Below, one piece after another: positions 1 through 64,000 of a stretch of DNA of 64,000 nt. Each line of letters opens with the position of its first letter. Position 1 is the first letter of the stretch. Origin of the DNA: Edaphochlamys debaryana. Taxonomy: Eukaryota; Chlorophyta; Chlorophyceae; Chlamydomonadales. The notes under the pieces are model-generated. The model had not been told where the DNA came from. It ran no database searches and worked only from the letters and a program-made list of their open reading frames with translations. The stretch is taken from contig JAEHOE010000055.1 in the NCBI GenBank assembly GCA_016858145.1, forward strand, positions 310,001-374,000, in the 5' to 3' direction. Made by a program: the position numbers and the translations under genes.

Positions 1-3000
1 ACTCCCGAATCTTCCACTGGAGCTTCCCCGATCAGATTAGCGATGGTGACGTTCCTCAATGTCACGTAGGAGCAGTTGACGAATTGCAGTAGTGCCGCCA
101 CAGAGCTGAGCGGCAGGCCTGTAATTACGCTGTCCTCCAGCAGCAGGTGGGGTGCTCCGGCAAAGGTCAGGCCCCAATCGTCCGTGGGAGAGCCCTCTGC
201 TGTGGTGCTGTTGCTGCTGCTGGGCGGGCTAGGCGGTGGCAGCCGGCGGGTAGCTGCGGATAGACGCTGGCCGCGGGGAACCGGCTGCACTTGGAGACCT
301 GAGACGTTGAGACGGTCGGGACCTCCCGGCCTCCGCAAGGAAGCTAAGAGCACAGCTCCGAGCGACATGGTGACTGGCGGCAGTGTTGTGCCGTTTGCCG
401 GCTGCTGCTGCTCACACTGAACGCTGCTGGCGTCTGGGCTGATCAATACTCTGCAGCGGTGCGTGACGGCGGGAGGCGAGGGCCGCGGGGGACGTGGCGA
501 TTCCCAGAACGGAGGAGGCATCGGTGGCGAGGGCGGTAGGGGCGGTGACGGTGGAGCCGTCGGAGGTTGGGCAGGAAACTCCCAGGACGACGACGGAGGA
601 GGCCCATCGTGCGGCTCATCATCATTACTTGTTAAAGACGGTGGAGGGGGCCGCTCTTGGTCACTCGGTTCCGGGGAACCCAGTGGATCATCGAGTACCC
701 GTGCGGGGGTGGTCTCGATGGCACGCACAGCTGCGGCGCCTGCTGCAAAACGGCAGGTGATGGGAGAGAGGAGGACGGAACTTGAGTCGGCCGATACATA
801 TAGATAGAGAGGACGATCCATCCGCCTACTGCTGCCCTTCTTGTGGACTTGCTTCTCGCGTATGGTGGCTACTGAAATGTTTGCTAACCACTGAGCTGCA
901 GAGTGTTGAGACTGTGTGACAGCGGGGTTGAGCCAGTTGGGCTAGGGCACTGTGGGGTACTGCGGGGCGTGGTCGCTCTGGGGTGAGCTTTGGGGGAAGG
1001 GACAGGAGGCAGGATGGCTCTCGATCCCAAACATATCCACACCACAAGGCCGGTGCGTGACACCGGAGTGCCGTGATAACCACCGCTTGATGAATTTATC
1101 CAGCCACCAATACGTGTTTATCAAACAATCATCGTGCGTTTTGGACGGGGAAGCCAGTGCTTCCGCTTGATGACTCCTTCATTCCATCCCCCGTGGCTGC
1201 GTCGGGGGCTGGTGGGTCGATTGCGTCTCTTAGCCTCATGGAGTTGCCTCTATCTGGATGGGCCAATCCCATGCTTGGCATGTTGGTGGCGGGCGGGGGT
1301 ATCCCCCCAGGGCACGCCGGTCTTTCCCCGCCGGCAACCCAGGACGCGCAGCGGTGCGGCTCTGGCGGCGGCACAGCAGGCCCCGGAAGCTTCAGCGGCG
1401 GCTCTGGCGGCGGCACAGCAGGCCCCGGAAGCTTCAGCGGCGGCTCTGGCGGCGGCACAACCAGCAGGCCCCGGAAGCTTCAGCGGCGGCTCTGGCGGCG
1501 GCACAGCAGGCCCCGGAAGCTTCAGCGGCGGCTCTGGCGGCGGCACAGCAGGCCCCGGAAGCTTCAGCGGCAGCTCTGGCGGCGGTACAGCAGGCCCCGG
1601 AAGCTTCAGCGGCGGCTCTGGCGGCGTTGTCGGCCCCAGCGGCAGCCCCAACGCGCTGGACCCCACGGCGCAGCACACTGCCGTGCGTGAGGGCAGTCCA
1701 GACCGGGCACGTCACAATCGTCAGGTCCCGCCTCCTTCGGCCCGTTGGGCAGCCCTCTCAGCCACGAGGTCTCAGCCGCCCGCGGACGCGGCACTTGCCA
1801 GCCCGCCGCCTCCCGCCGTGCCGGCTGCACCGGTGGAAGGTGCCGCAGCGGCAGCCCAGGTACCAGCGGCGGCGTACCAAAACGTCAAGGCGGCGCCGTT
1901 GGGGCTTTCGCGGCTGTGCGGCTCTGGCGACGGCTCCGGCGGCGGCCCAGCAGGCCGTGGGAGCTCCGGCGGCGGCGCTGGCAGCGCTGGCGGCCCCAGC
2001 AGCAGCCCCAACGCGCTCGCCCCAGCATCAGCGGCGCGCCCGACCCCGCGGCCCAGGTGGCCGCCGCGTTCGACTCGCGTGAGGGCAATCCAGACCGGGC
2101 ACTCCACACTTGTTGACTTCCGCCTCCTTCGGCTCTGCAGCCAGCCCTCTCAGCCGCCCAACCCCGCGGCCCGGCCCCCCGCCGCCATAGCGTCCTCCAG
2201 ACTGTGCAGTTCACGTGCCCTACGCCCTGGGATTCTGGGCCCTACAGCCGGCGCCTGAGTCACGGGGGCAGTCGCTACATACGGCCGGAGCAGGGGCCGG
2301 GGCAGTGTTGCTATCTTAGTCGATAAGTCGATTCGGCGAGCCATGAAAGTCCCTGAAGGTTTCCTATTCTGGCCGTCACAACCTATGTTTGCCTGGACAA
2401 GACTAATATGCCTAGGGATTATAACAACACTGGGCCGGGGCAGGGGCACAGACGAGGGGAAGGGGCCGGGCCCGGGGCCGGGGTTGGGGGCCGCAACGTT
2501 TCGCACAGGCGGCGGGGTTTTGCTCGGCCTGCTGTGTCTACGCACGGTACTCCGCCCCGCTAACCATGGGGCGGTTGGGTCGTGTGCATTGTGTGTGGGG
2601 CAGGCGTCAGCGGTGGCGTGGGGCCGTCGAACGGAAGGGACCCGGTCTGGCGCCGAGCCTTCGCCGCAGTGCCTTGCCTCGCAGCACGCCTGTGCAGCCC
2701 TGCCCCCTCGGCCATGCTCGCCACTCCGACCCCTCGTCACTCACGTCCCAGTGCAACCGCCACACTATTCAAAACCCCCCTGGACCAAAAGGAGTTGCGG
2801 TCCTCCTTGACCCAAAGGCCAAACCGTGGCCTCAGGCGCGCCGCCATAACTGGGTAGGGGTTGCCGCTCTTTGCGCGTTGAAGGTGGACAGTAAGTCGAT
2901 GGCGGGCGTGGGCATACCCCCGGGGTAAGGCGGTCGTTACTCCCCGGTGTGACGACGGTGGTACCAAACCGAGGCTCCTAAGCACTGTAACACCTGAGCA

Positions 3001-3514
3001 GGGTCGTCACCCCGCCCCCCAGTGACCGCGATAGGGGAGGTATACCCCAACTTGGCTGCTATATGGCTAGCGCCTCCACGGTCCCCGCCGCACAGTTGCT
3101 CGTCACCCTGCCCGCCCACTGTACTGCTTAGCACACGGACTGTGGCAAGCCGGGCCCCCAGTTGACTAGATTGAAAGCGGCCCACAACCTTGCTACCTTG
3201 CTGAGCCCCTTTTAGCCCTGGGGCTACGCACGGAGCTGCTCAGACATAAAGGTAGGTCTGCTGCACGGCTGAAATGACACTGTGCGCTGACTGTGCTGAC
3301 GCGTGAGTGGCTATGGGTGGCTAGATAGGGGGGGGGGGCAGGAGCCGACCAGAAGGTGGCGGGGGAAGGGGGGAACCACGCGTGGCCGCCGGCAACTCCA
3401 CACAAGCGACCAGGTCACAGGGCAGAGGTTCTTACCTGAAAGGATGACTCCAAGGAGCAAAGTCGCGCAGCATGCTGTGAGCGCCACAGCCCCAAAGCGG
3501 CGATGACGAAGCAT
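1..3514 (-). CDS. Pmp-like beta-helix surface protein, 5' part (left paralogue, runs off the window)
   Basis: Exon 1 is 3514-3436: ATG, a 26-residue signal peptide starting MLRHRRFGAV and a strong donor G|GTAAGAA, phase 1. Exon 2 starts at 739 (or 742) after TTTTGCAG and stays open to base 1. Exon 2 encodes a Pro/Ser-rich hydroxyproline-type spacer, then the segment HRCRVLISP...GGPDRLNVSG...FAGAPHLLLEDSVITG...NCSYVTLRNVTIAN. The full-length plus-strand gene at 6997-19054 has the same order of elements. The signal peptide is identical to that gene's, but exon 2 has diverged widely. The exon 2 start has tandem CAGCAG acceptors, both of which keep the frame. The product is inferred to be a secreted or membrane-anchored right-handed beta-helix protein. 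Only the N-terminal ~270 residues are visible, so I cannot say whether the rest is intact. Confidence 0.75.
1357..1640. repeat. Minisatellite, ~42-bp unit, in intron 1 of the left Pmp-like gene
   Basis: About seven near-identical units built around GGCCCCGGAAGCTTCAGCGG followed by CTCTGGCGGCGGCACAGCA. The array sits at the same place in intron 1 as the 30-bp array at 8931-9422 in the right gene, and the two units are relatives that differ by an internal gap of about 12 bases. Because the unit length is a multiple of three, the array opens long reading frames on both strands, which I do not regard as genes. Confidence 0.85.
2303..2432. mobile_element. hAT-like MITE, 130 bp, in the left arm
   Basis: The element begins CAGTGTTGCTATCTTAGTC and ends ATTATAACAACACTG, giving 12-bp terminal inverted repeats with one mismatch. 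It is flanked by an exact 8-bp direct repeat, GGCCGGGG, at 2295-2302 and 2433-2440. An 8-bp target duplication and CAGTG ends fit the hAT superfamily. It is too short to encode a transposase, so it is non-autonomous. It lies in intron 1 of the left Pmp-like gene. Confidence 0.85.
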
Positions 3515-3520
3515 CCCCCG

Positions 3521-3567
3521 CTACGTGCGTATGTCGCCAGCACCAGCAGCAGTCATCTTAGCTGCAT
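3521..3567 (-). promoter_or_regulatory. Two overlapping upstream ORFs before the left Pmp-like start
   Basis: These mirror the uORFs at 6944-6990. The first ATG is at 3567 (5 codons), the second at 3556 (12 codons, stop at 3521-3523). Both lie immediately before the main ATG at 3514 and are preserved exactly in both arms. Confidence 0.4.
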
Positions 3568-4366
3568 TGTTGCGCTAAGGTCCAGGTACACACAGGTGAA
3601 GGCAGCAAGTCGGGTGGTTCAGCATGCGTACGCAGCAGCCAGCAGAGTTTCTAGCCAGCAACGCAGCGTGTATATCGTGTGTATCAAGCAGAACTTATGT
3701 AAGCTTTCAGGTCGACCCGCTTTGCCTGAATGTCGAGACAAGGTTTGTGGGCATTGGCCCTGAGCACGCAGGAGTAACTCGTGCTCGCGTGCATACACCG
3801 CCAACAGCCTCAAGTAATCTGGCAATTGTCCATGTACTCGCTGGGGGAGGCCGTCGTCAGGTGCCAAAGTGTGAGAAGTGTTCGGGTGCTTCGACACGAT
3901 GTTGCCGAAGGCGCCATCCCTTGGTACCCTCAGGCTCCCTTGGTGAGCTCCCTTGGTAACCTTAGGCTCTGAGCATAGCCGATCCTGCAGTCTGGACCGC
4001 GCCAGCAGTATCCACACCATGCCAGGTCGGCGCAGAGAGGATGGCCGCCGGCGCTGCCATCCCCCAAGCTCCTGGGCCTCCCGAGGCCCAAGGCCTGGCA
4101 TGCAGAACGAAGGCGCCGCCGCCGATACTGCTTCATGCTCCCACGGCCGGTCCCCCCCAAGGCGCCACCGTCGCTGCCCCCCGTACTTACGTGGCTGACG
4201 CGCAGGCCACAGGCGACGGCGTCGAGCCGCTCCCTCCCTCCCTCCCTCGAGCCGCTCCCTGCACAGGCGACATGGTGACTCAGGTGAGTCACCTATTCAC
4301 TTTGAAGCGGCCGGCCGCGGCCGGCCCCGGCCCACCGCAAAACCCACATCCCCACGCTCTTCCTAG

Positions 4367-4800
4367 CAGTGTTGCTATCTTCCGTGGCGAGGGTTTCGAA
4401 AATCCCAGATCTTTTCCGGTCGGCTGGGCCAAAGTGTTCGTTGGCGGACAGATCTTTTTGCACCCGTATGGGTCAAAGGCGGCACGTGCAGGACCCCGTT
4501 GAGGTGGCGTTCGTGGCTGTTGCGGACGCCTGTCCCGCCCAGACCCCCATGCGCCCGTCACACCCCTGCATTTGGCGGCCAGCGCATTGTGGCACCTTGT
4601 GGCATGCAGTCTTTCACTGAACCCTCAGCAGTCCCCAAGGACGCCCGCCCCCCCAGGCTGGCCCTAGACCCAGATCTTTTGGGCGGCAAGGCGCCCAAGA
4701 GTTCTTTTGCGGACAGAATTTTTTCGTGGAATCCAGGGAAATTGTTGAGTGTTGAGCAACGTAAACTTTTTCGTGAAATCTAAACAAGATAGCAACACTG
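4367..4800. mobile_element. hAT-like MITE, 434 bp, in the divergent promoter
   Basis: The ends are CAGTGTTGCTATCTT and AAGATAGCAACACTG, a perfect 15-bp terminal inverted repeat. Flanks are an exact 8-bp target duplication, CTTCCTAG, at 4359-4366 and 4801-4808. The first 15 bases are identical to those of the 130-bp element at 2303, so both belong to one family mobilised by the same transposase. The interior has no transposase coding sequence. The perfect duplication suggests a fairly recent insertion, after the inverted duplication formed. Confidence 0.9.
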
Positions 4801-4929
4801 CTTCCTAGCCCAGCAATAAGGGGACACGGTGGCAAGCCTGGGACCAACCATGCGCCCTCACACCCTTCACAACCCGGAGCTAGCTACAGCCGTCGGGGGC
4901 CTGCCCCATTGGGGGCGTGGCACGCACAA

Positions 4930-5575
4930 GACACGCACGCAGAGACACACACCAGGGGGGGGAAGGGACAAAAGTTTCTGGCACCCCATGCCGCAAAAGT
5001 TTCTGGCCCCCCTGACCCACCCACCCACCCATGCCGTACGGCGTACGGCAGCACTGCACATGCGAGAAACGTACGGCAACCTCTTTCATTTCTGCATCTT
5101 CGCACTGCACTTCACGTGTGCTAATGCGTTGCAAGCCGTCTTGGGGCGAAGGCCAGACTTGGCGTCTGTCCATTGACCATGGACGCGTCCATCGACACAC
5201 AAAGAGGTTCCTGCCGAACCTACCACCGTAGCGCATAGTGCTTCTGACCGCTTGTGTGACAAAGTGGCTGTGTGTCACACAAGAGGAGGCGGTGGGGATG
5301 GTCCCCCACGTGTTCTGCAACGCTGGCATGCCGACATGTCGGGTCATGCCCGGCCTGGACCCACCTCCCGACCGCTGAACGTGGTGCTCAGGCATACCCA
5401 GAGTTCAGACCTTGTCGATCGATCGGCCCCCCTTGACGAAAGTTCCCGGACCCCCCGACCCACCCACCCACCCTGAACTTTGAGGGCCTGGATCTTTGCA
5501 ATAACAACCTCGATTTTAATTCTAAAAGCGGATTTAGGCTCCTGTGGCCAAGCTCTTTCCAAAGGAAGCACGGGG
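4930..5575 (+). repeat. Dispersed repeat related to 20665-21235
   Basis: The stretch carries repeated phrases such as CCCACCCACCC followed by GAACTTTG. It ends with a segment around CTAAAAGCGGATTTAGG that resembles 21180-21200 (CTGAAAGCGGATTTGGG), followed by AGCTCT. Similarity is patchy by eye. No clear termini or target duplication were found, so the element class is unknown. Confidence 0.4.
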
Positions 5576-6943
5576 TACTTCTACATCATTCCTACCCCCC
5601 CCCCCTGCACACACCGCGCGCCGCTCGCACTCGCACCCCCAGCAAGCCCTCCACCAAGAAAGCTTCTCACGCTTGAAGTATATGGCCTCCTAGGCAGGCG
5701 AGAGCTCCTAGCCCGGGGACTAATAATGGCGCTGAGGCCAGACCTCCCGGTACTCACCAAAACAAAGATGGCCGGCATCCGTAAACAGGGAAACCCAAGT
5801 AAGCCATCAAGGAAGCCCTCTCCACCAAGGGTTCCAGATACTCAAGTACAACGCCCCTCAACCTGAGGGAGAGGTCACAGGGGGAGAGGGAGCACACATG
5901 CACGCGTGGGGAGGACAGTACGCAGATGGTGCGCAAGGCCGGTGTTTGGGTGGGCATCGGGCCCAGCCTCGGAGGGGCCAATTATTGGTTGCTGCGGTCC
6001 CCATACACTCCCTGCCTGGCCACCGGGTGTTTGCCACATCCGCATTGACCAGCCCCCACCCACGCTGCGTGTAACCCGCCGCCGTCCCCTCCGCGACCCT
6101 GCTGCCCCCCTCCGGACCCGCCCTTCGCCCCCCGAAGTTCCCCTGCCCTCAGCATCCGGAAGCCCCCCTGATGCCCTGAAGCACGAAATGGACATCGAAC
6201 CCCCCCCCACACACACGCTTATAGCCCAGATGCGCCGCCAGCCCAAGCTCCCGACCCACCCGCCGCAGCAGCCGACGCCCCGCCCGCCGCCATTCTCAGC
6301 GCTGTTAAAGGTATCCATGCCAAGAGATCACGCGCACCGTCCAGGAGCTGCGCAAGGGAGAGCGCCAGCAAGGGAGCTCCCTCTGGCATGTACTATACGG
6401 CCCCCCTCAGGACCCGCCCTCCGCACCCGGAAGCCCCCCCTACAGCACTAGATGGACATCGACACCCCCTCTGGTCGTCTGGTATGGTGTGGATACTGCT
6501 GGCGCGGTCCAGACTGCAGGATCAGCTATGCTCAGAGCCTAAGGATACCAAGGAAGCTCACCAAGGGAGCCTGAGGGTACCAAGGGATGGCGCCTTCGGC
6601 AACATCGTGTCGAAGCACCCGAACACTTCTCACACTTTGGCACCTGACGACGGCCTCCCCCAGCGAGTATATGGACAATTGCCAGATTACTTGAGGCTGT
6701 TGGCGGTGTATGCACGCGAGCACGAGTTACTCCTGCGTGCTCAGGGCCAATGCCCACAAACCTTGTCTCGACATTCAGGCAAAGCGGGCCGACCTGCCAC
6801 CTGAAAGCTTACATAAGCTCTGCTTGATACACACGATATACACGCTGCGTTGCTGGCTAGAAACTCTGCTAGCTGCTGCGTACACATGCTGAACCACCCG
6901 ACTTGCTGCCTTCACCTGTGTGTACCTGGACCTTAGCGCAACA

Positions 6944-6990
6944 ATGCAGCTAAGATGACTGCTGCTGGTGCTGGCGACATACGCACGTAG
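6944..6990 (+). promoter_or_regulatory. Two overlapping upstream ORFs before the right Pmp-like start
   Basis: ATG at 6944 gives a 5-codon ORF ending TGA at 6958. ATG at 6955 gives a 12-codon ORF (MTAAGAGDIRT) ending TAG at 6990, six bases before the main ATG at 6997. If the transcript starts upstream of 6944, ribosomes would meet these first. Confidence 0.4.
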
Positions 6991-6996
6991 CGGGGG

Positions 6997-9900
6997 ATGC
7001 TTCGTCATCGCCGCTTTGGGGCTGTGGCGCTCACAGCATGCTGCGCGACGTTGCTCCTTGGAGTCATCCTTTCTGGTAAGAACCTCTGCCCTGTGACCTG
7101 GTCGCTTGTGTGGAGTTGCCGGCGGCCACGCGTGGTTCCCCACTTCCCCCGCCACCTTCTGGTCGGCTCCTGCCCCCCCCCCCCCCCTATCTAGCCACCC
7201 ATAGCCACTCACGCGTCAGCACAGTCAGCGCACAGTGTCATTTCAGCCGTGCAGCAGACCTACCTTTATGTCTGAGCAGCTCCGTGCGTAGCCCCAGGGC
7301 TAAAAGGGGCTCAGCAAGGTAGCAAGGTTGTGGGCCGCTTTCAATCTAGTCAACTGGGTGCCCGGCTTGCCACAGTCCGTGTGTTAAGCAGTACAGTGGG
7401 CGGGCAGGGTGACGAGCAACTGTGCGGCGGGGACCGTGGAGGCGCTAGCCATATAGCAGCCAAGTTGGGGTATACCTCCCCTATCGCGGTCACTGGGGGG
7501 CGGGGTGACGACCCTGCTCAGGTGTTACAGTGCTTAGGAGCCTCGGTTTGGTACCACCGTCGTCACACCGGGGAGTAACGACCGCCTTACCCCGGGGGTA
7601 TGCCCACGCCCGCCATCGACTTACTATCCACCTTCAACGCACAAAGAGCGGCAACCCCTATCTACCCAGTTATGGCGGCGCGCCTGAGGCCACGGTTTGG
7701 CCTTTGGGTCAAGGAGGACCGCAACTCCTTTTGGTCCAGGGGGGTTTTGAATGGTGTGGCGGTTGCACTGGGACGTGCGTGACGAGGGGTCGGAGTGGCG
7801 AGCATGGCCGAGGGGGCAGGGCTGCACAGGCGTGCTGCGAGGCAAGCAAGGCACTGCGGCGAAGGATCGGCGCCAGACCGGGTCCCTTCCGTTAGAAGGC
7901 CCCACGCCACCGCTGACGCCTGCCCCACACACAATGCATACGACCCAACCGCCCCATGGTTAGCGGGGCGGAGTACCGTGCGTAGACACAGCAGGCCGAG
8001 CAAAACCCCGCGACGGGCGTCGGCGCCGCCTGTGCGAAACGTTGCGGCCCCCAACCCCGGCCCCGGGCCCGGCCCCTTCCCCTCGTCTGTGCCCCTGCCC
8101 CGGCCCAGTGTTGCTATTATTCCTAGGCATATTAGTCTTGTCCAGGCAAACATAGGTTCTGACGGCCAGAATAGGAAACCTTCAGGGACTTTCACGGCTC
8201 GCCGAAACGACTTATCGACTAAGATAGCAACACTGCCCCAGCCCCTGCTCCGGCCGTATGTAGCGACTGCCCCCGTGACTCAGGCGCCGGCTGTAGGGCC
8301 CAGAATCCCAGGGCGTAGGGCACGTGAACTGCACAGTCTGGATGACGCTATGGCGGCGGGGGGCCGGGCCGCGGGGTTGGGCGGCTGAGAGGGCTGGCTG
8401 CAGAGCCGAAGGAGGCGGAAGTCAACAAGAGTGGAGTGCCCGGTCTGGATTGCCCTCACGCGAGTCGAACGCGGCGGCCACCTGGGCCGCGGGGTCGGGC
8501 GCGCCGCTGATGCTGGGGCGAGCGCGTTGGGGCTGCTGCTGGGGCCGCCAGCGCTGCCAGCGCCGCCGCCGGAGCTCCCAGGGCCTGCTGGGCCGCCACC
8601 GGAGCCAGAGCCGCACCGCCGCGAAAGCCCCAACGGCGCCGCCTTGACGTTTTGGGTCCGCCGCCGCTGGTACCTGGGCTGCCGCTGCGGCACCTTCCAC
8701 CGGTGCAGCCGGCACGGCGGGAGGCGGCGGGCTGCCAAGTGCCGCGTCCGCGGGCGGCCGAGGCCTCGTGGCTGAGAGGCCTGCCCAACGGGCCGAAGGA
8801 GGCGGGAGCTTACGATTGTGAAGTGCCCGGTCTGGATTGCCCTTGCGAGAACTGAAGGCGGCGTTGGGCTGGGCCGCGGGGTCTTGCGCGCCGGGGCTGC
8901 CGCTGGGGCCGAAAGCGCCGCCGTCGGAGCTCCCAGGGCCTGCTGAGCCGCCGCCGGAGCTCCCAGGGCCTGCTGGGCCGCCGCCGGAGCTCCAAGGGCC
9001 TGCTGAGCCGCCGCCGGAGCTCCAAGGGCCTGCTGAGCCGCTGCCGGAGCTCCCAGGGCCTGCTGAGCCGCTGCCGGAGCTCCCAGGGCCTGCTGGGCCG
9101 CCGCCGGAGCTCCAAGGGCCTGCTGAGCCGCCGCCGGAGCTCCAAGGGCCTGCTGAGCCGCTGCCGGAGCTCCCAGGGCCTGCTGAGCCGCTGCCGGAGC
9201 TCCCAGGGCCTGCTGGGCCGCCGCCGGAGCTCCAAGGGCCTGCTGAGCCGCCGCCGGAGCTCCAAGGGCCTGCTGGGCCGCCGCCGGAGCTCCAAGGGCC
9301 TGCTGAGCCGCTGCCGGAGATCCCAGGGCCTGCTGAGCCGCCGCCGGAGCTCCAAGGGCCTGCTGAGCCACCGCCGGAGCTCCAAGGGCCTGCTGAGCCG
9401 CCGCCGGAGCTCCAAGGGCCTGTGCCCCGCAATCGGCATCGTAGTGCTGGGTCCCCGCTCCTTCCCTCCCCCCCGGCCCCGGCCCCGGCCCCTGCCCCTG
9501 GCGACGCTGCGGGCGACGCTGCCAGCCGCTATCAAACCCGCTCTGAAACAATCCAGGAACCTCCCGGGCCCATGAAACAAAACAAGCATGGTGTGAGAAC
9601 ACCTTTTTTGTGCAGTATTGGCAGCACAACGGCCCCGTTGCGCCATCTCTGTTCCTGGTGTGAGCGCCAGTGCTGCATTAGCTGCATTCGTTCCCGTGCA
9701 ACCGGGCTCTGCACTTGGATAGGCGTTTTGGCAACTCTCTTTCACGCATCACAAAGGATTCTATTCTGGAGACCTCGGTGTTGTGCTCATGTACGGAAGG
9801 TTTGGGACCCTGCTGGCCCCTTCCAGTTAGCGGCGGGGACAGTTTACGGCAAGTGCTACCTGGCCGTAGGGATTCATGTGACGCGGAACGCGTTCCAACA

Positions 9901-12900
9901 ACTCAAACTGGACAGTTTGCATCACAGCTTGTTGTATGTTATATATCCTTCCCCTTCAAATAAATCAACGGCCCTGTGCGTGCGCCCCTGACTATGCTCC
10001 CCCGTTTATTTGTTGTCGCTTTGCAGGTGCCGCCGCAGCCGTGCATGCCAACGACGGCGGTCCTCCATCGTCCGATAACAACGACAATGAACTGCTGGAC
10101 TGTCCACCTCCATGGTTGCCATTCCCTCCGGCGCTGCCCCTTCCCCCGCCCCCGCCGCCTCCACCACCGCCGCCCCCGCCCCCACCTACTCCCCCACCCC
10201 CTTCACCCCCTTCCCCCCCTTCGCCCGTGCCTCCATCCCCGCCGCCTTCACCACCACCTCATCCCCCGCGGCCCCCACGGCCACCACGGTCGCCACCCTC
10301 ATCTCAGCCCCTGACTGTGGTCGACCGCACGCCACCTATAACTCACCGCTGTCGCGTGGTGCTCAGCCCGGCCTATGCCAGCGTATGGTGTGAACAGCAG
10401 GCACAGGGCAACACGACGTTCCCACTAGCCACATTGTCTTTCGGAGATGCGCTCGGGGCCTCCCTTCTGTCAGGACCTGGCGGACCCGACCGCCTGCATG
10501 TTTCGGGTCTGGACATTCAGCCGTCGTCTTCCCGCCGTGGCTTTGGTGAGTCCGCCACCCAAACACCACTGCCGCCCAGTAGTGCAGATGGCGGAGAGGG
10601 CCCTGCCGCCAGTGACTGGGGCGTGACCTTTGCCGGTGCGCCCCACCTGCTTCTTGAGGACAGCGTAATCTCGGGCCTGCCGCTCAGCTCTGTGGCGGCA
10701 CTACTGCAATTCGTCAACTGCTCCTACGTGACTTTGAGGAACGTCACCATCGCCAATCTGACCGGGCAAGCCCCGGTTCAGGTTCCGGGGAGCAACGCAG
10801 CCACTACCGTCACGTCAGCCCCGCCCCGACTTGTGCACGGGGCACTCCACGTCCTGGATGCGCATGGGGTCACGGCGGAGGGCTTCAGCTGCACCCGTGT
10901 CGTTCAAGCACACGGCTGGGCCTGCCTACTGCTCCAGCTGGTGGAGCTTCTGCTGCCGGACCGGCAAACGGCGGCCGTTACATCATCAGCGGCTGGCTCA
11001 GCACCTGCTGAAGCCGCTGTGGAGCCCAGCTGGTTCCATTGCAACGGCTGCAATGTGTCTCACAACGCAGTCGTGTGGGCGCTGCCGCCTGGAGTTTACT
11101 TGGTCGGCGGCCTGCCCACTTCAGCCCCAACGTGTATGGTCGCCGGCTGGGAGTCTGGCTTCGGTGCGCCTTCAGAGGTACAACATCTACAGGACGGCTT
11201 CGGCGCCATTGTCCTAGGAACCAAGACGCAAAGCAGCGCCCTGGTGGTACAAATTGAAGTCGGCATCTTTGAGGGAAACACCGGCGGCTGCGGAGCAGTC
11301 ATGACCGTAACTCGAGGTACCCTGGACCTCACTTGGACCGCGTCAGAGGCCGTCGACAACAGAGCCGTCGCTTCAGGCGGCGTGCTATACTTGCTGAGTG
11401 GACTCAACAAGCTGGTGCTGGAGGAAGAAAGCCGCATGAGGTTCAACCGCGCTTCTTCTGAGGGTGGCGTCATATTTGTACTAAATGGCAGCATGGAAAG
11501 CCTGCAGCTGACAACCGGCAGTGCAGTATCATACAATTCGGCACAGAAAGGCGGCGCCCTCTTCATGCTTAGAGGAAACCTCAGTTCCCTCCTTCTGAGC
11601 GGTAGCAGCGGCATCATACAGAACCGTGCCTCGGACTGTGGCGGAGGCTTGTTTCTTGGTTATGGGAACGTTGACAACCTTGCGGTCACTGGAGCGAGCA
11701 GTATTGACAGGAACAGTGCTGGTGTAACAGGAGTAGGCGGCGGCGGCGGCGGCGGCGGCGCAGCATTCCTTGGTTCTGGGATACTCCGCAGTGTGACCCT
11801 AGAGGAGGGCAGCTCCCTGTCATATAACAGAGCCAGCTGGTTTGATGTTGAATCAAACGGTACGGTCCCTGCCGCTCACGGAGGAGCTCTACACATCAGC
11901 GGGGGAAGCATCGGCAGCTTTGTGGTGGCAGGAGGGAGTCAAGTGGTCAACAACTCGGCCCTTTCATCCGGGGGCGTTTTGTATTGCGCCGGGTTGGACG
12001 CAACGACCCTGCAGCTCACAGTCACAGGCGGGAGTACTATTGCTGGCAACTGGGCACAAAAGCTTGGAGGAGGAGTCGCCAGCTGCCCGCTTAAGGAGCT
12101 TCTGGTCGACGAGGGCAGCACCATTGCAAACAATACAGCTGGCGACAATGGAGGCGTGTTTCATGCAAATGCTTCCTGGTACCGGGACCCAGTACGTATG
12201 ACAGTCAGGGGCAGAAGCAGTCTGCACGGCAATCAAGCTTCACAGAATGGAGGCATAATCCACATGGGCTCTGGCAGCCTTCTATTGTCCATTCAGGAGG
12301 GCAGCAACATCAGCAACAACAGCGCCCAAGTTGATGGCGGAGTCGCCGTCGTTGGGGCCGACTCGGCTAACAAGGATCTTCCAAAGTCTGACCTGACAGG
12401 CCTTTCAATTTCAGATGGTAGCTGCGTGCACGGCAATACAGCACGGAGCGGGTCCGGGGGAGTACTCCATGTGCAGTCCTCCCAAATGGTTCAGCTTGTC
12501 GTCGCCAACGGCAGTTGTCTGTCGATGAACAGTGCTGGGAGTGGAGGCGGGGCTCTCTACCTATCGTCCGGAAGCGTGCATCTCAACATCACAATCTCTA
12601 ATGGCAGCGCGGTATCCGAGAACGGTGCGGTACTCGGAGAGGGTGGTGCATTTGCACACCATGGCTCCGAAACGTTATCGTTTGCAGCTCTTTTGAGTGA
12701 TGGAGGATTGACGACGCTACGCGTGATGAATGGAAGCTATCTGAGCAACAACACTGCAACTCAAGGCGGTGCTCTATATGCCAGCACTCCAGCTCTAATT
12801 GATGTGACACACGGGAGCTCCATGTCAGGCAATACAGCCTTGGGTGGTGGAGCAGTGTGGTCACCATCCGTCCTCGTCCTCAGCGTCACGGACAACTCCA

Positions 12901-15900
12901 CAGTGTCCGGTAATGTCGCATCCGCGGATAACGGTGGTGCAGTCTACACAAACGTGGTTGGACGCCTTGAAATTTCCCAGAGCAGCAGCATGGACCAAAA
13001 TGTAGCTTACTATGGAGGCGCAGTTTACGCAGCAACTCGCATTGGCACGCTCGTTATGACTGCTGGTGGGCGCATGGCTCTGAACAGAGCTTTCATCGAT
13101 GGTGGTGCTCTGTCCAGCCCATGCCTGGAGGAAGTCCGGCTGTCAGGGTCAAGTATAGTAGGCAACGAGGCGGGGCAACACGGCGGGGCCGTCTTCACGA
13201 ATGGCACCTGCGTAGAGCCGCTGACCCCAATAGTCTGGGACTTGGGTGACAGTGAGCTCGCTGGCAATCGGGCCGGCTTTGGCAGCGGGGGTGCCGTGGC
13301 CTTATCTGGGCCCAACACTACGTATCTACGGCTCTTGGGTGGCGTATTCAACATCAACTCAGCGGTCTCGGGCGGAGCCATCGCTTTGCTGGACGGTGCG
13401 AATGCACGCCTAGCCTCCGTCCGTGTGGGGCCAGGCAATTCAGCGACTGAATCAGGAGGCGGCGTCTACGCAGGGCCTGGATCAAAACTCACCCTCAGCG
13501 GCAGTACCCTCTGGGGCAATACGGCAGGGCAGCGAGGTGGATCCGTATCAGTCATAGGATGTGAATCCCTGGTTTTGGAGGAGGGGACCGTGGTGGCTAA
13601 CAGCACTTCAGTTGGGGAGGGAGGCGGAGTCAGCGTGGAGGGCTGCAGCAGTTTTCTGGTGACATCCAGTGAGCTCAGCGGCAATGTCGCCTTCCGGGGA
13701 GGCGGGTTGCACGCCGGGCCCCTGCCCTCTGGCATCCAGCAGCGCAGCCCACCTTCCTCGATCTACCGCGTCTGCAACAGCACGCTCCGAGGGAACACAG
13801 CAGTGCTCGACACCGCTTCCGCTAGCCAGGCGTCAACAGGGCAGCAACCCGGAGGGGTCGCGCCCCAAGGCTACGGCGGAGCGCTGTTCGTGGCCCATGC
13901 CCCGGGGCTTGTGGTGGCGGTTGGCTCAACCACCTTTCTCGGTAACAACGCCTGGCTGGGTGCACAGATCGCCTCCCTCCAGACGTGCCTCTTGCGCCCA
14001 GCCCCATCAACAGCAGGCGGGGCTGAAGAGACATGGCGCCCTGCCGCTCTTGCGTCTTGTGCGGCGACGGCCAGCCCCACAGCTGCTGCCGCATCCTCTG
14101 CTGCTGGTGGCCCTGCCAAGCTTGGAGTTGAGGACTGCTCCCTCCTCATCATGAGCCAGCTGCCTAGCGTTGTTGCTGCAGTAAATGGTACTGAAGCTTT
14201 TATTGGGTCAAACAGCAGCGGAGACACGGCTGGCAGCTTCTCTAGGCCTCAGCAGCAGGCTCGTCCACTGTGGTTCTCGGACAGCAACCGAACCGCCTTA
14301 GTAACGGAACAACCGCAGCAGGCCACACCTGACTTGTTACCTCCACTTGATGTGCTTGACGTCGAGCTTCCCCCGGCGCAAATGGCGTTCATCACAAGCC
14401 TGAGCGACAATAGCGGGGCAGCAATTGTCATAACAGCAAAGACAGGGAGCGAGGTTGAGATCCCTGTTGGTCTCTTCGACAGCCTCAGCAAGCCCGTCTC
14501 ATCAGGTGGGCCGGACTGACATTGAAGGCGGGGGACGGAGGCGGGGCTTGTGCATGTCGTAGTGGTTGGATGGGATGAGTTTACTGGGCTGCTGTATCAC
14601 CATTTACCGTACCTTGACGATATCACCGCGGCGGGGTCCGAAAACCCCTTGGGGGGGTGCGCGGTAGGCACCAAAACTCGGCCGGGTTCGTGCCACGCGT
14701 CGTGCCGCGGCCCACATCGCCAAAGCCACTGACCACTGTCGCTAACGTACAGCTACCTCGCGTAGCTAAGCAGCGTCAGGAGCGGTGCTTGCGCCTTTCC
14801 CTTCCCCGGTACCGATACAGTACGGTATGCCCTCCTCCCACGCTTGGCCGCGCGGAAGACCCAAAGCAACGGCTGCGCGACCAGCCCACAAAACTCAGGC
14901 GCAGCCTGCGCGATAGGATAACAATTCCGCTAGGGGGTGCGCGGTGGAGTCCGGAAACGCAGGGCCAGCCGGTGTGCGCGTTGATTACCATGACGTACGG
15001 TACTCATATTCTGCTCTGACAACCGCTATATGCATGTATGCTGCATTTATCCCGCCACCCGCAGTGCAATCGGGATCTGGGTTCCGGGCAACTGTCAGTG
15101 TCGAGCTGCTTGGGAGCACAGCGAGCGCAGCGCCGCCGCCCATGCTCATCCGCGGCTTCGGCCTTCCGCCGTGGGACGTGGCGTTTGGCGCTGACGGCGT
15201 GGCGCGCCTACGTGGCATCGTCACGGGCTGGCCGGGCAATTACAGTCTAAGCCTGCGCGCACAATCAAGCGGCGGGTCGTCACCTGGGGGCATCGAGAGT
15301 AGCGGTGTGGCTCGCCTAGAGCTGGTGGGCTGCAGCCTCGGCGAGCAAGCGCAGTTCCAGGCATCCCCGCTTGGCGCTGAGTGGACGGATGCCAGCGGCT
15401 TCAACTCGACCTGCTCGGCATGCCCGCTGCGCTCGGTCGGACTGCATGGAGATCCCCGGCCGCCACTACAGAGCTTAATTCAGCCAGCCAACAGCCAGTC
15501 CACCGCTGATTACTCGGATAAAGCCACCCGCACGTGCCGGGCCTGCCCTGACAATGCCGTGTGCCCTGGCGGGGCCGATATGGCTCCCCTACCCGGCTAC
15601 TGGCACTCCTCTCCGCGGAGCCCCCTCATGCATGCATGCCCCAACGAGGCCGCCTGCACAGAGCCTGGGACACGCCTCCAGGACGCATTGAGTCAGCTAC
15701 CGCTGGAGGTCCTCCGCTCCGGCCTGCAAGACAGGATGCGCCTTCTTGACGTAATAGACAACCGGACCCTGGCCCTTGCCACCATCCGGAGGGGCCTGTT
15801 TATCAACGACAGTATGATGACCGGCGGCGGCGGTGGAGGCGGCAGCACGGGCTTTGGCAGCGGGGCCGGCGCGTACGCTGAACTGCAGTGCGCGGATGGC

Positions 15901-18900
15901 TACACGGGAACCCTGTGCGCTGCGTGTCTGCCGGGCTTCACGCTTAACTCAGACTTGGAGGTGAGCATTGCTTGCTTGCATGCCAGTTTATTTTACGCCA
16001 TGAAGCCAGTGGGCGGTCTATGGGGTCTTTCCTCAAGCAACAACATCCCGGATCGGACCTGACGGATCCTCTTGCTTGCGGGCGTGACCCTTATTGTCCC
16101 TTTACCTCAACCGCCTCAGTGCAACCCGTGCCCCGATGGCCTAGCAAGGACCGTGTGCCTGGGGCTCTTGGCGCTGTTCGGTAGTGTGGCAGTTATTATG
16201 TACGGTGCACTGGCCAACCTGGGCGGCGCGGAAGCGGAAACAGAGCAGGAAGGCCAGTCAAAAGGTACCGCCGTGCCAGCAGCAGGAGACGCCCTGAAGG
16301 CAAGTGTACGACCGAGCAATACGGTTTTTATACTCTGGCCGTCCAATGTTTCCATCCCCCTAACGCTTCCAAACCGCTTGCTTCCGCAGGTGCTGGTGGT
16401 TCACGTTCAGTACTTAATAATCATAACCCGCCTCAACATCCCGAAGCCCAGCGTGGGTCTATCTGCTGTGATTTCTGGATTTTGTAGGCATATGGTTAGG
16501 GGTGCTAGAATGCTATCCAAATGTCAATGGTCCCTTATTATCCCCGCCCTTCATTCCGCGCATGCCAACGCACGCAGGCCATGTCTCCTGTCTCGTCCGT
16601 TCTGGCAGCCGCTACCGGGGCAGAGAATTATTTCGCGTACAGCCATTCTTGCCTCATGTCTGGAAAGGACAGCGCCGGCCAGGCCTACCTTCAGGTCATG
16701 GGTGCACTCCTTACGCCCTGCGCCATCACAGCGGTGTGCCTGGCCTTGTGGGTGCTCCGCTATACGTGCTTAAATGCTGCAAGGCTGAAGCGCAGCAAAG
16801 GATTGCACAGGAGCCAAGCGGACGTGGCGACAGCGGGACTAGCTTTTGCAGAGGAGACAGAGGAAGCCAGCGACCCCATCCAGCAGTCAAAGCAGTCATC
16901 GTCGTCGGCGGGTGGAGACGCCAATGAAAGCCGCCAGCAGACGCCAAAGAAAGCGACCGATGTAACCGATGATTCCAGCCCAAAGCCGCCGCCCCTGCAC
17001 CGGTTATTCCGACTGGGGAAGCTCACCACAAGCGCGGTAACTACTATGGCGACGGCCCTTGGCAAGCCAGCCTCCTCAACGCTGTCGGGTCTGGCACATG
17101 CGGTGAGCTTAATGCTGTCGGGCTTGACTTGTGTTGCATGACAATTACCACAACTTACCACTCTGCCTTCCCTGCCCTCCATGCATTTGTCCCCGCTCAG
17201 GACCAAGCGCTGACCCTGCCTCAGCAGCTGGGCATTGTGCTCATGACGGCCCTCTTCGTGCTCTTCCCCTCGTGGGCCAACGCCGGCTTCAGCATCTTTT
17301 CCTGCTACCTTGTGGACAACACACGCGCATTGGGGCAGACAGGCTCCGCCACTGAGTCCCTGAACGGCTTTGATTTCGCGCTGGCTACTGCGCCCAGCGG
17401 CTACTGGACGCGTGACATGCAGCAGTAAGTTTTCGTCATGACTTGAAGGGCGGGCGGGCTGCAGAGGGAGAGTAGGGAGAGCTAGCCTTCACTAGTTAGC
17501 TAGAAAGGTCTGAATGAAGCGTGGCAACGCACGTCCTGACCCTTCATCGACCCTCTGCATGCCTTTTCTCCGCGCCCTGCGCAGAGAGTGCTACGTGGGA
17601 GCGCATGCCTCCTTCTACGTGCCGCTGGGTGTAGTGTTTCTTGTGGTCTTCTGCGCATCACCGCCGATCGTCAACTTTGCACTGCTGTGGCGCGTACGGC
17701 ACAAGCTGAGTAATTACCACACGATTCAGGTGTACGGCTTCATGTACAGCCGGTACCGGTCGCAATGGTTTTGGTGGTAAGTGTATCCCTGGGCGATGGG
17801 GTGGAGTGTAAAGATTATAGGTGGCGAATCGAATGGGAAGGCCTAGAAAGTGTGGAGGAGCCTACCCTCGCGGGCAATTAGGGCAATCAATGTCCGCTGA
17901 GGCACGATAGCCCCGTCCATCCGTCCGGGGGGTATAGGGGCAAGCCAACCGCTCTGTACGATGCTTACCGCACTGTTTTTATTCTGGGAAGCACACTCGC
18001 CCCGGCCCCGGCTGATAACGCACGCCACCCTCCGCGCTTTGTCGTACCTGTGACCCCGCTCAGGGACTCGGTGCTCATGTGTCAGACGCTTGCTCTGGTG
18101 GCGGTCCAGGTGTTCGGGGGCGTCCTGGAGGTTGCCTACCAAGTACGTGCACTCATCTATCTATTGGCTTTAGCTGGGCCGACATGCGTGCCCGTTGCCT
18201 TGCATGCTCATCAGCAGCCACTCACAAGCCGCCATAGCGCGCATGTATGTCAACTGAAGCACCAACCGCCCTGCTCACCACTGCTCCCATTCCCGCGCGT
18301 CCCCCCGCCCATAACTGGTACAGGCGTTGATGCTCCAAATTGTGCTGATGTGCTTTGGCGCCGTCAACATGACGGTGAAGCCGTCAAGAAACGCCCTGCT
18401 GCGTCATCTGGAATTTTGGTCATACGTGGTCCTGTCCACCACAATAGCGCTCAACCTCTACTACGTGACCGTGAGCGGAACCATCACTCTCGCAGACGAG
18501 GCCGGAGGGGTAAGCAAGGGCAGTGCGGGTTTGTTAGCTAGCGTTGGCCTAGTTGGCCAGGGATAGATGAAGCAAGGTTGATTGATCGGGCAATCGAGAT
18601 CAGTGTGTATAGCGTAGGGTTCAAGTGCGCTCCTGCAGGGTTATTACCTGCTGCCATGCAAGCATCCTGGATCTTAAATTCCTCACCTTTCCCACGTTTG
18701 CCTCGTTACCAACGTTCACCTCGTTGCCACCAACGTCTGCCTCGTTACCAACCTCGGTTTCCCCAGGTGGCCATCGCCGTGCTGGTCTTAGTCATCAACC
18801 TCGCCCTCATCGTCATTTTCTTGGCCACCCTGGCACGAGCCTCGTGGCCCAGCGTTAGAGCTGCCGTGGCCTGGGCCCGGGATTACCTGGAGCCCTGCTG

Positions 18901-19054
18901 GACCTGCTGCTTGCGGCAGCGGCGGCGCCCTGCAGCCCCTGCTGCAGCGGCAACATTAGCAGCGCCAGGCCAGGTCCAGCAAGCGTCCAAGGAGCAGCCG
19001 CCACTCCAGGAGGACGATGTAGGGGTTGCAAGCGAGTCTGGCTCTCAGGCATGA
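6997..19054 (+). CDS. Pmp-like beta-helix, Cys-rich, multi-pass membrane protein (complete, 11 exons)
   Basis: Exons: 6997-7075, 10027-14505, 15065-15960, 16120-16299, 16390-16452, 16578-17102, 17201-17424, 17585-17776, 18064-18142, 18324-18509 and 18767-19054. They total 7191 nt in one frame (2396 aa). Order in the protein: signal peptide; acidic, then Pro/Ser-rich cell-wall-type spacer; about 26 polymorphic-membrane-protein repeats (pattern N-x-A...GGA/GG-hydrophobic, e.g. SYNSAQKGGALF) forming a right-handed beta-helix; a Cys-rich region (CSACP, CRACP, CAACLPGF, CNPCP); about eight hydrophobic segments from TVCLGLLALFGSVAVIMYG to VAIAVLVLVINLALIVIFLATL; and a cytosolic tail. The intron at 16300-16389 has a GC donor (AAG|GCAAGT) and a length divisible by three, so it could also be retained. 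The inferred role is a surface or adhesion-type protein; ligand unknown. Bacterial Pmp proteins end in a beta-barrel, whereas this one ends in helical membrane spans. Confidence 0.85.
8106..8235. mobile_element. hAT-like MITE, right-arm copy of the 130-bp element
   Basis: This is the inverted counterpart of 2303-2432, with ends CAGTGTTGCTAT and ATAGCAACACTG. The flanks are CCCCGGCC (8098-8105) and CCCCAGCC (8236-8243), the same target duplication with one later change. It therefore inserted before the arms were duplicated. Confidence 0.85.
8931..9422. repeat. Minisatellite, 30-bp unit with a 120-bp higher-order period, intron 1 of the right Pmp-like gene
   Basis: About sixteen units of the type CTCCCAGGGCCTGCTGAGCC followed by GCCGCCGGAG. 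Three positions vary (CCC/CAA, GAG/GGG, CCG/CTG). Bases 9001-9120 are identical to 9121-9240, so blocks of four units were copied together. The unit length keeps frames open on both strands; the region is intronic. Confidence 0.9.
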
Positions 19055-20032
19055 CCTACCTGCGGTGCGTGGGGTTGGTGCCGGAACAACTAACGCTAAC
19101 GATGCAAGAACGAACACCAGCTGGCAGGCAGGATGTGTGGTTGCGTGGTACCGCTGGACATGTCCTTGCGTGTCATCACCTAGCTAGTAGTATCATTTGT
19201 CCTTCGTTGTGGACAGAAGCAGCTGTTGCCTGTATGTTATGCTGTGCGTGACGTGGCTAGCTAGCTAGGCAGGGCGTGGTTGTCCGTAGACAGCAGTGTA
19301 CTGCACCATGCATGCATGCTGACGCTGCTTTGGCATCATCTATGAACAAAATGCACGGGCTGTGGGTTGTTTCTGCTTGATGCGTAGCAGGTTTGCAGTG
19401 ATGCCGATCATTTAATGAGCGTACTAGCTGTACTAGTGTACTCAGCACAGTGCAACCTCTCCTACGGACACTGCTGCGTTACAACACTACCAGGGTCATT
19501 TAGGTCATTGTTGTGAGCCCCTTAAATTGTTGAAACTACGACCACGTAACACTGCGTTTTAATGGGGGGGCCGAATCGTTTCAGGCGTGATCTGGGGATG
19601 TATGTAGGGGGAGTGCGGGTCATAGCAGGTCAGCCATCCACAAATGTCCGCAACGCTAGTCATTGCGGCCTGAGTGCAAGGGCGGACGTTACGAAGGGCG
19701 GAAGTTCCCCACCGGCCGTGCTCTCGTGATGCCGGATCAGATTTCAACGGTGTGCGTCCAACGCACTGATCTCAAGATCGCAAGATCTCAATGTGTGTGC
19801 ATCTGACGCGGTTGGTAGGGTCATGGGCACAAAGATTTCGAAATTGTTTGCCCCGACTCTGGCCCTAACCCGAGAATGTCTATCTGGCGGATGCATGCAT
19901 GCGTTCAAGTCCACTAGCAGATATATGCTCTCGTGATGCCGATTCCAACATGTGCTATCTTCCCTGGCCGTTGTGGTCCGGTCCGGCGACTACCGGTAAC
20001 TCCTCTCTTGCGGCCAACTTAGTCCCCCGGCC
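19055..20032. other. Downstream region without a recognised gene
   Basis: This follows the stop codon of the right Pmp-like gene and should include its 3' UTR, although no TGTAA signal was seen. The phrase GCTCTCGTGATGCCG occurs twice, near 19720 and 19930. A short minus-strand open frame (19559-19747) resembles nothing I recognise. Confidence 0.5.
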
Positions 20033-21439
20033 TTAGTCGTCACGGCAGAGGGCCATACTCGCTCGCTCGCTCTCGAGCGACCGCCGCAGCCGTGCGTGCC
20101 ATCGTGCTGCTGCTGCAGAGGCTGCTCCTGGGCTGCTGCCGCCGCCGCTGCGGCCCGCCGCCGCCGCCCCAAGCGAGCAGCAATGATCTAGGGCCCAGGC
20201 CCCTACTGCCCTGACGCGGGGCCACGAGGCTCGCGCCAGGGTGGCGGCGAAGACGGCGATGAGGCCCCAGTCACCGGCGGCAGGTCCCCCACCGCCGTCT
20301 GCACTGGGCGGCGGCGGGGGTTGGGTGGCCGGCTGAGTGAAGCCACGGCGAGAAGACGACGGCTGAATGTCCAGACCCGAAACATGCAGGCGGTCGGGTC
20401 CGCCAGGTCCTGACAGAAGGGAGGCCCCGAGCGCATCTATCTCCAAACGAGTTCAAGGCTTCCGGAGACGTCTGGTTCATTCTAGCAGGCCGATCGTCGG
20501 TGCTGCTCTCCGCCTGCTGCTTACATTGTACGCTGGTATAGGCTGGGCTGAGCACCACGCGACAACGATGGGTTATGGGCGGCGTACGGCTAGCCAAGGC
20601 CAGGGCCTGAGATGAGGGCGGCAATGGCGGGGGCCGCGCGCGGCGGCCGCGGCCAGGGGGGGTGGGTACAAACAACGTTGCCCGATATCATGCCCCAAAG
20701 TCCCCCGACCCCCCGGGACCGACGACCGACCGACCCGTACAGTGTACGACACTGTCGTACATGGCCTGTACGTACTCCATTTCATGCCTTTCGCGTTTCG
20801 CTGGACTGCTGACCGTGTGCTCTATCCATGGGCGCGCACAGCACTGCTGGTGGCCCACGTTGGTCGGGCACCATCAACCATGCCACGGACCCCGACCCGT
20901 CAATTGACCAACGGGCAACGGCTCGGCACCGAGGGGCGATATGTCCCACCGGTCCCGACTCCCTAACACCGCTGGAAGGGTACCAGTGACTTGCCAGCAT
21001 AAGTTCTTGCCATGCTGCATGCTCAGGGCGTGCGGGATGATGCTGGGCGGTGCTCTACGCCGCGGTGACAAAGTCCCGCCACACAGCCTCCCAAAGTCCC
21101 CCCACCCGCCCACCCCCGACCGACGACCGACCGAGAACTTTGGGCCCCCATAACTTTGCACTAAAACCTTCGTTTTTATTTCTGAAAGCGGATTTGGGAT
21201 CCTCTCGGCAAGCTCTGTACAGACGAGGCATGATGTATGTCTGAGGAGGACCTACCCTCCCCCCTGCCGCGGCGGTGCTGGTGGCTGGTGGCTGGTGGAT
21301 GACACCTGTCTGTCTGTCTGTCTGTCTGCTGGGACGGCGGGGAGGGGGGCCGCTCAGGAGGGAAAGGGACCCATGGTGGGGCGTCGTCGACAGAACTCCC
21401 ACAATGGGGGAGGCTCGACGGCATACACGGCTGCGGCGC
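20033..21439 (-). pseudogene. Chimeric Pmp-like pseudogene (second exon fused to last exon)
   Basis: On the minus strand the copy starts at 21439 after TTTTGCAG with GCGCCGCAGCCGTG, the same acceptor and exon start as both genes. It soon meets an in-frame stop (around 21360). It is then interrupted by about 0.6 kb of repeat (20665-21235) and resumes with PPITHRCRVVLSPAY. A 4-bp tandem duplication (AGAT, 20434-20441) shifts the frame before ALGASLLSGPGGPDRLHVSG. At about 20264 the sequence jumps from GDWG directly to LIAVFAATLARASWP, which matches the last exon of the full gene (LIVIFLATLARASWP). All repeats, the Cys-rich region and the other membrane spans are missing. It lies tail to tail with the intact gene. 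Confidence 0.85.
20665..21235 (+). repeat. Repeat inserted in the Pmp-like pseudogene
   Basis: This stretch interrupts the second-exon homology of the pseudogene and resembles 4930-5575. Shared traits are short direct repeats around CCGACCGACC, GTAC-rich palindromic phrases (GTACAGTGTACGACACTGTC) and the segment CTGAAAGCGGATTTGGG. No open frame or clear terminal repeat was found. Confidence 0.4.
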
Positions 21440-22309
21440 CTGCAAAACGGCAGACGACAGGGAACGCGGGTCAGTCAGGCGCAGTTCGGCTGGACTTCTG
21501 TGTGAAGAACTCCTGGGTCGTTGGGGCCGAGGAGCCCTAGGGCGCGACCGGAGCCGACCGGAGCGCGTTTCGGGCAATGGACCTTCATCCATTACCAACA
21601 AGGGTGTCTGTCCCTCCTCAGGACAGGGAAAAGGGCTGAGGCCCAAACCCCGCGAGGCCGGGCAGCACTGGGGCCGCGCAATCAAGCACTACGCCCCAAA
21701 GCGCACGGACTAAACCCACGCCGCCATAAGTCAGGGGCCTTCGCAACCCCGCAATGCCGGACTTAGCCGGTTGGGTTGGGCGCACAAACACATGCACCCT
21801 CCAGAAGATAGAAAGAGTAGATGTCCGTCTCCAATCCGCTACTGCCCACACGCCACCCGCTACATCTCTCCCTCCGCCGCCGCCCCTTCATCCATTACCA
21901 AAACACTGTCGAGCCAACTCCCAGTCCCAGCCGCACTAGGCGATCGTGCCCCTTCGTACCACCCCCATACTTCAAGTTGATAACCCCACCAAGGCAGGAG
22001 GCCTCTCGCTGCGTATCCAGCGTATCCTGTCCCCCGGCCTGCAAGCGCCCGAAAGCCGAGCGTTCTCCTGCTACATCGCCAACATGTGACCCACTTCCGG
22101 CCACTCCTACAAAGCCGGCCTACGTTTATCCCCTACATGCATCAGCTCTAGGCGGCTGCTCAGCTTGTGCCGTCTCTATCTACACTCGGCGCCCCCCCTC
22201 ATCTCCACAACTACTGCTAACCCTATCTAAGTTAATGCGCAAGCCCAAAGCGCTAGGATACCGGTAGCCGCCCATGGCTCCCTAGCTCCGCCGAGTTGCG
22301 GTGGCGCCG
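21440..22309. other. Intergenic region, no gene recognised
   Basis: Between the pseudogene and the 3' end of the exonuclease gene. The phrase CTTCATCCATTACCAA occurs at about 21582 and again at about 21887. No signal-peptide exon like that at 6997 was found upstream of the pseudogene. Confidence 0.5.
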
Positions 22310-25300
22310 CTACCCCTTCCTCGCGAGCGGCCGGATGCGGCCGCAAGCAGAGCACGACCCGAAGCGCGGCGGATGGCCGGTGGAGGCGCAGTGGTTGACG
22401 TGGCGGGGCAGGTCGGCGGCATCAAAGGTGCAGCCTGTGGGGAAGGGTGTGAGGGCGGAAGGCGCGTGGTCAGGGCGGTGCCGCCAAGTAAACAGGCCCC
22501 TTGTATGAGGGCCTTACGACCTGCCCAGCCCAGCCCAGCGCGCCCAAGCGTGGTCAGGACAAGCCCAGCCTAGCTCAGCCCAGCACCCTGAACGTGGCGC
22601 CCGTTCCACACTACCGGGGCCCCGCCATAGCCCTGCCCGGCTTGCCACCGTGCTTGCGGTTCTCCCTGGCTTACACGGGCCCCCAGCACTACACCAACCG
22701 CCGCATGCGCCCCGCCTGAGGAGCTCACCCGCCGCTCCGCAGCGCAGGGGCCCGAGCGCCAAGGCCTCCCCAATGGGGCTGCGGCACTGTGCACAGGGCT
22801 CGGGCGAGGAGTGCCACAGTCGCAGCGCACGGAACAGCTGCCCCGCCGCCAGCACGTCCCTGCGAGGGGGAAGAGGAAGTGGGCACAAAGATGGCGTAAA
22901 CAGAGTGCTTGCGCGCACTTGAACGCTCGCCAAGCCGTTGCACCCTGCCGAGCTGTGTCGTACCGCTCAGCTGCACCCGTCTCCCGGCTGCAGGCTGCCG
23001 TGAGTCCCCAACCCGCGGCCACTCACATGCACACACACATGGACGTCCGGCCCCTGCCCCCAGCACGCGGCCACTCACATGCTGGCGTACTTGAGCTGGT
23101 GGCTGGTCAGCTGCGGCGCCGCCCAGTTGGAGCGAGAGATGGTGCGGGACTTCATCATCGGCACGCCCATGACCTGGAGGGAGGGAGGGAGGGCGACAGA
23201 AGAGTAGGGGGGGCACGATCACGACAGAAGAGTTGGCGTAGCGAGCGTAAGGGAGTGCGTGGCTGCAACAGGGGCCGAGACTTCATCATGGGCACACCCA
23301 TGACCTGGAGGTAGGGAGGGGCCGAGAGAGAAGCGCGAGAGCTAAGAATGCGGCCTGGAGCTGCGGTGTGGCGTTCGACAGCCACGCCCCTCCGGTCACC
23401 GTCCCAAACCGCACCCACGCCCATCACACGCCCCTCACGCCCCTCACGCCCCTTCTGTCACGGTTCCAAACCGCACCCACGCCCATCGCACGCTCCCCAC
23501 GCCCCTCACGCCCCTTCTGTCACCGTTCCATCCAAACCGTACCCACACCCTTCACACGCCCCTCGCCCGCACCTGCTCCGTGAGACGCGAGAGGCTGAAG
23601 TTGTGGTACCCCAGCTCGGATGCCACCTCCTGTGGGGCGGAGGGGATGAAAGAGAGGGGTCAGGGTCACATAGCATGTCAGACGGCACGAATGCCAAACT
23701 CCGGCCCCTTGGCCCACACGCCGTTCGCGGCTGAATCCCCTCCTTCCTGCCAATTGCGCTGAAGTTGGGCTCAGCGCAGAGCCCACCTTTGCTGCTCCCT
23801 GCCCATGCCCCTCTGCCTGCTGGCCCCACCTGCAGGTCCAGGAACCTCCGGAAGCGGGACTTGCCCTCCCCGAACGTGTCCTTCATCTTGCCCTCGTCCG
23901 CGCCGTCCCAGCCAAAGCCCAGGACCACGAGCGAGGGGTCTGGAGGGCGACCAGGCGGACGGGGAGGGGCAAACACAGTGGGTTGGGGCTCAGCACAAGG
24001 GTGCTCCAGGCCGGCGGGCTTCTTGCAGAGCGGACAAGGCAGGCGTCCCTGCCGCTGACTGACTAGAAGTCCCGCCCTGCAACGCAGCCAAGGCCCAACC
24101 CCCCAACGCAGCCAAGGCCCAACCCCAGACCCCTCGCCCACCAGAAACTCCGCCACGGGCCCGCCCCGCATTGTACGGCACTGTACGGCACATGTACGAC
24201 ACCATACGGCACACGTATGAAACCGGCTCACCCGCCAGGAAGTCGACCACGGGCTGCGGCAGCGAGTAGCCCATGCTGCAGGTGCGCAGCAGCAGGCAGA
24301 TGGTGGCGGTGGAGAGCTGGAGGAGGGCCACGGGGGAGGAGCGGCCGGGCGCGGTCTCGGGCCGCCACTCCAGGTCGATGGCGATGAGCCGGTCCTGGGG
24401 GTGATGGGAACGAGTCGGGCATGAGTCGGGCACGAAGCGGGGGGCTTTCAAGCCAAGCGCAGTGTGCCAGTGTACCAAAGCAGGCTCGGCTCCAGGCCCC
24501 AGCCAGCTTGCGGCCATGCCAGGGGAGTAAGCGGCTGGGGCTACCGCGGTGCTGACTGCGCATCAGGCTACACGAGGTGGTCGTGTGGGCAACCCGGGGT
24601 CCAGCTCGACCGCTCCCTTGGCCGCGACCAGGTCACACGACGGCTGGTGGTGCGTGACTCTTTCGTGACAGCCCAGCCCACTCCCACCCACGCCTCCCGC
24701 GTCCCGCCAGGCCGCCCCCACCTGCATGCTCGCCCGCAGCGCCTGCACCGCCTCCGCCGCGTGCTGGGGGTTGGACACCACGTACGACACCAGGCCCTGG
24801 GCGGGTGTTGGGGTGGGGTGACACGTAGGTACGCGGGTACAGGTGGGTGTAAGCCAGGTGTGAGCCAAGAGCGGGTATGAGTTCTCAACGGGGAGCAAGG
24901 CATGGCGGCCCAAGCCTCACGTCCACAGGTGCTGTGTGCGGTCTGAGCACCCCAGTGCAGAGGGGCCCGCTGCTGAGGGCCGCAGCACACATGTCCACAA
25001 CAGGGCGCCCTGGGTGCTGCCTGCGGCCAGCCCCGCTGGATGACGAGCCGGGCGCACCTGTGGCAGCGTCACCTTCTCGTAGCCCCGCGCCAGGTGGGTG
25101 CGCTGCAGCACGGCCGCGGGCTCATCAAACACGGCCTGCGGGGACGCACGGGGACAGGCAGTTAGCGCCAGGGTGACGTAAGAGCAAGCTCCCAAACAGA
25201 CGGGCCACTGCAACCAAGCCCTCGGCCCTCAAACACGAACCGTCATGTACCCAAACCCTCCTTTCTCGGACCACGTGGCCCAACCGCCCCGTCCTCGGCC

Positions 25301-26187
25301 GCAACCCAAAGGCCCAACTCCCGTCCCAGCCCCCACCACACGCCCCCTCTGACCTGCCAGTCTATGCTGGGCACCTTGACGGGGAACCCACACCAGGGCA
25401 TCCCGAGCGAGGCCGAGGGCGAGGACGGGGCCGAGGCAGGCGACGGCGACGCAGCCCTCGCCGAGGCCCCCGCGCCGTCGGCCGACGCTGATGCTGGTGC
25501 TGAAGTCGACGCCACCCCGCAGCCGCGCTCCGGCAGGCACGCCGCAACGGTGATGAGGGAAGGCTGCGAGCAGCCGCTGCCGCCGGCCCCGGCGCCGGCG
25601 CCTTGGCGGCCCGGGCCGAGGCTGTTGGCGGCGGCGGCGGAGAGGCCCGCCGCATCCACGCGGGCCCGTTTCGAGGGCGGAAGCTCCGAGTGCTGTTGTG
25701 AGGATGAGGCCGGGCTGGATGTGGAGAGGGAAGCGGTGTGCTTGTGACCGGAGCAGGCGAAGCCGCCGGGGTGGTGGTGACTAGCGGCCTGGTGGCCGCG
25801 GTGGCTGGCGCAGGAGCAGGGGGCCGCCGAGGGCAGGCTGTTGCTGCCGCCGAGGCCGAACCGCGCCGCGAGCAGCGCCTCCGCCTGGCGGCGCTTGGCA
25901 CTCTTTAGTTCCCCTGGCGCCGACGTGCAAGGCGCGTCAAGCGCGGCTTGCCCCCGTCCGGGAGAGCGACCGCCGGCATGGCGCGGGTGTCCATCGCGAC
26001 CCCCGGCCGCAGGCTCGACAGGCCGCATCTGTGCCGTTGTAGAGTTGCGCAGGTAAAGCCTTGAGGAGACGCTTTGGAGGCTGTGCGCGATGCCCCACTG
26101 ATGTGAGGGAGCGGCTGTAAGCAACGAGGCGATGCCGCGATAGGCGGACTCAAGTTCGCGTAATGCCACCGCTAAGGCCAAGGCCAT
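22310..26187 (-). CDS. DEDDy 3'-5' exonuclease domain protein with C-terminal Cys/His motif
   Basis: Exons in coding order: 26187-25354, 25135-25058, 24796-24722, 24394-24232, 23939-23830, 23629-23573, 23173-23079, 22859-22729 and 22434-22310. They total 1668 nt (555 aa). The first ~280 residues are a basic, Ala/Ser-rich leader that could be an organelle or nuclear targeting region. The exonuclease fold follows: AVFDEPAAV...SYVVS..., motif I RLIAIDLEW, then SLVVLGFGWDGADEGK...RRFLDLQ, EVASELGYHNFSLSRLTEQ and motif III LTSHQLKYASMDVLAAGQLF, with Tyr and Asp in the DEDDy spacing. The tail has CAQC and C-x12-H-x3-H-x-C followed by CSAC, a likely zinc knuckle. This resembles the WRN/EXD2-type exonucleases that trim DNA or RNA 3' ends; the substrate is unknown. 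I chose ATG 26187 because the reading frame further upstream has no ATG. Confidence 0.85.
23277..23311 (-). repeat. Duplicate of the exon 7 acceptor region inside an exonuclease intron
   Basis: A near-copy of 23149-23183 (acceptor CCTCCAG followed by GTCATGGGTGTGCCCATG) lies about 130 bp upstream in the same intron. It repeats the start of exon 7 (VMGVPMMK) but lacks the rest of the exon, so it could act only as a decoy acceptor. Confidence 0.6.
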
Positions 26188-27272
26188 AAGCGGGGCCCGC
26201 CAAGCAGGCCGACTAAGATTGAGGCGGCTGGCACGGCACGCTGGCAAGCAGTGTGCTCACAAAGAAGATAACGTATTCAATCGTTATGTCGCGTTGCGTA
26301 AAGTTCGGGTAAAGGGGGCTCGTGAGCGGGAATGGAAACGCGCTCACGTTGTGTCCGGCGGCACGGGCAGTGGCCACGTGCCTATATCTGTAACAAAAGA
26401 GAATTATTGGTGTCAGCGGAAGAGGCCCAGGGCCCAGAAGGGCGGCACGCCCCGATGCAAATGACACGCCGCAAACCCGGCGACTTTACCCCGCACCCCA
26501 GCACGCCCACAGGTTCGGCTCCGTGGGGCATGGGGACGCATAGGCCTACGCGGGCGCGCGGCGAGCGAGCGGGCTCGGGCGATGGCGGGCCAGGAGCGGA
26601 GAAGCACAACCGCGGCACACAGGTAAACTCCGTGGTAAGCGAGTTTTCTCGGTAGAGGTGGGCAGCGGCTGTGGGCCAGGGCTGGTTCGGGGTCGCTGCT
26701 GTTGGCCGGGGCTTCGCCATCTAAGCTTTCAACCCGGAGGCCCGTCGGCTGATGAAGGGTTCCCCGTTCATAGGCAACAGGCAATTCTGCGTCGGTCAAC
26801 ACTCAAGCGACGCCCCCAGCACGCACAGCCCCTGTCCTCCGCCCGCTCGCCCCGCACCACGCCGCACCGCACCGCACCGCACCGCACTCCAACCATGAAG
26901 CTCTCCGCAAGACAGCCCAGCAATCCATCCTGCAGCTCTCGGGCGCATTGCAGCTCTAACCAGTGCCCCAGTGCCAGTGTACGCGCCGGCCGCTTCCATC
27001 CATCCGCAAACTATCGTCACCAAGCTTCCCCAACCATCATCTTCCAGTCCCAGACCTCCGCGAGGTAGCCTCCAGCGTTCGTCCCGTTACGAACCATCCT
27101 CCTGCCCACCTCGACACCCTCTCGAACATGCGATCGGCGCCTGTCGCTCCTGCAGGTCGGAAGCTCGCCCGCCGTCAAGGCCTTGGGACTAGGGTTGACT
27201 CCCATGCTGCCTCATACTAGTTCCTGTGGCTCCTACAAGCCGGCTCACGGCCCGGCTCCGTGGGCCCGGCCC
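26188..27272. other. Intergenic region between the exonuclease start and beta-helix copy A
   Basis: The left part should be the exonuclease promoter. The right part (about 26880-27272) is the 3' flank of beta-helix copy A and is recognisably similar to the 3' flanks of copies B and C, for example GTAGCCTCCAGC near 27068 and CCACCTCGACACCCTCTCGA near 27106. No gene recognised. Confidence 0.5.
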
Positions 27273-30200
27273 TCAGGGCTTCCAGAACAGGCCTTTGAGG
27301 CTGTTGCTCCCCGCAATCTCTCCAGCGTCAAGCTCGAAGGCGGCCGTAACCGAAACCGCGCCGCGGGCGTTGCCGTACACATCGTCACGCTCGTACCGGC
27401 CCACGCAGTCCTGCGTTGGGAGGCCAGAAGGAAGACAGAGAGCTCGCGAGGTGCGAGGTGCAGGGGCACGAGTGGGCAAGGCTCGCGGGGCGAAGGCCAG
27501 GGGTCCATACGAGAGGGCTGGCGGCGCCTGGGCAATGCCCTCAGGCCCGACCGCCTTACTGATCAAACGCAGGGATCCTTGCCCTCACCCTCGCCCCCTG
27601 CGCCCCTTGCCCCCTCGGCCCGCTCGGCCCGCTCGGCCCCCTCGGCCCCCTCCGCCCCACCTGGAGGTTGACCCCCACTCCCTTGTTGTCGTGAATGAGG
27701 TTCTCCTGCACAAGCCAGGGCGAAGCGGGCAGAAGCCATTCAGCTAGCCACAGCTACCGTGGCCACCGTTCTGCGCAGACTGAGGAAGCCGCCAGGAGCT
27801 GAGGGATGAGGGAGAGGCCGGACGAGGACCTTCTAGACCGAGCCCCGCACGTGCATCCCCTCCTCACCAGCAGATCGGGCGAGGCCCCGCTGCGCACCAA
27901 CACGCCATCGAGCGCGTTGCCGTATATGTCACAGCCCTGCAGTACGGTACGGCAGCGCGTCGTAAGGTATGATGCAGCAGACCCGCTGGTCCGTGCGCCC
28001 TGGCGCCGCACCTGTACGACACCCCCCGTGCTGCCGTACAGGAAGCCCGGGTCCGTGCTGCGGTCTAGGGGGTCGTCGAGGGCGGCGGGGCCGAAGATGG
28101 CCATCCCCTGATGAGGAGAGAACGGGGGGGGAGGGGTGATCGTTCGACGGACTGAAGAGGGGAGGAAGCGTGAGAGCGGGCCCGAGGGGGAAGGTGTGAG
28201 AGGACAAGGGCCAGGGGCAGGAGCCGACGGCTGACAGGCCGAGGGCCGACCTTCAAGCGGTAGCAGGCGCAAGGCGTGTGGGGGGTGAGCAAGCCGGGGG
28301 GTCATCATGGAAGCCTGTGGTTGAGGATCCCACCCCGGATCAGACTCCCTCACCTGGCGGGCGCAGTCGTGGATGCGGCAGCCCAGCAGCTGAGGCGGCG
28401 AAGGGCAGGGACAAGAACCAGAGCCAAATGCGGGAAGACGTCAAGAGACAAGGGCGAGGAGTCCTGCCACACTCCGACAGCCATCCTCGTGGCTGAGGCG
28501 GCTGAGGCGGCGGTGCGAGGGCAGCGACGAGGGCTCAGGAGCGAAGGGCACGGAGCCTGCCCGCAACCCTCCAGCCATCCCCTCGGTCAAAGGCCCGGGA
28601 CAAGTATTAGCAATGACAAGGAATCGAAGGTGTCGCGAGACGAGGCTGAGGAGTCTGGCTACAACCCGACGGCCATACTCGTTGGCTGGCCATGCCAACC
28701 CACCACAAACACAGACCCTGTCCACAGGCCGACCCGCTCCAGACACCCTTGACACAAAGGCGCGCCCTTGCCCTCCGCGCTGACCTCAACGCTTCCTCGC
28801 ACCTGCGGGCTGGCGCCCTCCACCCCCACGCCCGCCCCCGAGGCGCTGCTGACGTCACAGTCCACCAGCCGGGGGGTGCCCGCCTGGGGAAGGGGGAAAG
28901 TGGAGGGAGCGGGGAAGGGCGGGGTGTGTGTGTATTGGCACGGTGAGTGGGGCGCTGCTGACGTCCCAGTTTACCCGCTTGGGTTGCCCACGAGGGGTGC
29001 CCGCCTGGGAGGAATCGACACGGAGCGGAGGGCCAAGCAAGAACTGCTGAGCCACAAGCCAGGACGTGGCCCCTATCAAATTAACTGCCATCGCCCCAGC
29101 ACCGCACCGTGATGTAAACCGCGTAGTTGTTGGCAACCGACTTGGACGAGTGCCGTACGGTCAGCCCCTGCGGGCAGCGTCGGAGTTGCACCGTTGCAGC
29201 TTCTCGGGCATCTGCAACTGCACCACCCCTCAACCCCGCCCCACCGCCCCTCAACCCCGCCCCACCGCCCCTCAACCCCGCCCCACCGCCCCTCAACCCC
29301 CGCCCCACCGCCCCTCAACCCCGCCCCACCGCCCCTCAACCCCGCCCCACCGCCCCTCAACCCCGCCCCACCGCCCCTCAACCCCCGCCCCACCCCCCCT
29401 CAACCCCGCCCCACCCCCCTCAACCCCGCCCCACCGCCCCTCAACCCCGCCCCACCGCCCCTCAACCCCGCCCCACCGCCCCTCAACCCCGCCCCACCGC
29501 CCCTCAACCCCGCCCCACCGCCCCTCAACCCCGCCCCACCGCCCCTCAACCCCGCCCTGCCGCCCCTCAACCCCGCCCCGCCGCCCCTACCCCACCCCTG
29601 CCCATACCCCTGCCCCAACCCCACCCTCACCGCCCATACCCCACCCTCACCGCCCCTCAACCCCGCCCCGCCGCCCCTACCCCACCCCTGCCCACACCCC
29701 TGCCCCTACCCCACCCTCACCGCCCCTACCCCACCCTCACCGCCCCTACCCCACCCTCACCGCCCCTACCCCACCCTCACCGCCCCTACCTCCAGCAGCA
29801 CCTCCCCCTGCGCCTCGAGCTGCAGGGTGCTCTGGTACGGCTGCGGGGTCTCCCACACCAGCTCCACGGGGGCATACTGGGGGACAACGAACAGGGCGTG
29901 AGTGGGGATGGGACAGTAGTGAAGGGGCCTGAGGGGGCTGTGGGGGGCAGGGCGGGAGGGAGCAGGACCTCCACGGTGGCATACTGAGGGGGTTCATGGC
30001 ACGCAAGTCGGAGGAAGGGAACAGGAGCCGAGGGGTCACCCATACCATGCAGGGCCCAGACGGCGGGCAACTTGGGGGTGTATCAAAGCCATGTTTAGCA
30101 GCGGCAGAACATTCGACTCACCTTGGGCCACGCTCGGATGGTGACGGGCCGAGTCAGCACCAGGCGCTCTCGGTACCTGGGCACAGGGGCAGGCAGGGGC

Positions 30201-31381
30201 GGTTGTCGGCACAGGGGCAGGCAGGGGCGGGTGTCGGCACAGGGGCAGGCAGGGGCGGTTGTCGGCACAGGGGCAGGCAGGGGCGGGTGTCGGCACAGGG
30301 GCAGGCAGGGGCGGGTGTCGGCACAGGGGCAGGCAGGGGCGGGTGTCGGCACAGGGGCAGGCAGGGGCGGGTGTCAGCACAGGGGCAGGCAGGGGCGGGT
30401 GTCGGCACAGGGGCAGGCAGGGGCGGGTGTCGGCACAGGGGCAGGCAGGGGCGGGTGTCGGTGGAGCGTTAGTCACTGGAGCGTTTGCGCCTCCCGAGAG
30501 GCAGTGTCATTGTCATGGGAGCATGTGTCAAAGTTTCATCCTGCCGTTCCCACCCCCTAGCCCCATACCGGGGGTGTCCGCACAGCTTGCGTGACGGGCC
30601 CATGCTAAATCCCGGCCTGAACACCGCTGAGCACCGCTTCCAGGAGTCACCGCTCACATACCGCCCTCCACCACTACAGGCGGCCCCAGGCCCCGCCACC
30701 GCCCCGTCCCACCTTCCGGGGCCGACCAGCACCACCGCGCCCTCTGGGCACGCCTCCACCGCCTCAGCCACGGAGGCACACCACCGGCCCCCCGCGGGAG
30801 TCGCGCTCTCCCCGCTGTTGCCACCGCTGCTGACGTAAGCAAAGGCGCCTTCCGCACTAGCGTCGGCCGTTGCGGGACCCTGGCGAGGGGTGTGGGGAGG
30901 TGGCATGGCGTCAACAGATGGGTACAGGTGTGGCGCAAGGCTCCTACTCCCAACCTCACATACATAGAGGCAAAGGCGTAGTCACTCCTGCCCACACCCC
31001 TTCCCCACCTACCGCGGCCCCCAACCACCCCCAAGGACCCCTTCCCCGGTCTCCGTCGCCTCTGGGCCCCTAGGCCCCTGCCCCTACCTCGGCAGCACTC
31101 GCGGCCCACTCCTGGCAAGCCAACCCCAGGCCTGCAGCCACGCCGCCCAGCAGCGCCGCCCGCCGCCCCAGCACCAACCCCGGGGCAGTCCCCTGCGCAG
31201 CCTCGGCCCCTGCGACCCCGGTGGAGAAGGCCGTTGAGGCTGGGGCTGAGGCCCCAGAGTCGCCGGCTGCAGCTGTTGGGGACAGTGGTGCTGGTACCCG
31301 GCTGCGCGGCTCTGGGGCTCCCAGCCGGAGGAACGCTTGGGGAACAGGGGCGCCAGCCCGGGTGCCCATCGGCGAAGGCAT
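27273..31381 (-). CDS. Thylakoid-targeted right-handed beta-helix protein, copy A
   Basis: Exons in coding order: 31381-31088, 30879-30713, 30176-30122, 29876-29790, 29167-29108, 28883-28803, 28389-28354, 28107-28012, 27936-27868, 27705-27661 and 27410-27273. They total 1128 nt (375 aa). The leader ends with a twin-arginine signal (GRRAALLGG...AASAAE), so a thylakoid-lumen location is inferred. Next come FAYVSSGG...SVAEAVEACPEGAVVLVGPG and RYRERLVLTRPVTIRAWP. Short coils typical of parallel beta-helix repeats follow (GLTVRHSS..., CRIHDCARQ, GMAIFGPAALDD, GCDIYGNALDGVLV, NLIHDNKGVGVNL, ending LKGLFWKP). The fold is that of pectin-lyase/NosD-like proteins; activity unknown. Compared with copy C the leader is shorter, because an in-frame TGA (31586-31588) lies upstream with no earlier ATG, so the start at 31381 is the least certain part. 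Confidence 0.75.
29222..29590. repeat. Minisatellite, 21-bp unit, in an intron of copy A
   Basis: About 17 units of CGCCCCTCAACCCCGCCCCA plus C, degenerating to 29790 into CCCCTACCCCACCCTCAC repeats. It fills the intron between the exons starting at 29876 and 29167. Copies B and C lack it. Confidence 0.85.
29971..29983 (-). repeat. Duplicated acceptor and exon start upstream of copy A exon 4
   Basis: CAG|TATGCCACCGTGG lies 107 bp upstream of the true exon start CAG|TATGCCCCCGTGG (29876). Use of the upstream copy would shift the frame. Copy B has the same duplication at the same spacing (33965 and 34072); copy C does not. Confidence 0.55.
30177..30466. repeat. Minisatellite, 28-bp unit, ~10 copies, in intron 2 of copy A
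   Basis: The unit reads CAGGGGCAGGCAGGGGCGGG plus TGTCGGCA on the plus strand and directly abuts the acceptor of exon 3. The same unit in inverse orientation forms the larger array before copy B (33172-33770). There are no spacers between units, so this is not a CRISPR array. Confidence 0.9.
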
Positions 31382-31886
31382 CGCAGAATGCGAGCGCTTC
31401 CCGCAGAGGTTGGGTGCTCTGCCCAGCTCTGCCGAGGGATGTCCAGGCCTGAACGCTTCCGATACAGCGCTGCTGCAGCTGGCAGTTCGGGAGGTGACTG
31501 AGGAAGAGCCGGTGTGTGCGGTACCGTGCCGCCGCGCCCCGGGGCGGGAAGCCAAGGGCCCCTGGGTGTAATCGCACAAGGGACCTCAGCGCAGTTATAG
31601 GCCACTTTGGCCATTTTATGGCCTCCCCCCGACGCTGCGCAGCGCTGCGTAGTGGAGGGTCGCCCTTGCTCCCAGGGCCTGCCACTCGGAGGCTCTGGGT
31701 TTGGACATGCGCAGCACAGCAAGCCAGCGCAGCTCCCGAACCGCGATCCTGCCCGTCCCTAGCTGGACAGAAAGCACGTTATGCACGCGAGCCTCCGTGC
31801 GAGCCTCCTTGCTTGGCCTTCCCTGTCGCGCTAACCGCGGGCCAAAGCACTGGGGAACTGGGCAAGGGCCTCTGGGCAACGCTTTG

Positions 31887-32694
31887 ATGTCATGGCTTTC
31901 AGGGCAGGGTATCGGGGGTCAAGGGGCTCAGCGATGGTCGGAGAGCATGAACATGCTTGCGCGCTCCCAGGCCGACGTCGGTATAAGGAACAACCGACGA
32001 TGTCTTGAAGTCGTGCTCGAGGTCAATGAAGCGGCGCGAACGCAGGTACTGTATAATTACGCCGGTTTTATGTCGGTGAAAGTGCCCCTTGCAGTCCCTG
32101 CCGCAAGGAACCGCTTCGTACTTGCTGAAAGTTACATCCTCTGACAATCGTGGGCGTGCAGAAAGAATGCAGCGCGCCGAAATTGCTAAAGAGCTGGTTG
32201 CTGTCCCCGAACACGCAGCCAGCCTGTTCGAGAACGACATACCTGACCTGTGCTCTGCAGCGAGGCAGAGACGCGTAATCGACCAGGCCAAAGCTAGGAA
32301 GCGGAAAGTGTCCTCCTCGAACACGTCCCCGCGCACCTCGGATAGCAAGCAGCTCTCGGAGCAGAATAAGCTCCTCTCGGAGCAGAACAAGCTGCTCTCG
32401 GAGCAGAACAAGCGGCTCTCGGAGCAGAACAAGCGGCTCCGGACCCTTCCGTTCTGGGCCCTGGTTGTTCTGGGTACCCTGCTTCTGGCAATTATGTTGG
32501 CGCGTCTGGACATCGGTGAGGCGTGGACAGTGGAGGGCAGGGAGGGAGGCAGGAGGGGCCTCCGGGCAAGCTGGGGTCGTCTCGCAGGCATCGGGGCCTC
32601 TGGCTATGGTTGATTGCCCTACTCCCTACCCCGCCCCGGCCCCGCAGGCGCTCTGTTCGCGGGGATATACTTCCTGCCGCCTGAAGGCCGCTAG
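31887..32694 (+). CDS. Small coiled-coil single-pass membrane protein
   Basis: Proposed exons: 31887-32045, 32095-32515 and 32648-32694, giving 627 nt (208 aa). The second donor (ATCG|GTGAGG) and third acceptor (CCCCGCAG) join in phase 1, and the frame closes at TAG 32692-32694. Visible parts: a helical region, a basic stretch (RQRRVIDQAKARKRK), four tandem heptads of LSEQNKL/LSEQNKR (21-bp DNA repeats at about 32352-32437), a membrane span (FWALVVLGTLLLAIML) and a short tail ending FAGIYFLPPEGR. The first intron would be only 49 nt, so translation may instead start at ATG 31947 or at 32167 within exon 2. Function not recognised; the architecture suggests a membrane-anchored coiled-coil oligomer. 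Confidence 0.5.
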
Positions 32695-33171
32695 CGCCCT
32701 TGCTGGCCTTGCCGGAGCAAGCATGAGTCCATGGCGGAAGACCGTTGGCTCCTGAGCTGGCGCTGGGCGGGCTGTGGACACGCTACGCGGACGCATGCGC
32801 GGTGGCTTGGGACCTCTGGGGGACGACCCAAGCCAGGGCGCACAGCATCTCTGTGGAGGGGAGGCCGTGTAGGCCACCTAGGTCAGCCCCGAGAAGCCAC
32901 CGATACGGGTCCTAGGGGGGGGTCATATGAAGCTCCAACTGCCGATGGGCCTGAAGTTCAGTGTCACAGGTTGTCGTGCTAGCTGTTTGAGCTGCGGCTG
33001 GGACCAGCCTGGGTGGTGTGGATCGTCACGTGGGCTGGCCGTGGACAACTGTGGTGCCGAACACTTGCCCCGCCTCTTGGCCTTTCATTTGCGGTGCAGA
33101 GGCATCCCGCAGGGGGTTCGCGGCGCGGGCCGTTGGGGCGGGTGACTGATTGTGATAAAGACAATGTTGGC
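32695..33171. other. Intergenic region upstream of beta-helix copy B
   Basis: This is where the leader exon and exon 2 of copy B would be expected. I find no sequence resembling GRRAALLGG or FAYVSSGG on the plus strand here. No other gene recognised. Confidence 0.5.
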
Positions 33172-33770
33172 TTGCCGCACCCTGCCCCTGCCTGCCCCTG
33201 TGCCGACACCCGCCCCTGCCTGCCCCTGTGCCGACACCCGCCCCTGCCTGCCCCTGTGCGGACACCCGCCCCTGCCTGCCCCTGTGCCGACACCCGCCCC
33301 TGCCTGCCCCTGTGCCGACACCCGCCCCTGCCTGCCCCTGTGCCGACACCCGCCCCTGCCTGCCCCTGTGCCGACACCCGCCCCTGCCTGCCCCTGTGCC
33401 GACACCCGCCCCTGCCTGCCCCTGTGCCGACACCCCGCCCCTGCCTGCCTGCCCCTGTGCCGACACCCGCCCCTGCCTGCCCCTGTGCCGACACCCGCCC
33501 CTGCCTGCCCTGTGCCGACACCCGCCCCTGCCTGCCCCTGTGCCGACACCCGCCCCTGCCTGCCCCTGTGCCGACACCCGCCCCTGCCTGCCCCTGTGCC
33601 GACACCCGCCCCTGCCTGCCCCTGTGCCGACACCCGCCCCTGCCTGCCCCTGTGCCGACACCCGCCCCTGCCTGCCCCTGTGCCGACACCCGCCCCTGCC
33701 TGCCCCTGTGCCGACACCCGCCCCTGCCTGCCCCTGTGCCGACACCCGCCCCTGCCTGCCCCTGTGCCCA
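33172..33770. repeat. Minisatellite, 28-bp unit, ~21 copies, at the truncated 5' edge of copy B
   Basis: The unit is CGCCCCTGCCTGCCCCTGTG plus CCGACACC, in inverse orientation to the array at 30177-30466. A few units carry indels (near 33432 and 33508). It ends directly at the acceptor of the first remaining exon of copy B. Confidence 0.9.
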
Positions 33771-33771
33771 G

Positions 33772-35949
33772 GTACCGAGAGCGCCTGGTGCTGACTCGGC
33801 CCGTCACCATCCGAGCGTGGCCCAAGGTGAGTCGAATGCTCTGCCGCTGCTAAACATGGCTTTGATACACCCCCAAGTTGCCCGCCGTCTGGGCCCTGCA
33901 TGGTATGGGTGACCCCTCGGCTCCTGTTCCCTTCCTCCGACTTGCGTGCCATGAACCCCCGCAGTATGCCACCGTGGAGGTCCTGCTCCCTCCCGCCCTG
34001 CCCCCCACAGCCCCCTCAGGCCCCTTCACTACTGTCCCATCCCCACTCACGCCCTGTTCGTTGTCCCCCAGTATGCCCCCGTGGAGCTGGTGTGGGAGAC
34101 CCCGCAGCCCTACCAGAGCACCCTTCAGCTCGAGGCGCAGGGGGAGGTGCTGCTGGAGGTAGGGGCGGTGGGGCGGGGCAGGGGCGGGGTGGTCGAGGGG
34201 CGGGGCAGCTGCTGAGGTGCCGAGAAGCACGCGGTTCACGGCTGCAATCATCTCGTTCCGGTCTGCTTGCAGGGGCTGACCGTACGGCACTCGTCCAAGT
34301 CGGTTGCCAACAACTACGCGGTCTACATCACGGTGCGGGAAGGGGGCGCTGGCAGTTGGTCTCATGACGACCATGCCCTGCCTTGTGGCGTGGGAGGCAG
34401 CTGCTCAGCAGCTTCTATGCTTCGTTCATGGCCCTCGGCTCCGTGTCACTTTCCCTCCGAAGTGTAATAGTAGCGTACTGTTAGCGTCCCACACGCCTTG
34501 CCAATCCACACGCGCCCCCACTTCCCCTTCTCCCCCTACCTTTCACTTCTTCCCCTCCCCTGCCCCCCAGGCAGGCACGCCCCGGCTGGTGGACTGTGAC
34601 GTCTGCAGTGCCTCGGGGGCGGGCGTGGGGGTGGAGGGGGCCAGCCCGCAGGTGGGGGGAGCACTAGGGGCGCGGAGGGCAAGGGCACACCAGTGTCAGT
34701 AATGTTGAATCAGGCTGGTCGAGACCGGGCAGCCCGGGGGCCAGATCTCATGGGCGAAGGTTTCCGAGTCTGCTTGAATGAGCGCAGACCTCTAGCCCTT
34801 TGCTACCGGTAATGAACCTCACCCACCGTTTCATTGCTACCTGCACCTGCCCTCTGCCGCGCCAGCTGCTGGGCTGCCGCATCCACGACTGCGCCCGCCA
34901 GGTGGGCCTCATCCGGGCTGGGCTCCTTGACCTCCGACCTCCGACCTGCAGCTCCCGGCTTGCTCACCCCCAACCCCCGTGCACCTGCAACCCGTCGGGG
35001 GTCGGCCCGCGGCCTCATAGCCTCCGCTCCTGTCCCTGGCCCTCTTCCTTAGACCCTTTTCTCCCGCTTTCCCCTCATCAGGGGCTGGCCATCTTCGGAC
35101 CCGCCGCCCTTGACGACCCCCTGGACCGGAGCACGGACCCGGGATTCCTGTACGGCAGCACGGGGGGTGTCGTACAGGCGCGGTGCCAGGGGCCCACGTC
35201 CTCGACGCGTCTGTTGGTCCGTGGCCCGTACCTGCGCCCGTACTGATCCTGCGCCCGTACTGATGCGCTGCTGTACTGTACCGCAGGGCTGTGACATATA
35301 CGGCAACGCGCTCGACGGCGTCTTGGTGCGCAGCGGGGCCTCGCCCGATCTGCTGGTGAGAAGGAGGGGGGGGCGGGGCGTGGTAGGCCCACTCCCATAA
35401 AAAGGTCCGCGTCCGGTCTCTCCCTCCACCCCACGCTGCTCGGCCGCAAGTGGCGGCTTACCCAGCCTCCAGAACCAGGTGTCTAGCTGTATCTAACTGG
35501 CGTTATTCTGCCCGGTTCGCCCTGGTGTGTCCTCAAAAGGAGAACCTCATCCACGATAACAAGGGAGTGGGGGTCAACCTCCAGGTGGGGCGGAGGGGGC
35601 CGCGGGGGCAGAGGGGGCAGAGGGGGCAAAGGGCCAGGGCAGGGCGATAGAAATGAGTACTTCGGGGCCGTGCCTATACCGGCAGGGCGAGGACCTCCGT
35701 GTGATTGGTTGGGTGATCGGACCTGAGAGCATTGCCTCCCTGGCCTTCGCCCAGTGAGCCATGCTCACCCCTGCGAAGTTTCACATTCGCATTTCTCGAC
35801 CCCCAACGCAGGACTGCGCGGGCCGGTACGAGCGGAACAACGTGTACGGCAACGCCCGCGGCGCGGTTTCGGTGACGGCCGCTTTTGAACTCGACGCTGG
35901 AGAGATTGCAGGCAGCAACAGCCTCAAGGGCCTGTTCTGGAAGCCCTGA
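33772..35949 (+). pseudogene. Beta-helix protein, copy B, 5'-truncated (exons 3-11 only)
   Basis: Remaining exons: 33772-33826, 34072-34158, 34273-34332, 34571-34651, 34866-34901, 35082-35177, 35287-35355, 35540-35584 and 35812-35949. All are open, in phase and of exactly the same lengths as in copies A and C. The leader exon and the exon with FAYVSSGG are absent: homology stops in the 28-bp minisatellite. One donor has changed to GC (GTACAG|GCGCGG at 35178). There is no own start codon, so it is called a pseudogene, yet the preserved frame suggests recent loss, gene conversion, or use as the 3' part of a transcript started elsewhere. Confidence 0.8.
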
Positions 35950-36380
35950 TGGCCAGGCAAGCTTCTACGCATGCAGAAACAACACGCGCCGGAGGCAAGG
36001 ACAGCGGCCTGGGTTCAAGCAGCATAATTGGACGACGGCTGGGGCTTGCATGAGCGCCGTCGGCGGAAGGACTGCATGCTTGCGTGGGTCGCACATCCGA
36101 GAGGGTGTGTCGAGGTGGTGGAGGACGCCGAAGGCCGGGTTGTGGATGCACACCAAGTGGGTTGCTCTGCCTTGTTCTGTGAGGGTGCTGGAGGCTACAC
36201 CACAAAGGGACTGCAAGTTGTTGATAACGGGAGCTTGATGTGTGAGCATGATGGTGGTGGACGAATGGAAGCTGCTGCTGCAGGATATAGTACCGAGGGC
36301 TGTCTTGCGGAAGGCATGAGTATTGTATGGGAGGAAGGGGGGGGGGGGGGAAGTCAGAACGCCGGAACGGGATGTGACTC
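35950..36380. repeat. 3' flank of copy B, inverted relative to the copy C flank
   Basis: Several blocks match the 3' flanks of copies C (about 37810-38189, inverted) and A (about 26880-27270, inverted), such as the region around GGTGTGTCGAGGTGG and the phrase CTTGCGGAAGGCATGAG. It probably holds the shared 3' UTR. No gene seen between here and the fragment at 37193. Confidence 0.5.
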
Positions 36381-37192
36381 CGTGTTTGGGCCCCGCCAAA
36401 GGTAAGGGGAGGCGGGCATAGCCCCCGAATGGTACACTAGCAACAAGGCTATCTAGCACCACACGGAGCGGTATGCGCGGACGAAGTAGTCGGTGATGCG
36501 GCTGAATACGGCTAGAGCTTAGAGTTGCCGGCATGCTGTTGCTGGGAGTGAAGGTGTAGAGCTGAGCCGGCGAACTCAAGCACACTAACAGGGTCTATGG
36601 GAGACAGGCGCGAATAGCACTTTCCTGAGCCGCTTGAAGAAGCCCCCAGCCGTGAAGCGTGCTAGTCATCTACGGCCATCATGCGCTGGCGCTCACCTGC
36701 ACACGGCGGAGACGAAGACGACGAGTCAGCGGCAGGACTAGTCGAGCGAAAAGTGCGGTGTGTGCATATGCGAGCTGGGGGAAAGAGCCCGGCTGCGCCA
36801 CGCTGCCTGAAGGCTGAGTTCCGGGTGCCGTACGAGGCTGGCGGAAGATGCCACCAGGAATAGGCTGTTCCCGATACCCAGCCCGTGCGTCTAGGAGCTA
36901 CGTGAAGCGGCGGGAGAAAGGCAGCTTTTGGGACCTAGGGCAATACGAGGCCCGCTTGTCATAAGGTGGGTGCGAACCAGGGGGAGTGTTGAGGGAACGT
37001 CCGGAACGCTTGGGTTTGGCACGCGTACGGCACTCAGGGCGCGTGGGAGCACAAGTGCAGTGTTCCAGCAGTGAAGGACACACACGGGATCATGAGCCTG
37101 TAAGCCGCTAGAAGACTGTCCCGCCAACAGGTTATGAGCCCCCCTGGGCACGCGCACATCTCATCAATCAGACCCTCAGCCAAGTAGCACTT

Positions 37193-37687
37193 TCAAAAGT
37201 GATGTAGCCTGTCCCTTCCGTGCATTGCAATCTCACATGGGCACGTGGCCGCCCCGTCATGTGCAGCAAAGCCAATGAAGCCGTTAAGCGCCAGACGCCA
37301 AAACGCTTCCTTCCTCACATTCTCCAGCGTCCACAACCAGCGGAGTGTGGCCTGCAGGTCCGCCAGATCCGAATCACCCCCTGCTCCCCCGCCCAGTGCT
37401 TCATACTCACACTCATACGCAAAAGCGGGCTCCATCTGCAGCGCCGTGGCCAGTCTGACCGACGGCCTAGCCGCTGGCACAATTGTCGGCAGGCATGTCA
37501 GCATGCCACTCGTCGCCAAACCACTGAGCTGCACTGCAGTCAAAACTTGCCCCTTCTTTGCCAGGGAAGAGGCAGGAAGAGGCATTATCGACGGAAGGGG
37601 GCGATGGGAGCCTGGACCCACGGGCGTCACGCCGGTCGGGAGGGGGGGGCAATACACACGAGTAGATCTTTTTGCTCGCCGCGTCAA
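37193..37687 (-). pseudogene. Fragment resembling the C-terminal end of a LINE-type retroelement protein
   Basis: The open frame contains RWLWTLENVRKEAFWRLAL followed by CPC...HGRDRLHHF and then TGA. In volvocine LINE-type polyproteins I expect a C-terminal zinc motif of the form CxC...HHFWxC; here a TGA stands exactly where Trp would be, and the frame continues after it with KCYLAEG. I therefore read it as a decayed insertion rather than a host gene. The N-terminal part up to ~37560 is not recognisable. It sits in the spacer between the 3' ends of copies B and C. Confidence 0.35.
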
Positions 37688-37809
37688 CGCGCAACGTGAA
37701 TTGATGGGGCACTTGTCCCCCTAATCAGTGACCGCCTCCCTCACACAGAAGCAACCGTCATGCATTCCGCATCCATTCCGGCATTCTGAGGCCCCCCGCC
37801 GGGCCCGCC

Positions 37810-38189
37810 CCCCTTCCACACATGCCTTCCACAAGACAACCTTCGTCCTGCAGCTCCTTACTGAGACCTCCCGTTCTACCCGGTACCCGCGGCAACCGCT
37901 TCCATCCGTTCATCCACCAACGTCTTGCTCACACTTTAAGCTCCCGTGACTCACAAACTACAATCCTTCGGCGGTGTAGCCTCCAGCAATCTCGCAAGCA
38001 GGGCGTAGCAACCCGCTCGGTGTTCATCCACACCCCAACCTCGGATATGCGACCCCAAGCATGCAGTCTTTCGGCCGCGCCCATACACGGCCCAGCCGTC
38101 AAGCAGTCATGCTGATTATCCCAGGCCACTCTGCCCTGTGCTTGCCTCCGGCGTCCCTCCTTTCTGCATGCGCAAAAGCTCGGTTTCCC
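37810..38189. repeat. 3' flank of copy C, homologous to the flanks of A and B
   Basis: Contains ATGCCTTCCACAAGACA, GTGTAGCCTCCAGC and GCATGCAGTC, in the same order as the flank of copy A and inverted relative to that of copy B. Together with 35950-36380 it forms an imperfect inverted repeat around a ~1.4-kb spacer. Confidence 0.5.
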
Positions 38190-41100
38190 TCAAGGCTTCC
38201 AGAACAGGCCCTTGAGGCTGTTGCTGCCCGCAATCTCTCCAGCGTCGAGCTCAAAGGCGGCCGTAACCGAAACCGCACCGCGGGCGTTGCCGTACACGTC
38301 ATTCCGCTCGTACCGGCCCGCGCAGTCCTGCATTTGCAGGCGAGAAGGGTTCAGGAGAGCTCGCGAGGTGGGAAGTGCAGGGGCAAGAGTGGGTATGGTT
38401 CGTGTTTTTCGAATGATCCCGGACGGACGGACGGACGGCTGATCCGCCCCTGAATACCGGTACCGTTTCTACTACTACGGCTGTTGGGGACAGCGGCGTT
38501 GGCTTCCGGCTGCGCGGCTCTTGGACTCCCAGCGGGGTGTTACAACCCGGCGCTTGGGCAATGCCCTCAGGTCCGACCGCCTCACTTCTCACGCCCCTCG
38601 CCCTCTGCCCCCTCGCCCCCTCCGCCCCCTTCGCCCCATCTGCCCCACATGGAGTCTGAACCCCCACCCCCTGGTATCAGTCAAGGGGCAACCTCCCCCA
38701 ATCACTGGCGCCGTGCCCTCCCCTCAAACCTCCATGCCAGCCCACCCCCAGGGGCCCCAGCCCCACCTGGAGGTTGACCCCCACTCCCTTGTTATCGTGG
38801 ATGAGGTTCTCCTATGGGGACACCAGGGCGAAGCGTGCGGAATCCATTCAGCTAGCCACAGATAGCGAGAGAGATGTGTAACAGGTGTTGACCCCACCCG
38901 CACGCTCCGTTAGGGCCAGAGTCGGGGCACACCAAGGACCAAGGATAGCCACCGTTCTTGGCAGGCTGAGGAAGCCGCCACTGGCGGCCTACCAGCTTAG
39001 TGTTGAGGGAGAGGCTGGACTCGGACCTTTGTAAAGAGCGGGCCACGCACGCCTCCCCCCCCCCTCCTCACCAGCAGATCGGGCGACGCCCCGCTGCGCA
39101 CCAACACGCCGTCAAGCGCGTTGCCGTAGATGTCACAGCCCTGCAGTACGGTACGGCAGCGCGTCAGTACGGGCGCAGGTATGCTACGTTGGTACGCTAG
39201 TGAGGGTGGAAATGAGTGAGTTGCAACAGTGCCCAAACGTGCCATGCTGGTGCCTCGGCACAGCCGACAGCAGTGCATTAGTGCGGCGCAGGTATGATGC
39301 AGCAGACGCGCACGGTACGTGCGCCCGTGGCATCGTACCTGTACGACGCCCCCCGTGCTGCCGTACAGGAACCCCGGGTCTGTGCTCCGGTCCAAGGGGT
39401 CGTCCAGGGCGGCGGGGCCGAAGATGGCCATCCCCTGATGGCGGGTGGGAGCGAGGGGAGGGGTGTAATGAGCAAGGGCAACGGCTGGAGCGACGGCTTT
39501 GAGGCCAAGGGCTGAACCAGACAGGTTGCAGGCACAAGGTGGTTGGGGGTTGAGCACGCCGGGGGTTCATGACGGGACTCTGAGGTGAAGGAAAGCAACC
39601 TGGACCAGAGGGAGGGAGGGACGGAAGGGGTACAAGGAACAGCGGCAAGGGCAGGAGAGCGCAGCGTGTGAGGCCGCGGGACCAACCCACAAAGGCTGCA
39701 GGCGCAGGGAGGATGGTCCAGCTGGGGCTCCATCAATCAGTTCTTTGGTCAAGGACCCCAACCCGGATGAGACCAACCTGGCGGGCGCAGTCGTGGATGC
39801 GGCAGCCCAGCAGCTGGCGCGGCGAAGGGCAGGGACAAGAACCAGAGCCAAATGCGGGAAGATGTTAAGAGACAAGGGCGAGGAGTCCTGCCACACTCCG
39901 ACAGCCATCCTCGTCTGCTGGCCACCACACTTTCCCTCGGCGCCCCCCGTGCTCCCGCCCACCTGCGGGCTGGCGCCCTCCACCCCCACGCCCGCCCCCG
40001 AGGCGCTGCTGACGTCACAGTCCACCAGCCGGGGGGTGCCCGCCTGGGGAAGGGGGAAAGTGGAGGGAGCGGGGAAGGGCGGGGTGTGTGTGTATTGGCA
40101 CGGTGAGTGGGGCGCTGCTGACGTCCCAGTTTACCCGCTTGGGGTGCCCACGAGGGGTGCCCGCCTGGGAGGAATCGACACGGAGCCGAGGGCCAAGCAA
40201 GAACTGCTGAGCCACAAGCCAGGACGTGGCCCCTATCAAATCAACTGCCATCGCCTTCCCAGCACCGCACCGTGATGTAAACCGCGTAGTTGTTGGCAAC
40301 TGACTTGGACGAGTGCCGTACGGTCAGCCCCTGCGGACAACGGTGAAGCGGGGTGCCGTTGCAGCTTCTTGGCATCCACGCAGCAGCGCCGCCCCCAAAC
40401 CCCGCCCCTGCCCCATCCCGCCGCCCCCACCTCCAGCAGCACCTCCCCCTGCGCCTCTAGCTGGAGGGTGCTCTGGTAGGGCTGCGGGGTCTCCCACACC
40501 AGCTCGACGGGGGCATACTGCCAGGACAGAGGGGAGCCAAGGCAAAAATTTGGATCAAGAAAACCGGAGCCGAGGGATCTCCCATGCATGCGGGGGCCAG
40601 GCGCACGGCGGCGTTCGAGCGAGGGGCTGGGCACGCATGAGCAGGCATCAGCAACAGCACAACGGCCCACCTTAGGCCAGGCTCGGATGGAGATAGGCCG
40701 AGTCAGCACCAGCCGCTCTCGGTACCTACGCATGCGGAACAGGGGGCAGGAGAGGTGTGCTGCGCAATTTCGCCAACAGCAGAACACTTCACGCTTGTGT
40801 CGGTGAGGGGCCCAGGCGTCCCTGCCCTCTCTCTTTACTCCGGCCGAATGATCCCGGACGGACGGACGGACGGCTGATCCGCCCCTGAATACCGGTACCG
40901 TTTACAGGAATGAAAGCTCGCCACACACGCTGCAATACAGCCTGTGGTCTCAGGCCCTGCCGCCGCCCCGCCTCACCTTCCGGGGCCGACCAGCACCACC
41001 CCTCCCTCGGGGCACGCCTCCACCGCCTCAGCCACGGAGCCGAACCGCCGGGCTCCCTCGGGCGCCGCGCCCTCCCCGCTGCCGCCGCTGCTGACGTAAG

Positions 41101-41903
41101 CGAAGGTGCCTTCGGCCGGAGCGTCGGCCGCAGCGGGGCCCTGACGCGGGTGTGTGCGCGGAGGTGGCTTGGCGTCAGGAAGTGCTGTCAGGGGTCTGGC
41201 GCACGGCTCCTACTCCCGCAACCATCGCCCCTGCCTCTGCCCGCCGCTCACCTGCATGCCCCTGCCCCGCCCTGTCTTTTGTACCTTTGCCTATGCCCGC
41301 CGCCCCCTCGTACCGGCACTGCCCTGCCTGAGTGAAGGCGCCAACCCCGCCTATCCACCTACCTACCGCCCCCCACCCAACCCCAAGGCACCCTACCTCT
41401 GCAGCTCTCGCGGCCGTATCCTGCCAAGCCAGACCCAGGCCCGCCGCCATGCCGCCCAAAAGCGCCGCCCTCCGCCCCATCACCAGCCCGGGGGCAGTCC
41501 CCGGCGCAGCCTCAGCCCCTGCGCCCTTGGTGAGGGCCGCTGCGGCTGAGGCCACGGAGCCGCCAACTACGGCTGTTGGGTACAGCGGCGTTGGCTTCCG
41601 GCTGCGCGGCTCTTGGACTCCCAGCGGGGTGTTGGCTTGGGGACCAGGGCAGGCAGCGCGGGTGCATCCCATCGGCAAAGCCATCGCAGGGAGGATGGGG
41701 TGTTCAGTCGTGGCAGGTCCACGCCTGGGTGCTTCCAAAACAGAGCTGCCGCGGCCTGCGGTTCCAGGGATGGTGGTGGCGAATCCGGCGTGTGCGGCGC
41801 CGTGCCTCCGCGCTCGGGGGCAGGAGGCCGAAGCCGCGGTGGAGGGCGGGTGGTGGAGGGTTGAGCACGCAGGCCTGCCGCGGCCGACCGCTAATGCCTT
41901 CAT
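38190..41903 (-). CDS. Thylakoid-targeted right-handed beta-helix protein, copy C (complete)
   Basis: Exons in coding order: 41903-41397, 41140-40977, 40725-40671, 40517-40431, 40330-40271, 40043-39963, 39813-39778, 39434-39339, 39140-39072, 38811-38767 and 38327-38190. They total 1338 nt (445 aa). Residues 1-~140 are a Ser/Ala/Arg-rich chloroplast leader starting MKALAVGRGRP. Residues ~144-169 form a twin-arginine lumen signal (GRRAALLGGMAAGLGLA...AARAAE). The mature part has TFAYVSSGGS, EACPEGGVVLVGPG|RYRERLVLTRP, then about eight beta-helix coils, most coded by one small exon each, ending LKGLFWKP. All introns after the RYRERL exon are phase 0. Its family relations are the pectin-lyase-like/PbH1 proteins; reaction and ligand are unknown. 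This is the best candidate for the functional member of the three copies. Confidence 0.8.
38409..38545. repeat. Composite insertion in the last intron of copy C, copied from its own 5' part
   Basis: 38409-38467 matches 40845-40903 (intron 2, with four GGAC repeats), and about 38472-38540 matches about 41563-41635 (exon 1). The 660 bp that separate the two source blocks are missing. Copy A lacks this insertion: its intron runs directly from the GAGTGGG phrase to GGCGCCTGGGCAATGCCCTC. Confidence 0.7.
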
Positions 41904-44511
41904 CGCTAGCGGCTTAGAGATCGATCGTTAGAGCTGAAGCGCTGTAACTGTGTAGTGATGCCGCAACAATTCCGCGGTGCGACTGCGCTGATGTTCGGGA
42001 TGTGCGGATGGGCAGCTCGCGCGATAGCTTTGGTGTTATGGCAGGCCCGCTATGTGTTGACAGCACAGGATCGAGTGCAGCTGGCCCCCAGGAGGCCAGG
42101 CGATTGGCGATTGGCGATCGCGATGCGGCCGTGGGTCGGTTTGGGTTGCGGCAGGGGCGGGCCGGGGTAGGGACGCGCAGCGGCGCAGGCCGCAGGGTGC
42201 GGCTCAGTGCGGTCCGTCAGCGCTACTCATGGGTAGCTCACTACACCACTGGATAGCCCCGGGGCCTGTGTAAAGACATGAGGGCCTCTCCCTCTTTCTG
42301 TTGCGTTGCGCACAGCCTAGTTGCGTTCAGCTGCATCCCCCGTCGTCGTCGTCCGGACTACGCTGCACGGCCCCTGCGAGCACAAAAGCCCCGGGGCCTG
42401 TGTAAAGACATGAGGGGCAAAGTGTCAGAGGAGGCGGTCTGAAGTGAACTGACTGGACTTGGACGTCAGCGTTGCCCCGCCTCCGCTGCGCCGAACTGCG
42501 TCCTCGAGAGCCTCCTGGAGACAGACCCCGACTGAGGGGCACGATTGGCTGGGGCGGGACAGGCTTCAGCGCACCTGCGCCTCCTCAACAGCCCTGTTCC
42601 GCAGCCGCTGAGACCTCCAAGTGTCCCAAACGCAGCCATGATGATGATGCTATCTTACAAGCAGTGCCGTGTACAGGACGCACTCAAATTCTCTACTGCC
42701 GCCGCCAAAGCCACCACACAGCCGTTGCTCAGGCCTCTCTGCCTCTCCCCCCCACCCCCACCAGTCCGCTCCTGAGCCCCTCCTTTCCAAGCCCTCAGAG
42801 ACTAGCGCCTCTGCCCTGCTATGGCCCTTGCGCATTCGTATCCAACACTCGAAAGCGCGCGCACGCAAGGCACACTATCGTTGGCCCACGTGAGGTAAGC
42901 ACAGACAGGATCCCTTCAATCCATCCACCCATCCAGTCTGTTTTATGGAAGTTCACACAACGCACACAGTATTTGTTGCCAGCATAAGCGAGAAGCAACG
43001 CATGAGCACTGCTACACTGCACAGACCTCATTCCGCCCTCCTACAAAGATTGAGGAGAAGCGCGCACCATGCCATGCCAGCGACAAGACTCCACGCATTT
43101 TACCCACGCATGCCTCCCGAGCCCACTCCCACTCGCACTCTCTTGTTCTGCAGTCAGTAAGTTACATCCGGCCCCGGCAGCAACCAGCCCCGTAGCATGC
43201 TGGCTGAACTGGGTCCCGGCCCTGCCCGACCAGCCTCACACCTGCCGGAGGGTTCCACGCATCCCGTTCACCCCATTCTCCCCATGCGGTTAACCCCCTC
43301 ACATGGCACAGGGCAGTCACACAACTGTGACCCCAACAGCTCGTCAGCTCCCGGCCTCCAGGTTCCAGACCGTATGCGCCCGCACACTCCGGTCCAAATG
43401 ATGTCAACGGCTGTGCCGCCCTCTGGCGCTTCACCTCGATGGGAGGGCGCGAGCGGCACATGTGCCCGACGCAACCTGTACAAACGCGTCAGGGCAAACA
43501 CTGGTGCAAACGCACACCCGTCTCGTAATCAGCCGTTGCGTCCGCATGCACATGCGCGGGGAAACCAGCGGCGCCCGCGGTGCGCAGAACCCGGTCCACG
43601 GCCCCCGCAGGCGCACACCACACAAGACTGCCGCCAATCTAGGGCGCAAAGTCTCCAAAAGCATGGGGACACCGCACCCGTAGAACCTGCTGCCAAGCGC
43701 GTTTAGAAAGCGTCATCTCGCTCCGCCAGGGCCTGTGCCAAGCTCCCAGCCCCTGCAGCCGCAGCCGCACCCGACAGCGACTGCCCCAACAACCCCGTCA
43801 AACAATACACGCCCCCAACCCTCTGCGCCAAGGGCCCCTTGGCCCGTCTCGGTTGCCGCCGCAATCGCCCCCAATTGGGGTTGCGCCGCGCGAGGATTGC
43901 TGCGGGCCCCGGCCCGGGTGTGCCGGGCAGGGCGCCCCCAGCGCCCCCTCGACCAAGAAATGCCCAATGTCATCTGTGGCAATGCGCCCACGGCCCGCCA
44001 GCGGCCCCTCGCCGGCTGGCACATTCCCCGCGGTATCAATTCAGGTGCTAGCTCCGCCCGATGCCTGCAGGCGCCCGATGCCACACGCCCGGGCTGCGCG
44101 CTCCCGGCCGCCGGCACGCCAGGAAAGCGCCTTCAGCAGCAAAGCGCTGCCGGGGCCACAAAGCCGCCGTTGCTGTTGCCGCTGCGGTTCACGCCGAAAG
44201 GGCGTCTCCGTCGCGGGAGCGCTCCCGCCGCGGTAACAGTTCGGCCCCCAGGCGTTCGTGCGCCTGCCTCTGGGTCCCCAAGCCCACGCCCCAGTCCCGG
44301 AAGCCCGCTTCACGACCGCCGGGGGCAGTCGCACAGGGAGCCCTGGTACGGCTGGCTGGGCCCACGGGGGGGCCGACCCGCTGGTACGGCGCTTCAAGCC
44401 GCCGCGTGACCCCCCCTCCGGCAGGTCTGCTCCTCGCGGCAGCTCCCGAGCGCCCCCGGCCGCGGGTGCGGAGCGAGCTGGCGGCGGGTGCGGAGCTAGC
44501 CCCGGGCGGCG
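41904..44511. other. Region upstream of copy C and downstream of the bHLH gene
   Basis: Contains the promoter of copy C on the left and the 3' UTR of the bHLH gene on the right. A TTACA (TGTAA on the minus strand) at 43162-43166 could be the bHLH polyadenylation signal but is 1.3 kb from the stop. No protein-coding gene recognised; the open frames here have no supporting motif. Confidence 0.4.
42256..42416. repeat. 29-bp perfect direct repeat, 132 bp apart
   Basis: 42256-42284 and 42388-42416 are identical over 29 bases and include CCTGTGTAAAGACATGAGGG. The repeat contains TGTAA, the alga's polyadenylation motif, on the plus strand, although no plus-strand gene was found immediately upstream. 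Confidence 0.7.
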
Positions 44512-46050
44512 TTATGCCGCCGGCGGCCTCAGCAGCGAGTCCTGCGTGCTGTCCATCATCTGCGGCGGCAGCCAGTACATGCCCTGGTACGGCACACCTG
44601 CCGTACCGCCCGCCGCCATGATGCCGCCGCCGTTGACGAGGATGGGCTTGCTCGGGCCCGCGCCGCCGGGCCCCCCCATGAACGCCGCGCCCGCTGGCCC
44701 CCCGCCCATCGCCGCTCCAGCCATGCCCGCCCCCGCCATCGGTCCCCCGCCCATGGGGCCTCCGGCCATGGGCCCACCGCCCATCGGCCCTCCCGCCATC
44801 ATACCGCCGCCGCCCGCTGCCCCCGGCATGGTCGGCAGCGGCGGCGAGGCGGCCGATGGGAGGCTCGATGCGGTCATGAGCCCCGAGGCCCCGCCCATGC
44901 CAGCCTGCTGCATGGCCATCTGCGGGTGGCCGATCGCGACGCCTGCGAACAAGGACGGCGCGGCCCAGAATGGTCAAGGCGCAGCGGAGAAGAGCAGACA
45001 ACCAAGTGCACACCCACAAAGCAGGAGCCCCAATAACCATTCTGCTCATACGGCTCGTGTCATACACGTTTACTGCGGATGTTTGAAACCTGCTCACCGG
45101 CCATGGACGTGCTGGGCATCATGCCCGGGCCGGCCATCATCATGGGCTGGCCCATGCCCATCTGCTGCTGCGCCATGCCGGCCCCTCCCATGCCCATCTG
45201 CCCCCCGGGCATGCCTCCTGGCATCCCCGTCATCATGAGGCTCTGCTGGTACAGCTGCTGGCCCCGCTCCCGCTCCAGCGTGGCCACACGTTCCTGCCAG
45301 GGCAAGGTAACCCGCGTGGCGTCAATTCAAGGGTTTGGACAACACCTTCCCCCCCGAGCTTCGAAGCGCCCGCCGACTGTGTGCTGTCCGAGTCCCAGAC
45401 CATACCCGGGCCGTACCTCGAGGAACTTGTTGAGCTGCTTCAGCTGATGATTCTCTACCGTCATCTGCTGCACGAACTTGATAGCGTCCGTTAGAATGGT
45501 TGTCTTGTCCGTCTTTGGCTCACCACCGGGGTCAACTAACCGCGCGAGGTCAAGGAACCTGCGGCAAAACACGCCCGACCCGCGTCACAGGCTGACAATG
45601 CAAGTTAGGCGCCCCGCCGTCACAGCGGCCAACACCCTTCCGGAATCCCGCTTACCGCTCGTTGAGCTTCTCTCGCCGGGCCTTCTCCCGGCAGGCCTTC
45701 TTCGCGGCAGCGGCGGTCACTTCCGAGCGACCCCGCTTGCCAGAGGCCTTCTCCCCTCGCTCGTCATCATCATCCGAGTCCGAAAGCCCAGCATCCTCCA
45801 GGGTTCGCTTGGCAGGCGGCATTCCCGAGCCACCCGCTCCGCCTCGCCCTGTGGAGCCCCCCGCCCCTCCGAGCGGGTCTGCGACCTGGACTACGGCCTC
45901 TAGAGTTGCTGTGTCAAGGGCTTCGTTGCCAAAGACCACAAGCTCGTCGTTCAGGAACTCCAGAAAGCTGGAATTGAGGTCGTGTGCCTTCGCGTCCTCC
46001 TCCCTGGCCTCGAGCTTTAGCTGCGGGCTGGGGCCAGAATCCGCTGACAT
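44512..46050 (-). CDS. ILR3-like bHLH transcription factor (subgroup IVc)
   Basis: Exons in coding order: 46050-45656, 45558-45417, 45293-45098 and 44942-44512. They total 1164 nt (387 aa). An acidic N-terminal part (SSFLEFLNDELVVFGNE) is followed by a nuclear-type basic stretch and the bHLH: basic region KKACREKARREKLNER, helix 1 FLDLARLVDP, loop GGEPKTDKTT, helix 2 ILTDAIKFVQQM, then a leucine-zipper-like extension HQLKQLNKFLE. A long Met/Gly-rich region (repeats of GGPMGGGPMAGG) precedes the extreme C-terminus YQGMYWLPPQMMDSTQDSLLRPPAA (split here by description only: a Tyr/Trp/Pro block, then DSTQDSLLRPPAA). That last block is the hallmark of plant ILR3/bHLH104/bHLH34 proteins, which regulate iron-deficiency responses. 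An iron-related role here is inference. ATG 46050 is the first in frame. Confidence 0.85.
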
Positions 46051-46801
46051 ATCGTTGCAATTGTCGATTAGCGCGGCATGATCCGCGTTCTGCGCAAGGT
46101 TCAGAGGCGGTCCCCGGTACAATCGCACACGCGCGACGGCGGCGACAGGCCTCGCCTGCCGTGACTAGGCGCCGTGTCTATCAAAGCTCGCAGCTACCTA
46201 CTCGGATGGAAGTTTCCAAAGGCGCGGGGTGAGTGGCTGATCTTTCTCCCCTCGCGCCGTACGGCGTCCGTTTTGGAGGGCATAAAGGCGCGGCCTGCTC
46301 GCTATGCGTATTGGCGAATCTAGGATCGTGCAAGCAATTGAGAGTAGAGCGCAGCTGGGGGGCCGAGTGGGTGCGCGGGGTGCGAGGGAGGAAGACTCGA
46401 GCTGGTCGGGAGGCGCGTGCCAAAAGTGCTTCCAAGCGCCGAACAAGCGGCCAGCGCCGCGCCGGAACCCTAGGCCCTGGGGCTCGCCCTAGGCACCCCC
46501 TCTTCCACGCGGTGCACACCTGGGCACATCCGGCATCACACAGCTATATACACGACGCGGCACGGCAGCACCCTCCTCGCGGTCCAACGACTGCAGCCGT
46601 GCCAGCAGCCCACGTGCCCGAACCCAACTTGCCTTGCCCCTAGCCCACGCCCTGCTCCTTCCGCACCCAAGCCCACTCCAGCAGGCATCACCCCGTCATC
46701 CACGTCCTCATCCACACCCTCCTCCTCTTGGCTCCTGTTAGCGGTCTATTGCTCCTACAGTCCTCCACGCCCGGCGCCAGGCCGCCTCACGACGCACCTC
46801 C
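46051..46801. other. Intergenic region between the bHLH gene and IFT46
   Basis: Should contain the bHLH promoter and the 3' UTR of IFT46. TATATAG on the minus strand near 46540 is a possible TATA box, about 500 bp before the bHLH ATG; weak evidence. No gene recognised. Confidence 0.4.
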
Positions 46802-49039
46802 TCACAGCCCCAGCACGTCCGCGCCGCCCGGCCCGCCCACGCCGCCCATGTTGTCCAGCCGGTTCTCCATCTCCATGTGCTGCGGCGAAGCAGACACGAG
46901 AGGGAAGGTTAGCCACGGGGTTTCAGGACGAAGTGCATGCAGCTCTGCAGCTTCGAGGCTCGCTGGGCCTCGGCGGGCCGGCCAGGCCATTTGGCAGAGC
47001 AACAACACGATCTGCGTGCGACCTACGAAGCCGGGGCAAGCAGCAAGTAGCAAGGAGTCGCACCTGTCGGAAGATGGGGTTGTTCTTGAACTCCAGGTAC
47101 AGCGTGAAGAGCACGTGCAGCGACTCGATGGGGTCGTCGTACACGGGGATGTCGAGCAGCGTGCACACCAGCTTGGCGTACGTCTTGACGTCCAGCTCCT
47201 GCGGGGGGGGGGGGATCGCAGCAAGGGGAGTGAGGGGCAGGCAGGGAGGGCAGTTGGTTGAGGCACAGTGGGCAAGGGTAAGGGAGGAAGGGAAAGGGAC
47301 AGAGGGCGGACAACGCAGGCTGCAAAGGCAAAGGCAGGCCTCCTTGTTGCGCATGGATTGCCCTTCCGCTCCGCCGGCGACCCTCGCCGTGTCATCCGAC
47401 GCAACCCCGCCAGCAAACCTGCGGCGCCCCGCCCCGCACGCACCACGTCCCCGCTGGGCATGCGCATGGTCTTGAGGAAGTGCTCCACCTCGGGCGGCCA
47501 CTCCTGCATCAGCGCCTCGATCTCGGGCATGCGCTTGCTGTACGACACGCTGGCGGCGGGCTTGGCCTTGTGGATGTCCATGATGGAGGCTGCGGGGCGG
47601 AGCAGGTGCGCAGGCGCAAGGTTTCACAAAGATCATCACGCGTTGCCGTCACCTGCCAGCCGTGCCAGGAGCGCTTCTTGCACCGGGCACCACGACCGCT
47701 ATGCCGGTACCCAAGTCGTGGCATGCGCGCTCCCGCTCTCGCCCGGTGCCGCTCGTCCACTCACTGATCCACTGCTGGATCTTCTTGGCCTTGTTCTCGT
47801 CCGTGTGCTCCAGGCGGCCCACCATGTCGGCCTTGGCCCCGGGCGCCTCCTTGGAGAGCTGGCGCAGCTGCAGCGTGAGCACAGTGGGGTCCGACTGCCG
47901 TGCTGCGGGCTCGTCCAGGACCTGGGCGGTGGTGGGGGGGAAAGGGACGGCGGGGAGAAGGGGGATAAGCATACCGAGGGAAGGGGGTCAGGGGCTGGGA
48001 TAGGCGCTTCAGTCACGTTATGTCCTTCGCCGGTCCCGCCAAAATCCTGAGCACAGGGCATCAGGTCTGCCCACATGGCGTCCGACACAGGTCAGCGCCA
48101 GGCCCCTTGGCCACCATTCCGTCGGCCCTCTCTTCCTTCACTGCCTTGGCCTTCGCTCCCCACCTTGAGCCCCAGGTAGTCCGGCTTTCCGTCTGGCCGC
48201 GCGACCTTGATGAACTCATCGATGCCGCCCACAGCCGGGATGTAGTCCGGAATGAACGGCTTGAGCTTGGTCTCCAGCTCAACGGTCTGGGGCTTGTAGC
48301 GCCCAATGTAGCTGAACAGCTCGCGCACGTCGTCGGGCACGTTCAGGTGCTTGTATTCCTGGGCGTTGTATGCGCCCGGGGGCGGAGCGTCGGCGTCCCC
48401 GCCCGTCGCGCCCGCTGTGTGTGCCAGCCCCGCGAGCGCTGCGGTGGAGCAGGAGGAAGTTGGGAGGGACCAGGAAGCGAGGGGAAAAGGGAAGTGTTGG
48501 GTTGAGTGGTTGGCTATGATGGAACGCTCACAGCTGCGTTGGCCTCGGTTGGCCCTTGCCGCCTGCTTGAAGCCTTCGAGGACCCGCACTCACGCTTGTG
48601 CCCCCTTACCCTACCCGCCCCGTCCCCCTGCCCCTGGCGCCCCCACCCACCTCCGTGCTTCGCGCCCTGCGCGTCATATGCGTCCGGTGATAGTGTCCGA
48701 GCCGGAGCCGCGGGCCCGTCGTCCATATCGTTGGACTCTATGAGGGAGGCATCTGCGGACGGGCAAGGGCCGCGCGGTGCACATCAGCATTAGCCCACGC
48801 GGGGTGTCAGCAGCGAGGGGATGTCTAACCTCTAGGTACAGCTGGAGGCTCATCTGCTCCCGCGAAGCTCTCAGACTCACTGAGGTTCACCTCCTGCGCA
48901 CATGTGGGCGACCAACCGCGCGGCAGGGTTAGCGTGGGGACAAGCCGCTGTGCGACGCATCGATGGAGCCGCTTACCTCGTCATGCGGCTGGTTCTGCAC
49001 CACGGTTGACCGCGCGGTGCCCCCCAAGTCGCCTTCCAT
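46802..49039 (-). CDS. IFT46: Intraflagellar transport protein IFT46 (IFT-B complex)
   Basis: Exons in coding order: 49039-48977, 48893-48830, 48752-48651, 48438-48164, 47921-47765, 47589-47444, 47198-47064 and 46879-46802. They total 1020 nt (339 aa), with every junction in phase. The N-terminus is MEGDLGGTARSTVVQ followed by an acidic, probably disordered region. The conserved core has YKHLNVPDDVRELFSYIGRY, KPFIPDYIPAVGGIDEFIKV, VLDEPAARQSDPTVL, LEHTDENKAKKIQQWI, KRMPEIEALMQEWPPEVE, and a C-terminal helical domain DVKTYAKLVCTLLDIPVYDD...LYLEFKNNPIFRQHMEMEN. This is the IFT46 family known from Chlamydomonas and animals, a core IFT-B subunit needed for cilium assembly and outer dynein arm transport. 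Length and domain order are normal for the family. The exon 2 donor (AGAG|GTTAGA) is non-consensus but is the only one that keeps phase. Confidence 0.93.
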
Positions 49040-50032
49040 TTCTCCGGAGACCTGCTGGCCGGAGCCAAGCGAGTCAGGCAAGCCCGCACAAAGCCACCTC
49101 TAAGCTGTTATCGCACCCCGTCGTCTTCTCGGTAGAAGGAGTCGTCCATTTAGAGATATGGCCAAGGTCTAGCGTAGGACCACGCTCGAGGCGCGGCGCC
49201 TCCCTGGCGGGTCCTACAGTCTGTAGAATGTGTATGCAGCTAGCTCGAGGCGTGTGGCATGTTAAGCGCCTCTTGCAAGTCCGCTGCCCCCGGAAGTCTG
49301 GTCGCGCGGGCCTAGCTTGTGGAGAGTCCGCTTACGCTATCGAGGCAGCTTGAGCTAACGCAACGATCCAAGCTACTACCTGCTGGCTCCATCCTCCCAA
49401 GAAAAAAATGTTGTACGGCAACATTCTGCACACGCGCGTTCAATGTGCCCCCTTCTTTCTTTTCGCTTTCACGCTGCTGCGAAGGTTGTTCCGGACGCAG
49501 GGGGGGCACGTTCCCCTCGACCACACACTCGCATCCCCGCGATGGCTCGGAGATGGCTGCGATGCGAAAGCGCCTTCTGCAAGCTCGGAGTGCCACAACC
49601 TGGGCGCCTCACGCCTCGATCGGGTTCATCAGTTTCGGGGACAATGGCATGCCAACTGCGGCTGCAAAGGGGGTGCCCTCAAGTCGAAGGCGCGGGGGGC
49701 GAGCGTGGGCATGGCGGGGGGACTCGGCGCGGTGGCAGGGCGGCATGCCGGGGCCGGATCCCGCGCTCAGGAGCCCCCTTGACCGACGTCCCCCACACCC
49801 AGAGCTCATTTCGAGCTCACACCGTCACCCAGCGAGCTTGGAGCTTGCCTCGCACAGCTGGCGCACCATCCCACCCGACTCGCGTCACGCGTGAGATGCC
49901 GCGCCAGCCGCTTGGGCGCAAGCGTAGAGCCCCAGGCCGCAAGGCACCCTCTCTGTGCTAAGCTATCATCGTCTCATCCAATCGGGACCTTGCCGGTGCG
50001 AGCTGCTATCTCGCGCGAGCACGAGCGCAGCC
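49040..50032. promoter_or_regulatory. Divergent promoter region between IFT46 and the giant H2A-fold gene
   Basis: About 1 kb between two start codons on opposite strands. No coding sequence recognised. It should contain regulatory elements of a ciliary gene; none could be named with confidence from sequence alone. Confidence 0.5.
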
Positions 50033-51898
50033 ATGGATCCCAGGAAGGCGGCAAGCCCCTCCGCGAGGCATCAGAGCTTGCCGAGCACTCCTGCAGTCCA
50101 TCAAGACGCGCGGCAAGCTGCCGCCGGCGGCCCAGTCGCCGCAAATGCGGAGCCTCGCGGCGCGGCCGGAGCCCCGACCCACGGGGCGCGCCGCGCTGCT
50201 GACGCTCCCCAAGTCGAGCTCGCGCCTTCGCAGCAGCAGCCGCAGCAGTCGATACAACAAGATATGCCTGCAGCAGCGGCCTTCCAGCGGCCGGCAGCTG
50301 CTGTACTGGCAGCAACCCAGGCGGTCGGTGGTGGTAGCGGCGGCGGAAGCTCTGGCGATAGCGGGAGCGGGGCCGTCGGCGCCGCCCTCCAGGTAGACTC
50401 GGCTGCAGGCGCCAGCGGCGGGGGAGCCGCTGTGCCCAGCATCCTCGCGCCGGCGGGTCCGTCGGCGTCGGAGGTGAACGCCGCCGCTGCGCTCTTCGCG
50501 GCGCCGCCGCTGCCGCCAGCACCCACTGCAGCGCCCCCTCCCGAGACCCAGCGGCAGCACCCCGAGCCGCCGCCGCCCACGCAGCGATTGGTCCCCGCCA
50601 CCCAGCCCCTGGCGCGCCCTGCACAGCTCCCGGCCCCACCCGCTCCCCAGGCCTCGCCTCAGCCGCAGCCAAATTCCGAGCCCCGATTGGGGTGGCTTGT
50701 GCCGGACCAGGCCGCAGTCCTGGAGGCCACCGTGCCCCTCAGCTCCGGCTCCGGCGGCACTGGCGACGGCGGCGGCGGCGGCGGCAGCAGTGGCGGCGGT
50801 GCCGACATCCCCGCCACGCTGCCGCTTCCACAGTCGGCGGTGGTCCCGGTCGGCACACTGCCCTTGCGCCAGACGTCGTCGCAGCCCGCCGCCCTAGCTC
50901 TAGCCCTGCTGCCAACGCAGCCGGTTGTGGGATTTGCTAGCACGCCTGCAGTCCCTGCCGCAGCCGCCGGGGCCTCCGGGGGTGGCGGCGGCGAGGCTCC
51001 CGCTGGGGGGGCCCCGTCCTCACAGGCTCCGTCGGCGGCGCCGGCTGTGACGCTGGGCTTTGGGATGGGCAGCGCCGGCGGCGGTGGCGGCGCGTCTGCA
51101 GCACTGACCGGAGCGGAGGGGCCTGGGAGCGGCGGGCCCGCAGCGGCGGCGGGGGGGGGCTCGGCGGCGGCGGCAGCAGCAGCCGACGAGGCAGCAGAAC
51201 CCGTGAAAGGTGCGGCGCCGGCGGAGGTCGAGGCTGCGTCACAGCGCCTGCCGGCGGGGCTGCAGCCGGGCAGCCAGCCGCAGTCCCCGACGGAGACGGG
51301 GCCGTGGCTCGGGACCCAGCCGCGCTCCAGCGACTCCGCCGCCGCCGCCGCCGCCGGCGGCAGCAGTGCAGGCCGCGAGACAGGCGGCAGCAGCTCCGCC
51401 GCCGCCGAAGCTGCCGCCCTCGTTCCGGACCTGGTCCCCTTCCGTACGGCACCTGCGGCGACGATGAGGCCGCCTTCGGCGGCGGCGGCGGTGGCAGAGC
51501 CTTCCGTCACCCCCGATCTGAACATGGGCGCGCCCGGCGGCGCCGTCGCCGCTGCCGACGGCACCGGCACGCAGCCCGACGTGACCGGCCCCGCCGCCGC
51601 CGCCACCGCTGGCCAGCCCACCGCCGGAGCGGCAGCAGAGTTGGGCCTCGGCGGCGGCTCGGATGAGACTCAGCCGCCGAGCTCTGACCCGTGCTCTCAG
51701 CCCTCCGCCGGCACCGACGCAGCCCGCCCCCACGCGACACTGCCGTCTGCGGGGCCCGACGGCGGCGTCGGCGCTGCGGCCGGCGGCGGCGGAGAAGAGC
51801 ATGCGCATTCGCCGTCGCCAGGAACTGTACCGGCGCCGCAGGGCCCAGGCGGGAGTCAGCCCCTGGTCATGTCCCTGGCGCAGGGCGTGCCTGAGCTG

Positions 51899-51933
<35 letters not shown>

Positions 51934-52152
51934 AGAGGAGGCGGCGGCGGCGGCGGCGGAGGCAGCTGGTGGGGAGGGTCTCGAGCGGCAGGGCCATGTG
52001 TTCATGGCGCCCACGCCCACGGGCCTCTCGCCCGAGCAGCGCACTCCACTCGACGCTGGCGGCGGCGGCGGCGGCGGGGCTGGCGGCCGCCGCGGCGGCG
52101 GCTCGCCGCTCTACACCGCCGCCGCCAGGGGCTACCAGCCGCCGTCGGGCGA

Positions 52153-52187
<35 letters not shown>

Positions 52188-55100
52188 GTGTGACGCCTGG
52201 CAGCGGCCCCGCTGGCGCGGCGCAGGCCGCTGCGGCGAATGCGGGGTCGGCGGGGCGGAACCGGAGGCAGCGGCGCCAAGTGCGGAGGCTGCTGCTGTGG
52301 GGGGACGTGGAGGAGGACGAGGAGGGGGAGCAGGTGGGTGGGGCGGAGCGTGGAGGGTGGGGTGGAGGGCGTTGCGGGACGGGGGTTGTGTGTTGGGGTG
52401 CTGCAAACATGTTGGCCGGTTGCGAAGTGCTAAGTTATGAGGGCATGCAGCCTGTCTGAGGTTGCGCCGCGAGGTGATAAGGGCTGCATGTCGCAATGGG
52501 GCCTGAGAAGCTGTCGGGTGCGTGTGCTTCTGGCTGCAATGTTGCACGCACGCTGAGGGCTGCGGCTCGGTCGAATGCATCATTGAACCCCCTTGTGCCC
52601 CCTTGTCCCATGCTCCTGCCCCCCAAAGGTCATCGTGCGGCTAGGGGAGGTGGAGCTCACGACTGCCGCCGGCGCGTCGCCTGCCTCCCTGCCACCGCCG
52701 TCACTGCTTGGGGCCGCTGCCGGCGCCGCCGCCGCCGCCAGCCCCGTCGCCGCCGAGACACCCGCCGGCGCCAGGTCCTCCGACGCTGCCGCTGCCGACA
52801 CCACCCCCGCCACCGCGGGAGCGCTTCTGCCTGGCACCGGTGGCAGCCTCTTCGGCGTGACCAAGACCCGCCGTCGGCTGTCCGTCGCCACCCCCGCCGC
52901 CGCCGCTACACCTGCCGCCGCCGCCGCCACGCCTGCCGCCGCCGCCGTCGACGCGGGCCTTGCCAGCCCCATGTCCCCCGACGGCCTGCCGTCGCCCCAG
53001 CCCTCCCCGAGCCCGCCACCACGTCGTACCCAACTGCGCACAGGGGCCCAGCGCCGCCGCACCGCTGCCGCCACCGCCGTTGACGCCGCCGCCACCGCCG
53101 CCGTCGCTGACGCCCGCGCCGCCGCCGTGCCGCCCCAAGCCGCCCTTGCCCTGGATCTGGACCAGCGGCTCCTTGGCGCCTACGGATCACCACCGCAGGC
53201 GGCGGCGGCGGCGGCAGCACTGGCAGCGGCGGAGGACGTGACGGCGGCGGCCGCCGCCGCCAGGCGCCTGACGCCAGGCCGCATGGTCATTCAGACCACC
53301 TGGATCACCGACGCTGCCGGCGCGCCCCTCTCGGGAGTCCTGACCGACACCTACCTTTTTGACGGCTCCGCCGCGCCTGGCTCCGCCGCCGCCGCCGGGC
53401 TCCTGCCGCCGCCGCCGCTGCACATCACGGCCCGCGTCGCCGCCACAGCGGCGGAGCGGCCGCCGCCGGCAATGCCAGGCCTCGGCGGCCGCGCCTTCCA
53501 GCTGCCGCCGCTGACTTGGCCTCGGGCCTTTGGCGGCCTGGCGCGACCCGGCGGCGGCGCCGCCGGCGGCGTGGCGGCGTCCGCCTCCGCTGCGGCCGTG
53601 GGAGCGGCACAGAGGCCGGCCCACGTCACACGTGTTCTGGTCAACCCCTGGCGGCGACCGGGCCCCGCGGATCAGGCGGAGTGGGAGGGCCTGGCGCGGC
53701 AGTTCGAGGACGTGGCGGGGCCCAGCCGTGCGGCAGCCGTACAGCAACATCAGCTGGTGCCGTACTCGAGTCGGCTGATGCCGTTTCCGGTACGGCAGCT
53801 GCCGTACGGGGACGCGCAGGAGCAGGGCAGGGGCCTGGCGGAGGCGGCTGGAGCTCTGCACGGTGGGGAGGCGGACCAGGCGCCGGCGGGGACAGCAGGG
53901 GCGGCGGACGCGGCGGGCGTGGGGGCTTTGGCGCTGGAGGCAGGCAGCGATCTGGGGGACGGCTTTGAAGCCGAAGCCGAGGAGGAGGAGGAGGACGAGC
54001 AGGGTCTTGAGGAGCACCCAGAAGCTGCGGATGGTCAGCTATACGATTCCCAGAAGGTGGGTGTGGGGGTGGCGTGGGGGTGGTTGGGTGGCCGTACATG
54101 GTAGGTCTTCAGGTGGGGTTTAAGGTGCACCCGTGGCGTGGACCTTCTCTACAGCTCGCCTCTTGTCCTGCCCCTACCCCTGGCCCTCCACCCTCGTCAC
54201 CATCACCGCCCTTCTTTTGTCACAGGAGGCTGGCCTTGAAGCCGAGGCCGAGGCCGAGGTGGAGGAGGCGGAAGAGAAGGAGGAGGAGCAGGATCTGCTG
54301 GAGGAGCAGCCGGAAGCTGCGGATGAACAGCTGCCGTACGGCGCCTTCGAGGGCGAGGAGGACCTGGGGGAGGAGCCGCTGCTGGCGGAGGCGGGGGAGC
54401 AGCTGCCGGAAGTTGCGGAGCCTTTTCTTGCGGAGGCTGGTGAGGAGCGGCTGGCTGCCTGTGGGTCGGAGGGGCAGCAGGCAGCTGGCGGAGGGGCTTC
54501 CGAGGCAGAGGAGGAGGGTGCCGTCCGCCCCAATGGGTCGGAGGGGCAGCAGGCGGCCGACTATGAGGGGCAGCCGCCCCTCGAGGAGCGACATGCCGCC
54601 CATGCACTGGCGGCGGATGCGGAGGAGGAGGAGGGGGAGGGGGAGGAGGAGGATCAGGGGGAGGGGGAGCAGCAGGGAGAGGAGGAGGATCAGGGGGAGG
54701 AACAGCTGGAGCAGGAGCAGGAAGAGGGGGAGGGGGAGGGGGCGGAGGACGAGGCAGCGGCTGCCGCTGCGGAGGAGGAGGAGGAGGAGCAGACGGCAGC
54801 TCTCTCGCCCATCCCAGAGGGGGAGAAGGGGGAGGAGGAGCAGCGGCAGGAGGGCGGCGAGGAGGAGCAGGAGGGAGAGGATGCCGGGGCTGCCGAGGAA
54901 TTCGCAGCGGCGGGCGGCTTTGGCAGCTTCCAAGAGGCAGAGCCCTTTGTCGGCGGCGCCGCAGCGCCCACCGCCGCTGCCGCCGCCGCCGCCGCCGAGA
55001 CCGCCGCCGCCACCGAGATCGCCCCAGTGGCCAACATGGCTGTCCTTGGCCGCCTGTTTGTGATGGGGAGCTTCCGGGCGGGGGCCGCTGACGGCCGCCT

Positions 55101-58100
55101 TGCGGAGGCGGGGGCCGCTGACGGCCGCCTTGCGGGGGCGCAGGCCGCCGTGGCGGCCGAGGAGCAGGACCATGGGGAGGAGGGGGCGGGGGCGGAGCGC
55201 TTGAGCGGCGGCACTGCGGCAGCTGCCGTGGCAGCGGCGGCGGAGGTGGAGGCGGCGGAAGCAGAGAGGGAGGCGGCTGCAGCAGAGGCCGAGTATGCGG
55301 AGGCGGAGGCGGAGGTGGAGGCAGGGGAGCAGACCCAGCTTGTCCCCGCGCAAGTCCTGCCGCAGCCCCCGGCCCATAGGGCTGAGGGCCCTGCGGTCGC
55401 CCCAACAGCGGCGACGGAGGCGGGCATCGCCCATCCCGCCCTCCGGGCCGTCGCCGCCGTCGCTCCAGCCGCCCGTCCTCGTGCCGTCGCCGCCGCCGTC
55501 ACCGCCGTCGCTGCCTCCACCGGGACAGCCGATGTGGCGAACGTCGTTGTCGCTGACCGGCTCTCGCTGATCTCCTCCGTGGGGCCCGCCGCAGCCTCCG
55601 CGCCCGCCACTGCCACGGCCGTGCCCGCAGCCGCCACCTCCCCACCCCAGGCAGCGGCGGGGCCTCTGGGGGGCGCAGCGGAGGCGACTGAGGCAGGGGC
55701 TCCTCCGCCTGCTGCCGCTGTGGCGGGTGCGGGTGCGGGTGCGGCTGGGGCGCCTGCGCTCGCGCCCGTGGACGCAGCTGCCGCGGCGGAGCTGGAGCCA
55801 GAGCGGCAGGCGGAGGCGGAGGCAGAGCCGGCGGCAGAGCTTGAGCCGAAGGCAGAGCCAACGCCGGAGCCGGAGGCGGAGCCAACGCCGGAGCCGGAGG
55901 CGGAGCCAACGCCGGAGCCGGAGGCGGAGCCAACGCCGGAGCCAGAGCGTGAGGCCGAGCAGGAGGCTGAGCCGGCGGTGGAAGTGGAGGCCGGGGCAGA
56001 GCTCCCGGCAGGTGTGGAGGGCGTTGGCGCTGCGGAAGCGGGGGCCGCCGACGGCAACCCTGTGGAGGCGGCGGTCGCCGAGGCGGCGGTGGGGCAGGCG
56101 GAGGAGGCCGCCGAGGCGGCCGACGAGGAGGACCAGGAAGAGGAGGCGGGGGAGGCGGAGCGGCCGATGGTGGAGGGCGAGGGCCTTGTGCTGCCTGCGC
56201 TGCCGGTCCTGGGACCGGTGCTGGGGGGGAAGCGACCTCGCCGCGTTCAGGTGAGAGTGGCCCTAGCTAATCTGGGGCTTGGGGCCCTACCACAGGTGGG
56301 AAAGCAATGTCAGCACACCAATGTCACAAACCGCCTTGAACGCTTGAACACTTGATTCTAGGCTAGCAGGTTGCGTTTCGTGGTGCATGCTGCTTGCTGT
56401 GCGCGGTGCACGGCCCTCCAAGCTCTAAGCACAAGGCTTGCGGTGCCCCTTGCTTCCTATCAAGCCGTGCCGCCTGCTGAGCCGTGCCCTCCCTTGATGC
56501 CTCTGCAGGGGCACCACCGTGCCGCCGCCGCCATCGCGAGGTCGCCCACCGCTTCCGCCGCCACATCACCCAGCGTCGCCGCAGCCGTCGAGCAAGAGGC
56601 GGCGACGGTACTGGAAGCCGCGGCGGCGGCGGTGGCGGCGTTCGCCGCCAACGCTGACGAGGACGCGGCGGCGGCAGACGAAGAGCTACGGCTCCTGTAC
56701 GAACGCCGCGGCCACCGTCCCGCCTCCGCCGCCGGAGCTGCCGCCGCAGGCGCCGGCATTGCCGGAATCCAGATCCAGCCTGATCTGTACGACAGCGAAG
56801 ATGAGGCGGCGGGGCTGGAGGGGCTGGAGGAGGCTTTGGGGCTGGGGCTGGGGCTGGGGCTGGAGGAAGACGAGGAGTCGGCGGGGCTGGAGCGGCGGCG
56901 GCGGGGGGCGGCGGCGGTGCGGGCGGCACGCCAGGCGGCGGAGGAGGCGGAGCGGGAGGCGGCGGCCCTGGAGGAGGCGCTGACGCAGGCCGCCACACTG
57001 CTGGTGGAGAGCCAGCGGGCGGCGGAGGCGGCGGAGGCGGAAGAGGAGGCGGCGGAGGCGGAGGCGGCGGAAGCGGATGAGGCAGCGGAGGCAGCGGAAG
57101 CGGAGGCGGAAAGCGAGGTGGAGGAGGATGCCGGGGAGGAGGGCTTGGAGGAGGCCGTGGCTGCGGCTGTTGCGGGGCTGGGTCCGGAGGCGGGTCGACG
57201 GACAGCCGCCCAGGCTCAGGCGGCCGAAGCGGCGGCGCGGGCGGCCGAAGCGGAGGCCGAAGCGGAAGAGGCAGAGGCGGAGGCGGGCGAGCTGGAGGCG
57301 GCGTTGGAGGCAGCGGTGGCGGAGGCGGCGGAGGCAGCGGATCTGCCGGAGCCGCTGGCGGCTGCGGCGGAGGGAGAGGCAGAGGGAGAGGACCTAGGGC
57401 GCCCTGTGGCGGGCATTGTGATACAGATGAACTTCCTGCCTCGGGCGACGGTAGAACAGGCAGCGGCGCGGGTGGTCGAGGTGGCCGAGGCATTCGAGGC
57501 TGCCGTGGCCGAGGCTCGAGCGGCCCCGTTGGCGGATGCGGAGGCGCCGCCGCCGCCGCCAGGGGCAGAGGACGCCGCGCCCTCGCCGCCGCCATCCCCA
57601 GCCGCTGCCCCGCAGCCGCCGCCGCCGGCGGCAGAAGAAGAGCAGGCGCGCCGCCAGCGCCGCCGCCGCCGCTGGCACGTCCCGCCAATGCGAGAGATCC
57701 TCATGCACCAAGACGAGCAGCAAGCTGACGGCGAGGGCCTGTTGGCGGAGCCGCCGCCGCCAAGGACGCCACCGCCGCCGCAAACGCCGCCGCCGCAACT
57801 CGAGCCGGCGGCGGCGGCGGCGGCTGAGGTGGGGTACGGCACCCGAGTCGAGGCGGTGTGGATTCGGGCTTTCTCAGTGGAGCCAGTGATCGAGGAGCCG
57901 CCGTCAGAGGCCGAAGCCGACGGCGAGATGGCGGCGGCAGCAGCGGCGGCGGCGGCGGCAAGGGTGACGGTGGCGGCGGCGGCGGCGGCGGCCGTGGAGG
58001 TTAGCCCGACGGCGGCTCAGGGCCGGCTGCGGGTGTCCGTGCTGAGCGGCGGCGACGGCGGTGTAGCAGGAAGAGGGCGGGCGGCGGTGACGTCGCCGCC

Positions 58101-61100
58101 AACAGGTCGGGTGGCGGACCTGTTTGGCGAAGCGGCGACGGTGCCTTTGGGAGCGGCGGCGGCGCCGTTCGTGGTAGAGCCCCTGATCCAGGAACCCAGC
58201 ACTGCGACTGGGACTGCCTCCGCTGGCGGCGGCGGTGATGGGGCCGTCAGCAGCGGCGCCCGCCTGCTGGTCGCCTCCCCGGCTCCTGCCGCCGCCGCCG
58301 CCGCCGCCGCCGCTGCCGCCACGCCCTCCTCCGTCAGGCGGCGGCGCACCAAGCTCCTCGGCAACATGGGCACCGTCAGCCTCTTCGCATCGCCGCCGCC
58401 GCCGCCGCCGCAGCGGCAGCAGCGGCCGACGCCGTCGACGGCGGCGGCGCCGCCGCCAGCGACGGCGGCTCGTCCGGCAGCGCAGGCCGCGGTCTTGCCG
58501 ATGCCCATGGCGCCGGTGGAGGCGGCTATGGCGACCCCGGCAGCCGCCCGCCGTGCGCCTTTCCAGCCTGCGGTAGCGGCGACGGCGGCGGCGGAGGCTG
58601 AGGCGGCGGAGGCGGAGGGCGGCGGAGAAGAGGGCCTTGACTTGGTGGAGTCCCCTGACTTGGTCCCGCCAGGTGAGGTGTGGACGGTGCAGGGCGTGGG
58701 GCGTGTGGGGGCGCGTGATGCTTCTGCCTTCTGGCAGCAAGGCTAGACAGCTAGCATGGGGACTCATTGGGGCCACTCCATAAGTGTGCTGAATGCAGAG
58801 AACCGCCCCAACCCTCGCTAACCCAGTCCCACCTCTCTCGCCCGACGACTTGCTCCCAGGTATGGACACCGCCGCAGCGCTGGCGCGTGGCTTCATCGCC
58901 GCCGGCACAGGCACCCCACCCGACGAGGCGGAGGCGGCGGAGGCGGCGGAGGCGGGTGCAGAGTGGGAGCAGGAGGCCCCCGCCGCCGGCTCCGCAGCGC
59001 GCCGCCGCCATCGGCCGCACACGCACGCTGCGGCGGCGGAGGCGGAGGCGGAGGGGGCGGCTGCTGCCGGCATCGAAGCCGATGCTGACCTGCTCTTCGA
59101 CCCGAACCAGGTAAGGCAGAGGCGGAGGGGGCTGCGGGCGCTGGGGTAGCGGTTCATACCGACTTGCGCTTCATTTGACCCAAACCAGGTTGGGGCAGAG
59201 CGCGGTCCTAGCAAGCTGTGCCGGAGTAGAAAGAAAGACCCCGCGACCCTTCCGGCCTCCTCGCAACACTGCAACACTGCAGTGACTCCATTACTACAAC
59301 TGCAAAGGCGACCACGCCCTTCCACCCTGCAGGTCCGCAGCGGCGCCCAGCCCGCTGCCGCCATGTCACTCTCCGCCCACGCCCACGCCCCGGCCCACCC
59401 CCACGCCGTGCCTGCTTCGGCGGGTCTCGCGGGGGGCGAGGGCGAGGGCGAGGGCCGGTACCTGTACCGGGCAGAGGAGGAGCTACCGATGGCCCGTGGC
59501 CGTGACCTCCAGCCCCCACGTGGGGAGGGTGTGGGGGAAGGCGTGGGTCAGCATGCAGAGGAGGAGGAGCAGCAGGAGGAGGTGGAGCCTGTACGAGTGG
59601 ACGAGGGCTTGCCACCGGGGCGGCGTCTGGAGCGGCAGAGGGAGATGCGGCGGCAGCGCGACTCGGTGGCGGCGGCGGCGGAGCGCGCCGTCGCCGCAGC
59701 GGACGCCGCCGCCGCCGCTGCGACGGAGCCGCCGGCGGCGCCAGCTGAGGCGGAAGAGGCAGGGGCGGCGGGTGATGAGGAAGCACCGTTCCTGCCGGGT
59801 GACGTGGCGGGTCCTGCGCCGTCTGACGTCAGCGGCGGCGGCGTCAAACGCGCCGCTGAGGTGTCGGCGGAGGGTGCTGCGGCGGCGGAGGCGGCGGAGG
59901 CTGCCAGCAGGGGTGGCAAGAGCGGCGCACGCAAGCGGCAACGCCAGGCCGCCGCAGCGGCGCCGCCGCCGTCGACGATCACCGGCGTCCTCACCCGTCG
60001 CGGCGCCGCCGCCGCTGCTGCTGCTGCCGCTGCCGCCGCCGCCACCGGGGTGGTGAAGCCGGCATCGCCCAGCCGTGCGGCTAAGCCCGCGCCGCCGTCG
60101 GCCCGAGCCCCGGCTCCCGCCGGCACACCTCCCGCCAGCCCTTCGAAGCCGGCGGCCAAGAAGGCAGCGACGGCGGCTGCCGCCGCCACCCCCGCCGCCG
60201 CCGCCCCTGCCGCCGCCCCTGCCGCCGCCGCTGCCGCCACGGCCACGCCGCCGCCGCCGTCGTCCCAGCGTAAAAAGCGGCCCACGAAGCTCCTAGGCAG
60301 GATGGGCGTCGTCAGCCTGGTCGACATGCTTCGCGCCGCCGCCACCCCTGCCGCCGCCGCCGCTCCCGCTGCAAACGGTGTGCCGACGGCCCCACCGCCG
60401 CCGCCGCCGCCTCGCGGGGCCGTACCGCCGACGGCACCGGCGGCTGGCCCCACACCAGCGCCCGTGGCCCCCGCGTCGCCCGGCCCCTCCGCCGGCGCCG
60501 CCGCCGGCCCCGCCACCGCCGCCGCCGCTACGGCAGGCGGCAGGGGCGGCGGCTCACCCGTTGCAAGAGGCGGCAGGGGCGGGGGCAGGGGCAGGGGCGC
60601 ATCGCTGTTTGCTGCCCTCCGTGCGGAGCGCAAGCGGCCCCGGGAGGAGCCCCACGGCGAGGCGGGACAGGGACAGGGCGGCGCGGAAGGGGAGGAGGCA
60701 GCGCCGGCGGCCGCGACGGTGCCGCAACCAGTCTCAGTCCCAGCGGCGGCTGTGACCCCGCATGTAGCCCAAGAGCCGCCAGCAGCCTCACCCGGGCCTT
60801 CCCGCAAGCGGGGTCTGGAGCAACCGACATCCGCGGAGCCGCCCGCGGCGGCAGGGGCCGGAGCTGCAGCTGATGCGGCGGCGGAAGCGGGGCCAGGTCC
60901 TTCCGCCCTTGCGGAGGGGGCGCAGGTGGTCCCGGCTGTGAAGCGGTTCAGGCTGGGGCCTGGGGCCGCCCGGCCGTCGGCGTCGCCCCCCGCACCGCAA
61001 GCAGCTCTGGGGCAGGCGGAGGAGGAGGCAGCGGGTATGAAGAAAGCTCGGGCGGCAGAGGAGGAGGGAGGGAAGGAGGAGGTGCGAGCGGAAGAGGCAG

Positions 61101-63270
61101 GAAAATACAAGCCGGCAGAGGTGGCAGAGGAGGAGGAGGACGGGGGCTACGACGGCTATGACGCCTTCGGGCCCTCCCCCTCGCCGCCATCGCCCGCTCG
61201 TGAGGAGGCAGAGGCGGGACCAGCCCAGGCCCAGGCCCAGGTGGCCCAGGCCCAGGCCCAGGCCCAGCAGGCTCCAAGCGGTGCTCCCGCTGCGCCCGCG
61301 CCCGCCCCAGCTGCCGCAGGGCCGCCCGCGCATCCCGCTCCTCAGGCGGCGGCGCCGCCACCGTTTCCTCAGCCCCTAGCAGCAACCCAGCCCGCCCCAC
61401 AGGCGGCGCTCGCTCAGCCCCCGGCCCCAGCTCAGCCCCAGCCCCAGCCCCAGCGCCACCTGCAGGCCCAGCCCCAGGCCCAGGCCCCCACGCACCCTGC
61501 CTCCCTCCTCGCCTCCCTCCCCGGCTCGCAGCCCGGCGCCGGCCCCCGCACCACCCGCGTCAAGGCGGCGGCGGCGGCCCTGGCGGCGGCCTCCCAGCAG
61601 GTTGCCTCTCAGCGCGCCGCCTCCCAGCAGGCCCCTTCGCAGCAGGCCCCTTCGCAGCACGAGGCGCCTGCGGGAGTCAGTCAGGGAGCCCCTGGGGCTG
61701 GCGGAGCCCAGGGCGCCGCCGGCCCCAGCACTGCCGCTGCTGGCGGCCCGGGCCCCGGGCCGCTCGGCTCTCAGGGCCTGGGCCTGGGCCTGGGCCTGGG
61801 CTTGGGCCTGGGCGGGTCCCAGGGCAGCGCCGGCGGCGGCCCCGCCGCCAGCGGCCAGGCTCGGCAGTTGGTGGGCCGCGCCGCCGCCGCTCTGCAGCGG
61901 GCCATGGGGCTGTCCCAGGGCTCGCAGGGCTCCCAGGGCTCGCGGGGATCGCGGCGCGCTGGGGGCACGTCTCGGGGCCGGGCGCCCGCCGCAGCGCCCG
62001 GCGCGACTGCGTCCCCCAAGGGCCGAGCGGCGGCGGTGCCGTCGGGTGCGGCAGCGGCAGGGGCTGGAGCAGGCCCCTCGGCTCCCGCTGCCGCGGCGCT
62101 CGTAGCGGCGGCGGCGGCGGCCCGGGCCGGCGGCGGCGGCTCCCAGTCCCAGCGGAGCGGCGGCTCCGCCGGGGCCTTCAGGGTCGCCGCCGTGGTGCCG
62201 GCGCGCGGGGGTCTGGCGGGCGTCCGTCAGAGCCAGAGCCAGGGCCGTGCAACGGGCGGCGGGGGCCGCGGAGGCCGCGGAAGGGCAGGAGCCGCAGGAG
62301 GAGGAAGGGGCCGAGGAGGAGGAGGCGGAGGCGGCAGGGGCCGGCGTGTGACTCACAGCGAGAGGGCGGGGCTGGTGCTGCCGGTCGCCCGGATCCGGTC
62401 GGGGCTGAGGGAGGGGCCCACCCGGGGCGCTCGTATCAGCGCAGGTGGGTTGTCGTGCCTGCTTTTCCCCGTGTCACACGCCTCCGCTCAGTGCACGTGG
62501 GCCGCGGGGTCGGGGTCGGTGGGGGGCGGAATCAGGGGAGAGCGAAAGAAGCACGTGTGCGGGTGCGGTGAGAGGAGCAAGGCTCCCAGGAAGCATTGCC
62601 CCCACCATGCTGTTACTGCTGGTGCTAAACCGATTCCCCATGTCACACGCCTCTCCCACCACACACACCCGCAGGCGCGCCCGTGTTTCTGGCGGGAGCG
62701 CTCGAGTTCCTGGTGGTGAGCCGGGGCCGCATGGGGAGGGGAGGAGCTCCACAGCTGATGCTGAGGCGGTATTCACATCCAGGAAATGCAGGGGGCGCTA
62801 GTCTAGCGAGTCCTGCGTTTTGCGCGCACCTTCCCGCCCCCCCCCCTTCTCCCCTCCCCCTCAGGCTGAGGTCCTGGAGCTGGCTGGCAACGCGGCTCGC
62901 GACATGGGCCGCCGCCGCATCAGCCCGCGCCACATCTCCCTCGCGGTAGGGGTCGGGGACGGGAGGGGAGGAAGGGCCGGCCAGTCGGAGTCGGCTTGTG
63001 TTGGAGTGGCCTGCGTGCGCCCTTCACGTATACTGGTCTCCGTCCTCTCGGCCCTCGCCCGCCTCTCTCCGTGCCTTATCACCTCTCCCCTCCCCCGCCT
63101 CTCTCCGTGCCTTATCCCCTCTCCCCCTCACGCCCCCTCCCCCATTCCCCCCCCCCTGTCAGGTCCACGGGGACGCCGAGCTGGACTCCCTCCTGCGCAG
63201 TGCCGTACTGCCGGGAGGGGGGGTGCAGCCGGGCATACTGCCGCAGCTGCTGAGGCGGGCGGGGGCGTGA
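50033..63270 (+). CDS. Giant low-complexity protein with C-terminal histone H2A fold (3836 aa)
   Basis: Exons: 50033-52333, 52629-54056, 54226-56250, 56509-58672, 58860-59110, 59333-62444, 62675-62715, 62865-62945 and 63163-63270. They total 11511 nt, with all eight junctions in phase. Start context is GCAGCCATGG. Residues 1-~3730 are Ala/Pro/Gly/Gln/Glu-rich. A strongly acidic block lies at ~54620-54790. TKLLGNMGTVSL (residue ~2533) and TKLLGRMGVVSL (~3042) form a conserved pair. An RGG-like stretch comes just before the histone part. The end is H2A: SERAGLVLPVARIRS, GARISAGAPVFLAGALEFLV, AEVLELAGNAARD, RRRISPRHISLAVHGDAELDSLL and GGGVQPGILPQLL, split over four exons. Canonical H2A has E-E-E-D-E-E in the acidic patch; here one Glu is Ala (HGDAEL for RNDEEL). 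The fold itself is certain. That the whole upstream frame belongs to it rests on phase continuity and is likely but unproven. Function unknown; a chromatin role is inferred. Confidence 0.75.
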
Positions 63271-63588
63271 GGGGGGGTGAGGGCTGGAGGGAGACCTGGG
63301 GAGACGGGAATGCGGAGAAGAGGGCGGGGGGGCTGAGGGCAGGAGGTAGGGGACCCGTAGACCCGAAGGTCTGGAGAGGGCTGAGAAGACGAGAGGTGTT
63401 GAGGCAAGCCAGGCGGGGGAGGTTGCGAGGGCGCAGTGCGGGACATGGTCGGACCGAGGGCGGGGCGAGAAGGCTGCCCAGAGGCGGGCTTAGTCCTGAG
63501 AAGGGTCTGGATTGCAAGGGCGCAGTGCAGCGGGTGGTGGTAGGGGGCCATGGAGTTGCGGGCAAGTTGGCGTGTGTTGCGGGTGTGT

Positions 63589-63593
63589 GTAAG
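63589..63593 (+). terminator. Polyadenylation signal TGTAA of the H2A-fold gene
   Basis: TGTAA about 320 bp after the stop codon at 63268-63270, a normal 3' UTR length for Chlamydomonas, whose usual polyadenylation signal is TGTAA. Confidence 0.5.
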
Positions 63594-64000
63594 ATGAGGT
63601 CGGGGAAGGGCTCCGTTCAGGGGATAAAGGGGATTCTGTGCTCGCAGGGGCCGTGCAGCGTAGTCCGGACGATGACGAAGGGGTATGCAGCTGAGCGCGC
63701 TGTCGCAACGCGAGAGAAGAAGGCAGGGCATACAGGGGATGGAGGTCGCTCACTGGCCCTCAGCTCCCCATACATCCACAGCACTCCCTTGGCGACATGT
63801 GCTGCCGTACGTTACCAGAATCTCGTGGCCTCGCTCGTGCTGACCGTGGATGTCGAGCCAGCTCCTTAGCCTGCGACGGATGCGAACAGCGGTGTGACCT
63901 TATGGCGGAGGCGCGGCCTTGCGTGTAGCGCAATCCATCAGCGAGCATGCCGGCCCAGACCCCCGTTTTGATTGGGGGCGCTGTAGCCACAGCTGCGCTA
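63594..64000. other. Right-edge region, no gene recognised
   Basis: Downstream of the presumed polyadenylation site. The open frames on both strands have no recognisable motif. Confidence 0.5.

What the first reader, a model, noticed from the sequence alone, without database searches (positions are those of the whole stretch)
50033..63270. Histone H2A fold as the C-terminus of a ~3800-residue protein
Exons 6-9 encode an unmistakable H2A (SERAGLVLPVARIRS, AGAPVFLAGALEFLV, AEVLELAGNAARD, PRHISLAV, GGGVQPGILPQLL). In exon 6 the H2A start is in frame with more than 1000 codons of Ala/Pro/Gly/Gln-rich sequence, without a stop or an intron between. Five further upstream introns keep the frame back to an ATG at 50033. 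Known H2A variants carry C-terminal additions (macroH2A) or small tails; a histone core behind ~3700 N-terminal residues is, to my knowledge, not described. The gene has introns inside the histone fold, unlike replication-dependent histone genes.
Basis: partly seen in the sequence, partly recalled or inferred. Interest (0 to 1): 0.93.

Follow-up and report, generated by a model that had tools for sequence, protein, structure and literature searches.

The report
Giant protein ending in histone H2A
A unicellular green alga appears to carry a gene whose predicted 3,836-residue protein is mostly low-complexity sequence but ends in a divergent, lysine-free histone H2A; such an arrangement was not found elsewhere in our searches, but no RNA evidence was available to prove that the long form is made.

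Summary
A nine-exon model, 50033-63270 (+), reads through to 3,836 residues with GT-AG introns in phase and one terminal stop. Residues 3727-3836 are an H2A fold (Pfam PF00125 and PF16211; PDB H2A chains). The low-complexity exons look coding: 0 stops against 38 expected, and 61 of 62 tandem-repeat rows have periods divisible by three, against 21 of 31 in a control stretch. A motif that a genome search found only here occurs once in exon 4 and once in exon 6. The assembly fits Edaphochlamys debaryana. The best-supported relative is a 127-aa Chlamydomonas reinhardtii "histone H2A variant", which suggests a shared variant distinct from canonical H2A and H2A.Z. No comparable fusion appeared in three protein searches, which left two length gaps. 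Transcripts are untested. The nearest in-frame ATG gives 256 residues; a smaller H2A would need alternative splicing, which weak acceptor-like sites do not exclude. Best reading: a replication-independent H2A variant that anchors a ~3,700-residue arm to chromatin. Function is inferred.

The parts
50033..52333 (+). exon 1 (aa 1-767): Ala/Gly/Pro-rich, 15 SQ/TQ sites, ends in a basic patch RRQRRQVRR then acidic
   Evidence: open frame, GT donor; 0 stops against 6.8 expected; SQ/TQ 15 against 6.2 in shuffles
52629..54056 (+). exon 2 (aa 768-1243), no known domain; single-sequence fold of aa 938-1167 unreliable (pLDDT 38.7)
   Evidence: acceptor AAG, the weakest junction
54226..56250 (+). exon 3 (aa 1244-1918): strongly acidic, net charge -141
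56509..58672 (+). exon 4 (aa 1919-2639): acidic, net charge -70, carries the first TKLLGxMGxVSL motif
58336..58386 (+). motif copy 1, RRRRTKLLGNMGTVSLF (aa 2528-2544)
58860..59110 (+). exon 5 (aa 2640-2723)
59333..62444 (+). exon 6 (aa 2724-3760): 1,003 low-complexity residues, then the start of the H2A fold, without a stop or a predicted intron between
60269..60322 (+). motif copy 2, RKKRPTKLLGRMGVVSLV (aa 3036-3053)
61526..62242 (+). SQ-rich stretch (aa 3455-3693), 16 of the 18 SQ/TQ sites of exon 6
   Evidence: 18 SQ/TQ in exon 6 before the fold against 5.7 in shuffles; partly made by short tandem repeats
61904..61906 (+). nearest in-frame ATG upstream of the fold (M3581); would give a 256-residue product
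62342..62444 (+). H2A fold part 1 (alpha-N, alpha-1, L1 with a one-residue insertion)
62675..62715 (+). exon 7: start of alpha-2 (GAPVFLAGALEFLV, its G shared with exon 6)
62865..62945 (+). exon 8: alpha-2 to alpha-3 (AEVLELAGNAARDMGRRRISPRHISLA)
63163..63270 (+). exon 9: alpha-3/alpha-C and docking domain, stop TGA; protein ends RRAGA
   Evidence: PF16211
63588..63592 (+). TGTAA, the likely poly(A) signal, 318 bases after the stop; no other TGTAA on + between 42401 and the window end
   Evidence: UGUAA as the main C. reinhardtii signal: start of the abstract of PMC4025486
47064..48370 (-). divergent neighbour IFT46 (pieces 48370-48164, 47581-47465, 47198-47064)
   Evidence: PF12317 E 1.3e-62 for the joined pieces

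Best explanation
One gene encodes a 3,836-residue nuclear protein whose C-terminal 110 residues are a divergent, replication-independent H2A variant. Shown by sequence: the open spliced frame, the H2A fold, and a related variant in C. reinhardtii. Inferred: the fold pairs with H2B and enters nucleosomes in place of H2A, because most residues that do this are kept. It thereby tethers a ~3,700-residue, probably disordered arm to chromatin (SQ/TQ-rich at the far end, strongly acidic in the middle, basic, SQ- and RG-rich next to the histone). The arm would leave the nucleosome through the H2A N-terminal tail path and act as a scaffold or charge-buffering, chaperone-like region, possibly controlled by ATM/ATR-type kinases at its SQ/TQ sites.
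For: Spliced frame with one stop. Coding nature: stop depletion; in the gene, 61 of 62 tandem-repeat rows outside intron 8 have periods divisible by three (rows can overlap), against 21 of 31 rows in the control stretch 20000-49000. Unity: a motif that a six-frame genome search found nowhere else occurs in exons 4 and 6; no pair as good in 60 block shuffles. Histone: PF00125 3.7e-12, PF16211 3.2e-4; best PDB H2A/H2A.Z chains E 4e-28 to 1e-26. Kept residues: five of six acidic-patch positions (E56, E61, E64, D90, E92; E91 is A), basic at four of five DNA-contact positions (29, 35, 42, 77; 32 is S), docking GGV.P.I (roles recalled). Lineage: groups with C. reinhardtii P0002 at 95/87, apart from the H2A.Z clade at 100/99; both share the L1 insertion GPxRGxRISAGAPV, loss of E91 and ISPRHISLAV. 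AlphaFold2 of P0002 gives a histone fold; the 50 best PDB matches listed are chains of nucleosome-containing entries. Not a replication gene: introns, TGTAA at 63588, no histone 3' stem-loop hit downstream, while Histone3 hits, all below the gathering score, appear in each of the 4 canonical loci given (of 28).
Against: No RNA or protein evidence. The giant form was not found among proteins of the lengths searched, and no E. debaryana entry for it turned up; whether that proteome is in the database was not checked. The relative P0002 is annotated as 127 residues. Its kinship is not firm: both rows are long branches (2.09 and 4.07), and the nearest row by path and by plain identity is P0003 (65 of 111, against 60 of 106 for P0002). 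Nothing ties exon 1 to exon 2 except splice sites, and that acceptor is weak. The apparent exon 2/exon 3 repeat did not beat 200 block shuffles (best 77, shuffle maximum 85), nor did the ungapped score of the exon 4/6 region with poly-Ala left in (79 against 84). The codon test was uninformative. Absence of TGTAA inside the gene is weak evidence, since only 0.47 were expected. SQ/TQ enrichment in exon 6 partly reflects tandem repeats. One acidic-patch residue and one DNA-contact arginine are lost.
Confidence: 0.53

Rival explanations
1. A shorter H2A variant is the main product: transcription starts inside exon 6 with translation at M3581 (61904) or an earlier in-frame ATG, giving an H2A with a tail of 146 to about 1,000 residues, or a separate short first exon is spliced into late exon 6; the upstream exons belong to another isoform or gene.
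For: In-frame ATGs in exon 6 at 59363, 59489, 59645, 60302, 60326, 61037 and 61904. The C. reinhardtii relative is annotated short. The nearest tail is basic and RG-rich, like a histone tail. Seven YAG sites after 61904 have 9-10 pyrimidines of 15, no fewer than two of the acceptors used.
Against: Upstream exons are stop-free in phase; the motif found only here links exon 4 to exon 6. No YAG with 11 or more pyrimidines of 15 lies in exon 6 after 61904, though that cut-off would also miss two of the eight used acceptors, and the AAG acceptor of exon 2 is not a YAG at all.
Confidence: 0.24
2. A non-nucleosomal scaffold or chaperone: the H2A fold is only a dimerisation module (as in NF-YC-type proteins) that binds H2B or H2A-H2B, and the acidic middle buffers histones.
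For: Very acidic exons 3-4 (net -141 and -70); divergence of the fold (56 of 111 identities to the cell's own H2A); a ~3,700-residue arm is hard to fit in packed chromatin (reasoning).
Against: Acidic-patch, DNA-contact and docking residues, which matter in a nucleosome (recalled), are largely kept, and the fold scores better against the core-histone model than against CBF/NF-Y (47 against 27.6 bits).
Confidence: 0.18
3. Artefact: two neighbouring genes, or a decaying H2A copy, joined by chance in a GC-rich region where frames stay open.
For: GC-rich exons (75-79% for exons 1-6) keep one antisense frame of exon 3 open too. The large H2A fusions that do occur in the database, e.g. with transporter or phosphatase domains, look like gene-model errors (judgement).
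Against: 38 expected stops absent, repeat periods divisible by three, an intact fold over four in-phase exons, and a related variant in C. reinhardtii.
Confidence: 0.05

Closest known systems
C. reinhardtii XP_001691141.1 'histone H2A variant' (P0002, 127 aa)
   Same: Same L1 insertion and RISAGAPV / ISPRHISLAV segments, same loss of acidic E91; 65% identity over 91 residues; joined at 95/87 in the tree.
   Different: Annotated with almost no N-terminal tail (begins MPRVSDLVLWPQVARVR) and with a 24-residue G/K-rich C-terminal tail; a fusion there is neither shown nor excluded.
Canonical H2A (28 copies in this genome)
   Same: Whole fold and docking domain.
   Different: 56 of 111 identities to the cell's own H2A; canonical genes match in one uninterrupted frame and lie on five contigs; the fusion fold has no lysine in its 110 residues.
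H2A.Z
   Same: One extra residue in L1, GDxELDSL and GGGV segments.
   Different: A separate H2A.Z gene sits on C12 with introns at other positions; the tree puts the fusion outside H2A.Z.
macroH2A
   Same: H2A core in a larger protein (recalled).
   Different: There the extra domain is C-terminal and folded (recalled); here the addition is N-terminal, over ten times longer and without a known domain in exons 1-4 and 6.
H2A.N of brown seaweeds (PMC12459048)
   Same: H2A with a lengthened N-terminal tail.
   Different: About 30 residues longer, against ~3,700; that paper did not detect H2A.N in the other genomes it searched, C. reinhardtii among them.
H2B-H2A doublets of giant viruses (PMC12297534, start of abstract seen)
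   Same: H2A fold in a fused protein.
   Different: The partner there is another histone; a scan of viral contigs gave no confirmed relative of this fold.

Membership tests
Histone H2A | H2A fold with H2A C-terminal docking domain | tested here: met
   PF00125 47 bits (cut-off 26.4), PF16211 20.9 (cut-off 20); PDB H2A chains
Histone H2A | Residues for H2B pairing, acidic patch and DNA contact | tested here: met
   10 of 10 chosen core positions identical to the cell's own H2A, 5 of 6 acidic-patch and 4 of 5 DNA-contact positions kept; choice of positions and roles recalled
Histone H2A | Incorporation into nucleosomes | not testable with these tools
   needs biochemistry
Replication-dependent histone gene | Intronless, in a divergent H2A/H2B pair, histone 3' stem-loop | tested here: not met
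   eight introns; divergent neighbour is IFT46; no stem-loop hit; pair arrangement of C. reinhardtii histone genes from PMC8226298, section Histones
H2A.Z | Position in the H2A.Z clade | tested here: not met
   H2A.Z clade 100/99 without it; it is a long branch, so its place is not firm
H2A.Z | Shared intron positions with the cell's H2A.Z gene | tested here: not met
   H2A.Z introns after RLLK, within the Glu of ILE, after DLK and after LIK; fusion introns within the Gly of RISAG, after EFLV, after ISLA
H2A.X | C-terminal SQ[DE][FY] | tested here: not met
   protein ends LLRRAGA; definition as given in PMC12459048
macroH2A | C-terminal macro domain | tested here: not met
   the protein ends with the fold; no Pfam domain above its cut-off in exons 1-4 and 6
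ATM/ATR substrate-like SQ/TQ cluster protein | Clustered SQ/TQ beyond composition | tested here: inconclusive
   exon 1: 15 against 6.2, exon 6: 18 against 5.7, 0 of 2000 shuffles each; repeats in exon 6 inflate this, and phosphorylation is untested

The most novel reading that the evidence does not exclude
A true giant histone: a 3.8-kiloresidue H2A variant that is deposited in nucleosomes and carries in cis its own effector arm (an SQ/TQ-rich signalling region plus an acidic, chaperone-like region), combining in one chain what other eukaryotes split between an H2A variant and the large mediator proteins that bind it; the H2A variant is old enough to be shared by Chlamydomonas and Edaphochlamys.
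Probability: 0.2. Interest if true: 0.88.

Novelty: new variant of a known kind. Interest (0 to 1): 0.63.

Why it matters
Histones are small proteins. An H2A variant carrying a ~3,700-residue N-terminal arm would test how much mass a nucleosome can carry and would supply a natural chromatin tether in a lineage with good genetics. The C. reinhardtii relative makes it testable in a model alga. If only the short form is made, the remaining result, a divergent H2A variant lineage seen so far in two volvocine algae and lysine-free in this one, is still not described in the papers my searches listed, as far as titles and shown abstracts tell.

Tried and rejected

Length limits of the protein searches: one search covers 2,110-6,713 aa, about 103-329 (186 of 789 candidates passed, 120 listed), about 632-2,012; 329-632 and 2,012-2,110 were not searched. 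Two papers that I asked for by id are not held (from recall, a top-down mass-spectrometry paper on C. reinhardtii histones and a eukaryote-wide chromatin survey).

Mended on re-check: the statement that no small H2A is possible was too strong (made for this check); kinship with P0002 is now given with the P0003 result against it; I lowered the main confidence from 0.55 to 0.53 and raised the short-form rival from 0.22 to 0.24 for that.
Full report
WHERE IT IS. The window is G000:C55:310001-374000 of a 141,892,200-base, 502-contig assembly. Size, largest contig seen (C1, 4,216,157 bases) and GC (window 66.8%) fit the published E. debaryana assembly (142.14 Mb, 527 contigs, longest contig 4.2 Mb, 67.1% GC; passages of PMC8226300). 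The species name is my inference from that fit.

THE GENE MODEL. Nine exons from ATG 50033 to TGA 63270 give 3,836 residues; all eight introns (149-295 bases) begin GT and end AG and the phases agree. Exons 1-6 are 75-79% GC, introns 59-70%. To the left, IFT46 is read on the minus strand (PF12317, E 1.3e-62 for joined pieces between 48370 and 47064), so the promoter probably lies between about 48.4 and 50.0 kb. To the right, the only TGTAA on the plus strand between 42401 and the window end is at 63588, 318 bases after the stop. UGUAA is the main poly(A) signal of C. reinhardtii (start of the abstract of PMC4025486, listing). Its absence within the gene means little, since 0.47 were expected.

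IS THE LOW-COMPLEXITY PART REALLY CODING? Across exons 1-6 the coding frame has no stop where dinucleotide shuffles expect 38. In the five long exons the other five frames hold 1 to 13 stops, with one exception: one antisense frame of exon 3 is also open. Of the 65 tandem-repeat rows in 49000-64000, three lie in intron 8; of the other 62, 61 have a period divisible by three (one of 22). In the control stretch 20000-49000 it is 21 of 31. Rows can overlap, so these are not independent counts. Open frames around other histone matches give a yardstick: at most 429 codons for the 28 canonical H2A genes and at most 443 among the 146 histone-family places listed, against 1,189 for exon 6. A synonymous-codon test trained on histone genes failed to discriminate and is not used.

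IS IT ONE PROTEIN? Exon 6 alone carries 1,003 residues of the arm and the first part of the fold, so an arm of that length needs no splicing assumption. For the upstream exons, the best internal repeat outside low complexity is TKLLGxMGxVSL, in segments starting at aa 2528 (exon 4) and 3037 (exon 6); 0 of 60 block shuffles gave any pair at the same threshold, and a six-frame search of the whole genome with both copies found only these two places. Plain ungapped scores with poly-Ala left in do not beat 200 block shuffles, nor does the exon 2/3 repeat. The exon 1/2 junction rests on splice sites alone and has an AAG acceptor.

COULD A SMALL H2A BE MADE INSTEAD? In-frame ATGs in exon 6 are at 59363, 59489, 59645, 60302, 60326, 61037 and 61904; the last gives 256 residues, 146 of them before the fold as delimited here. 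A standard-size H2A would need a short first exon spliced into late exon 6. No YAG with 11 or more pyrimidines of 15 lies in exon 6 after 61904, against 14 such sites before it. But two of the eight acceptors used have only 9 and 10, and at 9 or more there are 7 YAG sites after 61904, 2 of them with 10. So this is unlikely rather than excluded.

RELATIVES. At about 103-329 aa, 186 of 789 candidates match and the best 120 are listed. The top score is P0001, a pea H2A with an internal duplication; next come P0002, C. reinhardtii XP_001691141.1 'histone H2A variant' (113 bits), and P0003, from an unnamed source (112 bits). P0002 shares the extra L1 residue, GPxRGxRISAGAPV and ISPRHISLAV, and groups with the window fold at 95/87 in a 37-row tree (the window fold, P0002, five references and 30 further database proteins of the 123 held), outside the H2A.Z clade (100/99). 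Against this: both rows are long branches (2.09 and 4.07), and by path and plain identity P0003 is the nearest row (65 of 111, against 60 of 106 for P0002). P0003 lacks the L1 insertion and keeps E91, so I hold P0002 to be the closer kin. AlphaFold2 of P0002 (41-row alignment, pLDDT 77.0) shows a histone fold, and the 50 Foldseek matches listed are chains of nucleosome-containing entries. P0002 starts right at the fold, which suggests a truncated model (inference). Fusion-size relatives: none of 464 candidates at 2,110-6,713 aa; at 632-2,012 aa 3 of 1,865 candidates, from Coemansia, Camellia and an unnamed source.

THE ARM. Exon 1 and exon 6 are rich in SQ/TQ (15 against 6.2 expected, 18 against 5.7; 0 of 2,000 shuffles each); exons 3 and 4 have net charges of -141 and -70; exon 6 before the fold is +20 and ends in RG repeats. 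No Pfam domain reaches its cut-off in exons 1-4 and 6. Two arm pieces have no clear paralogue in the genome.

HOW IT LIKELY WORKS (inference). The histone end would be deposited as a replication-independent H2A variant, with the arm leaving through the N-terminal tail path. The basic RG part would lie near DNA, the acidic middle could hold histones, and SQ/TQ sites could be kinase targets. The first step rests on kept residues; the rest is composition only.

COMPARISON WITH PRINT. PMC12459048 (abstract, passages and section 9) describes new algal H2A variants, including H2A.N with about 30 extra N-terminal residues and a C. reinhardtii H2A.E; nothing of this size appeared in the parts I saw, and whether its CrH2A.E is P0002 I could not check. 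PMC8226298 (passages and section Histones) states that C. reinhardtii histone genes lie in divergent pairs and that non-replication histone transcripts are polyadenylated. Searches listed no paper whose title or shown abstract concerns an H2A with a giant N-terminal extension; most subscription journals are not held.

VERDICT. Observation confirmed; the fusion interpretation is likely but lacks RNA support. New variant of a known kind; interest 0.63.

Noticed in passing
window 47064-48370 (-): IFT46 (intraflagellar transport) gene, divergent neighbour of the fusion gene; a synteny marker for finding the locus in other volvocine genomes.
   Followed up: partly
G000:C6:963039-963390 (locus L062): An H2A copy split between two frames (open frame 438 for its first part), near an intact H2B at C6:962242 on the other strand; a pseudogene or an assembly error.
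   Followed up: no
G000:C81:148934-149167 (locus L074): The most divergent of the 30 H2B places (88% over 78 residues, open frame 116), on a contig without an H2A match; possibly a replication-independent H2B.
   Followed up: no
G000:C11:496028-509441: Three loci with histone-family matches in several short pieces, as if split by introns; type not checked.
   Followed up: no
window 59090-59190: The exon 5 donor context CTCTTCGACCCGAACCAG|GT is nearly repeated about 80 bases later as CTTCATTTGACCCAAACCAG|GT within intron 5: a possible alternative donor or recent duplication.
   Followed up: no
window 9882-14516 (+): A 1,545-residue open frame without a Pfam match at E 0.1.
   Followed up: partly
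window 45655-46164 (-): Open frame ending in AKKACREKARREKLNER, which looks like the basic part of a bHLH factor (recalled pattern); no Pfam hit.
   Followed up: partly
window 30180-30461 and 33173-33768: Two minisatellites whose 28-base units are reverse complements of one another.
   Followed up: no
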